From assembly GCF_019977395.1 (NCBI RefSeq), contig NZ_AP024660.1, positions 2,728,001 to 2,792,000 of the forward strand: 64,000 bases of DNA. Direction: 5' to 3'. Shown piece by piece: positions 1 through 64,000 of this stretch (positions are counted from its first letter, which is position 1; every line of letters starts with the position of its first letter). This DNA is from Arthrobacter sp. NicSoilC5. Lineage in GTDB: Bacteria > Actinomycetota > Actinomycetes > Actinomycetales > Micrococcaceae. A program made the translations under genes and the position numbers. A model generated the notes under the pieces. The model did no database searches. It saw only the letters and a list, made by a program, of their open reading frames with translations, and was not told the origin of the DNA.

Positions 1-1645
<1,645 letters not shown>

Positions 1646-1883
1646 ACAAACAGACACAACCAAAACCACCGGAAATAACGGTCATAATGGCTGCACAAAA
1701 TTTGAAACCAGCTAAAAACACCAAACCACACCACAGGGGCGGCACGATTCGGCAAATTCAACCAATTACATACATAATCGGTATCAACAAACTTGGCACA
1801 CTATTGAGTTCTCAAACAACAGACACACCCGGCACCACCCAAACCAACGTTCAGGATCGCTCCGGAGCAACTTTTCAAACTTA
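1646..1883 (-). other. rRNA leader of left operon with boxA
   Basis: This is the transcribed leader between promoter P2 and the 16S gene. It is the same as 11918-12151 in the right operon until the two diverge near the -10 box. The segment 1797-1820 reads on the sense strand as a boxA antitermination site (TTTGAGAACTCAATAGTGTG), as in other actinobacterial rRNA leaders. Small open frames here are not genes. Confidence 0.8.
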
Positions 1884-1906
1884 CCCGATCCCACCCGGCT
1901 TTGCAA
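1878..1906 (-). promoter_or_regulatory. rRNA promoter P2 (left operon)
   Basis: On the minus strand there is a TTGCAA -35 (1901-1906), a 17-base spacer and a TAAGTT -10 (1878-1883). The right operon has the same arrangement at 12150-12178 with TTGCTT and TAACTT, although the spacer halves differ. Hexamers and spacing conserved in diverged sequence support a real promoter. No transcript data are available. Confidence 0.7.
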
Positions 1907-2045
1907 ACCACGTTTCCGTGACCCAAAACCTCCAGGATCAGCCCCCACCCACCAACAGCACGCACAAAAAGCGAACCATTTTCCAGGCCGTTCAAAAAGG
2001 GGGGTTGGCCGCTATTTTTCCGCTTCAGCGGCGGCGACTCAGAAA

Positions 2046-2074
2046 ACAATACCCGCACACAACCCCCACCGCAA
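2046..2074 (-). promoter_or_regulatory. rRNA promoter P1 (left operon)
   Basis: This is a second promoter about 170 bases upstream of P2. It has TTGCGG (2069-2074), a 17-base spacer and TATTGT (2046-2051). The right operon has TTGCGA, 17 bases and TATTGT at 12326-12354. The stretch just downstream of the -10 is also shared between operons, while the flanks are not. The remaining bases of 1907-2179 show no gene. Confidence 0.65.
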
Positions 2075-2179
2075 ATCGAACCAAACCGTACCCCAGGGGC
2101 CTCCTAAACCCCGGAATACCGCGGTTTTTGGTTGCTTAGGCGGGGCTCCGGCGCCAGTTTGCCGGCTTTATGGAGTGGC

Positions 2180-5274
<3,095 letters not shown>

Positions 5275-5320
5275 GTGCTGCAGAAGAAGCCTAACCGTTC
5301 GATTTCCATTTGAGTAGGGG

Positions 5321-6328
5321 TCAGGCGGACTGCCGGAGGACAAGCTGATGCCGGAGGGTCAGGAAGGCCTCGGGGCTGCGGTCCTGGACTGCGCCGGAAA
5401 GCAAGCTGTCCACGAGTCCGACGGCGGCGCGGCCCACCGCGTGAAGGTCCAGCGAGAGGGTGGTCAGCTCAGGGGTGAGCAGCTCCCCGAGTGGTATCCC
5501 GTCCATGCCGATGACCGGACAATCGTCCGGGGCAGACCTGCCAGTTCCCTGGAGCGCCTTCAGTGCGCCTGCTGCCATCAGGTCGTTGAAGGCGAGAATG
5601 CCGTCGACGCGCCCCCCGCTCGTCAAGAGCAGGGCGATCGCCGATTTGGCAGCGGCCGCGGACGGCTCCGCCGGCAGGCGGGTGAGGTGCACGCCTGCCT
5701 CTTCGGCCTCGGCCGCTGCTGCCGCGCTGCGGCTGCTGGCGTTAGTGCCTTGGTCCGAGTCCAGGAAGATGATGTTCCGGCAGCCCCGGGACGACAGGTG
5801 CCTGAGGGCGAGCCGGGCAGCGTGACGGTAGTCGAAGGCGATTCCTCCGGCGGTGTCCGTGCCCGGGTAGTCGATGGCGACGACGGGGCGCCGGCCCATC
5901 AGCGCCTGCGCTTCATCGGGGTGCGGCGCAAGGTAGCCGATCAGCGCATCCACCTGGGGCGCAAGCCGGGCAGCGGCAGTTACGGCGCTGCCGGTGCCAT
6001 GGCCGTAATCGTCCATCACCACGTTCCAGCCACGCTCGGTGGCAGCCTCCACCACGCTGGAGGCGAAGGCCGGAAAATACGGGTTTGTCAGGTCCGGGAT
6101 GGCGAGTCCTACGGAAGTCCGGGCGCCCTGCACCAGGCCCTTCGCAAAGCGGCTGGGGATGTACCCCATTTCCGCCGCAAGTCCCTGGACCCGTTCCCTG
6201 GTTTCCTGGCTGATGCCGGCCATGTCATTCATGGCGCGGGTCACGGTCTGGCGTGATACACCGGCTGCAGCTGCCACATCCAGGATGGTGGCCCGCTTGC
6301 CCCTGGGTCCTTGGATCTGGGGGGTCAT
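5321..6328 (-). CDS. LacI-family transcriptional regulator
   Basis: The 335-residue protein starts with the LacI-type helix-turn-helix and hinge (ATILDVAAAAGVSRQTVTRA, about residues 13-32), followed by a periplasmic-binding-protein-like sugar sensor domain. It probably represses the downstream lacZ and responds to a galactoside or a related sugar. I chose the ATG at 6328 although the frame stays open into the 5S rRNA gene, because an extension would run through the rRNA terminator. This ATG lies 8 bases after a TAGACT -10-like hexamer (6337-6342), which suggests a leaderless or near-leaderless message. Confidence 0.92.
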   Translation of the reverse strand: MTPQIQGPRGKRATILDVAAAAGVSRQTVTRAMNDMAGISQETRERVQGLAAEMGYIPSRFAKGLVQGARTSVGLAIPDLTNPYFPAFASSVVEAATERGWNVVMDDYGHGTGSAVTAAARLAPQVDALIGYLAPHPDEAQALMGRRPVVAIDYPGTDTAGGIAFDYRHAARLALRHLSSRGCRNIIFLDSDQGTNASSRSAAAAAEAEEAGVHLTRLPAEPSAAAAKSAIALLLTSGGRVDGILAFNDLMAAGALKALQGTGRSAPDDCPVIGMDGIPLGELLTPELTTLSLDLHAVGRAAVGLVDSLLSGAVQDRSPEAFLTLRHQLVLRQSA

Positions 6329-6445
6329 AGACGGTAAGTCTAGGCGGCTGAGCCACATGCGCCAGTAAATGTGGCTGGTGAGCGCGGGTTTTGGGGACCG
6401 TACCTGATGGAGCAGCCCAAGAATGTTTTGTTTGTTAAATGTGGG

Positions 6446-6471
6446 AGGCCCCAACCGTGTGGTTGGGGCCT
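6446..6471 (-). terminator. Terminator hairpin of the right rRNA operon
   Basis: A perfect 10-bp inverted repeat (AGGCCCCAAC / GTTGGGGCCT) with a 6-base loop lies 17 bases downstream of the 5S gene. It is followed on the minus strand by a moderately T-containing stretch rather than a clean T-run. Its position between 5S and the next gene supports termination of rRNA transcription. Confidence 0.75.
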
Positions 6472-6487
6472 CGACCATTAATAGTTG

Positions 6488-6605
6488 TTCCGGCGGTGAC
6501 CTACTCTCCCACACCCTCCCGGGTGCAGTACCATCGGCGCTGTGGGTCTTAGCTTCCGGGTTCGGAATGGGACCGGGCGTTTCCCCCACGCTATGACCGC
6601 CGTAA
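6488..6605 (-). rRNA. rrf: 5S ribosomal RNA (right operon)
   Basis: The 118-base segment reads on the minus strand as a typical actinobacterial 5S rRNA. It has the conserved CGAACCCGGAAGCTAAG loop region and a terminal helix formed by GGCGGTCA at the 5' side and GTCACCGCC at the 3' side. It follows 23S after a spacer of about 160 bases. Ends are approximate by a few bases. Confidence 0.93.
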
Positions 6606-6766
6606 CCCTTGTACCCGAACCCCGCAGGGGGTTGGGAAGTCTTGTGGTTACAACATCCCTGCCCGCGGGCAGGGGGTGGTGTTGTATTCAATTGTTAGGT
6701 TCCGCCAACAGGGTTGTTGGTTGGGAACCACATAGTGGACGCAAGCAGAATGTTTTTCTGTGTGGT
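6606..6766 (-). other. 23S-5S internal spacer
   Basis: This is the transcribed spacer between the 23S and 5S genes. It contains inverted-repeat runs (for example CCCGCAGGGGGTTGGG and CCTGCCCGCGGGCAGG on the plus strand) that probably form processing stems. There is no tRNA and no gene. Confidence 0.75.
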
Positions 6767-11917
<5,151 letters not shown>

Positions 11918-12155
11918 ACAAACAGACACAACCAAAACCACCGGAAATAACGGTCATAATGGCTGCACAAAATTTGAAACCAGCTAAAAACACCAAACCA
12001 CACCACAGGGGCGGCACGATTCGGCAAATTCAACCAATTACATACATAATCGGTATCAACAAACTTGGCACACTATTGAGTTCTCAAACAACAGACACAC
12101 CCGGCACCACCCAAACCAACGTTCAGGATCGCTCCGGAGCAACTTTTCAAAGTTA
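11918..12155 (-). other. rRNA leader of right operon with boxA
   Basis: This transcribed leader is identical to 1646-1879 except at its promoter-proximal edge. The boxA element lies at 12069-12092. It contains no coding sequence. Confidence 0.8.
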
Positions 12156-12178
12156 CCCGATCCCCACCTCCGAAGCAA
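12150..12178 (-). promoter_or_regulatory. rRNA promoter P2 (right operon)
   Basis: On the minus strand there is TTGCTT (12173-12178), a 17-base spacer and TAACTT (12150-12155). It corresponds position by position to the left operon P2. Confidence 0.7.
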
Positions 12179-12325
12179 ATCCATCTTTCAGGATTCACAT
12201 CGAATTGAAGACCGCCCCACACCGATTTCCAGCGCCCTAAAGAGCAACCAGATTCTGGCCTTGATTTGGGGTTTTGGCCACCCGGTGAACAGTTCTTCAC
12301 TGTCTCCCCCGCGGCGACTTAGAAA

Positions 12326-12354
12326 ACAATACACGCACACCGGTCCCATCGCAA
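12326..12354 (-). promoter_or_regulatory. rRNA promoter P1 (right operon)
   Basis: On the minus strand there is TTGCGA (12349-12354), a 17-base spacer and TATTGT (12326-12331). It is the partner of the left operon P1. The surrounding 12179-12510 holds no gene that I can support. Confidence 0.65.
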
Positions 12355-12510
12355 ACCGGCCCTTCGGAGGCCGGAAATCCCCGGTATTCCGCGCGAAACC
12401 CGGGGTGGAGCGCCTGCGCAACCTGCCGTCGTCGTCATTCTGCCGCTGTGTGCTGCCGCACAGGTGTTTCCTGGCAGGGCCGGCCGCTGAACAAGCAATG
12501 GGTTAAACGC

Positions 12511-12546
12511 AGAAGGGCCGGCAACCCTAAGGTTGCCGGCCCTTCT
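12511..12546 (-). terminator. Terminator of the rpmB-rpmG-rpsN operon
   Basis: A perfect 16-bp inverted repeat (AGAAGGGCCGGCAACC and its complement) with a CTAA loop lies 28 bases after the rpsN stop codon. It separates the ribosomal protein operon from the rRNA promoters downstream. Confidence 0.85.
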
Positions 12547-12573
12547 CAAGCAGCTGGAATCAGCGGTGCTGGA

Positions 12574-12879
12574 TTACCAAGAAGACTTGGTGATGCCCGG
12601 GAGCTCACCGCGGTGAGCCATGTCGCGGAAGCGAACACGGGAGATACCGAACTTCTGGAAGGTGCCACGGGGGCGGCCGTCGATGATGTCGCGGTTGCGC
12701 AGACGGATCGGGGACGCGTTGCGGGGCAGCTTCTGCAGGCCCAGGCGGGCTGCTTCGCGTGCTTCGTCGGTTGCGTTTTCGTCAACCAGGGTCTTCTTCA
12801 GTTCGAGGCGCTTGGCAGCGTAACGCTCAACGATGACCTTGCGCTGCTCGTTGCGAGCAATCTTGGACTTCTTAGCCAT
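12574..12879 (-). CDS. rpsN: 30S ribosomal protein S14, zinc-independent form
   Basis: The 101-residue protein is the long S14 form. It contains no cysteine, so it lacks the CxxC zinc ribbon of the short 61-residue S14. It ends in the conserved LPGITKSSW. It assembles into the small-subunit head. It is the last gene of a three-gene operon; the ATG comes 2 bases after the rpmG stop codon. In other actinobacteria such cysteine-free S14, L33 and L28 copies are derepressed under zinc starvation by Zur. Whether that holds here depends on a second, zinc-binding set elsewhere in the genome. Confidence 0.95.
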
Positions 12880-12881
12880 GT

Positions 12882-13049
12882 TTAGCGCTCCTCTCGGAAT
12901 TCGACGTGCTGGCGGATCTTGGGGTCGTACTTCTTCAGGACCATGCGGTCCGGGTCGTTACGACGGTTCTTGCGGGTCACGTAGGTGTAACCCGTGCCCG
13001 CGGTCGACTTGAGCTTGATGATCGGACGTACGTCCTTGTCCTTAGCCAC
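12882..13049 (-). CDS. rpmG: 50S ribosomal protein L33, cysteine-free form
   Basis: The 55-residue protein starts at a GTG ([20 protein letters not shown]) and ends with HVEFREER. It has the L33 core [20 protein letters not shown] and no cysteines, so it is the form that does not bind zinc. Its GTG overlaps the last base of the rpmB stop codon (TAGTG), and its own stop is 2 bases before rpsN, so the three genes are translationally coupled. Confidence 0.93.
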
Positions 13050-13285
13050 TAGAGCTTCACCCCACGAGCCAGAATGTCGGCGACGACTGCGTCGATACCG
13101 CGCACGTCGATGGTCTTGATGCCACGTGCAGAAACCTGCAGCGTGACGTTACGGCGCAGGGACGGAACCCAGTAGCGCTTCTTCTGGATGTTCGGATCGA
13201 ACCGACGCTTGTTGCGGCGGTGCGAGTGCGAAATGCTGTGCCCAAAGCCCGGCTCGGCCCCGGTCACTTGGCAGTGTGCTGCCAT
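13049..13285 (-). CDS. rpmB: 50S ribosomal protein L28
   Basis: The 78-residue protein has the L28 features: N-terminal [20 protein letters not shown], then a basic central region and the C-terminal [13 protein letters not shown]. It has only one cysteine, so no zinc knuckle. It is the first gene of the operon and has a good ribosome site (GAGGAGA, 5 bases before the ATG). I looked upstream for a Zur box and found only a weak, imperfect AT-rich half-site near 13300-13320, which I do not call. Confidence 0.94.
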
Positions 13286-13599
13286 GACTTCTCCTCAAGA
13301 ATTGAAAGTAATGATCCGCATATCTGCTGCTGGACCATGCTGCCAAGTGCGACCCACAGAATGTACGGGCAACGGTTAGTTACGCAACTTGAGCCCCTAA
13401 CTACCGGCCACCCTGGAGAAAATTACCGGGCAACCGGAGCAATTGCGCACGCTCCGCGCACTTAGCGCCTACCAAGTCTACGAGTTGACGCAATTAAAGA
13501 CCAATCGGGTGTATAAGGGCTTGCCCCTGTTGAAAGGTCACAGCAGCCGCTGGCCCCTTTTCACAGCAGGGACATAGCTTCCCCAAGCATGTTTGATGC
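13286..13599. other. Divergent intergenic region
   Basis: These 314 bases separate the rpmB operon (minus) from the flavoprotein operon (plus). Both promoters must lie here. I see no clear -35/-10 pair, tRNA or conserved RNA structure. Confidence 0.6.
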
Positions 13600-15066
13600 A
13601 TGAACACACAGCTCCTGCCGGCATCACCGGCCGCAAGCAGCTCCGGCCGCCCGGAGCTCTCACCACCGAAGATACCCGCCCGCGGCTGGTTCGCCCGCCA
13701 GTACCGCCGGCGCCTGCTGCGGACGGACTTCCTGACCGTCATTGCCTGGGCATCCGTGGCTGCCGCCATCGCCTTATGGCTGGCAGACGGCGGGGCCACC
13801 AGCATCACCTCGCCCGCCTCGCTGTTCACGGCGGCGGGAATCGTGGCCGGCCTGGCGGGTATGGACCTGGTCCTGCTGATGCTGCTCCTGGCCGCGAGGA
13901 TCCCGTTCATCGACCGCACCATCGGCCACGACCGGGCCCTGGAATTCCACGGCAAACTGGGCAAGCCCTCCCTCTACCTCCTGTTGGCACACGGCCTCCT
14001 GCTGGTCATCGGGTACGGCATGGCCGAGGGACTGGACCCGGTCAGCGAATCCATCAACCTGTGGGTGCAGGTCCCCGACATGTGGCTGGCGTTCGTCTCC
14101 ATGGCCCTGTTCATCGCCGTCGTGGTGACCTCCCTGGTGGCTGTGCGCCGGCGCTTCCCGTACGAGTTCTGGTACGTGGTCCACCTGCTGACCTACGCGG
14201 CGGTGGCAACGTCAATCCCGCACCAGTTCAGCGTGGGCGGCCTCTTTGCGGCCGGCACCTGGCAGCGGTGGTACTGGCTCGCCATCTGCATCTACACCGG
14301 CAGTGCCCTGGTGTACTTCCGCATCCTTGAGCCGGTTCTGGCCACCGCGCGCCACCAACTGACGGTGGCCCGCGTGGAGGCCGTGGCTCCGGGCGTGGTG
14401 AACATCGTCATGCGGGGACGGAAGCTGGACCAGCTGGCGGGGACGGGCGGACGCTTCTTCATCTGGCGCTTCCTGGCGCCGGGCATGTGGTGGCACCCCC
14501 ACCCGTTCAGCCTGTCCGCGGAGCCCGTGGTCAACGGCCGGGACGGCCAGGGGACGCTGCGGGTCACCGTCCGGAACCTCGGCGACGGCTCCGCCCAGCT
14601 GCTCCGGCTGCGGAAGGGCACCAAGGTGGCCCTGGAGGGTCCCTACGGATTGCTCAGCACGGCAGCCCGGACGAAGAACAAGGTGGTGATGATCGGCGCC
14701 GGCATCGGCATCACTCCCCTGCGCGCGCTGTTGGAGACCACCCCGTTCGCTCCAGGCGAGGCCACGGTCCTGCTCCGCGGCCACACTGACAAGGAGCTTT
14801 ACCTGGGCACCGAAATCCTTGACCTCTGCCAGGCGCGCGGGGCCCGGCTCTTCCACCTCACCGGGCCGCGGGGCCCTGGCCGGTCCACCTGGCTTCCCGA
14901 GGACTCGGTGCGCAACGGCTACAGCCTTACCTCCTATGTGCCGGACATCAGGGATGCGGACGTCTACGTCTGCGGCCCGGCGGCGTGGGCGGCCAATGTC
15001 ATTGCGGACGCCGGGAAGGCCGGCGTCCCCGAGGAACAGATCCATCACGAAAGGTTTGACTGGTGA
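13600..15066 (+). CDS. Ferric-reductase-like transmembrane flavoprotein
   Basis: The 488-residue protein has an N-terminal six-helix membrane domain (about 40-275) of the ferric reductase / NADPH oxidase type, followed by an FAD-binding domain (about 285-390) and an NAD(P)-binding domain (about 395-488). Two histidine pairs with the spacing expected for two hemes are visible: H117/H131 and H195/H208. HPHPFSLS is the FAD-binding motif, GAGIGITPLRAL the nucleotide-binding loop and VYVCGPAAW the C-terminal NAD(P) motif. It should pass electrons from cytosolic NAD(P)H across the membrane. Its stop overlaps the next start by 4 bases (GTGA). The gene order suggests that the covalently flavinylated FMN protein downstream is the acceptor; ferric iron is an alternative. 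Confidence 0.85.
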   Translation: MNTQLLPASPAASSSGRPELSPPKIPARGWFARQYRRRLLRTDFLTVIAWASVAAAIALWLADGGATSITSPASLFTAAGIVAGLAGMDLVLLMLLLAARIPFIDRTIGHDRALEFHGKLGKPSLYLLLAHGLLLVIGYGMAEGLDPVSESINLWVQVPDMWLAFVSMALFIAVVVTSLVAVRRRFPYEFWYVVHLLTYAAVATSIPHQFSVGGLFAAGTWQRWYWLAICIYTGSALVYFRILEPVLATARHQLTVARVEAVAPGVVNIVMRGRKLDQLAGTGGRFFIWRFLAPGMWWHPHPFSLSAEPVVNGRDGQGTLRVTVRNLGDGSAQLLRLRKGTKVALEGPYGLLSTAARTKNKVVMIGAGIGITPLRALLETTPFAPGEATVLLRGHTDKELYLGTEILDLCQARGARLFHLTGPRGPGRSTWLPEDSVRNGYSLTSYVPDIRDADVYVCGPAAWAANVIADAGKAGVPEEQIHHERFDW

Positions 15067-15608
15067 AAATTCGCGGAACAGTCGCAGCAGCTTTGGCCTC
15101 CGCCGGGATCCTCCTGGCGGGCTGGCAGACAGGCACGCAGGCCGGCGGCATCAGCACCGTCGCATCAAGTACGACGGCGACCGGCACCACGGGTGCAACA
15201 GGCACCGGGTCCACGGGGACGGGTTCGTCCGGGTCGGCCGGGTCCTCCAGCTCATCGGGCACCGCAGGGTCTTCCGGGTCAGCAAGCTCCTCCGGGTCCT
15301 CCGGTTCGTCCAGTTCGTCCAATTCCTCCGCGTCCGGCACCTACAAGGGCAACACCGTCCAGACCCGGTTTGGCCCCGTGCAGGTCCAGATCACGGTGGC
15401 GAACGGGAAGATCACCGATGTCACGGCGCTGCAGCTGACCAATACGGACGGCAAATCCATCCAGATCAGCAACCGCGCGGCACCCCTGCTCCGCAGCAAG
15501 GTCCTGGCGGCGCAGTCTGCCAATGTCCAGACCGTCAGCGGCGCCACCATCACCAGCGACGCCTACCTCACCTCACTCCAGGCAGCCCTCGATGCAGCAA
15601 ACCTCTAA
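15063..15608 (+). CDS. Exported FMN-binding domain protein
   Basis: The 181-residue protein starts at a GTG overlapping the upstream stop. It has an N-terminal signal or anchor segment (about 1-25), then a low-complexity Ser/Gly/Thr linker (about 35-92), then an FMN-binding domain (about 93-181). The SGAT motif at residues 159-162 is the site where ApbE attaches FMN to the threonine (T162), as in the NqrC/RnfG-type domain family. The long flexible linker would let the flavin domain swing outside the membrane. The neighbours, a transmembrane reductase and an apbE gene, support extracytoplasmic electron transfer. The final acceptor is not known from the sequence. Confidence 0.85.
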   Translation: MKIRGTVAAALASAGILLAGWQTGTQAGGISTVASSTTATGTTGATGTGSTGTGSSGSAGSSSSSGTAGSSGSASSSGSSGSSSSSNSSASGTYKGNTVQTRFGPVQVQITVANGKITDVTALQLTNTDGKSIQISNRAAPLLRSKVLAAQSANVQTVSGATITSDAYLTSLQAALDAANL

Positions 15609-16419
15609 CCCCCTGCCCGCCACGGCAGGCACCACCCTGAAGGCCCGCACCTTTGACTGCATGGGAACGGTCATCGGCCTGACACTGCCGGTGGACTCCC
15701 CCGCGGAAGGGCAGCCGGGGCTCGACGAGCTCGCAGCCGCCACCGCCGTCGTCGAACGCCTGTTCCGGGACCTGGACGAAACGTTCAGCCTGTACCGCCC
15801 CGATTCGGAAGCCAGCAGGCTGGCGCGCGGTGAACTGACGCTGCCCCGCGCCTCGGCGCAGATGCGCGAGCGTTATGCCGAAGCCCACGAGTGGCGGCTG
15901 CGCACGGAAGGGGCCTTCACCCCTGAAAGGCCAGACGGGGTGCTGGATCTGTCCGGGATCATCAAGGGCCATGCCATCCGCGCGGCCGGGACGTCGCTCG
16001 TGGCCCTGGGCCGCCGGGACTGGTGTTTGAACGCCGGCGGCGACGTCCTGGTCAGCGGTTCGCCGCACCCCGGCAGCGCCGAACCCTGGAAAGCCGGCGT
16101 GGTGGACCCTGCCGACCGACTGACCCTCATCACGGGATATCCGCTGGGCGGCAACAGCCGGCACAGCGCGATGGCCACCTCCGGCTCCGCTGAACGCGGC
16201 GAGCACATCTGGCGGGTGGGAAGCAGGGCCGGTGACGACGGGTTTGTCCAGGTCACCGTTGCCGCCGGGGATATTGTCACCGCCGACGTTCTGGCCACGG
16301 CGATCGTTGCCGGCGGGACACGGATGCTGGACCGTGCCGCGGACAACTGGGACGTTGCCGTGCTGGCCATCCGCGCGGACGGCTCGATCCTGGCGACTCC
16401 GGCGTTCCAGCCGGGGTAG
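15592..16419 (+). CDS. apbE: FAD:protein FMN transferase (ApbE)
   Basis: The 275-residue protein is an ApbE-family flavin transferase, which moves FMN from FAD to a threonine in target proteins. Visible are the N-terminal FDCMGTVIGL, the DLSGIIKGHAI region (about residues 121-131) and the GGDVLVSG loop (about 147-154). I chose the ATG at 15592, which overlaps the end of the FMN-protein gene by 17 bases and fits translational coupling; a longer frame exists from 15523. The protein has no obvious signal peptide and is shorter than Gram-negative ApbE (about 330-350 residues), so the side of the membrane on which it acts is uncertain. Its likely substrate is the upstream gene product. Confidence 0.88.
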   Translation: MQQTSNPLPATAGTTLKARTFDCMGTVIGLTLPVDSPAEGQPGLDELAAATAVVERLFRDLDETFSLYRPDSEASRLARGELTLPRASAQMRERYAEAHEWRLRTEGAFTPERPDGVLDLSGIIKGHAIRAAGTSLVALGRRDWCLNAGGDVLVSGSPHPGSAEPWKAGVVDPADRLTLITGYPLGGNSRHSAMATSGSAERGEHIWRVGSRAGDDGFVQVTVAAGDIVTADVLATAIVAGGTRMLDRAADNWDVAVLAIRADGSILATPAFQPG

Positions 16420-16442
16420 GAGAGGCGCAGCCAGGACCCGCG

Positions 16443-17204
16443 CTACAGCCGCGTGAGCTGGGGGTACTTGGCCTGCAGGTTGTCCCCGGAGGATTTCCCG
16501 GTGACGCGGCGGACCACCCACGGCGCCGCGTATTCGCGGAACCACTGGGCGTTGGCACGGATGGCGTCGGCCCCGCTCAGTTCCGGCACCGGAGTCATGG
16601 GCGGGACGTCGATGGAGTGGTCACATTTGAGGACCTCAAGCACGCGCTTGGCCATGTTCGCGTGGCCGGCGGCGGACATGTGCATCCGGTCGTGGGCCCA
16701 CATGCCCCAGTCGTAGTACTCGCTGAAGCGCCAGTAGTCCACCAGCAGGGCGCCGTGGTCCCCGGCGATCCCGCGGACCAGTTCGTTGTAAATGGCAGTG
16801 CGGCCCCGCATGGTGCCGAATACCTTCGAACCCCGGGCGTCGAAACCCGTGAACATCACCACGGTGGCGCCGGTGGCAGCGAGCTTCGCCACGGCGTCGT
16901 TGTATTCCACGAGGAGATCATCGATGTCCACGCGCGGGCGGAGGATGTCATTGGCGCCGGCGTAGATGCTCACCAGGGTGGGGTTGAGTTCGACGGCGGC
17001 GTCCACCTGTTCAGCCAGGATTTGGCGGAGCTTCCTGCCACGGATGGCCAGGTTGGCGTAGCCGAAGTCCGGGTCCGCGGCGCAGAGCTGTTCCGCCACA
17101 CGGTCGGCCCATCCGCGGACACCGTTGGGACGTGCCGGGTCGTCGTCACCGACGCCTTCGGTGAAAGAGTCGCCGAGTGCCACAAACCGGGAAGTGAAAT
17201 CCAT
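16443..17204 (-). CDS. SGNH/GDSL-family hydrolase
   Basis: The 253-residue protein is a cytoplasmic SGNH hydrolase (esterase/lipase type). Block I is FVALGDSFTEGVG with catalytic Ser12. Block III is YAGANDIL with the Gly and Asn, and the C-terminal DRMHMSAAGH gives the Asp and His. I start at MDFTSRF (ATG 17204); the frame could extend 12 codons further, but residues before the beta strand are not expected. It is paralogous to the gene at 18108-18977. The substrate is unknown. It converges on apbE with a 23-base gap. Confidence 0.85.
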   Translation of the reverse strand: MDFTSRFVALGDSFTEGVGDDDPARPNGVRGWADRVAEQLCAADPDFGYANLAIRGRKLRQILAEQVDAAVELNPTLVSIYAGANDILRPRVDIDDLLVEYNDAVAKLAATGATVVMFTGFDARGSKVFGTMRGRTAIYNELVRGIAGDHGALLVDYWRFSEYYDWGMWAHDRMHMSAAGHANMAKRVLEVLKCDHSIDVPPMTPVPELSGADAIRANAQWFREYAAPWVVRRVTGKSSGDNLQAKYPQLTRL

Positions 17205-17260
17205 GCGGTTAGTTTGCCACCCGTTGCCGGAAGCAACCAATCGCCCGGGATGCTCTCGGG

Positions 17261-17746
17261 TCAGGCCTGGGTTTCGCGCAGGATCCAGTGGTCCGAGTCC
17301 AGGCGTCCCACCACTTTTTCACCGATCCGCGCCAGGTCCAGCACGTCCTGTTCAGTCAGGGCATCGAGGAACAGGTCACGGACGTCCTCAACATGCGCCG
17401 GGGCCAGGCCGACAATCGTGGCCATGCCTTCCTCGGTGAGGTGGGCCGTGGTCACCCTGGCGTCGTGGGGGTGCGGGCGGCGTTCCACCCAGCCGCGCTT
17501 CTGCAGCTTGGTCACCACGTGTGAGAGGCGGGAGAGGGAGGCGCTGGTGCGGGCTGCGAGCTCGCTCATGGGCAGGAACCGGTCCTCGGCTTCGGACAGC
17601 ATGGCCAGGACGGTGTAATCGAACAGGGACAGTTTTCCCGCGGCGTGCAGCTTGGTGTCCAGGGCGGCAGGCAGCAGCGTATTGATGCTTACCAGCGCCA
17701 GCCAGGCGCGGCGTTCGTCAGCGTTGAGCCAGCGGGGTTCGGTCAT
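17261..17746 (-). CDS. MarR-family transcriptional regulator
   Basis: The 161-residue protein has the winged helix of the MarR family at about 57-125 (ELAARTSASLSRLSHVVTKLQKRGWVER, then the DARVTTAHLTEEG wing). Such proteins are dimeric repressors that respond to phenolics or oxidants. The ATG lies 7 bases after a TAGAAT hexamer (17754-17759), so the message may be almost leaderless. It is divergent from the YciI-like gene 59 bases away, which is a plausible target. Confidence 0.88.
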   Translation of the reverse strand: MTEPRWLNADERRAWLALVSINTLLPAALDTKLHAAGKLSLFDYTVLAMLSEAEDRFLPMSELAARTSASLSRLSHVVTKLQKRGWVERRPHPHDARVTTAHLTEEGMATIVGLAPAHVEDVRDLFLDALTEQDVLDLARIGEKVVGRLDSDHWILRETQA

Positions 17747-17805
17747 GTTCCCTATTCTACGATTGATCCTTCAAGTAGCTGGTGCGGCGCCGGTAGGCTT
17801 GCCCC

Positions 17806-18111
17806 ATGTATGTTGTCTCCCTCACCTACCGCGTGCCCCAGGAGATCGTCGACTTCCACAACGACGCCCACATCGCCTGGCTGCAAAAGGCGTTCGACGA
17901 CGGCGTGTTCATCGCCGCCGGACGCAAGATTCCGCGCACCGGCGGGTTGCTGCTGTCGCAGGCCGAACGGGAAACCCTGGACGCGAGCCTGGCGCAGGAT
18001 CCGTTCTACACCAACGGGGTTGCCGACTTCGAAGTCATGGAATTCCATGCAGGCCGGGTGGCCCCGGGCTACGAAATCCTGCTGGACACCCCTCCCCAGC
18101 CCGCACCCTAA
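17806..18111 (+). CDS. YciI-like protein
   Basis: The 101-residue protein has the ferredoxin-like YciI fold signature: N-terminal YVVSLTYRVP, then HNDAHIAWLQKAFDDGVFIAAG, with the conserved histidine and aspartate of this family. YciI proteins are small dimeric enzymes or enzyme domains of mostly unknown function. A TAGGCT hexamer at 17794-17799 places transcription start at or next to the ATG (leaderless). Its stop codon overlaps the end of the convergent SGNH gene by 4 bases. Confidence 0.8.
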   Translation: MYVVSLTYRVPQEIVDFHNDAHIAWLQKAFDDGVFIAAGRKIPRTGGLLLSQAERETLDASLAQDPFYTNGVADFEVMEFHAGRVAPGYEILLDTPPQPAP

Positions 18112-18977
18112 GGCGGGCTGCTTCCCGAAGGTATGCTGCCGGCGTCGGACGTTCCGGCGGCGAGCTTCTTCAACCCGCCGTTCCGCGGAACCTTCACCGG
18201 CTGGGGCCAGCGCGGGGTGAGGGTGTCCCCCAGCGTGACCCCACGGAGCTTGCGGCCGAAGAGCGGCAGGACCCAGTCGTGGACCCAGCGGCGCTGGCGC
18301 CGCTCCCACTCGCGCAGGCCGGGCCGGGCGGGTGGTTCCCAGTCCCTGGGTTTGATCTTGTGCGGCACGCCCAGCTGGTCCAGCACCTGCCCGGCAAGGT
18401 ATTTGTGCCCGGCTTTGGACATGTGAAGCCGGTCCGAGTCCCACATCCGCCGGTCGTGGAAGGCGTCCAGGCACCAGTAGTCCACCAGCACGGCCCCGTA
18501 TTTATCCGCGATGTCCCGGACCCGCTGGTTGTAATAAGTGTTGCGCTTCTTCAGTGGCTCCAGCAGGGCGGACACCTTGACGTCGAACCCCGTGAAGAGG
18601 ACCAGCGTGGCCCCGGTACCGGCCAGCCGGGCCACCAGCTGTTCGTAGTCCGCCATGAGCGCCGGCATGTCGGTCTTCAGGTCCAGGATGTCGTTGCCGC
18701 CGGCGTAGAGCGTGACAAGCGTTGGCCGCATCCGCAGCGCCGGTTCCAGCTGCTCGTCGACGATGTGCCGCAGCCGCTTGCTCCTGATGGCCAGGTTGGC
18801 ATATTTCCACCCTGGCTGCGCCTTGGCGAGTTTCTCGGCCACCCGGTCGGCCCACCCCCGCACCCCGTTGGGCAGCCGCTCATCCCGATCCCCCACCCCT
18901 TCGGTAAAGGAATCCCCAAGGGCAACAAACACCCGCCGCCCGGAGTCAGGAAGCAAGGGATCAGAGGACACAGCCAC
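18108..18977 (-). CDS. SGNH/GDSL-family hydrolase (paralogue)
   Basis: The 289-residue protein has FVALGDSFTEGVG, YAGGNDILDL and DRLHMSKAGH, the Ser, Gly/Asn and Asp-His blocks of SGNH hydrolases. The frame is open far upstream into the siderophore-interacting protein gene, but the real start is near the GDS block. I chose the GTG at 18977; a GTG at 19007 is equally possible, and neither has a strong ribosome site. Compared with the paralogue at 16443, it carries a basic C-terminal extension of about 60 residues (PRDWEPPARPGLREWERRQR and onward). Confidence 0.82.
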   Translation of the reverse strand: MAVSSDPLLPDSGRRVFVALGDSFTEGVGDRDERLPNGVRGWADRVAEKLAKAQPGWKYANLAIRSKRLRHIVDEQLEPALRMRPTLVTLYAGGNDILDLKTDMPALMADYEQLVARLAGTGATLVLFTGFDVKVSALLEPLKKRNTYYNQRVRDIADKYGAVLVDYWCLDAFHDRRMWDSDRLHMSKAGHKYLAGQVLDQLGVPHKIKPRDWEPPARPGLREWERRQRRWVHDWVLPLFGRKLRGVTLGDTLTPRWPQPVKVPRNGGLKKLAAGTSDAGSIPSGSSPP

Positions 18978-19028
18978 GAAAGTACCGGGACAAGTCAAAG
19001 GAATCACGACGCCGGGATGAACAGTAAG

Positions 19029-19103
19029 TGATGGGGCGTCCCGGAAATGCTGGCAGGATCTGATGGGGCGTCCCAGAAATACCGGCAGGATCTGATGGGG
19101 CGT
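19029..19103. repeat. 32-bp tandem repeat, 2.3 copies
   Basis: The unit TGATGGGGCGTCCCRGAAAT plus 12 bases occurs at 19029-19060 and 19061-19092, with a partial third copy (11 bases) at 19093-19103. Copies one and two differ at only a few positions. The array lies between the SGNH gene start and the stop codon of the siderophore-interacting protein gene. Confidence 0.85.
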
Positions 19104-19107
19104 TTGG

Positions 19108-20160
19108 CTAGCCTTCGGCTTTGCCCTGCCGCCAGTACCCCATGAACGCCACCTGTTTCCGGTCGATGCCCACGTCCCGCACCAGGTAGCGGCGCATGTC
19201 CTTGATGACGGCTGCTTCACCTGCGATCCAGGCGTAGAACGGCATGGCACCGGCGGGCATGTCCGGGTTCTTGGTGGCGCTGATGGCGGCGGTTTCCATC
19301 CGGGACGGTGTCTCCCAAAGGATGTCCTCGTCCACGTTGACGTCTTCGGGCTCGGGACCTGCGCCGGCGTCGGAGGCTTTGATGCCCACCCAGCCCGGCA
19401 CGGGGACGGCTTTGCGCACGGCCTCATGCAGCAGCTGCCCGTGTGGCCGGGACCGCCCGATGGCGGCGCCGCGGGCGAGCCAGGTGATTTCGATGTCCGC
19501 CGGGGAGCTGAGTTCGAGGAAGTCGCCTGCCTGCGGGACTTCCAGGAGGGCGTGGCCACTCATGTATGGCGGGAGCGTTTCCAGGATCGCGGAGATGGCG
19601 GGGACGGCGGTTTCGTCGCCGGCGAGCAGGACGCGCTGGGCCATGCCGGGGCGCCACTCGATACCGGAATAGGTTTCGGCGGTGACGCAGTGCGCGGCGC
19701 GGTTGTTCGGGCCGATGAGGGTGAGCGGGTCGCCGGGTTTGGCCTTGGATGCCCAGTCCGCTGCCGGCCCGGCGTGCCCATCCTCGTCGGCGTGCATCAC
19801 GAAGTCGACGTCGATCTCGGGGTACACCGCATCCAGCCGCGCCTCCCGGACCGTATAGGTGCGCATGGAGCCGCGCACGGCCGGGTCCATGGCCAACCAG
19901 TCCCGGTACCAGCCGGCGTGGGCGGTGTCGAAGGCGGGGACCGGCAGGACCGACCCGTCGGGGGCCTGCGATGGAATGACGAGCTTCACCCGCAGGTCCA
20001 GGGTGTGGCCGTGGACGCCGAAGTCACGCAAGGAGTAGCCGCCGAAGGTGATCCTGCGGAACGTGGGGCTCAGTTGCTGGACAGCTGAGACGGTCACCTC
20101 GAAGGCAAGGCTCATCGGCTGGGTTGCCGGCTGGGTGGCGGCGCTTTCCCGGGTCTTCAT
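19108..20160 (-). CDS. Siderophore-interacting protein (FAD-dependent ferric-siderophore reductase)
   Basis: The 350-residue protein belongs to the SIP family (ViuB/YqjH-like). It releases iron by reducing imported ferric siderophores in the cytoplasm. The FAD-binding part includes RRITFGGYSLRDFG (about 35-48) and SMRTYTVREARLD (about 97-109). The SIP C-terminal domain includes LLAGDETAVPAISAILE (about 178-194) and ends with the family signature YWRQGKAEG. It is the last gene of the operon. Its ATG overlaps the ATPase stop codon (ATGA). Confidence 0.93.
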   Translation of the reverse strand: MKTRESAATQPATQPMSLAFEVTVSAVQQLSPTFRRITFGGYSLRDFGVHGHTLDLRVKLVIPSQAPDGSVLPVPAFDTAHAGWYRDWLAMDPAVRGSMRTYTVREARLDAVYPEIDVDFVMHADEDGHAGPAADWASKAKPGDPLTLIGPNNRAAHCVTAETYSGIEWRPGMAQRVLLAGDETAVPAISAILETLPPYMSGHALLEVPQAGDFLELSSPADIEITWLARGAAIGRSRPHGQLLHEAVRKAVPVPGWVGIKASDAGAGPEPEDVNVDEDILWETPSRMETAAISATKNPDMPAGAMPFYAWIAGEAAVIKDMRRYLVRDVGIDRKQVAFMGYWRQGKAEG

Positions 20161-20981
20161 GAAACGAGCTCCAGTTCGGTGGTTGTGGCGTGGTGGCGAC
20201 CAATGGGAAGGATCAGCGGGGTACCGGAGACGGGGTCCGGGATGACGCGGCTCTCCAGGCCGAAGACGTTTTTGACCAGGTCCTCCGTCACCACGTCGTG
20301 CGGGGACCCCAAGGCCGCCACGGCGCCGTCCTTCATGGCGATGACGTGGTCAGCGTAGCGGGCGGCCAGGTTGAGGTCGTGCAGGACGATGGCCACGGTG
20401 GTGCCGCGCGTGCGGTTCAGGTCCGTCACCAGGTCCAGGACCTCCACCTGGTGGGCCAGGTCCAGGTAGGTGGTGGGTTCGTCCAGCAGCAGGACGTCGG
20501 TTTCCTGGGCAAGGGCCATGGCGATCCAGGCCCGCTGCCGCTGGCCGCCGGACAGTTCGTCCACGTCCCGCCCGGCGAGCTCCAGCGTTCCGGTGGCTTC
20601 CAGCGCGCGCTGCACCGCGGCGTCGTCCTTGACACTCCAGTTGCGGAAGAAGCCCTGGTGCGGGTAGCGTCCCCGCCCCACCAGGTCGCGGACGGTGATC
20701 CCGTCCGGGGCGCTGGGGTGCTGGGGTAGCAGGCCCAGGGTGCGGGCCAGTTCGCGTGCCGGGCGGGAATGGATGTCCTTGCCGTCCAGGGTCACGGCGC
20801 CGCTGGCGGGTTTCAGGAGCCGGGACAGGCCGCGCAGCAGGGTCGACTTTCCGCAGGCGTTGGCGCCCACGATCATGGTCACCCTGCCTTCGGGGAGCCG
20901 GACGCTGAGCCCGTCCACCACGCAGCGCTGGTGGTAGCTGAGGGTCAGGTCCTTGGCTTGGAGAACTGCCACGTCAGGCAT
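20157..20981 (-). CDS. Iron-siderophore ABC transporter ATPase (FecE/FepC type)
   Basis: The 274-residue protein powers siderophore import. Walker A is GANACGKST (about 36-44), the signature motif LSGGQRQR, and Walker B VLLLDEPTTYLDL followed by the switch histidine in VLHDLNLA. I start at MPDVAVLQ (ATG 20981); the frame upstream only reads the permease gene in another phase. It overlaps the permease stop by 8 bases and the reductase start by 4 bases. Confidence 0.95.
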   Translation of the reverse strand: MPDVAVLQAKDLTLSYHQRCVVDGLSVRLPEGRVTMIVGANACGKSTLLRGLSRLLKPASGAVTLDGKDIHSRPARELARTLGLLPQHPSAPDGITVRDLVGRGRYPHQGFFRNWSVKDDAAVQRALEATGTLELAGRDVDELSGGQRQRAWIAMALAQETDVLLLDEPTTYLDLAHQVEVLDLVTDLNRTRGTTVAIVLHDLNLAARYADHVIAMKDGAVAALGSPHDVVTEDLVKNVFGLESRVIPDPVSGTPLILPIGRHHATTTELELVS

Positions 20982-22071
20982 CCTTTCGGTTGGCCGTGAC
21001 CAGGAGCCACAGCAGGAACGGGGCGCCGAGCGCGCCGGTGACCACGCCCACCGGGAGCACTGTGCCGCCCAAAAACAAGGGGGCCAGGTTGGCGGCGAAG
21101 TAGTCGGCCGCCAGGACAATCAGGGCGCCCACCATGGCCGACGCCGGCAGGCTGGCTTTGCCTGTGAAGCGGCGGGCGATGGGACCGGCCAGGAAGGCGA
21201 CGAACGAGACCGGTCCGGCAGCCGCCGTCGCCACTGCTGCCAGCGATACCGCGACGACCACCAGTGCCAGGCGCGCGGTGTTGACCCGGACGCCCAGCCC
21301 GGCCGCTGCGTCATCCCCCAGTTCCAGGATTCGCAGCGGCCCGGCGATAAGCCCGGTGGCGGGAAGCAGGGCGGCGAGCGCAAGGAAGAGGATCCCGGCG
21401 CGGTCCCAGTTGGCGGAGTTCAGGGATCCGTTCAGCCAGACCAGGGCGTCGGCGGCGGTGCGGATGTCGGCCCGGGTCATGAGGAAGCTGACCACGGCCT
21501 GGAGGGCTGCCGCGGTCCCCACACCGGCCAGGACCAGCCTGTTTCCGGCAGCGGTTCCCCTGCCGGTTCGGCGGGCGCCTCGGGAGATCGCGTAAATCAG
21601 GGCCGCCACGGCCAGGGCACCCGCCAGCGCCGCCGCGGACACAGCGGCACCGGATACGCCGAAAACAACGATCGCAACAACCGCCGCCGCACTGGCCCCC
21701 GAGCTGATGCCAATAACGTCGGGGCTGGCGAGGGGGTTCCGCAGCATGGTCTGGAACAGGGCGCCGGCCAGGCCGAACGCGATCCCGATCAGGGTGCCGA
21801 TGACCGCGCGGGGAAGTTTGTTCTCCATCACGATGAAGCTGGCTCCCGGAATCTTCGCGCCGCCGGTGAGGTGGTTGATGACGATGGTGAAGAAATCCGA
21901 AATGGTCACCGTGTAGCTGCCCAGCAGGACGGACGCGAAGAACAGGATCACGACGGCGGCAGCCAGCATCGCGGTCCGGTGCAGTCGCCCCCGTCCCCCG
22001 CGCTGCTCCATCACTTCTGGCCCCTTGGGACCGGTTTTGGCAGCCATATCTGATAGCGCAACGCCGGTCAC
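20974..22071 (-). CDS. Iron-siderophore ABC permease, FecCD family
   Basis: The 365-residue protein is a hydrophobic permease with about nine to ten membrane helices. The family segments GIAFGLAGALFQTMLRNPLA and GPVSFVAFLAGPIARRFTG are visible. I chose the GTG at 22071 because it overlaps the preceding stop codon (GTGA) and has a GGGG ribosome site 7 bases upstream; an internal ATG at 22047 is possible. It forms a heterodimeric channel with the next permease. Confidence 0.92.
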   Translation of the reverse strand: MTGVALSDMAAKTGPKGPEVMEQRGGRGRLHRTAMLAAAVVILFFASVLLGSYTVTISDFFTIVINHLTGGAKIPGASFIVMENKLPRAVIGTLIGIAFGLAGALFQTMLRNPLASPDVIGISSGASAAAVVAIVVFGVSGAAVSAAALAGALAVAALIYAISRGARRTGRGTAAGNRLVLAGVGTAAALQAVVSFLMTRADIRTAADALVWLNGSLNSANWDRAGILFLALAALLPATGLIAGPLRILELGDDAAAGLGVRVNTARLALVVVAVSLAAVATAAAGPVSFVAFLAGPIARRFTGKASLPASAMVGALIVLAADYFAANLAPLFLGGTVLPVGVVTGALGAPFLLWLLVTANRKDA

Positions 22072-23150
22072 AGGCCTGCCCCTTTCCCGCGGCGGACCAG
22101 CCACACGAACACGGGGGCGCCGACCAGGGCGGTCATGATGCCCGCCGGGATTTCACCGGGAAGCAGCACCACCCGGCCAACGATGTCCGCGCCCAGCAGC
22201 AGCGCCGGGGCGGCCACCAGGGACAACGGCAGGATCCAGCGGTAGTCCGGGCCGGTGAGGAAGCGCACAGCATGCGGGATCACCAGGCCAACGAAGCCGA
22301 TGGGCCCCGCCAGCGCGGTGGCCGTGCCGCACAGCAGGACCACCCCCAGGGCCACCACGGCGCGGGCCAGGCCCACCCGTTGGCCCAGCCCGCGGGCAAC
22401 GTCGTCCCCCAGGGCAAGGCTGTTGAGGGTCCGCCCGGCCAGCAGCACGACCAGCGCACCCGCCGCCAGGAACGGCAAACCCGGCAGGAGTACCGGCCAG
22501 TCACGGCCCGCGATGCCGCCCACCTGCCAGAAGCGGAACCGGTCGAGGGTGTCCTGGCTGGAGACCAGGATGACGTTCATGAGCGATGACAGCCCGGCGC
22601 TCAATGCTGCTCCCGCCAGCGCGAGCTTCACCGGCGTTGCGCCGTCCCGGCCCAGCGAGGCGATGAGGTACACCACGACGGCGGCCGCGGCGGCCCCGGT
22701 GAACGCGAACCAGATGTAGCCGGTGAAGGTGGTGACGCCGAAGAGGTAGATTCCCGTGACCACCCCCAGGGCAGCTCCGGCGTTGACACCGATGATGCCG
22801 GGATCGGCCAGCGGATTGCGGGCAACACCCTGCATCGCCGCACCGGCCAGGCCCAGCGCACCGCCGGCCAGCAGGCCCAGGACGGTCCGCGGGATACGGG
22901 CGTGCACCACGGCGTGGTCCCCGTTTGCGGGATCGAATGCTGTGAGCGCCTGCCACACAGTGCCGAGGGGAACGTCACGGGCGCCCACGGCCAGCGATGT
23001 GCCGGCCAGGAGGACCAAAACGACGACGGCGGCCAGCAGCCAGGCAGCAGGTTTCCTTCCCCGAGCATCACCCCGGAGGGTGCCCGGGGCTGCCGTGACC
23101 GGCACCTGGGTGCCGTTGTCCGCTGCCGGAGGCGCCGTCGTCGTACTCAT
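22068..23150 (-). CDS. Iron-siderophore ABC permease, FecCD family
   Basis: The 360-residue protein is the second FecCD permease. It has the conserved GLAGAAMQGVARNPLADPGI and GPIGFVGLVIPHAVRFLTGP loops that contact the ATPase. The ATG is 10 bases after the binding-protein stop codon. Confidence 0.93.
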   Translation of the reverse strand: MSTTTAPPAADNGTQVPVTAAPGTLRGDARGRKPAAWLLAAVVVLVLLAGTSLAVGARDVPLGTVWQALTAFDPANGDHAVVHARIPRTVLGLLAGGALGLAGAAMQGVARNPLADPGIIGVNAGAALGVVTGIYLFGVTTFTGYIWFAFTGAAAAAVVVYLIASLGRDGATPVKLALAGAALSAGLSSLMNVILVSSQDTLDRFRFWQVGGIAGRDWPVLLPGLPFLAAGALVVLLAGRTLNSLALGDDVARGLGQRVGLARAVVALGVVLLCGTATALAGPIGFVGLVIPHAVRFLTGPDYRWILPLSLVAAPALLLGADIVGRVVLLPGEIPAGIMTALVGAPVFVWLVRRGKGAGL

Positions 23151-23160
23151 GGAGGTGCGC

Positions 23161-24249
23161 CTACTTCACTGCGTCCGCTGCTGTGGCAAGCTGCGGGAGG
23201 AACGTGTCCAGGGACCACGGCAGGCTCAGCGGCGACGATGCCGAGATGGAAAGGGTCAGCATGTTGTCCGAATCGGCCACCAGGGCACCATTCTTGATGG
23301 CCGGGATCTGGCCGAGGAGCGGGTCCGCCTTGATGGCGTCGGTTGTGGAGGCATCCGGAACCCAGGTGACGAAGATGTCCGACTGCAGTTCATTGGCTTT
23401 TTCGGCGGACCACGGAATGTAGAACTCCTTGGAGCCCTTGGAGTTGTCCGCCACCACCGGGGCGAGGGTCATGCCGATCTCGCTGAGGAAGCGGGGGCGG
23501 TTGTCGTTGGCGGTGTAGACGTTCACGCCGTCGCCCTTGGCGGGCTCCAGGTTGCCGTAGATGAAGCTCTTGCCTTGGATCTGCGGGTACTGGGCCACCT
23601 TGTCCTTGACCGTCGATTCGGTGTCGGAAACCAGTGTGGCGGCTTCGGCGTCCTTGCCCAGGGCCTTGCCGATGATGATGGTGGAGTCCTGCCAGGACGT
23701 CCCATAGGCCACCTCGGGGTGCGCCACCACGGGAGCGATTTCGCTGAGCTTCTTGTAGTCCTCTTCCGTCAGGCCCGAGTAGGCGGCGAGGATGACGTCC
23801 GGGCTGAGCTTGGCAATCTCCGTGAATTCGATCCCGTCCGCTTCCGAGTACTGGGCGGGGGCCTTGGCCGAACCGAAGCCCGCGCCCAGTTTTTCCAGCG
23901 CGGCGTCCTTCCAGGGGGTGGAGCCCTTGTCATTGCCGCCCCACTCGTTCCTGGGGACGCCCACCGGAACCACGCCCAGCGCGATGGCGACATCGTCGTT
24001 GACCCAGGAAACGGTGGCAACCCGGGTGGGCTGCTTCTCGATGGTGGTACTGCCGTACACGTGCTCGATGGTGACGGGGAAGGCGGTGCTGCTGCTGGAA
24101 CTGCCGGCATCCGCAACGGTGGTGGCGGGACCTGTGCTGCAGGCAGACAGCGTGAGGGCCGCCGCAGCCAGCACTGCGGCAGCCTTTCCGGCCGAGGAAA
24201 ACAGCGTGCGGCGGGTGGGCGCTGGGCCGGGGAAGAGGGGGAACGACAC
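23161..24249 (-). CDS. Iron-siderophore binding lipoprotein
   Basis: The 362-residue protein is a FecB/FhuD-type substrate-binding protein. It has an N-terminal signal with a lipobox (LSAC, Cys37) and an RR pair (PTRRTLF) compatible with Tat export. The mature part shows VEHVYGSTTIEKQPTRVATV and NDDVAIALGVVPVG, followed by the second lobe. It captures ferric siderophores at the cell surface. It is the first gene of the five-gene operon, and an iron box lies 30 bases upstream of its start. Confidence 0.94.
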   Translation of the reverse strand: MSFPLFPGPAPTRRTLFSSAGKAAAVLAAAALTLSACSTGPATTVADAGSSSSSTAFPVTIEHVYGSTTIEKQPTRVATVSWVNDDVAIALGVVPVGVPRNEWGGNDKGSTPWKDAALEKLGAGFGSAKAPAQYSEADGIEFTEIAKLSPDVILAAYSGLTEEDYKKLSEIAPVVAHPEVAYGTSWQDSTIIIGKALGKDAEAATLVSDTESTVKDKVAQYPQIQGKSFIYGNLEPAKGDGVNVYTANDNRPRFLSEIGMTLAPVVADNSKGSKEFYIPWSAEKANELQSDIFVTWVPDASTTDAIKADPLLGQIPAIKNGALVADSDNMLTLSISASSPLSLPWSLDTFLPQLATAADAVK

Positions 24250-24278
24250 GGGGCTCCTTGAATCGGGCTGATCAAAAC

Positions 24279-24297
24279 TTAAGTAAGGCTAACCTAT
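24279..24297 (-). promoter_or_regulatory. DtxR/IdeR/DmdR iron box
   Basis: The 19-base site reads TTAAGTAAGGCTAACCTAT on the plus strand, close to the actinobacterial iron-box consensus TTAGGTTAGGCTAACCTAA. It lies 30-48 bases upstream of the siderophore operon. Binding of an Fe(II)-loaded DtxR-family repressor would shut uptake when iron is plentiful. The site is seen; the regulator is not in the window. Confidence 0.85.
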
Positions 24298-24606
24298 GTA
24301 AATACGCATTACGCAACACTTTTATCACCTAATCCACCATCGTGACGAAAACCACATTCTGCGATTGGCTGCTTGGACAGGACCCGCATCCTTTGGCAGG
24401 ATGGCCCTTGCTGGTCCGGCTTTTGAGACACAGGACGGCTGAACAGGAAAAGGACAACGGGAACGATGCGCACGCAGAGGGCCAACCGGGCCGCCGCTGC
24501 CGTGGAGAGCGGGGTGGCCGCATTGGCCTGCACCGCGGAGACTGACTGACTCCCCCGTTACCCCTGGCCCGGCTCCGGGCTGCCCACCTTCACGAAAGTT
24601 TCAGCC
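24298..24606. other. Intergenic region between siderophore operon and FBP-domain gene
   Basis: About 309 bases without a gene I can support. A 27-codon frame (24465-24548, plus) is present but has no homology I recognise. The rest probably holds the divergent promoters. Confidence 0.5.
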
Positions 24607-25101
24607 ATGCAATCAGTCACGTCCCAGCAGATCCGTTCATCCTTCGTCAACGCCAGCCGCTCGGAAGCTGCAAAGCTCACCCTGCCCAAAAACTTCGAAT
24701 CCCTCGACTGGGGCAGCCTGGAGTTCCTCGGCTGGCGGGACGAGAAGATGCCGCTGCGCGGCTACCTCGTGGTCCCAGGGCAAAAGGGCCTCACCGGGAT
24801 CATGCTCCGGGCACCCGAAGGAGGGGCCAAAAAGAACCGGTCGGTGCTGTGTGAGCTCTGCCGGGATGTGTTGTCCAAGGAGGACGTCTTGTTGTGGGTC
24901 GCCAAAAGGGCGGGCCAGTCCGGGCGGAACGGCAACACCGTCGGCACCCTGATCTGCGCCGACTTCGTGTGCTGCGGCAACGTCCGCAGGGAGCCGCCTG
25001 TCAATGAGATCAATCCAGATCCCGCAGCCGTGGTGGAACGCCAGATCAAGGGGCTTCAGGACCGCACGGCGCAGTTCCTGGCGCGCGTTCAGGCCAAGTA
25101 G
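24607..25101 (+). CDS. FBP-domain (treble-clef zinc finger) protein
   Basis: The 164-residue protein resembles the FBP_C family, a C-terminal treble-clef finger related to translation-linked GTPase accessory domains such as that of EF-G-binding protein. Cysteines C82 and C85 (CELC) and C117 plus C122/C123 (CADFVCC) would hold zinc. SQQIRSSFVNASRSEA at the N-terminus is typical. It is a single gene followed by a bidirectional hairpin. The role is likely ribosome- or elongation-factor-related, but that is inferred from the family only. Confidence 0.75.
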   Translation: MQSVTSQQIRSSFVNASRSEAAKLTLPKNFESLDWGSLEFLGWRDEKMPLRGYLVVPGQKGLTGIMLRAPEGGAKKNRSVLCELCRDVLSKEDVLLWVAKRAGQSGRNGNTVGTLICADFVCCGNVRREPPVNEINPDPAAVVERQIKGLQDRTAQFLARVQAK

Positions 25102-25114
25102 GACGTCAGGCGAA

Positions 25115-25165
25115 GCAGGCGGGGGAAGTCCCGTTCACGGCCGTGAGCGGGACTTCCCTGCCTGC
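25115..25165. terminator. Bidirectional terminator hairpin
   Basis: The arms GGGAAGTCCCG (25123-25133) and CGGGACTTCCC (25148-25158) are perfectly complementary, with further pairing outside (GCAGGC / TGCCTGC). The hairpin lies between two convergent genes that end at 25101 and 25169. Confidence 0.8.
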
Positions 25166-25168
25166 CGG

Positions 25169-25846
25169 TCAGCGGTAGGAGAAGCTCATCAGCACAGCCT
25201 TCAGCGCCTGGCCTTCGGCGCCCCAATACCAGGCCTTCGCCGCGTCATCGTTGGCGAACGGCTGCGCGTCGAACAGGACGTCCGCGCTCAAGACCCGGTC
25301 GCCAAGCAGTACCGGACCTTCCCGCACCTGTCCGTCCGGGGAAACAGGCAATCCAGCCGTGAGTTCCATGCGGTATCTTGCGGCGCCTTCACTGCGGTCT
25401 ACAAAGAACGATGCATGCGGCGTGGGAACAGAATGGTCCCGGAGGCCCAGGACAGGGTCTGTTTCGATGACGGTCCGGGTGGCAGAGCCGGCGACGACGT
25501 CGGCGATTTGACCGTAGTAGATGTTGATGCGGCTGCTTCCTTCGGCATCGTGAACCGTAGCCGTTCCCACATACGGAGTTTTCGGCGGCTCGAAAAGCTC
25601 CACCGTCCAGTCCGCCGGGTGGCTGAAGGACAGCCGGCCGTCGGGAAAGGTGAAGACGTCCGGCCCCGGGGGAACCGGGGAAGATGTGGCGGCGGGAACT
25701 ATTGCCCGGCCCGGGTCCGGGGCCACGGTGGAACTGGCGGCGGACGCCGGAGATGAACCGACATTCGCCGGGGTCCCCTCCGCGCAAGCTGCGAGAGGGA
25801 GCAGCGCAGCAGCGAGCGCGAGCGGTGCGCATTGAAGAAGGCGCAT
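25169..25846 (-). CDS. Predicted lipoprotein of unknown function
   Basis: The 225-residue protein starts with a signal peptide and a lipobox (LAAC, Cys21 from the ATG at 25846). A Ser/Ala/Pro linker (about 25-60) follows, then a beta-rich domain of about 160 residues with FTFPDGRLSFSHPADWTVEL, a motif seen in PsbP/Mog1-like extracytoplasmic domains. An upstream ATG at 25879 is possible. I do not recognise a specific function. It occupies the position downstream of jetC where jetD would be expected, but has no nuclease or Toprim feature. Confidence 0.65.
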   Translation of the reverse strand: MRLLQCAPLALAAALLPLAACAEGTPANVGSSPASAASSTVAPDPGRAIVPAATSSPVPPGPDVFTFPDGRLSFSHPADWTVELFEPPKTPYVGTATVHDAEGSSRINIYYGQIADVVAGSATRTVIETDPVLGLRDHSVPTPHASFFVDRSEGAARYRMELTAGLPVSPDGQVREGPVLLGDRVLSADVLFDAQPFANDDAAKAWYWGAEGQALKAVLMSFSYR

Positions 25847-26029
25847 GGGAAGGCCTTTCAAGAGGACGCCATTGTTCACTCTTGGAACAGCGCGGACCCA
25901 GCTTCCCGCAGTACCGATGGGATTTCTTCAGGCGAGGTGTGGTTGGTCATCCCAGAGTGGCACAACGAAAACACCGGCCACCATTGCCCGCACAATAATT
26001 CCACCTATTTGTTATATTGCCCGGCTTTC

Positions 26030-29000
26030 TCAGCGAAGGACGATGTCCACCGGGTTCGCCTCCGACCGCCAGGCGCCCTCCTCGCCGGCGCGGGGACGGA
26101 TCACCGGCGCTGTGAGGACACCGGAGCGGTTGGTGCGCCGGTCCCGGAGGATCTCGGTGACGGAGCCCAGGTGCCGGGACAGGTCGATCACGTTTTCAGG
26201 TGCGGCCAGCAGCAGCTGGAATCCGAATTCGTGCAGCGCCTTAATTCCGGCGCCGGCGAACTCCTCCGACGCGAGCACAAAGGCCTCGTCCATCATCACG
26301 GTGCCGTAGGTGGTGAAGCCCTGCTCGGCGATGCCCAGCTGGTAGCTCAGGGCCGCGGCCATGATGAAGGCGGTGAACCGTTGCCGCTCGCCGCCGGACA
26401 TGGAGCCGGTGTCGGCGTGCATGAACACTTCGGTCTTCTTACCGCCACGGGGGCCGGTGACTTCCCGGTGCTCCTTGCACTGGATGAACAGGTGCCCGCG
26501 CACGTCCAGCACCTCGGCCCGCCACCTCCGGTCCTCGGGCGCCTGGGAGCCAAGCCGCTTCACCAGCGTCTCCAGGGATTTGTAGCGGGCGGTGAGCTCG
26601 CCGTCGTCGTCCCCCTCAGCGCCGGAACCCTCCGCCCGGCCGGCCTCCGATTTGGCCGGGCGGCTGTGCCGGGCCTTCAACGCGTTCTGGATGGCATCCT
26701 TGAACTGCTTGGCCGTCGGTGGCAGCGTCTGCTTGATGTCCAGTTCCAGGTAGCTGCCCTCGTGGAAGTTCACCTGCGACAGGATGCCGTTCAGGGGCAG
26801 GATGCGGCTGGTGATGGAGCGGCGTTCCTCGTCCAGCAGGTGCAGCAGGGTACTGAAGGACTCGTGCGTGCGCTGGTTGAAGAACTGCCGGAACTCCGCC
26901 TCCTGCGCGGGCAGGCCGTCGTTCACGATCGCGTGGTAGCGCGCCTCGAATTCGCTCGCGGCGCCGATGCTGGTGCCGTGGTCCGCCGAGATGGCGCTGC
27001 CCCACTCGCGCACGAAGCCTTCGAAAATGCGGGTAAGCCGCTCCGCCGTCGCCTGCCCCCGCGACTCCGCGGTGTGCAGTTCGCCCAGCAGCGCGGTCCG
27101 CACCCGGTTGGCCAGGTTGTCCAGCTCGTGCATTTCCGTGATCTCGCCGAAGTCGGCGAAGTAGGGTTCCAGGGCTTTGACGGTGGCGTCCGACGGCGGC
27201 GCCTGGGCCAGGCGGTCGCGCGCGGCTTCCAGCAGGCTGTCGGCAGCCGTCAGCTGGCGGTCGAGTGCCTTGTATTCGCTTTGCAGGACCGCTGCGGACT
27301 CGGTGCTGGACTGGTGCTTGTGCCGGACTTCCTCGATGGTGGCACGCAGCGGCTCCAGGTCCGCCTGTGCCGCCAGGGCATCCTTGAGCCGCTGCTCGAT
27401 CCGCGCCAGCTCATCGGCCGCCACCGCGGCAGACACCTGTTCCCAGGGACGGTCGTCTTCCGCGATCCGGCGCAGTGCGTCAAGCTGCCGGCTCATGCCC
27501 TGGTGCGAATCCTCGCGGCTCTGCGCCAGTTCGGCGGCCTTGGCCACTTCCTGCCGGAGGTCCTCCACCTGCCCGGCCACGAGCTCCAGCTTGGCCGCGT
27601 TGTCGAAGCCCAGGACGTAATCCTGGCGGCTGGTGAACCGGTCGTCCTTCTCCACCGTGTGGCGGTTGCGCTTGACCACGCCGCCCAGGCTGAGGCCCTT
27701 GTCCAGGGCGGCCAGTTCGTCAGGATCCTCCACGCAGGGGTAGGCGAAGTCGAGGGCGATCCGCTCGCGGACCCATTCGCCGGCTTCAGCAGCCGCACCC
27801 GAGGCGAGGATGTCCAGCTTGGTGAGCAGGTCGCCGTCGCGCGCGTCCTCCACGGCGAGCGCGCCGCCGGCGAGCGGCTTGGAGACATCCACGGCCCGCA
27901 GCGCGCCGCGGACGTTGTGGTCGTTGAGGTAGCGGGTCACGGCGCCGAAGTGCTCGCCGGGAACCAGCAGGGTGGTGGCCAGGTTGCGCAGCGCCCGTTC
28001 GGCAGCGGGGCGCCACCGTTCCTCCCCTTCGGCGAGGTCCATGAGCTCGCCGGCGAAGGGCATGCGGTCCTCGGGGATGCCGGTTGCCGCGGCAATGGCG
28101 GCGCGGTTTTCAATGCTCGACGGCGGCAGCAACGATTTGCGCGTCTTCAGTGAGACGAGTTCCTGCTCAGCCGCGGCCAGTTCGCGTTTCCGGCTGGCGT
28201 GCGCGTCGAACGCCTCGAACCGCAGCTCCTGCAGGGCCTGCGAATCATCCTTCAGCTCGGCGGACCGGGCCGCCGCCTGCTCGTGTGCCTGCTCCCAGCC
28301 GGCGGCGCTCCACTCGAGCTGCAGGCCGGCGTCGGCCAGTGCCTGCTGGGCTGCCTCCTCCACCTGTTGGCGGAGTTTCAGGCCAACCCGGGCGTTCTCA
28401 AGCGACTGCTCGATTGCCGAGATCGCGTTGCCGCCCTGGTTGTTGTAGTCGGTTTCAAGCTGCCGCAGCTCCTTGGCCAGGCCGTCCCGGACCGCACGCT
28501 CGGCGCCGAGTTCCTTGGCCTTTGCCTGCGCCAGCTCGCGGAAACGTACCAGGGTCTTCTGGTGAACCGTGACGGCCAGCTGCTGCCGGTACGCCTCGAA
28601 CTCCCCGCCCACCAACTCCCGGAGCCGGTTGGCATCCAGCAGCGACTGCGCGTACTCCCTGTTCAGTCCCGGGACCGGAGCCAGCTGGTCCCGCTGCTGC
28701 CGGACGTCCTCGAGCCGCTGGCGGATGGACATCAGGTTGCTGAACTCCTCCACCACATCGTCCGCGGCGGCCAGCGTGGCAGGAGCATCCAGGACCTGGT
28801 CGCGGAAGAAGGTGTTGACGCTGCCGCCGAGGCCCTTGCCGGCCTGGATGACGCGCAGCAGGGGCAGGGCCTGGTCCGAGCTGATCCCCAGGAGGCGCCG
28901 GAACCGCTCCGCGAATGCCTTGTGCACGTCGAACACCTGGGCGTGCGGGAAGAGCGTCTCCAGCGCGCCTTTGGTGAAGCGCTTGTCCGCGATGCCCTCC

Positions 29001-29491
29001 ACCGCCTCAAGGTCCAGCGGCACGTTGTCGATCAGGTAGAACCGGCCCACGCTGGACTCGGTGCCGTTCTTTGGCAGGTCGAACAGGGCCGAGACCGTCA
29101 CCCGTGTCCCGGCGGCGTTGTCGAACGTGAGGGCGACGGCGGACCAGGTGGCACCCGGGCGCTGGAACGCGCTGGCCGAGCCCTCGCCCACGGCCTTGTC
29201 CCCCACCTTGCCGCGCATGTACGTGAAAGTGGTCCGCTTGTCCTCCACGGCACCCGAACGCTGCGCGGCGGCCTCGTTCGACCTCGGCCGGGCGTCGAAC
29301 ACCCGCAGCATCGCATCGAACAGCGTGGACTTGCCCACGCCGGAGTTACCCGTCAGCAGGGTTCCGTTCCGGTCCACGTGCATCGTGTGCGCGCCGTGGA
29401 ACGTCCCCCAGTTGACCACCTGCACCAGCGCCAGGCGCATCTGCCCGGGGTTGGTCACGTCCCCCAACGGAAGCATGCTCGCGATCGTCAC
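26030..29491 (-). CDS. jetC: SMC-like ATPase JetC (MksB-type) of a Wadjet-like system
   Basis: The 1153-residue protein is an SMC/MukB-like ATPase. Walker A is GNSGVGKS at 48-55. Two long coiled-coil stretches (about 255-480 and 690-900) flank a hinge-like middle. The ABC signature SGGERQR starts at 1032 and Walker B is [10 protein letters not shown] at 1062-1071. A short acidic, low-complexity insert ([12 protein letters not shown]) lies near 955. In Wadjet systems JetC with JetA and JetB forms a loop-extruding complex that recognises circular plasmids, which the nuclease JetD cuts. The start overlaps the jetB stop (ATGA). No jetD follows: the next gene, 183 bases downstream, is an unrelated lipoprotein. 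Confidence 0.9.
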
Positions 29492-30393
29492 TTGGTCACC
29501 TCAGTCTTGCTTTCGTCCGCCTCGGCACCGGCGTCGTCGTCCCCCGCACCGTCCTCGTCCTCGTTCTCGTTCGACGAAGAGTCATCGAGGTCCAGCATTG
29601 CCTCTGTGCCGGCGGCGTCGGCCGAAGCCGCTACCAAGGCCTCGATGTGGGCCGGGATGTCGCCGATGTTTTCGAACGGGAGGGCCAGGGGCAGGGCGTT
29701 GGAGATGGTGTAGACGTCGTCCAGCCCAGTGGGGAGCAGGAGTTGGCGGGCCAGGAGCTTGGTGATGGCTCGCGTGACCACGTCCGAGTCCCGCAGGGCG
29801 TCCTGCTGGCCGGCGGGCTGGTAGTGCGCCACCAGGTCCGTGATTTCCTCGCGGGTGATGGTGGGGTCCGTCTGGGCCGTGACGTGCCGGTCCAGCAGCA
29901 GGCGCAGCCGGAGGAGCACGATGGTTTCCACCCGGCTGAGGGCGCGCTGCTGGCGCAGGATGCTGGACCGCGTGTTGCCGCCGATCACCTCCGGATCCAC
30001 GGGGCGCAGGACGGCGATCTTCCGCTCGTGGTCCAGCTGCAGGGTCAGGAACAGCTCGGAAAGGCGGCTGCGCAGGATCACCTGGTTGTCCAGCAGCACC
30101 GTCCAGAGCTTTTCGTCCCGGCCGCCGTCAATGTAGGGGCCCTTGAGGAGCTTCACCAGGGCCTGCCGCACCTTCATCGACAGGACTCCGGTGTCGCCGG
30201 GGAACAAGGCGGCGCCGTCGACGAAGGTGTCGCGGGGTGAAACTGCAAAGGGGTACTCAGCGCCCGATGCCGCCCCCGCCCCTTCGCCGCGCGGCTGATC
30301 TTCGATCAGCCCAGCGCGCGGCTCCGACAGGCCCGATGCCACTCCCTGGGCGGCATCGGGCGCTGGGGTCGTGTCGTGTGAAACCTCAGTCAT
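29488..30393 (-). CDS. jetB: JetB (DUF4194, MksE-like) subunit
   Basis: The 301-residue protein matches DUF4194, the MukE/MksE-like winged-helix partner of the SMC complex. Its core runs from about 65 to 255, with [20 protein letters not shown] and [20 protein letters not shown]. The N-terminal 45 residues are low-complexity. The C-terminal tail after about 265 is strongly acidic ([20 protein letters not shown]), which is unusual. It overlaps jetA by 8 bases and jetC by 4 bases, so the three are one operon. Confidence 0.87.
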
Positions 30394-31843
30394 CTGAATC
30401 CTTTGCGAGCGTGACCACCGGCAGGTAGGCCTTGCGGGTGGAGCCGTCTATCTGTTCGAAGTCCAGGCCATCCCAGGCGCCGCGGTTGAAGTCCGCCCCG
30501 GCGTGGAGGGCTTCCGACAAGAGGGCGCGGATGGTGTTGATGTGCTGCTCTTCGGGCGGCAGCTGGTGCCAGGCATCGGCAAGGGTTGCAGCTCCTGCCA
30601 TGGCCGCCCGGACCACCGCCGGTTTGGCCTTGCCGGTCCTCGGCGAGCGCACCCGGTCCGAGTCCGTGAAGGCGATGGGATCGGCCAGGCGGGGCGGTGC
30701 CGCGAACTCGTCGGGATCGAAAAGCTTCACCATGGACAGGGACTCAAAGCCGGCGTTGTAAAGGACCGGCCCGGGGACCAGCCCAGGGCGTTCCCGCTCG
30801 TACGGCAGGGAACGGATGGCCTGCTCCGCTTCGCGCAGGACCTGCCGCAGCCGGACCGACTGGCGGAAGTCGTCGCTCTGGACGTAGGTGTTGAGGCTTT
30901 CGCTCAGCTTGCCGTAGATGCGCTGGATCTGGCTGTGCTGCTGGCGGAGTTCGGCCACCAGGTTCTTCAGCGTTTCCCGGTCGTCGGGCGAGAGGTCGTC
31001 GGCGAACTGCCGGCTCAGCACCTCGCCGATCGCCGACCGGAACCTCAGCTGCTGCTGCGGATCCTCCAGGAACGCCGTGAAGGACCGGAACGTCCTGCCC
31101 TCGGGACTTTGGCGGAGCCGCTTGTCGGCTTCCAGGACCTGCGCCATGGTGGCGCCCTTGGTCAGGGACTCCTCGATGATCTGGTTGCGGAGGCCGCCCA
31201 CCAGTTCCTCGATCCGGTCACGCATCTTCTTGTAGTCCGCGGGCAGGCTGGCCGCCAGGTCCAGGATGTTTCCGGCGGCCTCCACCGCTTCATCGTCGTC
31301 CAGCAGGCCGTCGAACTCGCCGGTACTGATGTCCTGGATGAGCTGCTGCCGCTCTTCGATTTCCTCTCCGAGGGCTTCGAGCCGGGCGCTCTGGTCCGGG
31401 TTGGTTTCGTTGGCGAGCTTTTCCACGTCTCCCAGCAGGGTGCCCAGGCGGGACCCGTTCAGGGTGGACCGCTCGCTGGAGAGGCTGTCCAGGAAGGCGA
31501 GCACACGGGCCGCAGGCTCGGTTGCCTCGTAAACGATCTGGCCTGACTGGTTGCGGCGGGTCAGGAACTGCCGCCGGGTCCATTCGTCGCCAAAAGCCTT
31601 TCCGTTGGCCCCTCCTCCCAGCCCGGGATCCTGGCGGCGGAGCTCCTCAAGGAAGGAGTCGACGTCGGCATGGAATTCCTCGAGCGGAACCTGCGGCCGG
31701 GTGCGGGTGAAGGAAGCCTGGAGCACGGCAATCACCCACGGCGCCGAACGCGTCAGGGCCCAGGCAGGTCCCTTGGTGAGGAGTTCGAGGTCCCGGAGCC
31801 GGGCGCTGATGGCGTCAGCGGATGACCTGGCGGAGCGGGGCAC
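30386..31843 (-). CDS. jetA: JetA (DUF3375, MksF-like kleisin) subunit
   Basis: The 485-residue protein matches DUF3375, the kleisin-like subunit of Wadjet/Mks complexes. The N-terminal winged-helix part (about 10-120) includes [20 protein letters not shown] and the [13 protein letters not shown] segment. A coiled-coil middle (about 150-330) and a C-terminal winged-helix part (about 420-485) follow. It starts at a GTG preceded by AAGGAGAG. It is the first gene of the operon and is divergent from a small membrane protein gene. Confidence 0.88.
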
Positions 31844-31953
31844 GCACTCTCCTTGGGCTGGTGGGCGGGGGCTGGGCAGGAGGTGGCCCGAAGTGGACGG
31901 ACCGGAAAACTGCCAACTACAAGGTTAACGCAGGCCGCCGCGACCGCTTCGTG

Positions 31954-31970
31954 ACCTACCTGCGGGTAGT
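31954..31970. promoter_or_regulatory. Palindromic site, possible operator (copy 1)
   Basis: ACCTACCTGCGGGTAGT contains the perfect dyad CTACC-TGCG-GGTAG. It lies between the divergent jetA and small membrane protein genes. A near copy occurs at 32374-32390. Function is unknown. Confidence 0.35.
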
Positions 31971-32103
31971 GTTTCAATCCCGTATCAACAGTCACATCTG
32001 CCCCATCCAGCACTGGCTGGGCGTGCGGCCGTCCCCCTACGCTTCTGCTACTGGTCTTCGCCACCGCAGTCTTTTGCACAGCAACGTCGCAGCAGGGGGA
32101 TTC

Positions 32104-32406
32104 ATGCAGTTCGATTTAAGCTCAGTGGAAACAGCCACCCTGGTCTTCATCGGGACCCTGGTATTTGGCGCATTATTAGCCGCCTTCGTCCTCACGGCCG
32201 GACTGGTTGCCCTGGTAGTGCTGGGGGCAGGAAAGCTCACCTGGATGGTGGTGGTCAATACCCTGATGGCCGTAGTCCACGGAATCAACGCCGGCTGGGA
32301 AAGGCTGGTCCACCGCGCCTCAGCCGTCGAGCTTCCCGGCGATTTCCAGCCCCAGCCATCCCCTAGCACCGGAACCTACCCGCGGGTAATCTTGAGGGAC
32401 AGCTGA
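32104..32406 (+). CDS. Small membrane protein of unknown function
   Basis: The 100-residue protein has two hydrophobic stretches (about 9-33 and 35-58) suited to one or two membrane helices, followed by a short hydrophilic tail. The ATG at 32104 follows a good ribosome site (GGGGGA, 3 bases before). The open frame extends upstream to 31822, but the ribosome site and the start of the hydrophobic part favour this start. I do not recognise the family. Confidence 0.6.
   Translation: MQFDLSSVETATLVFIGTLVFGALLAAFVLTAGLVALVVLGAGKLTWMVVVNTLMAVVHGINAGWERLVHRASAVELPGDFQPQPSPSTGTYPRVILRDS
32374..32390. promoter_or_regulatory. Palindromic site, possible operator (copy 2)
   Basis: ACCTACCCGCGGGTAAT is a near copy of the dyad at 31954-31970, with the perfect core TACCCGCGGGTA. 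It lies inside the 3' end of the small membrane protein gene, upstream of the acyl-CoA dehydrogenase gene. Its role is uncertain. Confidence 0.25.
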
Positions 32407-32467
32407 AGGGTTCTCCAACCCGGCGGATCCATGGCTACACCGGCCAATCCGGCCAAGGAGATAACCC

Positions 32468-34468
32468 ATGACCTCCGCAACTGACAGCCAGGCCAAAGAC
32501 GCCCCGGCTGAAGAAACCCCCGTCCCCGCCGGAAACATCGGCGCCGGAGCTACCGCCGAAGATGCCCGGGCCGTCGCCGAGGCCGCCCGGGAAACAGGCT
32601 GGGACCGCCCCAGCTTCGCCAAGGGCCTCTACCTCGGCAATTTCGACCTGGACCTGGTCCATCCGTGGCCCGCCGCGGACCCCGCCTCCGTGGACCGGGG
32701 CGAGGAGTTCATGTCCCGCCTCACCGAGTTCGCGAAAACCATGTCCGGGCGGGTCATCGAACGGGATGCGAAGATTCCGGACGAATACATCAAGGGCCTG
32801 GCGGACCTGGGTGTGTTCGGGATGAAGATCCCGGAGGAGTACGGGGGGCTGGGCCTCTCCCTGGTGTATTACGGCCGGGCCCTCGCCCTGCTGGGCAGCG
32901 TGCACCCGAGTCTTGGCGCCCTTATCTCCGCCCACCAGTCCATCGGCGTGCCGGAGCCCGTCAAGGTCTTCGGCACGCCCGAACAAAAGCGCGAGTACCT
33001 TCCGCGGTGTGCCGCAGGCGCCGTCACGGCCTTCCTCCTCACCGAACCCGACGTCGGGAGCGACCCCGCCCGCCTGGGCAGCACGGCAACGCCAACGGAC
33101 GACGGCGAAGCGTACCTTTTGGACGGCGTGAAGCTTTGGACCACCAACGGTGTGATCGCCGAACTGGTGGTGGTGATGGCCGTGGTTCCGGCGCACACCG
33201 ACGCACACGGCACCCGGCACAAGGGCGGCATCAGCGCCTTCGTGGTGGAGATGGATTCGCCCGGCATCACGGTGGAGAACCGCAACGCGTTCATGGGCCT
33301 GCGCGGCATCGAGAACGGCGTGACCCGCTTCCACCAGGTGCGCGTGCCGGCCGCCAACCGGCTGGGCCGCGAGGGCCAGGGCCTGAAGATCGCACTCACC
33401 ACACTCAACACCGGCCGCCTTGCGCTCCCGGCACTGTGCGTGGCGTCCGGTCGATGGAGCCTGAAGATTGCCCGCGAATGGTCCAATGCGCGCACCCAGT
33501 GGGGCAGGCCCGTGGGTGAACACGAGGCCGTGGGTAAGAAGATTGCGTTCATCGCGGCCTCGGCCTTTGCCCTGGACGCGGTGTTTGAACTGTCCGCCGA
33601 ACTTGCCGATGCGGGGCAGAAGGACGTCCGCATCGAAGCGGCGCTCGCAAAGCTCTGGGCCACGGAAATCAGCTGCCGGATCGCGGACGAGCTGGTCCAG
33701 ATCCGGGGCGGGCGGGGGTTCGAAACGGCCGAGTCACTGGCCGCCCGCGGGGAACGCGCAGTACCGGCGGAGCAGCAGCTGCGGGACCTCCGCATCAACA
33801 GGATCTTCGAAGGGTCCTCCGAAATCATGCGGCTGCTGATTGCACGGGAAGCTGTGGACGCGCACCTTGCCGCCGCGGGCGACCTCGCCTCCCTGGATGC
33901 GAGCCTGGCCGACAAAGCGAAAGCCGCCGTCGGCGCTTCCGGCTTCTACGCCAAGTGGCTCCCCAAGCTGGTGGCGGGCGCCGGCATGGACCCCCGCTCG
34001 TATGGCGAGTTCGGCAGGCTGGCCAGGCACCTTCGCTTCGTTGAACGCTCATCGCGGCGCCTGGCACGGCAAACTTTTTACGGCATGGGTCGGTGGCAGG
34101 CCAAGCTTGAGCGCAAGCAGGCGTTCCTGGGCCGCGTGGTGGACATCGGCGCGGAACTGTTTGCCATGACCGCCTGCTGCTCCCGGGCCGAGATGCTCCT
34201 CAAGTCCTCCCCTGACAAGGCCGCCGGCGCCTACGAGCTCGCCGATGCCTATTGCGAGCAGGCAAGGGTGCGCGTGGACGAATACTTCGACCAGCTGTGG
34301 CGGAACACGGACGACGCCGACCAGGCACTGACGCACAAGGTCCTCGCCGGCGATTATGAATGGCTGGAAGTGGGGGTCCTGGACCAGTCCGAGAGCACGG
34401 GCCCGTGGATCGCCGACGCTTCGCCCGGGCCTTCTGCCAAGGAGGACCTCCACCGGAAGTACCGGTAA
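32468..34468 (+). CDS. Acyl-CoA dehydrogenase
   Basis: The 666-residue protein is a long acyl-CoA dehydrogenase of the very-long-chain/ACAD9-like type, with an extra C-terminal helical domain after residue about 470. It oxidises acyl-CoA to enoyl-CoA with FAD. Family blocks: FLLTEPDVGSDPARL and LWTTNG in the middle domain, the EWSNARTQWGRPVGEHEAV and VQIRGGRGFETAESLA segments, then RINRIFEGSSEIMRLL, which carries the catalytic Glu region. The N-terminal 50 residues are poorly conserved. AAGGAG precedes the ATG at good spacing. No thiolase or hydratase is adjacent. Confidence 0.93.
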   Translation: MTSATDSQAKDAPAEETPVPAGNIGAGATAEDARAVAEAARETGWDRPSFAKGLYLGNFDLDLVHPWPAADPASVDRGEEFMSRLTEFAKTMSGRVIERDAKIPDEYIKGLADLGVFGMKIPEEYGGLGLSLVYYGRALALLGSVHPSLGALISAHQSIGVPEPVKVFGTPEQKREYLPRCAAGAVTAFLLTEPDVGSDPARLGSTATPTDDGEAYLLDGVKLWTTNGVIAELVVVMAVVPAHTDAHGTRHKGGISAFVVEMDSPGITVENRNAFMGLRGIENGVTRFHQVRVPAANRLGREGQGLKIALTTLNTGRLALPALCVASGRWSLKIAREWSNARTQWGRPVGEHEAVGKKIAFIAASAFALDAVFELSAELADAGQKDVRIEAALAKLWATEISCRIADELVQIRGGRGFETAESLAARGERAVPAEQQLRDLRINRIFEGSSEIMRLLIAREAVDAHLAAAGDLASLDASLADKAKAAVGASGFYAKWLPKLVAGAGMDPRSYGEFGRLARHLRFVERSSRRLARQTFYGMGRWQAKLERKQAFLGRVVDIGAELFAMTACCSRAEMLLKSSPDKAAGAYELADAYCEQARVRVDEYFDQLWRNTDDADQALTHKVLAGDYEWLEVGVLDQSESTGPWIADASPGPSAKEDLHRKYR

Positions 34469-34484
34469 AACTGCAGGTCACAAA

Positions 34485-34504
34485 ATAGTAAGCACGCTTG
34501 CTAT
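34485..34504. promoter_or_regulatory. 20-bp imperfect palindrome, TetR-type operator candidate
   Basis: The half-sites ATAGTAAGCA and CGCTTGCTAT match at 8 of 10 positions. It lies 29-48 bases before the membrane protein start, where a repressor would act. No TetR gene is adjacent. Confidence 0.45.
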
Positions 34505-34532
34505 CACTCGGGGCGGGTGGTTGAGTTGAGCC

Positions 34533-35381
34533 ATGAGCAGCTCAACGGACCCAGAGAACCTGCCTCCCCGCCGTTCCCGGGAGGACGAAACCACCCGGGG
34601 CGGAGGCCACCGGGAAGCAGCCGCGGACGACGCCGCCACACGCTCGATGGACCAGGCACCGGTCCGCCCCAGGGACCGCGACCGGGCCGTGGACCGGGAC
34701 TATGTGGCGCCGACGGCCGAGCGGACGTACGCTCCTGCCCCGACCAGAGCGACACCCGTGGTGGCACCCGCGGCGGACCCAACCCTGGCAGACAGGGAAA
34801 CTGCCGTGGCGCGCCAGAAGGAGCGGTTCGGCGGCATCAAGGTTGGCTCTGCCTTCTTTGGCTGGCTGACCGCCACCGGAATGGCCGTCCTGCTGACCGC
34901 ACTGGTGGCAGCGGCCGGGACCGCCGTGGGCCTCGCCAGCAACACCGACGTCAACCAGGCCGTAAACCAGGCCGCCCAGAACAGCGGCACGGTCGGTTTG
35001 GTGGGGATCATCGTCCTGCTGGTGATCCTGTTCCTCTCCTATTACTGCGGCGGCTACGTGGCAGGCCGCATGGCCCGCTTCAACGGCGTCAAGCAGGGGA
35101 TCATGGTGTGGATCTGGGCCCTGATCGCGGCCGTTGTGGTGGCGATCCTGGGGCTCGTGGCAGGGCAGCAGTTCAACGTCCTGGCCAACCTGAACAGCTT
35201 TCCGCGCATCCCCATCAATGAAGGACAGCTGACCACCACCAGCATTATCGCCGCGGTGGTGGTTGCGGCGGTGGCCCTCGTGGGTGCGGTGCTCGGCGGC
35301 CTGGCGGGCATGCGGTTCCACCGGAAGGTTGACCGTGCCGGGTTCACCCCGGACAGCGAGTTTTACGACGACGAGGAGTAG
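34533..35381 (+). CDS. Membrane protein of unknown function
   Basis: The 282-residue protein has a charged, disordered N-terminus (about 1-95, rich in Arg, Asp and Pro) and then four predicted membrane helices (about 107-130, 148-170, 185-208, 232-255). It ends in an acidic tail (DSEFYDDEE). A glycine-rich pattern (YYCGGYVAGRMARFNGVKQG) resembles the YrzE/TIGR04086 small membrane protein group, but I am not sure. The palindrome upstream suggests its own regulation. Confidence 0.6.
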   Translation: MSSSTDPENLPPRRSREDETTRGGGHREAAADDAATRSMDQAPVRPRDRDRAVDRDYVAPTAERTYAPAPTRATPVVAPAADPTLADRETAVARQKERFGGIKVGSAFFGWLTATGMAVLLTALVAAAGTAVGLASNTDVNQAVNQAAQNSGTVGLVGIIVLLVILFLSYYCGGYVAGRMARFNGVKQGIMVWIWALIAAVVVAILGLVAGQQFNVLANLNSFPRIPINEGQLTTTSIIAAVVVAAVALVGAVLGGLAGMRFHRKVDRAGFTPDSEFYDDEE

Positions 35382-35780
35382 TCAGGCGAGGATGTCGCCG
35401 TCCACGTACAGCCAGTGCCCGCCCTCCCGGACGAACCGGCTGTTCTCGTGAAGGACGCCGCGGTCCTTGCCGTGCCGGTAGAACGCCTTGAATTCCACGG
35501 TTCCCTCCGTGTCGAAGGGACCCCCGTTCCCGGTGGCCACAATGTCCAGGCGGCGCCATTCCATGGCAGGGTCCAGGTCCAGGGCTGCCGGCGCGGTGGA
35601 CGGATGGTAGGTGCGCAGAAGGTAGGCCTCGTCGAGCAGGGCAAAGGCGCTGTACCGGGACCGCATCAGCTGTTCCGCCGTGGCGGCCTCCGCCCGGCCG
35701 GAATGGAACCGGCCACAGCACGCCGCGTACGGATCTCCGGACAGACATATGCAGTTTGCGGAATCTTTTGATGCGGTCAC
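35382..35780 (-). CDS. UPF0225 (YchJ-like) protein
   Basis: The 132-residue protein has the YchJ N-terminal cysteine cluster (C10, C12, C21, C22 in CICLSGDPYAACCGRFH), then LMRSRYSAFALLDEAYLLRTYHP and VEFKAFYR, which define the family. The fold is NTF2-like with a metal-binding SEC-C-type knuckle; the function is not established. It converges on the membrane protein gene with no gap between them. Confidence 0.88.
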   Translation of the reverse strand: MTASKDSANCICLSGDPYAACCGRFHSGRAEAATAEQLMRSRYSAFALLDEAYLLRTYHPSTAPAALDLDPAMEWRRLDIVATGNGGPFDTEGTVEFKAFYRHGKDRGVLHENSRFVREGGHWLYVDGDILA

Positions 35781-35943
35781 CCGGTGATGCTGTCATATCG
35801 GGTAACAGCTTCGCTACAACCTGGCACCGGGCCCTGCCCGCCCGGGCACGGCCGGACAAAAATCCGTATGGTGGAGAAGGAGCTTTGCGCCCGGCCTTGT
35901 GCGCCGCACGCGGGCCCAGGATGTTGGCCAGAGAGGAGAAGAC

Positions 35944-36597
35944 GTGGAGAACCCGGACACTCTCGTCCTCAACCTGACCTTCCTGGGCACGATGGGCGTG
36001 GCTCTCCTGATGTTCCTGGTCCTCTTCCTGCTTGGAGTTATCACCCTGGTCCTCGCGGGCCTGGGGCGCCTCACGGCCGTCGTGCTGATGACCCTGCTCG
36101 GGCGGGCGCCCGGCAAACGGGACTCCGCCGGTTCCGCCGGCGCACCCGCCCGGCAGCCCCGCCCGCGAACGACGTTCCGGGAACGTGCCGCCGCGCTGAA
36201 GCCGGGCCGGCTGAAGGAGTCGCTGCGGACCGCCGTCGTACGCCGCCCGAAACTTGCCGCAGCCCGCCCTGAACCGCAGGTCCTCGCCGAAGACTGGGCC
36301 TCCGCCGTCGCGGAAGCCGACAAGCGCGCCCAGGCCAGGGCGCGGGCGGCTGCACCGGAAATCAAACTGTCCGTGCGGGATCTTCCGGATCCGGCCGTCC
36401 CCGCGGACAAGGTCTACGAGGTAGCCCCGCTGGTGGAGTCCGCCCTGCACAACCACCGGCCGCCCCATGAGATGCCGCGGTCCTTCAAGAAGCCCCAGCC
36501 GCTGCATCCGCTGCCGCCGCTGGATACTGGGTCCCTCGTATCGCTGGCCGGCCCGCAACAGGTACTCAAGGAGCAGCAGGCCAAGGAGAATGGCTAA
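35944..36597 (+). CDS. Single-span membrane protein of unknown function
   Basis: The 217-residue protein starts at a GTG with a GAGGAG ribosome site. One or two hydrophobic segments (about 9-48) are followed by a long basic and Ala/Pro-rich cytoplasmic region with no recognisable domain. I do not recognise it. It stands alone between YchJ and the aldo/keto reductase. Confidence 0.6.
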   Translation: MENPDTLVLNLTFLGTMGVALLMFLVLFLLGVITLVLAGLGRLTAVVLMTLLGRAPGKRDSAGSAGAPARQPRPRTTFRERAAALKPGRLKESLRTAVVRRPKLAAARPEPQVLAEDWASAVAEADKRAQARARAAAPEIKLSVRDLPDPAVPADKVYEVAPLVESALHNHRPPHEMPRSFKKPQPLHPLPPLDTGSLVSLAGPQQVLKEQQAKENG

Positions 36598-36636
36598 GCC
36601 CTTACCCTGAGCAACCATGTGGGTTAGCGTGAACAC

Positions 36637-37641
36637 ATGGAATTCAGATACCTCGGAAACAGCGGCTTTAAAGTCTCGGAAATCACGTTCGGCAACTGGC
36701 TGACCCACGGTTCACAGGTGGAAAACGACGTCGCAACCCAGTGTGTGCGCGCCGCCCTCGATGCCGGCATCAGCACCTTCGATACGGCGGACGTCTACGC
36801 GAACACAGCAGCGGAAACCGTCCTGGGCCAGGCCCTGAAGGATGAGCGCCGCGAGTCCCTGGAAATCTTCACCAAAGTCTTTGGCCCCACCGGCCCCAAG
36901 GGCAAGAACGATCTTGGCCTGTCGCGCAAGCACATCATGGAATCCATCAACGGTTCGCTGCGCCGGCTGCAGACGGACTACGTGGACCTCTACCAGGCCC
37001 ACCGCTACGACTTCGAAACGCCGCTGGAAGAAACCATGCAGGCGTTCGCGGACATCGTCCGGCAGGGCAAGGCGCTGTACATCGGCGTAAGCGAATGGAC
37101 AGCGGAACAGCTCCGCGAAGGCCACAAGCTGTCCAGGGAACTGGGCTTCCAGCTCATCTCCAACCAGCCGCAGTACTCCATGCTCTGGCGCGTGATCGAG
37201 GCCGAGGTGGTCCCGGCGTCGGAAGAGCTGGGCGTGTCTCAGATTGTCTGGTCGCCCATGGCCCAGGGTGTCCTCAGCGGCAAGTACCTGCCCGGCCAGC
37301 CCGCCCCCGAAGGCACTCGCGCCACGGATGAAAAGGGCGGTGCCAAAATGATCCAGCGGTGGATGCGCGACGACGTCCTGGCAGCCGTGCAGGAACTGAA
37401 GCCGATCGCCCAGGAGGCCGGCGTCACCATGCCGCAGCTCGCTGTGGCCTGGGTGCTGCAGAACCCCAACGTTGCATCCGCCATCGTGGGCGCCTCCCGT
37501 CCGGAGCAGATTGCCGACAGCGTGGGCGCGGCCGGCGTGAAGCTGGAGGCGGAGGTCCTCAAGCGGATTGACGACGCCGTCGGTGGCCTCGCCGAACGCG
37601 ACCCCGCACAGACCAAGTCGCCGGCTACCCGGGAAGCCTAA
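36637..37641 (+). CDS. Aldo/keto reductase (voltage-gated K+ channel beta-subunit-like)
   Basis: The 334-residue protein is a TIM-barrel NADPH-dependent carbonyl reductase. The catalytic tetrad is visible: Asp and Tyr in FDTADVYAN (about 48-56), Lys in FTKVFG (about 83-88) and His in YQAHRYDFETP (about 123-133). The NADPH-binding end has VASAIVGASRPEQI (about 281-294). A TAGCGT hexamer at 36625-36630 puts the start codon 6 bases downstream, so the message is probably leaderless. The next gene begins directly after its stop. Confidence 0.92.
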   Translation: MEFRYLGNSGFKVSEITFGNWLTHGSQVENDVATQCVRAALDAGISTFDTADVYANTAAETVLGQALKDERRESLEIFTKVFGPTGPKGKNDLGLSRKHIMESINGSLRRLQTDYVDLYQAHRYDFETPLEETMQAFADIVRQGKALYIGVSEWTAEQLREGHKLSRELGFQLISNQPQYSMLWRVIEAEVVPASEELGVSQIVWSPMAQGVLSGKYLPGQPAPEGTRATDEKGGAKMIQRWMRDDVLAAVQELKPIAQEAGVTMPQLAVAWVLQNPNVASAIVGASRPEQIADSVGAAGVKLEAEVLKRIDDAVGGLAERDPAQTKSPATREA

Positions 37642-38502
37642 GTGGCATCCCGGACGGAACTGCCGGACCTCGCTGTCACCGGATCCACCGGAGGCCTGGG
37701 CGGAATGGTGGCGCGGCAACTTGCCGCGTCCGGTTTCGCCCAGCGCCTGCTGGTGCGCGACGCCGCACGCGCTCCGCAGCTGGATGACGCACATCCGCTG
37801 GTGTGTTCCTACGGGGACGGCGCCGCCTCCCGCCAGGCGCTGGACGGGGCGAAAGTCCTGTTCATGGTGTCCGCCGCCGAGGCCGAAGACCGGCTGCAGC
37901 AGCACTACGCATTCGTGGATGCTGCTGCAGCTGCCGGGGTGGAGCACGTGGTGTACACCTCCTTTTTCGGCGCGGCACCGGATGCCACCTTCACCCTGGC
38001 CAGGGACCACTACGCCACCGAGGAACGGATCAAGGCGTCCGGGATGGCGTACACCTTCCTGCGCGACAACTTCTACCTCGACTTCCTGCCGCTGATGACC
38101 GGCGACGACGGCGTGATCCGGGGCCCTGCCGGGGATGGTGTTTTCTCCGGGGTGGCGCGGGAGGACGTTGCCCGCAGCGCCCACGCCGTGCTGCGGGATC
38201 CTGCCATCCACACGGGCAAGACGTACGACCTGACCGGCCCGGAGGAACTGAGCATGGCGCAGGCTGCCGAGGTGCTGAGCGCCGGCACGGGGCGGTCGGT
38301 GCGCTACCAGCCGGAGACGGTGGAGGAAGCCTACGCGTCACGGGCTTCCTACGGCGCCCCGCAGTGGCAGCTGGACGCGTGGGTCAGCACCTACACGGCC
38401 ATGGCGGCCGGCGAGATGGCAGGGCTTTCGCCGGATGTGCACGGACTGACCGGGCAGGACCCCATCAGCCTGGCCGAGTTCCTGACCCGGCCGGTGCTGT
38501 AG
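37642..38502 (+). CDS. NmrA-like NAD(P)-binding oxidoreductase
   Basis: The 286-residue protein starts at a GTG touching the previous stop codon, so it is cotranscribed. A Rossmann fold begins with VTGSTGGLGGMVARQLAASG (about 12-31). FYLDFLPLM and the segment after YDLTGPEELSMAQAAEVLSA match the NmrA/QOR2 group of atypical short-chain reductases, which act as quinone reductases or redox sensors. The Tyr-Lys pair of classical SDRs is not evident. Confidence 0.87.
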   Translation: MASRTELPDLAVTGSTGGLGGMVARQLAASGFAQRLLVRDAARAPQLDDAHPLVCSYGDGAASRQALDGAKVLFMVSAAEAEDRLQQHYAFVDAAAAAGVEHVVYTSFFGAAPDATFTLARDHYATEERIKASGMAYTFLRDNFYLDFLPLMTGDDGVIRGPAGDGVFSGVAREDVARSAHAVLRDPAIHTGKTYDLTGPEELSMAQAAEVLSAGTGRSVRYQPETVEEAYASRASYGAPQWQLDAWVSTYTAMAAGEMAGLSPDVHGLTGQDPISLAEFLTRPVL

Positions 38503-38588
38503 CCCGGTTAATTTCGTTGACGGGCGGGTTGGCCCGGCGTAGACCTGTGGCGGGGGGACTTTAGTCCGCCGAGCAGAATCGCACCGCC

Positions 38589-39704
38589 ATGAATCCCAGC
38601 AACCAGCAGTCCACCCGGCAGGAGCCAGCGCCTGCTCCGGCGCCAGCCGCACAGCCTTCCTCCGGCCCGCTCACCTCGGAGGAACTGCAGCTCGCCGCCC
38701 GCAACCATTCCATGCCGCTGGAGGCACTACGCCGCGAGGTCACGCCGCCCGGACTCCACTACGTCCTCACGCACTTCGACATTCCCGACCTGGACGTTTC
38801 CTCCTGGCACCTGCGGATCGGCGGTGCCGTGGAACGTGCCCTCGAGCTGAGCATGGCCGCGCTTCGCCGCGACCCGGCCATCACTGTGCCCGTCACCCTT
38901 GAGTGCGCGGGCAATGGCAGGTCGCTCCTGGAGCCGCGGCCCCTCAGCCAACCCTGGGTCCTGGAGGCGGTGGGCACCGCACAGTGGACCGGCGTGCCGC
39001 TTGCCTATCTTCTGGGCAAGGCCGGGGTGCTGCCGGACGCGGCGGAGGTGGTGTTCACGGGGGCAGATGCCGGGGTGCAGGGCGGCGTCCCCCAGCGCTA
39101 CGCACGCAGCCTGCCGATTCGCGAGGCCCTGCGTCCCGACGTCGTCCTTGCCTACAAAATGAACGGAGCCGTTCTGCCGCCGCAGCATGGTTACCCGCTG
39201 CGGCTGGTGGTCCCGGGCTGGTACGGGATGGCCAGCGTCAAGTGGCTGGAGTCCATCGAGGTGGCCAGGGCACCGTTCACCGGCTTCCAGCAACAGGTTG
39301 CCTACCGCTACCAGAGCTCCGCGGACGACGGCGGGAGCCCGGTTTCGCGGATCAGGGTGCGCTCGTTGATGGTCCCGCCGGGTGTCCCGGACTTCTTCAC
39401 CCGGCGGCGTTTCCTCCGTGCGGGCCCGGTGATGCTGGAGGGCCGGGCATGGTCCGGGGAAGGCGCCGTGACCGCCGTCGAGGTGGGGATCGACGGCACC
39501 TGGCTGCCCGCCCACCTGGATAAACCGGCAGGTGGTTTCGCGTGGCGGAGGTGGAGCCTGCCCTGGGTCGCGGACCCGGGCGAACACGTCCTGGCCTGCC
39601 GCGCCACGGACATCACCGGCGCCACCCAACCACAGGAGCAGAACTGGAATTACCAGGGAATGGGAAACAACGTGGTGCAGCGGGTCACCGTGACGGTGGA
39701 GTGA
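38589..39704 (+). CDS. Molybdopterin-dependent oxidoreductase, sulfite oxidase family
   Basis: The 371-residue protein has a Pro/Ala-rich N-terminus (about 1-27), the Mo-pterin domain (about 40-235) with the molybdenum-ligand cysteine C106 in TLECAGNGR, and a C-terminal Mo-co dimerisation domain (about 260-371) ending in WNYQGMGNN. It lacks the heme domain of animal sulfite oxidase and shows no signal peptide. The substrate could be sulfite or another small oxyanion; the sequence does not decide. A small GGAC-TTTA-GTCC hairpin lies upstream near 38556-38567. Confidence 0.9.
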   Translation: MNPSNQQSTRQEPAPAPAPAAQPSSGPLTSEELQLAARNHSMPLEALRREVTPPGLHYVLTHFDIPDLDVSSWHLRIGGAVERALELSMAALRRDPAITVPVTLECAGNGRSLLEPRPLSQPWVLEAVGTAQWTGVPLAYLLGKAGVLPDAAEVVFTGADAGVQGGVPQRYARSLPIREALRPDVVLAYKMNGAVLPPQHGYPLRLVVPGWYGMASVKWLESIEVARAPFTGFQQQVAYRYQSSADDGGSPVSRIRVRSLMVPPGVPDFFTRRRFLRAGPVMLEGRAWSGEGAVTAVEVGIDGTWLPAHLDKPAGGFAWRRWSLPWVADPGEHVLACRATDITGATQPQEQNWNYQGMGNNVVQRVTVTVE

Positions 39705-39758
39705 CGCTGGACCGGCTTCCCGGGGCGGCACCCCCTGGGGCTATACTCGGTGCCAATT

Positions 39759-40142
39759 ATGACCAGCCTCCCATCCGCTCCCGCCAGTGTCCGAATCGAT
39801 GCGTGGCTGTGGGCCGTCCGCGCCTACAAGACGCGGTCTGCCGCCACTGCAGCCTGCCGCGCAGGGCATGTCCGGCTGAACGGCAACCCCTCCAAGGCTT
39901 CGGCAACGCTGGTGACCGGCGATACCGTCACGGTCCGCATGCCAGGCTACGAGCGCATCCTTGAGGTGCGGCGGCTCATTGCCAAACGCGTCGGGGCCGA
40001 GGCGGCATCGCACTGCTTCACCGACCACACTCCCCCGCGGCCCGTCCTTCCGGCGCTTGGGTTGCCGCAGCGCGACCGGGGCGCCGGACGGCCCACCAAG
40101 AAGGACCGCCGAGAGATGGAGCGGTTGCGGGGCCCTGCCTAG
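39759..40142 (+). CDS. S4-domain RNA-binding protein (Hsp15-like)
   Basis: The 127-residue protein has an S4 RNA-binding domain (about 12-75: VRIDAWLWAVRAYKTRSAAT, then GHVRLNGNPSKASATLVTGD) and a basic C-terminal tail (GAGRPTKKDRREMERL). Hsp15 proteins bind stalled 50S subunits carrying peptidyl-tRNA. I chose the ATG at 39759; an in-frame GTG lies at 39750. A TATACT hexamer at 39742-39747 is close enough for a very short leader. Confidence 0.88.
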   Translation: MTSLPSAPASVRIDAWLWAVRAYKTRSAATAACRAGHVRLNGNPSKASATLVTGDTVTVRMPGYERILEVRRLIAKRVGAEAASHCFTDHTPPRPVLPALGLPQRDRGAGRPTKKDRREMERLRGPA

Positions 40143-40158
40143 CGGACGTGCTGCCGCG

Positions 40159-40671
40159 TCAGGCACCCGCCTTGGTGCGTGCCTGCACCAGGTTGGCGAA
40201 CGGCAACCGGCCATATTCCTCCACAAAGGCAGCGTGGTAACCCGCTTCCGCGCTGCTCAGCTGGCCGGCCGGAAGTTCCTTCCACGCAACGGCCAGTGAT
40301 TCCGCGTCAGCGAGCTGCCAGACAAGCCGCCCGTCCCAGTGGCCGGGCGGCTTTCCTTGCCCAAAGTCAACGAACTCCTGGATCTGGCGCCGAAGCCCCC
40401 GGTTACCCTTGCTTCCGGGTCCGGCCTTTCCCAAGTAGAGAACGACCGCGGCGTCCACCCATTCGGTGGCCAACACGGCTTCGGGGAGGGAAGGGTCCTT
40501 CTTCTTGAAGACTCCGGCGGTGCTTTTCGTGAGAAAGCGCCCCTGGAAGTCTTCCGGCACAACGACGGCGAAGAGGCCTGTGCCCTGCGGAATCCTCATG
40601 GTTTCGAGGTTTCGGATAGGCCGGAATCCGGCGAAGCCTTCGACCTTCAGGCCCTTCCTGGTGAACTGCAT
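40159..40671 (-). CDS. Conserved protein, possibly GIY-YIG-like
   Basis: The 170-residue protein has segments GTGLFAVVVP and AAVVLYLGKAGPG followed by RGLRRQIQEFVDFG and WDGRLVWQLAD. This order (two beta strands with tyrosine and glycine, then a helix with arginine) resembles a GIY-YIG nuclease core, but the canonical GIY triplet and catalytic Glu are not clear. Treat the function as unknown. It converges with the S4 gene (16-base gap) and diverges from the DUF222 gene. Confidence 0.6.
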   Translation of the reverse strand: MQFTRKGLKVEGFAGFRPIRNLETMRIPQGTGLFAVVVPEDFQGRFLTKSTAGVFKKKDPSLPEAVLATEWVDAAVVLYLGKAGPGSKGNRGLRRQIQEFVDFGQGKPPGHWDGRLVWQLADAESLAVAWKELPAGQLSSAEAGYHAAFVEEYGRLPFANLVQARTKAGA

Positions 40672-40773
40672 AATTCATTGAACCGCATGGCACGGGCCAT
40701 TGCTGCGTTTGCGTTTTCCACATAGGGACTTTGGGTGGCCGGGATTGTCACACCCTGCTGGAAGACTTTGGCT

Positions 40774-42165
40774 ATGGAAGCGGTTTTGGAATCGGCGGCA
40801 GTACAACAGGGGGTGCGGTGCGCCGAACCTTCCAGTGTTGGTCCCACGCCATACCCGCCCGCCGCACCTTCCATTGGGGATGTCCTGGACCTGCTCGCCC
40901 GCGTCCCGGTCCCTGGGGATGGTGCGGGCATGATCGAGCAGATTCGTGGGTTGGAGCATCTGAAGTCCTTGGCGGGTGCCCGGCAGGCTGATACCGCTGT
41001 CGCTTTTGATTTATCCCAGCGGCGGGAGCAGGCCGAGGCCGGGGTCCCGGCTGACGAGCAGGGCGCCGGGGTCGCGGCGCAGATCGCGTTGGCCCGGCGT
41101 GAGTCCCCCGCCCGGGGTTCCCGGTTGCTCGGCCTGGCCAAAACCCTCACCGGCATGCCGCACACGTTCCAGGCGTTCCGGACCGGCCTGTTGAGCGAGT
41201 GGCGGGCCACGCTGATCGTGAAAGACACCATCTGCCTGAGCACCGAGGACCGGGCCGGGGTGGATGAGGAACTCGCCGCCGACACCGGCGCCCTGAACGG
41301 CCTGGGCGACAGGGCCATCATCGCCGCGGTCCGCGCCGCCGCGTACCGGCGGGACCCCGCCTCGGTCGCGAAGCGCGCCAGCCGGGCCGTGGGCGAGCGG
41401 TGCGTGAGCCTGCGCCCGGCCCCGGACACCATGACCTGCCTGACCGCGCTGCTCCCCGCCGCCCAGGGCGTCGCCGCGTACGCCGCGTTGTGCCGGGACG
41501 CCGACACCGCCCGCTCGAACGGGGATCACCGGTCCCGGGGCCAGGTCATGGCGGACACCCTCGTCGAACGCGTCACCGGCACCCCCGGCGGGATCAGCGG
41601 CGTTCAGATCCAGCTCGTCATGACCGACCACACCCTCCTGCAGGCCGGCGCCGAACCCGCACGACTGCCCGGCTACGGCACCATCCCCGCCGAACAGGCA
41701 CGAACCATCGCCCTCACAGCCCCTGGTGAGACCGACCTCAACCTCTGGGTCCGCCGGCTCTACACCGCCCCCGGCACCGGCGAACTGGCGGCCATGGACT
41801 CCACAGCCCGGCTCTTCCCGCCAGCACTGAAACGCTTCCTGCAGATCCGGGACGACACCTGCCGGACCCCCTACTGCGACGCCCCGATCCGGCACCACGA
41901 CCACGTCACCCCCTGGCACCACCGCGGACCCACCACCGCCGGAAACGGCCAAGGCCTCTGCGAAGCCTGCAACCACACCAAAGAAACCCCAGGCTGGACA
42001 GCCACAACCACCCCCGGCTCACGCCACACCGTGGCGACTACCACCCCCACCGGCCACACCTACCACTCCACAGCACCACCACTCCCCGGCACCCCACCTG
42101 CAGGAGGCACACGGTCATGCGGCTCTCAGGAACGGCGGCTAACCTTGGCGCGTGCCACCCCTTGA
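40774..42165 (+). CDS. DUF222/13E12-family HNH endonuclease
   Basis: The 463-residue protein has the long N-terminal helical DUF222 domain (about 30-330) and a C-terminal HNH nuclease domain with CRTPYCDAPIRHHDHVTPWH and GLCEACNHTKE. The zinc cysteines and HNH residues are present, so it could be active. Many copies of this family occur per genome in Arthrobacter, Mycobacterium and relatives; their role is not settled. I start at ATG 40774; a GTG at 40735 is possible. The 3' end is low-complexity (Thr/Pro/His) and overlaps the next gene by 14 bases. Confidence 0.88.
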   Translation: MEAVLESAAVQQGVRCAEPSSVGPTPYPPAAPSIGDVLDLLARVPVPGDGAGMIEQIRGLEHLKSLAGARQADTAVAFDLSQRREQAEAGVPADEQGAGVAAQIALARRESPARGSRLLGLAKTLTGMPHTFQAFRTGLLSEWRATLIVKDTICLSTEDRAGVDEELAADTGALNGLGDRAIIAAVRAAAYRRDPASVAKRASRAVGERCVSLRPAPDTMTCLTALLPAAQGVAAYAALCRDADTARSNGDHRSRGQVMADTLVERVTGTPGGISGVQIQLVMTDHTLLQAGAEPARLPGYGTIPAEQARTIALTAPGETDLNLWVRRLYTAPGTGELAAMDSTARLFPPALKRFLQIRDDTCRTPYCDAPIRHHDHVTPWHHRGPTTAGNGQGLCEACNHTKETPGWTATTTPGSRHTVATTTPTGHTYHSTAPPLPGTPPAGGTRSCGSQERRLTLARATP

Positions 42166-43033
42166 GATCCTTGTTTCTTCCTGGCAGTTCGACTGGGCCG
42201 CCGCGGCTTTCGCCGCCGTGGCCGGCATTCTGTACGGCTGGGGAATACGGTCAGCCGCGCGCCGGGGTCAGGGACGGCCAGTGTGGCGGGCGGTGGCGTT
42301 CTACGTCCTGGGCCTGGGCTCATTCATCATCCTCACCTGCGGGTTCACTGGGGTATACGGAGCGCAGCAACGGTGGGCCTTCACCATCAAATTATCCCTG
42401 ATGCTCTTTGTCGTCCCGTTGCTGATCGGCCTGGGCAAACCGCTAACCCTGGCGCGGGCAGCACTGCCGGCCAAGGGCACAACAGCCTTGGACAAGGTCC
42501 TGTCCAGCACGCCCGTACGGTTCGTCAGCAATTCATTTGGCGCACCCCTGCTGGGGCTGGCCCTCTTCTCCACGTTCCTCACGCCGGCCTTCTTCACGCT
42601 GCGGACCGACCCCGTGGCAGGCGCCCTCCTCACAGTTGGCGTGCCGCTGCTGGGCATGCTGATGGCACTGCCGATCATCGAAGAGTCCGATTTCCAGCGC
42701 TCCAGCGCCTACCTGACCCTTGAATTCATGTTCGTGTTCATCGAGTTGCTGATCGATGCGGTCCCGGGCATCCTGCTGAGCCTCAACGGCCAGGTGCTCG
42801 ACCACGTGATGTCCGTTCCCAACCCCCAATGGTGGTTCCGGGACGCTCTCCAGGACCAGCAGTTCGCCGGAAATTTGCTGTGGTTCATCTGCGAGGTGCT
42901 GGACCTGCCGCTGATCATCCTCATGTTCATCCGCTTCTCACGCAGCGACAAGAGGGAAGCAGGCGCCTTCGACGAACTGACCGACGAGCAGTTCGACGAA
43001 CTTCAAAACCAGCACCTGCGTGGGCGGCAGTAA
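42152..43033 (+). CDS. Cytochrome c oxidase assembly protein, CtaG (caa3) family
   Basis: The 293-residue protein has seven predicted membrane helices and the CtaG-type segments SLMLFVVPLLIGLGKPLTLARA and FMFVFIELLIDAVPGILLSL. Family members help insert copper into the caa3-type oxidase. The start is a GTG inside the end of the DUF222 gene. No oxidase subunit is near, so assignment rests on family resemblance. Confidence 0.8.
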   Translation: MPPLEILVSSWQFDWAAAAFAAVAGILYGWGIRSAARRGQGRPVWRAVAFYVLGLGSFIILTCGFTGVYGAQQRWAFTIKLSLMLFVVPLLIGLGKPLTLARAALPAKGTTALDKVLSSTPVRFVSNSFGAPLLGLALFSTFLTPAFFTLRTDPVAGALLTVGVPLLGMLMALPIIEESDFQRSSAYLTLEFMFVFIELLIDAVPGILLSLNGQVLDHVMSVPNPQWWFRDALQDQQFAGNLLWFICEVLDLPLIILMFIRFSRSDKREAGAFDELTDEQFDELQNQHLRGRQ

Positions 43034-43058
43034 CCATCCCGCGCCCGCTGCCCGGCAC

Positions 43059-43100
43059 CGGGAAGGGTAGTGCGGAATTCGGTGTGTCCACCCTTTCCCG
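43059..43100 (+). terminator. Hairpin, probable terminator after ctaG-like gene
   Basis: The arms CGGGAAGGGT (43059-43068) and ACCCTTTCCCG (43090-43100) pair with one bulge around a 21-base loop. It starts 26 bases after the stop codon. There is no T-run. Confidence 0.5.
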
Positions 43101-43161
43101 GGGAAGCGTAGAGTGACATAGGACGCCTGATTCTGGACGCCTCGCTGCCAAGGGAGAAATC

Positions 43162-43779
43162 GTGACGATTGATTGGGACGAAAAAAAGGCCCTGCTACAG
43201 GAACCGAATATCGCGAAGGTAACCCAACTTTGCGATGAGCTGATGGAAAAAAAGCCTGGTTCCACTGTCCCCTATATCGACCCCGTCCACGACGAGGACG
43301 AATGCAGGATCATCAGCCTCCAGGCCAGCCCCGGCAAAGGGACCGAGTCCGGGTTCGTCTCCCACAACAACGACGACGAAGCTGCCCGACGCGCCACGCA
43401 GATCTATGAGCTGGCCGAGCTGGACCCCCGCTACGTCATGCCGTGGAATGCCTACCCCTGGGTGCGTGAGAGCGGCAGCCCCTCCGCGCTGAGTGTCCAG
43501 GAAAAGACCGATGGCCTCCGTCCGTTCCGCCAGTTCCTGAAGATCAATTCCCGCGTCTCCGCCATCATCGCGCACGGCACGGACGCGTCCACATTTCTGA
43601 CCCTCTTTGAGAAGACCTACCACTCATCGCTGAAGAACAGCGGCATCAAGATCTACAAGGCCTCCGCCCTTGGCGGCAGGGCCTTTGCTGTTTCCGAGGC
43701 CAAGCAGGAAGAGCTTCTCGCCAAGAGCATCGAAACCTATCGTGACGCGATGCAGCGGGCGGGCATCCAGCACCTGTAA
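43162..43779 (+). CDS. Uracil-DNA-glycosylase-superfamily-like protein
   Basis: The 205-residue protein starts at a GTG with an AGGGAGA ribosome site. GTESGFVSHNNDDEAARRAT followed by YVMPWNAYPWV has the order of the UDG fold active-site region (glycine/asparagine-rich loop, then the strand with WN-PW) in a small actinobacterial group annotated as UDG-like. A late AHGTDA may be the counterpart of the second catalytic loop. The key histidine motif is not certain, so activity is unproven. Confidence 0.5.
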   Translation: MTIDWDEKKALLQEPNIAKVTQLCDELMEKKPGSTVPYIDPVHDEDECRIISLQASPGKGTESGFVSHNNDDEAARRATQIYELAELDPRYVMPWNAYPWVRESGSPSALSVQEKTDGLRPFRQFLKINSRVSAIIAHGTDASTFLTLFEKTYHSSLKNSGIKIYKASALGGRAFAVSEAKQEELLAKSIETYRDAMQRAGIQHL

Positions 43780-43792
43780 GGGAAAGTCCCAG

Positions 43793-43848
43793 GGTTCTTT
43801 CAGCCACGCGAGCGCATACTCGTAGGTACCCGGACCAGCGAAAGAACC
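43793..43848. repeat. Inverted repeat before PAP2 gene
   Basis: GGTTCTTTC (43793-43801) and GAAAGAACC (43840-43848) are perfect 9-base arms separated by 38 bases. They end 10 bases before the proposed start of the PAP2 gene and begin 13 bases after the previous gene. They could be a terminator stem or an operator. Confidence 0.4.
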
Positions 43849-43858
43849 AGGCTGAACC

Positions 43859-44617
43859 TTGACGTCCCACACCAACCGCTCCCCCGGGGCGGCATCCCCA
43901 GCAGAGGCTGCAGCCGTACGCATGGCGGCCCTGCCCCAGCTCCGGCACTGGATTGCCGTGCCGGTCACGGCGGCTGTCCTGATCGTGGCCGCCGGCCTGG
44001 CCCTGCGGTTCATTCCGGCGCTGACGTCTGCGGACATGTCCGTGGATGCCGAGCTGAGCCGTGACCACACGGCGCCGCTGACGGGTGTGGCCATGTTCAT
44101 CAATGTGGTGTTCAGCCCGGCAGGGGGCGTGCTGATGATCGCCGCCCTGTGCCTGTACCTGCTGCTGGTACGCCGGAGTCCTGTCAACGCGGTTGCCACA
44201 GGGCTAGTCGCTGCCGGAGGCTGGGTCAGCAGCGAACTGTTCAAAGTACTCGTGGCCAGGCACCGGCCGGACTCCACCGCCCTGTTCAACCCGCTGATCC
44301 CCGAACCGGGAACGGACAGCTTCCCGAGCGGACACGTGGCACTGGCCTCCGCGCTGGCCATCTCCGTCTACCTGCTGGCCCGCGGCACCAAGTGGCAGCG
44401 GCCCGCGGCCATTATCGGGATCGTCGTGGCGGTTGCCGTCGCATTCTCGCGCGTCTACCTCGGGGTGCACTATCCCACCGACGTCACGGCGTCCTTCCTC
44501 ACGGCAGCCACCGGTGCGGCGTTCCTGACAGGCTTGTGGAACCGGTTTGGCCTGGCGCTGCTGGCCCGCATACCGTTCCTGGCGAAACTGGGCCCCGTCC
44601 CGGCACCCCAGGCCTGA
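43859..44617 (+). CDS. PAP2-family membrane phosphatase
   Basis: The 252-residue protein is an integral membrane lipid phosphatase (undecaprenyl-diphosphate or phosphatidate type). All three PAP2 motifs are visible: KVLVARHRP, then PSGH, then SRVYLGVHYPTD with the catalytic histidines. Six membrane helices are predicted. The listed start is a TTG; an ATG at 43922 gives a shorter N-terminus and is a fair alternative. The DedA gene follows after 9 bases, which suggests a shared membrane-lipid role. Confidence 0.9.
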   Translation: MTSHTNRSPGAASPAEAAAVRMAALPQLRHWIAVPVTAAVLIVAAGLALRFIPALTSADMSVDAELSRDHTAPLTGVAMFINVVFSPAGGVLMIAALCLYLLLVRRSPVNAVATGLVAAGGWVSSELFKVLVARHRPDSTALFNPLIPEPGTDSFPSGHVALASALAISVYLLARGTKWQRPAAIIGIVVAVAVAFSRVYLGVHYPTDVTASFLTAATGAAFLTGLWNRFGLALLARIPFLAKLGPVPAPQA

Positions 44618-44626
44618 TCCACTGTC

Positions 44627-45277
44627 ATGACGGGCTTCATTGACGGACTCCTGAACGTCAGCCCGCTTGTGGCGTACATCGCCGTCTTTTGCCTGGTATT
44701 CGCGGAGGACGCCTTGTTCGTGGGCTTCGTCATCCCCGGTGAAACCGCCGCCGTCCTGGGCGGAGTGGTGGCCAGCCGGGGCGAAGTGCAGCTGGGCACC
44801 ATGATGGCCCTGGTGGTGTGCGCGGCCGTCATCGGCGACAGCGTGGGCTACGAGGTGGGCAAGCACCTGGGCGGCCGGCTTATGAAGACGAGGCTGCTGG
44901 CCCGCCACTCCGGGAGGCTGGAAAACGCTCAGGACTTCCTCCGGCGCAGAGGCGGGTCCGCTGTGTTCCTGGGCCGCTTCACCGCCTTTTTCCGCGCCGT
45001 CATGCCCGCCCTGGCCGGCACGTCCCGGATGCCCTACGGCCGCTTCATCGCCTACAACGCTGCGGGCGGCGTGGCCTGGGGCATCGGCTTCGTCCTGCTG
45101 GGCTTCCTCGCCGGCAACTCGTACGAGACCGTCGCCCAGGCAGTGGGCCGGGACCTCGCCGTCGTGATCGCCTTAGTGGCGGTGGCGGCGCTCGTCGCCT
45201 GGCATGTCCGTTCACGACGGCGGCAGCAACGGCGGCGCCCGGCCAGCCAAGGGCGGGACAAGGGCCCGAATTCATAG
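44627..45277 (+). CDS. DedA-family membrane protein
   Basis: The 216-residue protein has the DedA/VTT pattern: an early re-entrant segment with FAEDALFVGFVIPGE (about 24-38), the FLGRFTAFFRAVMPALAGTS segment and two late helices. Family members act as lipid flippases, for example for undecaprenyl phosphate. The coupling with a PAP2 phosphatase fits recycling of the lipid carrier. The C-terminus is basic. Confidence 0.92.
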   Translation: MTGFIDGLLNVSPLVAYIAVFCLVFAEDALFVGFVIPGETAAVLGGVVASRGEVQLGTMMALVVCAAVIGDSVGYEVGKHLGGRLMKTRLLARHSGRLENAQDFLRRRGGSAVFLGRFTAFFRAVMPALAGTSRMPYGRFIAYNAAGGVAWGIGFVLLGFLAGNSYETVAQAVGRDLAVVIALVAVAALVAWHVRSRRRQQRRRPASQGRDKGPNS

Positions 45278-45283
45278 AAGGGT

Positions 45284-45312
45284 TTGACAGCAACTGTGAC
45301 CAGTGCCATATT
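45284..45312 (+). promoter_or_regulatory. Promoter of the asparagine operon regulator
   Basis: A perfect TTGACA (45284-45289), a 17-base spacer and CATATT (45307-45312) lie directly before the GTG at 45319. The start of transcription should fall at or next to the GTG, giving a leaderless mRNA. Confidence 0.7.
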
Positions 45313-45318
45313 TAAGGC

Positions 45319-46029
45319 GTGAACCTGTCAGACAGCCGGACAGCAGGACAGCCTGCATCGTTCCGCCCCCTTGCCCGGCTGAGCGCTGCCGAGGCGGTGT
45401 TCAACGCCATCCGCCAGGACATCGAATCGGGCGGCATCCCGGTGGGGAGCAAACTCAGCTCGGAAGCCACCCTCTCGCAGCAGTACGGAGTAAGCCGCTC
45501 GGTAATCCGGGAAGCCCTCCGCTCCTGCACCGCCCTGGGCCTGACGGTCACGCGGACCGGCAAGGGCACCTTTGTCATTGCCAGCAAGGTGGCCAACGAC
45601 CTCACGTTGGGCCAGTACTCCGCCCGCGACCTTACCGAAGCCCGCCCCCACATCGAAATTCCCGCCGCCGGACTGGCCGCAGAGCGTCGAACGGAGGAGG
45701 AACTGGACACCCTCCGCCACATCATGGGTGCTATGGCCACCGAAACGGATCCGGAATCCTGGGTAGCCCTGGACTCCACCTTCCACGCCACCATCGCCCG
45801 CGCCAGCGGCAACAAAGTGTTCGCAAGCGTCGTGGCTGACATCCGGGACGCGCTGGCGCATCAATCCGAGACCCTGAACATGGTGGCAGACCGCCAACAT
45901 GCTTCCGATATTGAGCACCAGCAGATCCTTGCCGCCATCGAGACAGGCTCCGCGGAAGAGGCCCGCGCCGCCATGGCCCACCACCTGGAGGCCGTGGGCG
46001 TGGCCCTGGACTCCATCCTCAACAGCTAG
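45319..46029 (+). CDS. GntR/FadR-family regulator of asparagine catabolism
   Basis: The 236-residue protein has a GntR winged helix (about 22-95, with GSKLSSEATLSQQYGVSRSV and IREALRSCTALGLTVTRTGKGTFV) and a C-terminal FCD sensor domain (about 105-230) with the metal/ligand residues in DSTFHATIARASGN and HQQILAAIE. Position at the head of an asparaginase-aspartase-permease run suggests that it senses asparagine or aspartate and controls them. That is inference. Confidence 0.9.
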   Translation: MNLSDSRTAGQPASFRPLARLSAAEAVFNAIRQDIESGGIPVGSKLSSEATLSQQYGVSRSVIREALRSCTALGLTVTRTGKGTFVIASKVANDLTLGQYSARDLTEARPHIEIPAAGLAAERRTEEELDTLRHIMGAMATETDPESWVALDSTFHATIARASGNKVFASVVADIRDALAHQSETLNMVADRQHASDIEHQQILAAIETGSAEEARAAMAHHLEAVGVALDSILNS

Positions 46030-46059
46030 CAAGATCCAACCAACCCTCCCAAGGACCCC

Positions 46060-47106
46060 ATGCCATCCCCCGTGTTTTCTGCTGCCCACACTGCTGCCCC
46101 GGCCGGGCTGTCCCTGCCGCAGCACACCCCACTGGTCGCCGCCGTCCGTGACGGCCTCGTGGAAAGTGTCCACTACGGCTCCGCGCTTGCCCTCGCGGCG
46201 GACGGCACAGTGGCGGCATCGGCAGGGGACCCCCTGGCACCGTTCTACCCCCGGTCAGCGCTCAAACCCCTCCAGGCAGTGGCCATGGTCCGCGCCTGCC
46301 TTGAGCTTCCCGCCGACCTCCTGGCACTGGCCGCGGCAAGCCATTCAGGTGCGGCAGAACACCGCGACGGCGCGCTGCGCATCCTCGAAGTGCACGGACT
46401 TGCCCCCACGGACCTGGAAAACAGCACCGACCTGCCCTACGGCACGGTCGAACGGGAAGACTGGCTCCGCACCGGCGGCAGCGCTACCCGGATCACCCAG
46501 AACTGCTCCGGAAAGCACGCTGCCATGGTGGCCACCTGCCTGATCAACGGGTGGCCCGTCCAGGGCTACCTCGATGCCTCCCATCCGCTGCAGCAGCTGG
46601 TGGCCCGGACCGTCACCGACCTCACCGGCGAGGAGCCGGCCGCCGTCAGCACCGACGGCTGCGGCACTCCCTTGTTCGCCCTCACGCTGCGCGGCATGGC
46701 CCGCGCCTTCGGCCGGATCGCCCAGGCTGCAGCGGACGACGACGGCAGCCCGGAAGCCGCCGTCGGGCTCGCCATGCAGCAGCACCCCGGGATGGTGGCC
46801 GGGGACGGCCGCGACGTCACCGCACTGATGCGCCTGCTTCCCGGGGCCGTGGCCAAGGACGGCTTTGAAGGCGTGCAGCTGGTGGGCCTGCCCGACGGCA
46901 GTGCCGTGGCCGTCAAGATTTCCGACGGCGGCGACCGCGCCCGGATGCCCGCCACCGTCCGCCTGCTGGAGGCGCTGGGCGTGGAGACGGAGCCGCTTGC
47001 CGGCATCGCCACGGCCCCGGTGCTGGGCGGCGGCCACGAGGTGGGCCGGCTGCTGGCCACCGACTTCCTGAATCACTTGTCCGCACCCGTCAACGAAGCC
47101 CTGTAA
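46060..47106 (+). CDS. L-asparaginase, PF06089 family
   Basis: The 348-residue protein belongs to the thermolabile asparaginase family (Rhizobium etli type), distinct from E. coli AnsA/AnsB. It hydrolyses asparagine to aspartate and ammonia. Family blocks: RSALKPLQAVAMV (the Ser-x-x-Lys pair, about 66-78), AAASHSGAAEHRDGALRILE, NCSGKHAAMV and STDGCGTPLFAL, with the conserved cysteine and serine residues. AAGGA precedes the ATG. The aspartase gene follows after 7 bases. Confidence 0.93.
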   Translation: MPSPVFSAAHTAAPAGLSLPQHTPLVAAVRDGLVESVHYGSALALAADGTVAASAGDPLAPFYPRSALKPLQAVAMVRACLELPADLLALAAASHSGAAEHRDGALRILEVHGLAPTDLENSTDLPYGTVEREDWLRTGGSATRITQNCSGKHAAMVATCLINGWPVQGYLDASHPLQQLVARTVTDLTGEEPAAVSTDGCGTPLFALTLRGMARAFGRIAQAAADDDGSPEAAVGLAMQQHPGMVAGDGRDVTALMRLLPGAVAKDGFEGVQLVGLPDGSAVAVKISDGGDRARMPATVRLLEALGVETEPLAGIATAPVLGGGHEVGRLLATDFLNHLSAPVNEAL

Positions 47107-47113
47107 GGACACC

Positions 47114-48535
47114 ATGACAACCATCGAAACCGCCGCACCCGCACAGGTCCGGTCCGAGCACGACCTCCTCGGCGACCGGGACGTGCCCGTGCACGCCTAC
47201 TGGGGCGTGCACACGCTCCGCGCCGTGGAGAACTTTCCCATCACCGGCCAGAAGCTGTCCTCCAACATGCACCTGGTCCGCGGGCTTGCCGCCGTGAAAC
47301 TGGCCGCCGCCCGCACCAACCGCGAGCTCGGCCTGCTGGACGCCGAACGCGCCGACGCCATCGAGCAGGCATGCCAGGACGTCATGGCCGGCCGCCTGGC
47401 CGACCAGTTCGTGGTGGACGTCGTCCAGGGCGGTGCCGGGACGTCGTCGAACATGAACGCCAACGAGGTCATCGCCAACCGGGCCCTGGAAATCCTGGGA
47501 CACCCCAAGGGCGACTACGCGCGGCTGCACCCCAACGACCACGTCAACCTCAGCCAGTCCACCAACGACGTGTACCCCACGGCCGTGAAGCTGGGCACCA
47601 TCTTCGCCGCCCGGGAACTGCTGGCAGCCCTCGAAGAACTCGAGGATGCCTGCGCTGCCAAGGCACTGGAATTCCGCACCGTAGTGAAGATGGGCCGCAC
47701 CCAGCTCCAGGACGCCGTGCCCATGACCCTGGGCCAGGAGTTCGGCAGCTACGCCGTGACCATCGGCGAGGACCGGCTGCGCCTGGCGGAGGCCGAGCTG
47801 CTGATCCACGAGATCAACCTCGGCGCCACCGCCATCGGCACCGGCCTGAACGCCCCTGCCGGCTACGCCGCAACAGCCTGCCGGCACCTGGCGGAGATCA
47901 CCGGGCTGCCCCTGGTGACCGCCGTGGACCTCATCGAAGCCACCCAGGACGTGGGCGCCTTCGTGCACCTGTCCGGCGTGCTCAAGCGCGTTGCCGTGAA
48001 GCTGTCCAAGATCTGCAACGACCTGCGCCTGCTCTCCTCCGGCCCGCGTGCCGGCTTCGGTGAAATCAACCTGCCGGCCGTGCAGTCCGGCTCCTCCATC
48101 ATGCCCGGCAAGATCAACCCGGTCATCCCGGAGGTGGTCTCGCAGGTGGCCTACGAGGTGATCGGCAACGACGTCACCATCACCATGGCCGCCGAGGCCG
48201 GGCAGCTGCAGCTCAACGCCTTCGAACCGATCATTGTCCACAGCCTCCACAAGAGCATCTCCCACCTCGAGGCAGCCTGCCGCACCCTTACGGCCCGCTG
48301 CATCCGGGGAATCACCGCCAACACCGACCACCTGCGCCGCACCGTGGAGCAGTCCATCGGCCTGGTCACCGCTTTGAACCCCCACCTCGGCTACACCACG
48401 GCCACGGCCATCGCGCAGGAAGCACTTGCCACCGGCAAGGGCGTGGCCGAGCTGGTCCTGGAACACGGGCTCCTCACCGACGCCCAGCTCCAGGAACTCC
48501 TGAGCCCCGAACGCCTGGCAAACCTCAGCAAGTAG
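47114..48535 (+). CDS. aspA: Aspartate ammonia-lyase (aspartase)
   Basis: The 473-residue protein converts aspartate to fumarate and ammonia, the step after asparaginase. The superfamily signature GSSIMPGKINPVIPE (about 324-338) holds the catalytic serine loop. HVNLSQSTNDVYPT (about 143-156) and the substrate-binding GRTQLQDAVPM are also visible. The length is standard. AspA and fumarase are close relatives; the GSSIMPGK version and the neighbours favour aspartase. Confidence 0.95.
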   Translation: MTTIETAAPAQVRSEHDLLGDRDVPVHAYWGVHTLRAVENFPITGQKLSSNMHLVRGLAAVKLAAARTNRELGLLDAERADAIEQACQDVMAGRLADQFVVDVVQGGAGTSSNMNANEVIANRALEILGHPKGDYARLHPNDHVNLSQSTNDVYPTAVKLGTIFAARELLAALEELEDACAAKALEFRTVVKMGRTQLQDAVPMTLGQEFGSYAVTIGEDRLRLAEAELLIHEINLGATAIGTGLNAPAGYAATACRHLAEITGLPLVTAVDLIEATQDVGAFVHLSGVLKRVAVKLSKICNDLRLLSSGPRAGFGEINLPAVQSGSSIMPGKINPVIPEVVSQVAYEVIGNDVTITMAAEAGQLQLNAFEPIIVHSLHKSISHLEAACRTLTARCIRGITANTDHLRRTVEQSIGLVTALNPHLGYTTATAIAQEALATGKGVAELVLEHGLLTDAQLQELLSPERLANLSK

Positions 48536-48565
48536 TCCCCCAACTGCTCCCCGAAGGACACCCCC

Positions 48566-50080
48566 ATGACTAATACTCCCCTTCCAGACCACTTGATTGA
48601 TGGTGGTCACGCGCATGCGTCCGAGACCTCCCTGCACGCGGAGGACAAGGGTTACCACAAGAACCTGAAGCCGCGGCAGATCCAGATGATCGCGATTGGC
48701 GGTGCGATCGGTACCGGCCTGTTCCTGGGCGCCGGCGGCCGGCTCAACGCCGCGGGCCCGTCCCTGGTCATCGCGTACGCGGTGTGCGGGTTCTTCGCGT
48801 TCCTGATCCTGCGCGCGCTGGGCGAACTGGTCCTGCACCGGCCTTCCTCGGGCTCGTTCGTTTCCTACGCCCGTGAATTCTTCGGTGAAAAAGCCGCGTT
48901 CGTCTCCGGCTGGTTCTACTGGATCAACTGGGCCACCACCACCATCGTGGACATCACCGCCGCCGCCCTCTACATGCACTTCTTCGGCAACTACGTCCCC
49001 TGGATGGCCGATGTCCCGCAGTGGGCCTGGGCACTGACCGCCCTCGTCGTGGTCCTGGCCCTGAACCTGGTCTCCGTGAAGGTCTTCGGCGAAATGGAAT
49101 TCTGGTTCGCCCTGATCAAGGTCGCCGCCCTCGTCGCCTTCCTCATCATCGGCACCTACTTCGTCATCTTCGGCACCCCCGTGGACGGCCAGCAGGTCGG
49201 CATCAGCCTCCTGTCCGATAACGGCGGGATCTTCCCCAACGGCCTGCTGCCCATGATCATCCTCATGCAGGGCGTCCTGTTCGCCTACGCCTCCATCGAA
49301 CTCATCGGCACCGCCGCCGGCGAAACCGAGAACCCCGAAAAAATCATGCCCAAGGCCATCAACTCCGTGGTCTTCCGCATCGCCGTGTTCTACGTCGGCT
49401 CCGTGATCCTCCTGGCCCTGCTGCTGCCCTTCACCTCCTACCAAAAAGGCGTCAGCCCCTTCGTGACGTTCTTCGGCTCCATCGGCGTCCAGGGCGTGGA
49501 CGTCATCATGAACCTCGTGGTCCTCACCGCAGCCCTGTCCTCCCTGAACGCCGGGCTCTACTCCACGGGCCGGATCCTGCGTTCCATGTCCGTCAACGGC
49601 TCCGCGCCCAAGTTCGCCTCCCGCATGAACAAGGCAGGCGTCCCGTACGGCGGCATCGCCATCACCGCCGTCGTCTCCCTCCTCGGGGTCCCGCTGAACT
49701 ACCTCGTCCCGGCCGAAGCCTTCGAAATCGTCCTGAACATCGCCTCCGTCGGCATCATCATGACCTGGGCCACCATCGTGCTGTGCCAGATCCAGCTCAA
49801 ACGCTGGGCCGACAAAGGCTGGGTCGAACGCCCCTCCTTCCGGATGTTCGGCGCCCCCTACACCGGCTACCTCTCCCTGCTCTTCCTCGTCGGCGTCCTC
49901 ATCATGGTCTTCATCGACTCACCCCTGACCATGCTCGTCACCGCCATCGCGTCCGTCCTCATGGTCCTCGGCTGGTACGCCTGCCGCCACCGCATCCGCC
50001 AAATCGCCGAAACCCGCGAAGGCTTCACCGGGACGTCCCCGGTGGTGGCCAACGCGGCGGCTGACACCTTCAAGAAGTAA
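48566..50080 (+). CDS. ansP: Amino acid permease, probable asparagine permease
   Basis: The 504-residue protein is an APC-superfamily permease of the AAT group with twelve predicted helices. It begins with [27 protein letters not shown] sequence ([15 protein letters not shown] near 50-64), the family hallmark. [20 protein letters not shown] is the helix 6 region. Substrate is inferred from the operon with asparaginase and aspartase. AAGGA lies before the ATG. A strong hairpin follows. Confidence 0.87.
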
Positions 50081-50093
50081 CTGCCTTAAACGT

Positions 50094-50145
50094 CCGACGG
50101 CGGCACCTGGGTTCTGGAAGTCCGGAACCCAAGTGCCGCCGTCGG
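50094..50145. terminator. Bidirectional terminator between ansP and ggt
   Basis: The arms CCGACGGCGGCAC (50094-50106) and GTGCCGCCGTCGG (50133-50145) are perfect complements, with more pairing inside (TGGGTTC / GGAACCCA). It separates two convergent genes. Confidence 0.88.
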
Positions 50146-50167
50146 GGTTTAAAGGTGGCTCACCCCG

Positions 50168-52000
50168 TCACTTGGACGGCTTGACCACCATGGCTGATCC
50201 GCCGCCGCGCCTGACCGGCTCGGCTGCGGCCAGGGTCCGTCCGTCGTCGAGGAACTCGATGGCGGTGGCGGCCCCGATCTCCGAGGCGGACGTGAACGAG
50301 TCACCCGACGGCGTCAGGATGTGGCCGAACCGGGACGTCAGGGCCGGGCCGTACTTGTCGATGAACGCCGGCTCTGCGGTTACCTTCTCGGTGTTCCGCT
50401 GGGAAGCCCGGGGGGCCGCAATGGCATCCGGGATGCTCATGCCCAGGTCAATGCGGTTGACGATGGTCTGCAGGACCGTGGTGATGATGGTGGAGCCGCC
50501 CGGGGAGCCCAGTGCCAGGAACGGCTTGCCGTCCTCGAGCAGGATGGTGGGCGACATGGACGACCGCGGCCGCTTGCCCGGCTCAATCCGGTTGGGGTCC
50601 TCGGCGCTGTAAACCGTGGAGAAGTCGGTGAGCTCGTTGTTGAGCAGGAACCCGCGGCCGGGAACAACCATGCCGGAGCCGCCGGTCTGTTCAATGGTCA
50701 GCGTGTACTCCACCACGTTGCCCCACTTGTCCGAGACGGTCATGTTGGTGGTGGAGATGTTCTCTGTGTCCTTCTCATCGGCGAGCGCGGCCGGTTCCGC
50801 CGGGCAGCTTCCGTCGTAGGAGGTGACGTTGCCGGGCTTCACGGGTTTGGGTGCCGCATGGTTGGGGTCAAGCTCGCAGGCGCGTTCCTTGCCGAAGACG
50901 GGATCGGTCAGCGCTTCGGTGGGCACGTCCACGAAGGCGGGGTCACCCACATATTTTCCCCTGTCCGCGAAGGCCAGGGCGCTGGCCTCCAGATAGTGGT
51001 GCAGCACGGCCGGCTGGTCATTCTTCAGTGCCGGCAGGTCGAACACGTCCAGGATGTTCAGCGACTCCCCCACCGTGGTGCCGCCACTGCTTGAAGGTGC
51101 CATGCCGTAAACGTCATAGCCGCGGTAGTTCACGTGCGTCGGGTCCTGGTCCAGGGCCTCGTAGCCGGCCAGGTCATCGGTGGTCATGGAACCCACGGGG
51201 ACGGGGAGCTTGGTGTCCGGGGACTTGGGCGGGTTCTGGACCGTCTTGGCGATTTCCTCCGCGAGCGGGCCGGTGTAGAACGCGCCCATGCCCTTGCGGG
51301 CCAGCAGGCGGTAGGTGTCCGCGAGGTCGTGGTTCTGGAAGACCGAGCCCACTTCGGGCAGCTTGCCGCCCTGCAGGTACAGGTCCTTGGTGGAGGTGAA
51401 GGCCTCGAACCTCGCCTGGTTGTCTGCGGTCTGGCTGCGGAACGTCTCATCCACCACGAACCCGCGGTCTGCCACCTTGATGGCAGGTTTCAGTGCGTCC
51501 CCCAGGCTGATGCTGCCCCAGCGTTCCAGTGCCCGCTCCCAGGTGGCGGGCGTACCGGGAACGCCCACGGAGACGCCACTGGTGACGAGCTCCGGGGTGA
51601 ACCGGTACGGCTTGCCGGTGGCGGGATCGATGAAGGCATCCTGCTTGATTCCTGCCGGCGCCGTTTCCCGGCCGTCGATGGTGCTGACCTTTCCGGACTT
51701 GGCGTCGTAGTAGACGAAATAGCCGCCACCACCGATCCCGGCGCTGTACGGCTCGGTGACTCCAAGCGTGGCTGCCGCGGCAACGGCCGCATCCACCGCG
51801 TTCCCGCCCTTGCGGAGGACCTCGATGGCTGCCGCTGATGCTTCCGGGTCCACCGTACTGACCGCGCCGCCGTAGCCGGTGGCCGTGGGGTCCTTGTCTG
51901 TCTGCCGCGGATCGGCCGAAGCGGGGCTGATGGCCCCCGTGGTGACGCTCATCGCCAGCGCCGCAGTAACAGCTGCGAGCCGGCGTCCCAGATGTGGCAT
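50168..52000 (-). CDS. ggt: Gamma-glutamyltransferase
   Basis: The 610-residue protein has a signal peptide (about 1-30) and the full Ggt fold. Like other members it should self-cleave before Thr417 (TTNMTVSDKWGNVVEYT), which becomes the nucleophile. The usual TTH is TTN here, a substitution to note. The oxyanion and substrate loops appear in SSMSPTILLEDGKPFLALGS and GSPGGSTII. It hydrolyses glutathione or other gamma-glutamyl compounds outside the membrane. It diverges from ldh. Confidence 0.94.
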   Translation of the reverse strand: MPHLGRRLAAVTAALAMSVTTGAISPASADPRQTDKDPTATGYGGAVSTVDPEASAAAIEVLRKGGNAVDAAVAAAATLGVTEPYSAGIGGGGYFVYYDAKSGKVSTIDGRETAPAGIKQDAFIDPATGKPYRFTPELVTSGVSVGVPGTPATWERALERWGSISLGDALKPAIKVADRGFVVDETFRSQTADNQARFEAFTSTKDLYLQGGKLPEVGSVFQNHDLADTYRLLARKGMGAFYTGPLAEEIAKTVQNPPKSPDTKLPVPVGSMTTDDLAGYEALDQDPTHVNYRGYDVYGMAPSSSGGTTVGESLNILDVFDLPALKNDQPAVLHHYLEASALAFADRGKYVGDPAFVDVPTEALTDPVFGKERACELDPNHAAPKPVKPGNVTSYDGSCPAEPAALADEKDTENISTTNMTVSDKWGNVVEYTLTIEQTGGSGMVVPGRGFLLNNELTDFSTVYSAEDPNRIEPGKRPRSSMSPTILLEDGKPFLALGSPGGSTIITTVLQTIVNRIDLGMSIPDAIAAPRASQRNTEKVTAEPAFIDKYGPALTSRFGHILTPSGDSFTSASEIGAATAIEFLDDGRTLAAAEPVRRGGGSAMVVKPSK

Positions 52001-52088
52001 GGTGGCTCCTAAAGGGGATGTTGAGTGATGTGGGCCACGCTACTCTTCGGGTAGGACACACTCAACGACTCCGGGAAGGAAGGGCATC

Positions 52089-53036
52089 ATGCCAGGATCC
52101 AAACTCGCGGTGGTGGGCGCCGGCAGCGTCGGCACTTCGCTGGCATACGCGGCACTGATCCGTGGTTCGGCCAGCAGCATCGCCTTGTTCGATGTCAACG
52201 CGCCCAAGGCGGAGGCGGAAGCCCTGGACCTTGCCCATGGCAGCCAGTTCGCTGCGGCGTCGGCCACGGTTGCGGGCGGCGGGGATACCGCTGTCACGGA
52301 AGGCGCCGACGTCGTGGTCATCACGGCCGGCGCCAAGCAGAACCCGGGCCAGAGCCGGCTGGACCTGGCCGGCACCAATGTGCGGATCCTGGAACAGCTG
52401 ATGCCGCCGCTGCTTGAGCGGGCACCGGACGCCGTCTATGTCCTGGTGACCAACCCGTGCGACGTCCTGACGGTGGCGGCCCAGCGTATTTCCGGACTGC
52501 CCCCGCAACGGATCTTCTCCTCCGGCACCGTTCTGGACACGTCCCGGCTGCGCTGGCTGCTGGCCCGCCGGGCAGGGGTTTCCGTCTCCAGCGTCCACGC
52601 AAGCATGGTGGGCGAGCACGGCGACACCGAATTCCCGCTCTGGTCCGGCGCCACTATTGGCCCGGTGCCGATCCGCGAGTGGACAGAAGGCGGCGAGCGG
52701 ATCTTCACGCCCGAATACCTCGCCGGCACTGCCACGGAAGTGGTGCAGGCCGCCTACAAGGTCATCGCCGGCAAGGGCGCCACAAACTACGCCATCGGCC
52801 TGTCCGGCGCCCGCATCGTGGAGGCGCTCCTGCGCGACGACAATGCCGTCCTGCCGGTTTCCACCGTCCTGTCGGGGCTTCACGGTATCTCCGGGGTGGC
52901 CCTGTCCCTGCCCAGCGTGGTGGGCCGCGGCGGCGTGCACCGCGTCCTGGAAACGCCCATGGACGACGGCGAACTGGCGGCACTGCGGCACTCCGCGGAC
53001 ACCCTGCGCCACACCATGGACGCGCTGGGCCTCTGA
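52089..53036 (+). CDS. ldh: L-lactate dehydrogenase
   Basis: The 315-residue protein interconverts pyruvate and L-lactate with NADH. The Rossmann start is VVGAGSVGTSLAYAAL (about 8-23). The active loop AGAKQNPGQSRLDL has the substrate Gln (the LDH-specific residue, where malate dehydrogenases have Arg). The catalytic histidine is in GEHGDTEFPLWS, and VTNPCDVLT is also typical. An AAGGAAGGG ribosome site precedes the ATG. Confidence 0.95.
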   Translation: MPGSKLAVVGAGSVGTSLAYAALIRGSASSIALFDVNAPKAEAEALDLAHGSQFAAASATVAGGGDTAVTEGADVVVITAGAKQNPGQSRLDLAGTNVRILEQLMPPLLERAPDAVYVLVTNPCDVLTVAAQRISGLPPQRIFSSGTVLDTSRLRWLLARRAGVSVSSVHASMVGEHGDTEFPLWSGATIGPVPIREWTEGGERIFTPEYLAGTATEVVQAAYKVIAGKGATNYAIGLSGARIVEALLRDDNAVLPVSTVLSGLHGISGVALSLPSVVGRGGVHRVLETPMDDGELAALRHSADTLRHTMDALGL

Positions 53037-53158
53037 AAGGAAGTCATGCAACGCCGCCGCAACCCTCCCGGGCGACGGGTTCGCATAAGCTCACTTCCAG
53101 GTGCCAAACGCTGACCCGAACACGGCTGGCTCAACGACGAACCAACAGGAGTAGACCC

Positions 53159-54475
53159 ATGACCAACTGGCGGATCAGGGATTTCCATTCGGCTGACCTG
53201 GACGGCATCCTGCACCTGTGGGAGACGCTGAAGGCCAACAACGTCGAGCCCGTCTACGCCCTGTCCGAGGTCCTCGCCTCCTGCGAGAAGGACCACGCCG
53301 TGGTGGCGGTGCTGGGTGAGCAGGTGGTGGGCGCCGCCGTCGGACGTGCCGCCCACGACCAGGGCTGGATCGTGTTCCTGGCCACCCTGCCCGAGTACCG
53401 CGGCCGCGGCATCGGCACCTCACTGTTGGCCGCCGTCGAAAACCGCATGGCCCCGCACGGCCTGAACAAGCTCTCGGCGCTGATGCCGGAATCCGAAACC
53501 CGGGTAGAGGCCTTCCTGGGCCGCGGCTTCGCACTCAAGAAGAACCTCCGCTACTTCGAACGCACCATCCCGGTCCAGCGCCAGGAGCTGGGCGCCCTCG
53601 GCCAGCTCGGCGGCCGCGTCCTGGCCCGCGACCTGTGGGAAAACGTGGCCGGCATGCGCAAGGAAAAGGAACTGCTCGAACGCCGCCTGGTGCTTCCGCT
53701 CGCCGAGGCGGACCTGGCTGATGAATTCGGCGTGGTGCCGCCGCGCGCCGTCGTCCTGTTCGGCCCGCCCGGCACGGGCAAGACCACCTTCGCCAAGGCC
53801 ATCGCGTCCCGGCTCGAATGGCCGTTCGTGGAAGTGTTCCCCTCCCGGCTGGCCGGCGATCCCCAGGGGCTTGCCGGCGCGCTCCGCGAAACCTTCCTGG
53901 AGATCGCCGAGCTGGAGCACGCCGTGGTGTTCATCGACGAGGTGGAGGAGATCGCCTCCCAGCGTGCCGGGGATCCGCCGTCGCCGCTGCAGGGCGTCAC
54001 CAACGAGCTGCTGAAGATCATCCCCGCGTTCCGCGAACAGCCCGGCAGGCTCCTGGTCTGCGCCACCAACTTCATCCGCGCCCTGGACTCGGCGTTCCTG
54101 CGCCACGGCCGGTTCGACTACGTCATTCCCATTGGGCTGCCGGACCGGCAGGCGCGGGAGGCGATGTGGCAGCGCTTCATCCCCGCGGCCGTGGTGGACG
54201 CCGTTGACGTGGAACTGCTCGTGGAACGCACGGAGGGCTTTTCGCCGGCGGACATTGAGTACGCGGCCCGCAGCGCGTCCCAGCGGGCCCTGGAGAAAGC
54301 AGTGTACGACGACGGCGGGCTGGCCTCGGGAGGCGACGTCTCGGTCCGGGAGGCGGTCCGGAAGGGTCCCTCCACCCAGGACTACCTCGACGCCATCGGG
54401 GATACCCGGACCACCGTAAGCCCCGAGGTGCAGGCCGACTTCCTGGAGGACATCGAAGCCCTGGGACGGGTGTAG
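53159..54475 (+). CDS. GNAT acetyltransferase fused to an AAA+ ATPase
   Basis: The 438-residue protein starts at the ATG with an AGGAG site, although the frame stays open back into ldh. Residues 1-138 form a GNAT domain with the acetyl-CoA loop RGRGIG at 81-86. Residues about 175-400 form an AAA+ ATPase: Walker A GPPGTGKT at 202-209, Walker B VVFIDEVEE at 256-264, sensor region CATNFIRALD at 301-310 and arginine-finger-like RHGRFDY at 315-321. The ATPase part resembles the FtsH/proteasome-type AAA group, but no protease domain follows. The target and partner are unknown. Confidence 0.88.
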   Translation: MTNWRIRDFHSADLDGILHLWETLKANNVEPVYALSEVLASCEKDHAVVAVLGEQVVGAAVGRAAHDQGWIVFLATLPEYRGRGIGTSLLAAVENRMAPHGLNKLSALMPESETRVEAFLGRGFALKKNLRYFERTIPVQRQELGALGQLGGRVLARDLWENVAGMRKEKELLERRLVLPLAEADLADEFGVVPPRAVVLFGPPGTGKTTFAKAIASRLEWPFVEVFPSRLAGDPQGLAGALRETFLEIAELEHAVVFIDEVEEIASQRAGDPPSPLQGVTNELLKIIPAFREQPGRLLVCATNFIRALDSAFLRHGRFDYVIPIGLPDRQAREAMWQRFIPAAVVDAVDVELLVERTEGFSPADIEYAARSASQRALEKAVYDDGGLASGGDVSVREAVRKGPSTQDYLDAIGDTRTTVSPEVQADFLEDIEALGRV

Positions 54476-54552
54476 CCTGCCGGCCTTCCGGCCGGGGCGT
54501 GGGGGACCTTTGCCTCTTTGCCCGGCTGCTGCGCACCGCCAAAGTGGTGCCC

Positions 54553-55101
54553 ATGGCAAAGATCCTGATCCCGTACGGAACCTCGGAGGGCCAGACGGCC
54601 CGCATCGCCGACTACATCTCCGACGTGCTGCAGGCCCACGGCCACCAGGCCGACACACTGGACCTCAAGCACGCAGACCACGACCTCCCGGACGGCTATG
54701 ACGCCGTCATTGTGGGCGCCTCGGTCCATGCCGGAAAACACGAAGGCTACGTGGCCGATTTTGTCCGCAGGAACCTGCCCGCCCTGCAGAACCTGCCGGC
54801 CGCCCTGTTCTCGGTCAGCCTCTCAGCCCATGGCGACCCGGAGGACGCGGAAAAGTACGTCGCGGAATTCGAGGACGGCACCGGCTGGCGGCCGGACAAG
54901 GTGGCGATGTTCGGCGGTGCACTCCTCTACACCCAGTACGGGTTCCTGAAGCGCACGATGATGAAGAAGATCGTCAGCAGCCAGGGCAGCCCGGATACCG
55001 ATACCGGCCGGGACTACATCTATACGGAATGGGACGGCGTCCGCCGGTTCGCGGAGGAGTTCCTGGTCTACATGGAGCGGAATCCGGGTCCGGTGTCGTA
55101 G
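54553..55101 (+). CDS. Flavodoxin-domain protein (HemG-like)
   Basis: The 182-residue protein has the FMN-binding loop PYGTSEGQTARIADYI (about 7-22) and later the VGASVHAGKHE and SLSAHGDPEDAEKY segments. It resembles menaquinone-dependent protoporphyrinogen oxidase (HemG)-like flavodoxins, but the heme role is not proven here. The start at 54553 lacks a strong ribosome site. Its 3' end overlaps the convergent HD gene by 34 bases. Confidence 0.82.
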   Translation: MAKILIPYGTSEGQTARIADYISDVLQAHGHQADTLDLKHADHDLPDGYDAVIVGASVHAGKHEGYVADFVRRNLPALQNLPAALFSVSLSAHGDPEDAEKYVAEFEDGTGWRPDKVAMFGGALLYTQYGFLKRTMMKKIVSSQGSPDTDTGRDYIYTEWDGVRRFAEEFLVYMERNPGPVS

Positions 55102-55691
55102 CGGAGGTTCTCGTAGTCAGTGTCGTCCGCCTCGTCCAGCTGCGCGTCGAATTCCTCCAGCAGCCAGGGATTGACCCGCGCCAGGATCTTCCGTACCTCG
55201 TCCACCTCCACGGCGGCATAGAGCACGGGCCGGGCATCCCGGTACTTGGTCACCGGAGGCTTGTCCGGCCACTTCGCCGCCAGCGCCTCGACACGCTCAG
55301 GCAGCGAGTTATGCGCGTTGTCGGCGATCTTGACCAAGGCGGCGTCATGGTCCTCGGCGATCTCACGGATGCCGGACTGGTAATCGTCGGGGTTGCTGTG
55401 CAACCGGTTGGTGACGCGCTCAATGATGTCCACGGAGCGCTCAGGGACGCCCATCTCCAGCAGGGCCTGCCGTGTCATCGGCGTGTCCTCGGCAATGTCG
55501 TGAAGGTAGCCCGCGATCCGGATCTCGTCGTCGAAGTCCGCCAGGGCATCTCCGACGGCCAGGACGTGGTCCCGGTAGGGCCGCTTCAGCTTGTCCTTTT
55601 GCCGGTTGTGGGCCACCTCGGCGAGGACTTTGGCGGTTTCCACCGTGAATGTTGGCGTCCGGCCCTGGGCCGGAATCTGCTCGTCTGACAT
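55068..55691 (-). CDS. HD-domain hydrolase, MESH1/SpoT-like
   Basis: The 207-residue protein has the HD motifs of (p)ppGpp hydrolases: AHNRQKDKLKRPYRDHVLAV, then LHDIAEDT, then KIADNAHN. It is small and lacks synthetase and TGS domains, so it resembles small alarmone hydrolases. The start codon lies 6 bases after a TAAGCT hexamer (55698-55703), suggesting a leaderless mRNA. Its substrate could be ppGpp or another nucleotide. Confidence 0.78.
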   Translation of the reverse strand: MSDEQIPAQGRTPTFTVETAKVLAEVAHNRQKDKLKRPYRDHVLAVGDALADFDDEIRIAGYLHDIAEDTPMTRQALLEMGVPERSVDIIERVTNRLHSNPDDYQSGIREIAEDHDAALVKIADNAHNSLPERVEALAAKWPDKPPVTKYRDARPVLYAAVEVDEVRKILARVNPWLLEEFDAQLDEADDTDYENLRYDTGPGFRSM

Positions 55692-55700
55692 CCACCAAGC

Positions 55701-56600
55701 TTAGCCAGCCGGCGGACGCTCCATCCCTGGCCACACCCAGGGTTCGCGGGGCAACTGTGCCGGGTCGAGGGCGTGCAGGGCCTGGTCCAGTGTTCCGGCG
55801 GGCAACCCCAGGGACTCCAGCAGCAGGTTCCGCACCTCCCGGGCTGTTACGCCGGCTTGGGCGAGGTCCGCCAGCGTGACCGCGCCGTCGCGCTTGGCCA
55901 GCCGCGCGCCGTCGCGGTTCACCACCAAGGGCACATGGACATATTCCGGCACGGGAATATTCAGGAGGGAGGCAAGGTAGGCCTGCCGGGGCGTGGACGG
56001 GAGCAGGTCGTCGCCGCGGACCACCTGGTCAATGCCCTGCGCGGCATCATCCACCACAACGGCAAGGTTGTAGGCGGTCACGCCGTCGTTCCGGCGCAGC
56101 ACGAAATCATCCACGACGCCGGTGAACGTCCCGTGCATGACATCCTCCACCGCGTATTCATGAACGTTGGCGCGCAGCCGGATGGCCGCAGGCCGGGTGG
56201 ACCGTTTGTAGTCGAGCTCTGCCCGGTCCAGGTTGCGGCAGGTGCCGGGGTAGGCCCCCTGTGGAGCGTGCGGCGCGGACGGCGCCTCCTGGATTTCACG
56301 GCGGGTGCAGAAGCATTCGTAGGTCAGCCCCGCCGCTTGAAGCCGGTTGATCGCCTCGGCGTACACGGGTCCGCGGCTGGTCTGTCGCACCACCTCCCCG
56401 TCCCAGGTGATGCCCACCGCCGCCAGGTCACGCAGCTGCACCGCTTCCGCACCGGCACGGGCACGGTCCAGGTCCTCCACCCGCAGCAGAAACCGGCGGC
56501 CGGTGGAGCGGGCGAAGAGCCAGGCGAGGATTGCGGTTCGAAGGTTCCCGACATGGAGTTCACCCGATGGGCTGGGGGCAAAGCGGCCGGCGGAAGTCAT
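55701..56600 (-). CDS. gluQ: Glutamyl-Q tRNA(Asp) synthetase
   Basis: The 299-residue protein is the truncated glutamyl-tRNA synthetase paralogue that attaches glutamate to queuosine in tRNA(Asp). The HIGH-type motif appears as FAPSPSGELHVGN (about 7-19) and the KMSKS-type motif as AKRDGA. The zinc-site region has CFCTRREI and a later CRNLDRAELDY. There is no anticodon-binding domain. A TAGGGT hexamer 7 bases before the ATG suggests a leaderless start. Confidence 0.92.
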   Translation of the reverse strand: MTSAGRFAPSPSGELHVGNLRTAILAWLFARSTGRRFLLRVEDLDRARAGAEAVQLRDLAAVGITWDGEVVRQTSRGPVYAEAINRLQAAGLTYECFCTRREIQEAPSAPHAPQGAYPGTCRNLDRAELDYKRSTRPAAIRLRANVHEYAVEDVMHGTFTGVVDDFVLRRNDGVTAYNLAVVVDDAAQGIDQVVRGDDLLPSTPRQAYLASLLNIPVPEYVHVPLVVNRDGARLAKRDGAVTLADLAQAGVTAREVRNLLLESLGLPAGTLDQALHALDPAQLPREPWVWPGMERPPAG

Positions 56601-56627
56601 GGAACAACCCTAGACGGAAGCACACAA

Positions 56628-56685
56628 GAGCCCCTCAGCTACCGATGACTTCCGGGAACCGGGCGTCGGTAGCTCAGGGGCTCTT
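56628..56685. repeat. Long imperfect inverted repeat between divergent genes
   Basis: The left arm AGAGCCCCTCAGCTACCGA (56628-56646) pairs with TCGGTAGCTCAGGGGCTCT (56667-56685) at 18 of 19 positions, around a 20-base loop. It stands between the starts of gluQ (minus) and the lrp-like gene (plus), where a terminator is not expected. It is not a tRNA, although the right arm contains a tRNA-like GGTAGCTCAG. Confidence 0.8.
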
Positions 56686-56875
56686 GCCGTGTTTGCAGAA
56701 TGAGCGTGGTGTGAACAAGCCTCAATCAGCGGCAGCCTCCTTGCGGGAAACGTGTCCAGGAGCCGGGTGGTGTTCCGGGGAACCTGTAGCCTGCGGGGGA
56801 CCAGCGGTAGCTTTTGCCCTTGTTGCCACTATTCCAGCAGACACCCTACAGTTGGAACAACCACCAGTACTTCGG

Positions 56876-56892
56876 TTGGTCAGACTGACCAA
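56876..56892. promoter_or_regulatory. 17-bp perfect palindrome before lrp-like gene
   Basis: TTGGTCAG-A-CTGACCAA is a perfect dyad 26-42 bases before the ATG of the Lrp-type regulator. Its position fits an autoregulatory operator. Confidence 0.65.
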
Positions 56893-56917
56893 TCCATGGA
56901 GTTCCCAGCGACAGGAA

Positions 56918-57394
56918 ATGATCAGATTGCAGGAACTGGACCCCACCGACCGGCGCATCCTCAGCGCCCTTGACGAGGATCCCCGGGTTCCCATCATGGT
57001 GCTCGCGCAACGCCTGGGCCTTGCCCGGGGAACCGTCCAAAGCCGGCTGGAGCGGATGGCGGCATCCGGAGCCCTCCGCCCCAACAGCAGCCGGGTGCTC
57101 CCAGCGGCACTGGGCCGCGGCGTGGCCGCCGCCGTGAGCGCTGAACTGGACCAGAGCCACCTCAACGAGGCCATCGCGGCGCTGCGCGACATCCCGGAAG
57201 TGCTGGAATGCCATGCCCCTGCCGGGGACACCGACCTGCTGATCCGCGTGGTGGCCAAGAGCCCGGACGATCTGTATCGGGTGTCCGAGGAGATCCGGCT
57301 CTGCCCGGGCATTGTCCGTACCTCCACGAGCATGTTCCTTCGCGAGGTCATCCCATACCGGACCACCGGGCTCCTGAAAGGCCGGCCGGAATAG
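56918..57394 (+). CDS. Lrp/AsnC-family regulator
   Basis: The 158-residue protein has the Lrp helix-turn-helix (about 8-60: DPTDRRILSALDEDPRVPIM then LGLARGTVQSRLERMAASG) and a C-terminal RAM ligand-binding domain (about 72-148). I start at ATG 56918 because the domain begins at once; the frame is open further upstream without sequence support. It is monocistronic, and the adjacent palindrome suggests autoregulation. The effector is unknown. Confidence 0.9.
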   Translation: MIRLQELDPTDRRILSALDEDPRVPIMVLAQRLGLARGTVQSRLERMAASGALRPNSSRVLPAALGRGVAAAVSAELDQSHLNEAIAALRDIPEVLECHAPAGDTDLLIRVVAKSPDDLYRVSEEIRLCPGIVRTSTSMFLREVIPYRTTGLLKGRPE

Positions 57395-57479
57395 CCGGCG
57401 GGCCACAGGGAACCTCTCCCCATCGCCGCCCGCAGGCTGCCCGGCTAGGCTGGCACGGAAGATCCAACAGGGGGACAAC

Positions 57480-58970
57480 ATGGCGGGGAACTTTTACGGC
57501 GCGGATGTGGCGCAGCTGCGGCAACTGGCCAAGGAGCTGTCAGCCGGCGCCAACCGGCTTAATGCCCTGGGGCAGCAGCTCGGCAGCAGCATCAGCTCCG
57601 GCCTTTGGAAAGGGCGCGACGGCGACAGGTTCCGCAGCGAGTGGACGGCATCGCACGCGAAACTGCTGAGGTCGGCCACGTCAGGGCTTGAATCAGCAGC
57701 CAGGACGCTCCTGGCCAATGCGGACGAACAAGAGAAGGCAAGCACCAGCAGTCCGGGCGGCGCCGGCGGGTCCGGAGCCGGCGGGGCTGGCGGGACCGGC
57801 GGGGCAAGCGCGCAGGACCTGACGGATATCCTCACCGCCATGACGCCTGCCGAGCGGCGCGCCTACCTGCAAAGCGACGAGTTCCGCCGGTGGGCCCAGG
57901 CAAACCCTGAAGCTGCCAAAGCCGCCATGGATGCCGCCGCGGACTCGGGCCTCATCAGCAAGAACTCCAAGGGGTACCAGGACTTCCTCAACGACTACTG
58001 GAACGGGCAGGCGATGCTGGCGATGGGCATCGATCCAGCCGACTGGGACACGTCCAAGGGCACGGAATACAACTGGGAGACCATCGCCAAGGTCTATGAC
58101 TTCTACGGCCGCGCCTACCTTGCCAATCCCGATCTGCAGTGGGCAGGCATGGCCAACATGATTGGCCCGTCCTTCGCCGGCGGTTTCCGGGACATGGCCA
58201 TGCTGCGGGACCTGGCCCAGCAAATCACCGACAACCCCGCCTCTGACATCCCGCTCCCGGTCCTTGACCAGCTGGAACAGCTCGCAGGCATGACGGACGA
58301 CGAAATCCGTTTTTATGAGACCAGCATGCTGGACATGAACAAGGAAATCTTCCTGGACCAAGCCCGCCAGCACCAGGCGTATATGGACGGCGGCATCGCG
58401 GAGATCAACCGTCTTCGCGACTCGGGCGCCATCGACCAGGCCACGGCCAACGCGTGGGCGCAGATCGATTCCGGCGATCCCAGCAAGGTTCGCGAGGGCA
58501 ATACCACACTCCTCTACCGCGAACAAAACGAAATCATCGCGGACGACTACGACGCCATGCGCAGCCACCCCGGAGGCGAAGCGGTTACGTACATGGTCAC
58601 GCTCGCCGGGGAACCATCCATCCCGGGAGCCAGGAGCTACCCCGAGGTGTTTCCCTACACCTTCAGCGTGGAAAGCCCGGGGCCGGAAAACATCCCCTTC
58701 ACCAGCTGGGACAATCCCGCCCAGTTCCGCACCGACTTCACCACCGGCTTCCCGGACGGAAACATCGCCAACGCGGACCAGCGCTGGAACCTCATCAGGC
58801 AGGACACCCTCCCCGCCTACCAGCACCTTCTGGCCACGGACCCCGAGGGTGCTGCACAGATTATCGGTTCCGATTTCAACGGGAGGGTGGTCCAATACCG
58901 GCCCACCAACAATATTCCCGGCATCATGGACCGGTTCCTTGGCGGCTTCGACGCGGAGGTCCACCAGTGA
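57480..58970 (+). CDS. WXG100-headed large protein, candidate type VII secretion substrate
   Basis: The 496-residue protein begins with a WXG100-like helical hairpin (about 1-88) with W43-K-G45 at the turn. A Gly/Ala/Ser linker (about 96-113) follows, then a large domain (about 114-496) I do not recognise. There is no signal peptide, as expected for a type VII substrate. Tryptophan- and acid-rich segments such as DYWNGQAMLAMGIDPADWDT stand out. A strong ribosome site (AGGGGGA) precedes the ATG. Its stop overlaps the next start (GTGA), so it is coupled to a lipoprotein. No type VII machinery is in the window. The C-terminal domain may be an enzyme, toxin or structural part. Confidence 0.7.
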   Translation: MAGNFYGADVAQLRQLAKELSAGANRLNALGQQLGSSISSGLWKGRDGDRFRSEWTASHAKLLRSATSGLESAARTLLANADEQEKASTSSPGGAGGSGAGGAGGTGGASAQDLTDILTAMTPAERRAYLQSDEFRRWAQANPEAAKAAMDAAADSGLISKNSKGYQDFLNDYWNGQAMLAMGIDPADWDTSKGTEYNWETIAKVYDFYGRAYLANPDLQWAGMANMIGPSFAGGFRDMAMLRDLAQQITDNPASDIPLPVLDQLEQLAGMTDDEIRFYETSMLDMNKEIFLDQARQHQAYMDGGIAEINRLRDSGAIDQATANAWAQIDSGDPSKVREGNTTLLYREQNEIIADDYDAMRSHPGGEAVTYMVTLAGEPSIPGARSYPEVFPYTFSVESPGPENIPFTSWDNPAQFRTDFTTGFPDGNIANADQRWNLIRQDTLPAYQHLLATDPEGAAQIIGSDFNGRVVQYRPTNNIPGIMDRFLGGFDAEVHQ

Positions 58971-59629
58971 CTGCCACCCACCGCATCGCCGCCCCCGGGC
59001 CGTGCGCCGCCGTCGCCAGTGCCCTGATGTCCCTCCTTGTCCTGACCGGCTGCCAGGCCGCCGCGCCGGCTCCGGCCGATCCCACCACCGCCACTTCATC
59101 TTCTGCAGGGAGCACCGTGAAAACCTCTTCGTTCTCCACCCTTGACGCCGCCGGTGTGGAAAGCATCCGCAACAGCCGGACGGCCCGCCTGGACATGAGC
59201 TCGGGGCGCCTTGAGAAGGAGGCAGTGCGGGTCACCAAGGACAGCTACGGCCCGGAGATCAACACCCGGGACTTAGGCAAGATCAGCCTCAGCATCCTGG
59301 CGCCCAGCGGTGAGATCACGGCCGAAACGGACCGGATCCGTTTCAACACCACGGACTCGCGCACGGATTTCAGCGAGGTGACCTACTTCCTCACCGCCGG
59401 CTCACCCGAGGAGTACTTCGAGCTGATCAGGGACGGCGTGCAGCGGTACGGGATAGCTGCGGATGCGGCCGAGGAATGGATCAGCAGCACCCAGGCGGAC
59501 CCCGGCTCCAAGAGCGACTTCTCCATCACGCCCGGGACCGGCACCGGGCTGGTGGTGAACTACGATCTCCGCTACGACGGCAGCAAGGACACCCAGGTGA
59601 TCATCGTCCACGTCCTCCCCGCACCCTGA
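58967..59629 (+). CDS. Lipoprotein coupled to the WXG100-headed protein
   Basis: The 220-residue protein starts at a GTG overlapping the previous stop codon. It has a signal peptide with lipobox LTGC (Cys29), a short Ala/Pro/Ser linker and a domain of about 160 residues with alternating beta strands (for example DLGKISLSILAPSGEI and GLVVNYDLRYDGSKD). I do not recognise the family. Tight coupling suggests that it works with the preceding product, for instance as a surface partner or immunity protein; this is inference. Confidence 0.7.
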   Translation: MTATHRIAAPGPCAAVASALMSLLVLTGCQAAAPAPADPTTATSSSAGSTVKTSSFSTLDAAGVESIRNSRTARLDMSSGRLEKEAVRVTKDSYGPEINTRDLGKISLSILAPSGEITAETDRIRFNTTDSRTDFSEVTYFLTAGSPEEYFELIRDGVQRYGIAADAAEEWISSTQADPGSKSDFSITPGTGTGLVVNYDLRYDGSKDTQVIIVHVLPAP

Positions 59630-59644
59630 CCCGCCGGGCCACGC

Positions 59645-60100
59645 CTAGACCGGCGGTCCGGCGTTTGACTTCAGGTTCTTCATGACGAGTGTTGAAGTCA
59701 GCCGCTCGACGCCGGGCAGCGATGTGAGTTCGGTGTCATAGAAGCGCTGGTAGGCGGGCAGGTCCGCCGCGATGACCTTGAGCAGGTAGTCCGGGGATCC
59801 GAACAGCCGCTGGGCCTCCACGATGTTCGGGTTGTCCGCCACCCGGTTCTCGAAGATCTCCATGGTGGGCCGGTCCACCTGCCGGAGCGTGACGAAGACG
59901 ATTGCCTCAAATCCCAGGCCCACCGCGGCGGGGTCAACGTCCGCCTTGTACCCGCGGATCACTCCCGACTGCTCCAGGTCCCGCAGCCGCCGATGGCAGG
60001 GCGCCACGGTCAGGCCCACCTTCGAGGCGAGGGCGGTGGCGGTCATCCGGCCATCTTCCTGAAGGTGTCGCAAAATGTTTCTGTCGATGTTGTCCAGCAC
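59645..60100 (-). CDS. Lrp/AsnC-family regulator of the LysE exporter
   Basis: The 151-residue protein has an Lrp helix-turn-helix (about 3-50: LDNIDRNILRHLQEDGRMTA and LTVAPCHRRLRDLEQSGVI) and a RAM domain (about 65-145). I chose the GTG at 60100; a longer frame exists but only the GTG start gives the family N-terminus. The GTG lies 6 bases after TATGTT (60107-60112), so the message may be leaderless. It is divergent from the LysE-type gene, a common regulator-exporter pair. Confidence 0.9.
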   Translation of the reverse strand: MLDNIDRNILRHLQEDGRMTATALASKVGLTVAPCHRRLRDLEQSGVIRGYKADVDPAAVGLGFEAIVFVTLRQVDRPTMEIFENRVADNPNIVEAQRLFGSPDYLLKVIAADLPAYQRFYDTELTSLPGVERLTSTLVMKNLKSNAGPPV

Positions 60101-60206
60101 GCAATAAACATACTGCCTCTGCTGCGAGGCGCGCGAAAAAGGGACAGCACTTTTGGTGCCATTCTTCCTATGGTTGCTCCTGAGAGACGTTCGACAGGAG
60201 AAACCG

Positions 60207-60848
60207 ATGAATCCGCAGCTGTTCCTGGCCTTCCTGGTGGTGGCCGCAGCCCTGGCCTGCACGCCTGGAGTGGATTGGGCGTACACCATCGCGGCCGGAC
60301 TCCGGCACCGCAGTTTCGTGCCCGCGGTGGCCGGGCTGTGCGGCGGCTACGTCCTGCACACCGCCCTGCTCGTGGCCGGCCTGGCCGCCGTGCTGGCCGG
60401 CATGCCCGGCGTCCTTGGCTGGATAACCCTGGCCGGCGCCGGGTACCTGCTGTGGCTCGGGGTGGGAACCCTGCGCTCCTGGCGCGGTGCGAGCTTCAGT
60501 GCGGATGCCGCCGTCGGGCCGGGAACCCAGCTGCGCACCTTCCTGCAGGGCATGGGCACCAGCGGTATCAACCCCAAGGGCCTGCTCTTCTATGTGGCCC
60601 TCATTCCGCAGTTCGTCAGCGCCGATGCGTCGCTGCCCGTGCCGGTGCAGTCGGGCCTCCTGGGCATGACGTTCGTGGCGCTGGCGGGCCTGGTCTATAC
60701 GGTGGTGGCCCTGCTGTCGCGCACGCTGCTGCAGAGCAGGCCCGGCGCAGCGCGCGCGGTAACCCTGGCCAGCGGCATCATCATGGTGGTCCTGGGGACT
60801 GTGCTGCTCGGCGAGCAACTGTTGCCCTTCCTGGCCAACCACTCATAG
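60207..60848 (+). CDS. LysE-family amino acid exporter
   Basis: The 213-residue protein has six predicted membrane helices and the family pattern ACTPGVDWAYTIAAGLRHRS (about 17-36) followed by GINPKGLLFYVALIPQFV. RhtB/LysE members export amino acids or related compounds. A strong GACAGGAGA ribosome site is present. The Lrp-type regulator is 106 bases away on the other strand. Confidence 0.92.
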   Translation: MNPQLFLAFLVVAAALACTPGVDWAYTIAAGLRHRSFVPAVAGLCGGYVLHTALLVAGLAAVLAGMPGVLGWITLAGAGYLLWLGVGTLRSWRGASFSADAAVGPGTQLRTFLQGMGTSGINPKGLLFYVALIPQFVSADASLPVPVQSGLLGMTFVALAGLVYTVVALLSRTLLQSRPGAARAVTLASGIIMVVLGTVLLGEQLLPFLANHS

Positions 60849-60859
60849 GCCAACGGGTC

Positions 60860-61837
60860 CTAATCCCCGCTGAGTTCCCTCCAGTCCTGCTCCCAGATCC
60901 GGCGCATTTCCTCATCCTTGCGGATGGGCGCCGGAGCCTCCAGCTCCCGCTGGGGTTCAGGGTCACCGCGCCGGCGTCCCCAGTCGCGCGGATTCAGCGA
61001 GCGTCGGCTCGATTCCAGGACCAGCAGCGCCCGGTCCGTCAAGGCGTCATTGCGCAGCGCAAGGTGCGTCTTGCGGCGGCGCAGGACCTCGGCGATCGCC
61101 TGGTGGGCCGCGTCCAGCCGGCCTTCCCTCCGCAGGGCACGGGCACGGACCAGCAGCAGGGCAGCGGAGAGGTCGTCCGCGTTCAGCAGTCCCTCCGTCC
61201 AGTCGATGACCGTGCGGCTTCGGCCCAGGCTGAGGGCAAGGGAGCAGCGGGCCAGGGCCATGGGAAGCGACGGCGGCAGCCCGGTCAGCGAGTCGAGCGC
61301 AGCCTCGGTGCGGCCGGTCTCGCGCAGCGAGTGGGCCAGGGCCAGGAACACCGATTCCTCGCTGAACAGGACGGGGATCTCCACCCGCTCAGCCAGCTCG
61401 ATCCGCGTGACGATCCTGGTGAGGTAAGTGGAGGAGTACCTGTTGGCTTCATCGTCGTTCCTGGTGGTGAGCCCCCGCTGAAGGAGCTCGGAAGCACGCA
61501 GATAGCCGCCGTGTTTGTACACCAGCAGCCCGGCCATCAGGTAGCAGAGCCCGGCCCATCCGGGGTAGGCGCGCGCCAGGGTGATCAGCCGTTCCGGCTC
61601 GCGGCTGGTGAAGACGGCTTCGTGGACCGCTTTGGCAGGCTTGGGCATCAGCCGCTTGAGCCGGGGCACCTCGCCGTCGATGGACAGCAATGCGGGGTTC
61701 CGCCCACCCAGGACACCGGTCAGCAGGCCACCCACTCCCCCGGCGAGATCATGGACCGGAGTGCGCAGCTGTGCCTGTCCGAAAGGGGTGAGATCGCGGC
61801 TGTCCCAGTAGATCGGTGCAGTCTCCCCGGCGCTCAT
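60860..61837 (-). CDS. Helical-repeat protein of unknown function
   Basis: The 325-residue protein is mostly alpha-helical with a TPR-like pattern from about 75 to 260 (for example ASELLQRGLTTRND and LVRARALRREGRLDAAHQAI). The C-terminus is charged. There is no signal peptide or membrane helix. An ATGCTA box 6 bases from the ATG (TAGCAT on the sense strand) suggests a leaderless start. I do not recognise a specific family. It converges with the LysE gene (11-base gap). Confidence 0.6.
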   Translation of the reverse strand: MSAGETAPIYWDSRDLTPFGQAQLRTPVHDLAGGVGGLLTGVLGGRNPALLSIDGEVPRLKRLMPKPAKAVHEAVFTSREPERLITLARAYPGWAGLCYLMAGLLVYKHGGYLRASELLQRGLTTRNDDEANRYSSTYLTRIVTRIELAERVEIPVLFSEESVFLALAHSLRETGRTEAALDSLTGLPPSLPMALARCSLALSLGRSRTVIDWTEGLLNADDLSAALLLVRARALRREGRLDAAHQAIAEVLRRRKTHLALRNDALTDRALLVLESSRRSLNPRDWGRRRGDPEPQRELEAPAPIRKDEEMRRIWEQDWRELSGD

Positions 61838-61894
61838 CCTTAAATGCTAACCGTGAGTTCAGAGCCCCCCTCCCCAGTCCGGGCCCCAGGGCAG

Positions 61895-62287
61895 TCAGTT
61901 CCTGGCCATGAACCATTCGGTAAAGGCGGAGGCCCGGCCGGACCCGTCAAACCTGATGACCCACAGGTTGTCATACGTGGGGCGGCCGCCCGAGTACGCG
62001 GTGACGCCCTGGACAAAGGCCGTGTTGCCGTCGCATCCGAGCAGCTCCCAGCTGAATGTCCAGTCGGCCGGCTCGTCGCGTGCGGCGAGCCAGCCTTCGA
62101 CGATCCCCTCGTCGCCCCGCCAGGGTTCCGGATCGTGGGGACGGGTTTCATAGACCGCGTCAGAGGTGAACAGGGCGCGGATGTCATCGGCGCCGTTGCT
62201 GTTCCAGGCCGCCTGGTACTTTTCCATCCAAGCGTGGACAAGATCCTCTGCCGACGCACGGCCTTTTGCTGAAGCTGGCTGGGTCAT
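61895..62287 (-). CDS. NTF2-like (SnoaL-type) protein
   Basis: The 130-residue protein has an NTF2-like pattern: an N-terminal helix with AEDLVHAWMEKYQAAWNSN, then IRALFTSDAVYETRPHDPEP, then a curved sheet ending in the strand WVIRFDGSGRASAFTEWFM. Members are binding proteins or small isomerases. Function here is unknown. TACAAC 6 bases before the ATG (62294-62299) fits a leaderless start. Confidence 0.78.
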   Translation of the reverse strand: MTQPASAKGRASAEDLVHAWMEKYQAAWNSNGADDIRALFTSDAVYETRPHDPEPWRGDEGIVEGWLAARDEPADWTFSWELLGCDGNTAFVQGVTAYSGGRPTYDNLWVIRFDGSGRASAFTEWFMARN

Positions 62288-62327
62288 ACCTAGGTTGTAC
62301 CCGCGCCGCAGTGCCGGCGCAACGGCG

Positions 62328-62831
62328 TCACCCGTTGGCGGCTGCTACCCACACGCCGATCACCCAGGTGCTGGCAGCAAGGCAGGCGAGCCCGAATTCA
62401 GCGAGCATACCCACGCCGGTGGCCTTCAGGGCGGCCCAGCTGGACCTCGCCGCCGTCGTAAAGTTCCGCGTGCGGAGGAACTCGCTGGCCAGCAGGCCGG
62501 CAGCAAAGCCCACGAAGAGCCCCACCACGGGGATGATGAACATCCCCACGACTCCCGCAACCAAGGCCACCACGATGCTGCGGCTGGGAATGGCGTGCTG
62601 CTTAAGTTTCCTGCCGGTCAGGACGGCACCTGCCGTCATTCCCGCGGCGACGAAAATCATGGCCACCGCAAACACCACCCAGCCCGCCGTCCCGGCACCG
62701 CCCCAGATGGCCCACGCCAGCAGGCTGACACCGATCAGCACGCTCCCGGGCAGGACGGGAATGATCGTGCCGGCCACCCCCACCAGGATCGCCAGGCCGC
62801 ACAGGATGGTCACCACGGTCTCGGAGCTCAT
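62328..62831 (-). CDS. DUF456-family membrane protein
   Basis: The 167-residue protein has five to six predicted membrane helices and the DUF456 pattern (GVAGTIIPVLPGSVLIGVSL and GVVGMFIIPVVGLFVGFAAG, rich in Gly and Pro). Function is unknown. A TAGACT hexamer (62839-62844) lies 7 bases before the ATG, so it is probably leaderless. Confidence 0.88.
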   Translation of the reverse strand: MSSETVVTILCGLAILVGVAGTIIPVLPGSVLIGVSLLAWAIWGGAGTAGWVVFAVAMIFVAAGMTAGAVLTGRKLKQHAIPSRSIVVALVAGVVGMFIIPVVGLFVGFAAGLLASEFLRTRNFTTAARSSWAALKATGVGMLAEFGLACLAASTWVIGVWVAAANG

Positions 62832-62869
62832 GATGCCCAGTCTAGGTGGCCCGGTTCAGCGCCTTAGCC

Positions 62870-62910
62870 CGACGGCGGTGCCTCCTTCGGGGAAGGAGGC
62901 ACCGCCGTCG
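62870..62910 (-). terminator. Terminator of the malic enzyme gene
   Basis: A perfect 19-bp inverted repeat (CGACGGCGGTGCCTCCTTC and its complement) with a GGG loop lies 22 bases after the malic enzyme stop codon. Confidence 0.88.
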
Positions 62911-62931
62911 TGGTTCCGGAGGAAAGGAGTC

Positions 62932-64000
62932 CTACTCCGCTTCCACCGCTGCGGCGACGGCGGCGGTAACCGCCGGGGCCACGCGCGGGTCCAGTGGGCT
63001 GGGGACGATGTAGTCCGCCGACAGGTCCTCGGCGGCAAGCTCGGCAATGGCACGGGCCGCGGCCAGCTTCATGGCCGGCGTGATGCGGCGGGCCCCTGCG
63101 TCGAGCGCACCGCGGAAGATGCCCGGGAACGCCAGGACGTTGTTGATCTGGTTGGGGAAGTCGCTGCGGCCCGTGGCCACGACGGCGGCGTACTTCACGG
63201 CAACCTCGGGCAGGACTTCGGGGTCCGGGTTGGAGAGGGCGAAGACGATGGCGTCCTGGTTCATGGTGGCCAGGTGTGCCTCGTCCAGCTTGGAGGAGGA
63301 GACGCCGATGAACACGTCGGCTCCAGCGAGGGCTTCGGCGGGGCCGCCGGTGATGCCGCGGGGGTTGCTGCGGCCGGCGATGTCCGCCTTCTTGCTTCCG
63401 GGGCTGGCGGCCAGGTCCTCCCGGCCGCTGTTGATGACGCCCCGGGAGTCCAGCAGGACCACGTCGGTGATACCGGCTGCGAGGAGGATTTCGGCGACGG
63501 CGATTCCTGCCGCGCCGGCGCCGGACACCACAACCTTCAGCCCTTCCAGGCCGCGGCCTGTCACCTTTGCTGCGTTGGTGAGCGCGGCAAGGGCAACGAC
63601 GGCGGTGCCGTGCTGGTCATCATGCATGACCGGGCAGTCCAGGGCTTCGATCAGCTTTTCCTCAAGCTCGAAGCAGCGCGGAGCCGAGATGTCTTCAAGG
63701 TTGACGGCGCCGAAGCTGGGGCGCAGGCGGACCAGCGTTTCCACGATCTCGTCCACGTCGGTGGTGTTGAGGACCAGCGGGATGGAGTCAAGGTCGCCAA
63801 AGGTCTTGAACAGGGCGGACTTGCCTTCCATGACGGGCAGTGAGGCGCTGGCACCGATGTTGCCCAGGCCCAGGACGGCCGTGCCGTCGCTGACAACGAC
63901 CACCAGGCGCTCGGCCCAGGTCAGCGTGCGGGCGAGTTCGGGCTTGGCGTGGATGGCGCGGCTGACCTCGGCGACACCCGGGGTGTAGGCGATGGACAGG
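62932..64000 (-). CDS. NAD(P)-dependent malic enzyme (5' end outside window)
   Basis: The gene runs off the right edge; 356 codons plus stop are visible. The first residues are LSIAYTPGVAEVSRAIHAKP, the malic enzyme N-terminal domain. SDGTAVLGLGNIG and HDDQHGTAVVALAALTNAAK hold the metal-binding acidic residues. SGAGAAGIAVAEILLAAG is the nucleotide-binding loop. The enzyme decarboxylates malate to pyruvate. The ATG at 63903-type internal starts should be ignored, as homology continues upstream. It is the short bacterial form without a phosphotransacetylase domain. Confidence 0.94.
   Translation of the reverse strand, partial: LSIAYTPGVAEVSRAIHAKPELARTLTWAERLVVVVSDGTAVLGLGNIGASASLPVMEGKSALFKTFGDLDSIPLVLNTTDVDEIVETLVRLRPSFGAVNLEDISAPRCFELEEKLIEALDCPVMHDDQHGTAVVALAALTNAAKVTGRGLEGLKVVVSGAGAAGIAVAEILLAAGITDVVLLDSRGVINSGREDLAASPGSKKADIAGRSNPRGITGGPAEALAGADVFIGVSSSKLDEAHLATMNQDAIVFALSNPDPEVLPEVAVKYAAVVATGRSDFPNQINNVLAFPGIFRGALDAGARRITPAMKLAAARAIAELAAEDLSADYIVPSPLDPRVAPAVTAAVAAAVEAE

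Follow-up and report, generated by a model that had tools for sequence, protein, structure and literature searches.

The jetA-jetB-jetC operon of Arthrobacter sp. NicSoilC5 appears to encode a complete, nuclease-free SMC complex of the Wadjet type, which is now a conserved and mostly vertically inherited component of the Arthrobacter group and likely serves as a second condensin, a reading to which we assign a probability of about 0.6. The operon was studied in a window of 64,000 nt (assembly GCF_019977395.1, contig NZ_AP024660.1, positions 2,728,001 to 2,792,000), and all coordinates are positions in this window.

An operon of three Wadjet-type subunits

The three genes lie on the minus strand at 26030-31843, with jetA (30386..31843; GTG start; 485 aa) encoding the kleisin subunit (DUF3375), jetB (29488..30393; ATG start; 301 aa) the KITE or MukE-like subunit (DUF4194), and jetC (26030..29491; GTG start; 1153 aa) the SMC-like ATPase. 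The overlaps are 8 bases for jetA/jetB and 4 bases for jetB/jetC, the latter retained in 52 of 58 loci of the core clade, as we call the lineage to which this operon belongs. Pfam profiles matched JetA (DUF3375, 294.5 bits, residues 22-478), JetB (DUF4194, 100.9 bits), and JetC (AAA_29, 70.5 bits; SbcC_Walker_B, 63.4 bits), and the PADLOC models for JetA, JetB, and JetC gave 871, 520, and 1158 bits, respectively. An earlier note had described three overlapping genes with kleisin, DUF4194, and SMC-like ATPase features, and this was borne out by the open reading frames, Pfam, and PADLOC. In a Protein Data Bank search, JetA matched solved JetA chains (E of 9e-24) and JetC matched solved JetC chains (E of 5e-62); the search gave no solved-structure match for JetB and, within the limits used, no match of any subunit to MukB, MukE, or MukF chains. 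PDB entry 8q72 contains JetA and JetC together with JetD(E248A). The AlphaFold model of JetB was unusable (mean pLDDT 49.9, pTM 0.29). Scanning the operon for sigma-70 promoters gave no promoter-like site, and terminators were at chance level.

As the earlier note had stated, JetC keeps its ATPase motifs, all of which could be located on the minus strand by sequence pattern: Walker A (GNSGVGKST, residues 48-56; 29324..29350), the ABC signature (SMSGGE, residues 1030-1035; 26387..26404), and Walker B (TVMMDEA, residues 1064-1070; 26282..26302). Among 56 core-clade JetCs, the general P-loop pattern GxxxxGK[ST], the signature pattern [LFMI]SGG[EQ], and the Walker B pattern were each found in all 56, while a narrower Walker A pattern missed 15. 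Median dN/dS values of 0.077 for jetA, 0.202 for jetB, and 0.077 for jetC (35 of the 37 genus core loci that were fetched) indicate that jetABC is under strong purifying selection. jetC was interrupted in 2 of the 37 loci; the jetC of genome G083 has one stop. Judged from sequence, all three subunits are intact.

JetB was also said to carry an unusual acidic tail. The tail is real, with a net 14 acidic residues in the C-terminal 40 (29491..29610, minus strand), and is not distinctive, because JetD-bearing relatives show the same tendency: the last 40 residues have a median net of 10 acidic residues in 58 core-clade JetBs (range -5 to 17) and 7 in 22 JetD-bearing relatives (range -1 to 12). The tail was therefore discarded as a special feature. 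The IFDR motif, by which the JetB N-terminus contacts JetD, was not seen in the N-terminal part of the core JetBs listed, nor was it seen in the 22 JetD-bearing relatives.

JetD is missing from the genome and from the core loci examined

A profile search of the 4.69-Mb single-contig genome found neither JetD_C (PF09983) nor DUF3322 (PF11795); Corynebacterium glutamicum, the positive control for the JetD profiles, gave a match. The suggestion that jetD is encoded elsewhere is thereby refuted for NicSoilC5. JetD was also absent from each of the 37 core copies fetched from the genus and from the fetched flanks of 80 named loci, and the region downstream of jetC showed no convincing jetD remnant in any of 58 core-clade loci. 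These loci do not support simple loss, to which, according to the earlier note, a jetD found at this position in close relatives would point; recent loss is not supported either, as JetD stands beside no core locus examined and has left no convincing remnant. The operon is neither a broken Wadjet nor a split one.

Conservation in the genus and range in the family

At a threshold of E <= 1e-150, a JetC orthologue was found in 205 of 206 genus genomes, including all 195 good ones. An acyl-CoA dehydrogenase gene and a small ORF occupy one flank in 37/37 fetched genus core loci, and genes of siderophore-uptake type occupy the other in 36/37, so the 37 opened loci share one conserved genomic place. 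The core operon is not strictly chromosomal, since one core-clade member is carried by a 754-kb megaplasmid and another by a record labelled as a 1.35-Mb plasmid. Whereas the core operon is genus-wide and syntenic, JetD is patchy, with a JetD_C match in 92 of the 206 genomes (88 of the 195 good ones).

At the scale of the family, core-like JetA was present in 86 of 197 genomes but in no more than 11 of the 32 genera sampled, from which it follows that the lineage is dispensable there. The nuclease-free state, which had been read as a property of a single operon, thus belongs to a lineage that is genus-wide and partly family-wide. None of the 86 family genomes had JetD beside the core-like copy. 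The core clade is a single, fully supported branch in both the JetA and the JetC tree, and inside it the rows of each genus represented more than once group together. Genus g104 (genome G596) was rejected as a member, its operon being a true Wadjet with 34% identity and an adjoining JetD. Across the order, the JetA tree (37 rows) rejects one single JetD-less group.

Comparison with known systems

The operon shares with Wadjet type I (JetABCD, also MksBEFG or EptABCD) the order jetA-jetB-jetC, the DUF3375 and DUF4194 subunits, JetA, JetB, and JetC as best PADLOC models, and Wadjet JetA and JetC as the convincing solved-structure matches; it differs in that operon and genome are without JetD, the nuclease of DUF3322 and Toprim/JetD_C. 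The subunit plan of kleisin, KITE, and SMC is that of MukBEF, which JetABC resembles structurally (PMC10586767). A functional parallel may be Pseudomonas aeruginosa MksBEF, a three-subunit, MukBEF-like, nuclease-free chromosome condensin that coexists with Smc-ScpAB (PMC7485682, PMC10586767); the NicSoilC5 complex is likewise three-subunit and MukBEF-like with no nuclease subunit. In sequence, however, NicSoilC5 JetB falls just under the Pfam MksE cut-off (25.5 versus 27 bits), the comparison with MksBEF covering this one profile. Even within the order, JetD-less operons do not form a single clade.

An operon of this kind has been listed before. PADLOC reports "Wadjet JetA, JetB, JetC" over 5.84 kb with no JetD in Paenarthrobacter lasiusi S21, which also holds a full type I JetABCD (PMC11719660, Table 6). 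Paenarthrobacter members are among the orthologues of the NicSoilC5 operon, and the S21 locus is probably orthologous to it, going by description and genus alone. The S21 JetABC is listed as a defence system, and the portions of PMC11719660 used here pass over its nuclease-free state. Beyond this unremarked entry, we found no description of a nuclease-free, Wadjet-derived clade in Micrococcaceae in the open-access literature.

Proposed function and alternatives

By analogy to type I JetABC and MukBEF, the complex would dimerise, entrap DNA, and extrude loops with ATP, and without JetD it would be unable to cut DNA. Its likely job would be to organise DNA, mainly that of the chromosome, or to help segregate it, working as a second condensin alongside Smc-ScpAB (ScpA is also present), comparable to P. 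aeruginosa MksBEF with a separate JetD-less history. Retention of the motor by every well-sequenced relative within the genus suggests that a borrowed weapon has become a routine DNA organiser, and the conservation pattern favours the option of an MksBEF-type organiser that the earlier note had raised. Points against the condensin reading are the plasmid role in C. glutamicum, where MksBEFG, a relative from another actinobacterium, has its nuclease, acts on plasmids, and leaves chromosome folding unaffected (PMC7083940), together with the patchiness in the family, the plasmid-borne copies, the RecB-like neighbour described below, and the interrupted jetC.

The complex could instead act against plasmids without cutting, entrapping or compacting small circular DNA and hindering its replication, transcription, or inheritance, as proposed for Smc5/6 on viral DNA. 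Its nearest solved relatives are indeed Wadjet JetA and JetC, and within Wadjet the sensing of DNA shape and size falls to JetABC (PMC10586767). Plasmid suppression in B. subtilis, however, needs all four subunits (PMC10586767), and presence in every good genome and at a fixed place in 37 loci contrasts with the patchy occurrence of JetD in these genomes. We consider this alternative unlikely, though worth weighing.

It is quite improbable that the operon is an active Wadjet using another nuclease, whose gene would be close by in some relatives and at a different site in NicSoilC5. The gene next to jetC begins 183 bases away (ATG at 25846) and had been described as a lipoprotein without a nuclease feature, which agrees with its lipoprotein-like start (by eye) and the lack of any Pfam, PADLOC, or NCBIfam match. 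As it occurs in 18 of 37 genus loci, it was rejected as a fourth subunit, and no fourth gene is common to all 22 loci compared across genera. A weak candidate is a RecB-like nuclease/helicase (cluster c10): among 14 genomes from five other genera, 12 have its gene upstream of jetA at a distance of no more than 9 kb (by eye: g7, 3/3; g110, 3/3; g115, 1/1; g106, 2/2; g11, 3/5), so that a partner is conceivable in those genera. On the megaplasmid of Arthrobacter sp. ERGS1:01 the gene adjoins jetA on its upstream side, and in 4/4 g99 genomes it is 42-78 kb away. In NicSoilC5, by contrast, it lies 1.2 Mb from jetA; in other g1, g9, and g10 genomes it is far away or on another contig where found, and it had no match in 3/3 g5, 2/2 g108, and 1/3 g10 genomes, all with jetABC. 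The gene also occurs in G315, a genome without core-like jetABC. JetD itself is absent from NicSoilC5, and the other effector that had been suggested has no good candidate.

Very improbable, too, is that core JetABC teams up with an accessory JetD, supplied by a second Wadjet where one is present. Such a JetD is available in many genomes, as JetD_C matched in 28 of the 86 family core-clade genomes (some only fragments) and in 92 of the 206 genus genomes. It is lacking altogether from 58/86 and 114/206 genomes, NicSoilC5 among them, and where the two positions could be compared, JetD-bearing relatives have it away from the core operon, in the 28 always on another contig or >250 kb off (compared by eye). 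The opened examples in the genus belong to separate JetABCD operons whose own subunits are distant from the core ones (24-26% identity for JetC in three, 23-24% for JetA in another three). Finally, the operon might be a Wadjet in decay after losing jetD, as the missing gene and the interrupted jetC of two loci could suggest; this is strongly disfavoured and scarcely credible given dN/dS of about 0.08 (jetA, jetC), intact ATPase motifs, a JetC orthologue throughout the 195 good genomes, and the lack of a convincing jetD trace downstream in 58 loci.

Implications

The origin of plasmid-cutting Wadjet versus chromosome-organising MksBEF/MukBEF has been called not resolved (PMC10586767). At somewhat less than even odds, we propose that in Micrococcales the motors of Wadjet repeatedly became housekeeping condensins, free of a nuclease and passed on vertically. 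The complex of the Arthrobacter group would be one such lineage, in every good genus genome, acting on the chromosome beside Smc-ScpAB and with a JetD-less history apart from that of P. aeruginosa MksBEF. Defence annotation in which JetABC is labelled "Wadjet" may overestimate plasmid defence across the whole genus, because nearly all of its genomes have the JetC orthologue and fewer than half have any JetD_C. With a lineage lacking JetD fixed in a tractable, non-pathogenic genus, often alongside a full Wadjet, one could test directly what the motor does without its nuclease.

The jet operon and its subunits

Three mutually overlapping ORFs lie on the minus strand of the window, which covers positions 2,728,001 to 2,792,000 of a single-contig genome of 4,691,366 bases. 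Pfam and PADLOC identified them as jetA (30386-31843; DUF3375; PADLOC JetA, 871 bits), jetB (29488-30393; DUF4194; PADLOC JetB, 520 bits) and jetC (26030-29491; the AAA_29/SbcC_Walker_B pair; PADLOC JetC, 1158 bits), bearing out the gene assignments of the earlier note, and the Walker A, signature and Walker B motifs that it had read in JetC are all intact. The only convincing matches to solved structures were the Wadjet JetC (5e-62) and JetA (9e-24) chains, with no match among solved structures for JetB. ScpA was also found in this genome, and Smc-ScpAB, judged from ScpA, is therefore very likely to be present too. ScpA appears twice because the final 16,220 bases of the contig (G000:C1, 4675147-4691366; loci L269 and L270) are identical to 40001-56220; bases 1-20000 of the contig gave no match at the same offset, and the end duplicate is possibly an assembly overlap.

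The nuclease gene jetD was not found in the genome or beside core copies in relatives

The suggestion that jetD might lie elsewhere in the genome, or in the same position in relatives, was not upheld. Searching the whole genome with the JetD_C and DUF3322 profiles gave no match, while the positive control matched, and no JetD match at E ≤ 1e-3 was obtained in the fetched flanks (up to 6 kb) of any of the 80 named loci. In 58 loci of the core clade (the JetD-less type of the window), the sequence downstream of jetC, to a maximum of 5 kb, was searched by tblastn with JetD proteins of fetched loci as queries. This returned only one 35-residue stretch (L141, E 0.022), and matched five of five JetD-bearing controls. 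JetD absence here refers to two Pfam profiles, a home-made profile and BLAST, which an unrecognisably diverged effector elsewhere would escape.

JetD_C does occur in 92 of the 206 genus genomes (88 of the 195 good ones, i.e., ≥90% complete and ≤5% contaminated), in some only as fragments or with internal stops. Both places were listed for 84 of the 92 (all except G001, G010, G035, G088, G152, G153, G177, and G182), and in 84 of 84 JetD was, by eye, on another contig or >100 kb from the core copy, where "another contig" may still adjoin the core copy across a contig break. Some accessory JetD genes are broken (fragmentary or stop-holding in genomes such as G003, G019, G106, and G132), whereas core jetABC is mostly intact; full Wadjets appear to be gained and lost, and the nuclease-free operon to persist.

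The operon is conserved in place and sequence across the genus

All three genes were matched in 80/80 kept loci (80 of 143 relatives found). Among the relatives listed, Pseudarthrobacter sp. C4D7 has the closest named JetC orthologue (98%), followed by Arthrobacter liuii and Arthrobacter sp. ISL-85 at 97%; Paenarthrobacter is represented as well, and these matches suggest that the window comes from the Arthrobacter group. DUF3375 was present in 204 and a JetC orthologue (E ≤ 1e-150) in 205 of the 206 genus genomes, and each in 195/195 good ones. Six genomes (G053, G056, G088, G127, G152, and G163) had two or three JetC matches, possibly because of a broken frame or a second copy.

Forty stretches of 20 kb were requested, and 37, from 37 of the 206 genomes, were picked as core copies; their best JetC segments were 84 to 97% identical to the window's. 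One side of jetABC carried an acyl-CoA dehydrogenase gene and a small ORF in all 37, and the other side substrate-binding protein and permease genes of iron-siderophore type (36/37 each). The lipoprotein gene was present in 18 and the FBP gene in 15 of the 37 loci. Loci L049 to L051, picked for a nearby JetD, hold JetABCD operons with JetC only 24 to 26% identical to the window's.

Median pairwise dN/dS against the window was 0.077 for jetA, 0.202 for jetB and 0.077 for jetC (35 loci, leaving out L038 and L055, with broken jetC frames). P-loop, signature and Walker B patterns were found in 56/56 core-clade JetCs (the window, 35 genus and 20 family loci), and the jetB/jetC 4-base overlap in 52 of 58 core-clade loci. 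Interrupted jetC genes, with split frames in L038 (G053) and L055 (G080) and one stop in G083:C1:1009372-1012845, reflect either real decay or sequencing errors; several adjacent genes in L055 also matched only partly. In Arthrobacter sp. StoSoilB13 (L186, NZ_AP024648.1), core jetABC and most of its usual neighbours are on a record labelled as a 1.35-Mb plasmid, which could be a chromid, a translocation or a labelling issue.

Distribution in the family and a candidate alternative effector

With the JetA query (E ≤ 1e-40), 87 of 197 family genomes were matched. In one of them, G596, the match (34% identity) belongs to an ordinary Wadjet, with JetD some 5 kb distant; core-like JetA (40 to 100% identity) was found in the other 86 genomes, from 11 of the 32 genera. 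JetD_C was present in 49/197 family genomes and in 28 of the 86 core-like ones (fragments only in G539, G585, and G637), by eye always on another contig or >250 kb from the core copy, a comparison limited by broken assemblies (e.g., jetA of G532 is about 4 kb from its contig's start). Presence of core jetABC outside the genus is not absolute; G579 (genus g99, 350 contigs) has JetD and no JetA match.

Replacement of JetD by another effector had also been proposed. Besides jetABC, no fourth gene was common to all 22 loci compared; the most widespread cluster was c4 (by eye, ABC-transporter ATPases), present in 10. The best lead for an alternative effector is c10, a RecB-like nuclease/SF1 helicase of about 1,150 to 1,210 residues in L134, L139, L141 and relatives. 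It was present in 31 of 39 genomes searched. In genera g7, g11, g106, g110, and g115, 12 of the 14 genomes have it, by eye, less than 9 kb from jetA. The distance to jetA is 42 to 78 kb in 4/4 g99 genomes and 1.2 Mb in the window's own genome; c10 was not found in three g5 and two g108 genomes, all with jetABC. We read c10 as an old neighbour shared within one sub-branch, not as an obligatory partner. A JetD-less core-clade jetABC also occurs on a 754-kb megaplasmid of Arthrobacter sp. ERGS1:01 (L185, NZ_CP012477.1), directly after a RecB-family nuclease/DEAD helicase gene; this JetA shares 84% identity with the JetA of a g11 genome.

Nuclease-free jet genes beyond the family

JetA matches (E ≤ 1e-5) were found in 118 of 297 order genomes, 102 of them outside the family. 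JetD_C was present in 26 and absent from 34 of the 60 of these that were searched, and genomes with a JetA-type gene and no JetD_C are therefore common beyond the family, in more distant lineages. Among 396 phylum genomes, nothing reached E ≤ 1e-30 apart from two genomes belonging to the window's genus and a single match at 31%. In family f8 of the order, four of five loci compared (L148, L149, L150, and L152) hold a distant JetD-less jetABC flanked by a leucyl-tRNA synthetase gene and a DegV-like, ComEA-like, ComEC-like series (named by eye), a further case of a nuclease-free jet operon in a housekeeping-like setting. In f11, the arrangement is split and nuclease-free: jetA is about 2.6 to 8.5 kb from jetB in 6/6 loci (L142 to L147), none with JetD, and jetC follows jetB in L147, lies about 1 kb beside it in L145 and gave no match in the remaining four stretches.

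Family core copies formed one fully supported branch in each of three trees (JetA, 69 rows; JetC, 65 rows; and a careful JetA tree of 37 of the 69), with a program warning for the first two about long branches meeting at the point where the core attaches to neighbouring rows. Five changes of the JetD label are required on each tree, of which starred branches force 5, 4, and 5, respectively. On the careful tree, JetD-bearing rows formed one side of a branch in 0/200 bootstrap trees, and the AU test (p 1.2e-5) rejected a single JetD-less group. Because all three trees are unrooted, these changes may be losses or gains of JetD alike.

Prior record and possible function

Table 6 for Paenarthrobacter lasiusi S21 lists a 5.84-kb "Wadjet" of JetA, JetB and JetC only, beside a full type I system (PMC11719660); the nuclease-free operon is thus already in print as a PADLOC row. 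Searches of the open-access literature turned up no account of this operon as a conserved lineage.

JetABC is described as a shape-sensing, ATP-driven loop extruder, with JetD cleaving after a small circle has been extruded (PMC10586767, PMC12287153). Without JetD, the motor should still be able to entrap and extrude DNA, but would be unable to cut it. Pseudomonas aeruginosa MksBEF is reported to have a dual role in organising and segregating the chromosome (PMC7485682). Corynebacterium glutamicum MksBEFG, however, a nuclease-bearing complex, plays no part in chromosome folding (PMC7083940) and speaks against a DNA-organising role. Nevertheless, genus-wide presence, a fixed place and strong constraint favour, and do not prove, a housekeeping DNA-organising role for the nuclease-free operon.
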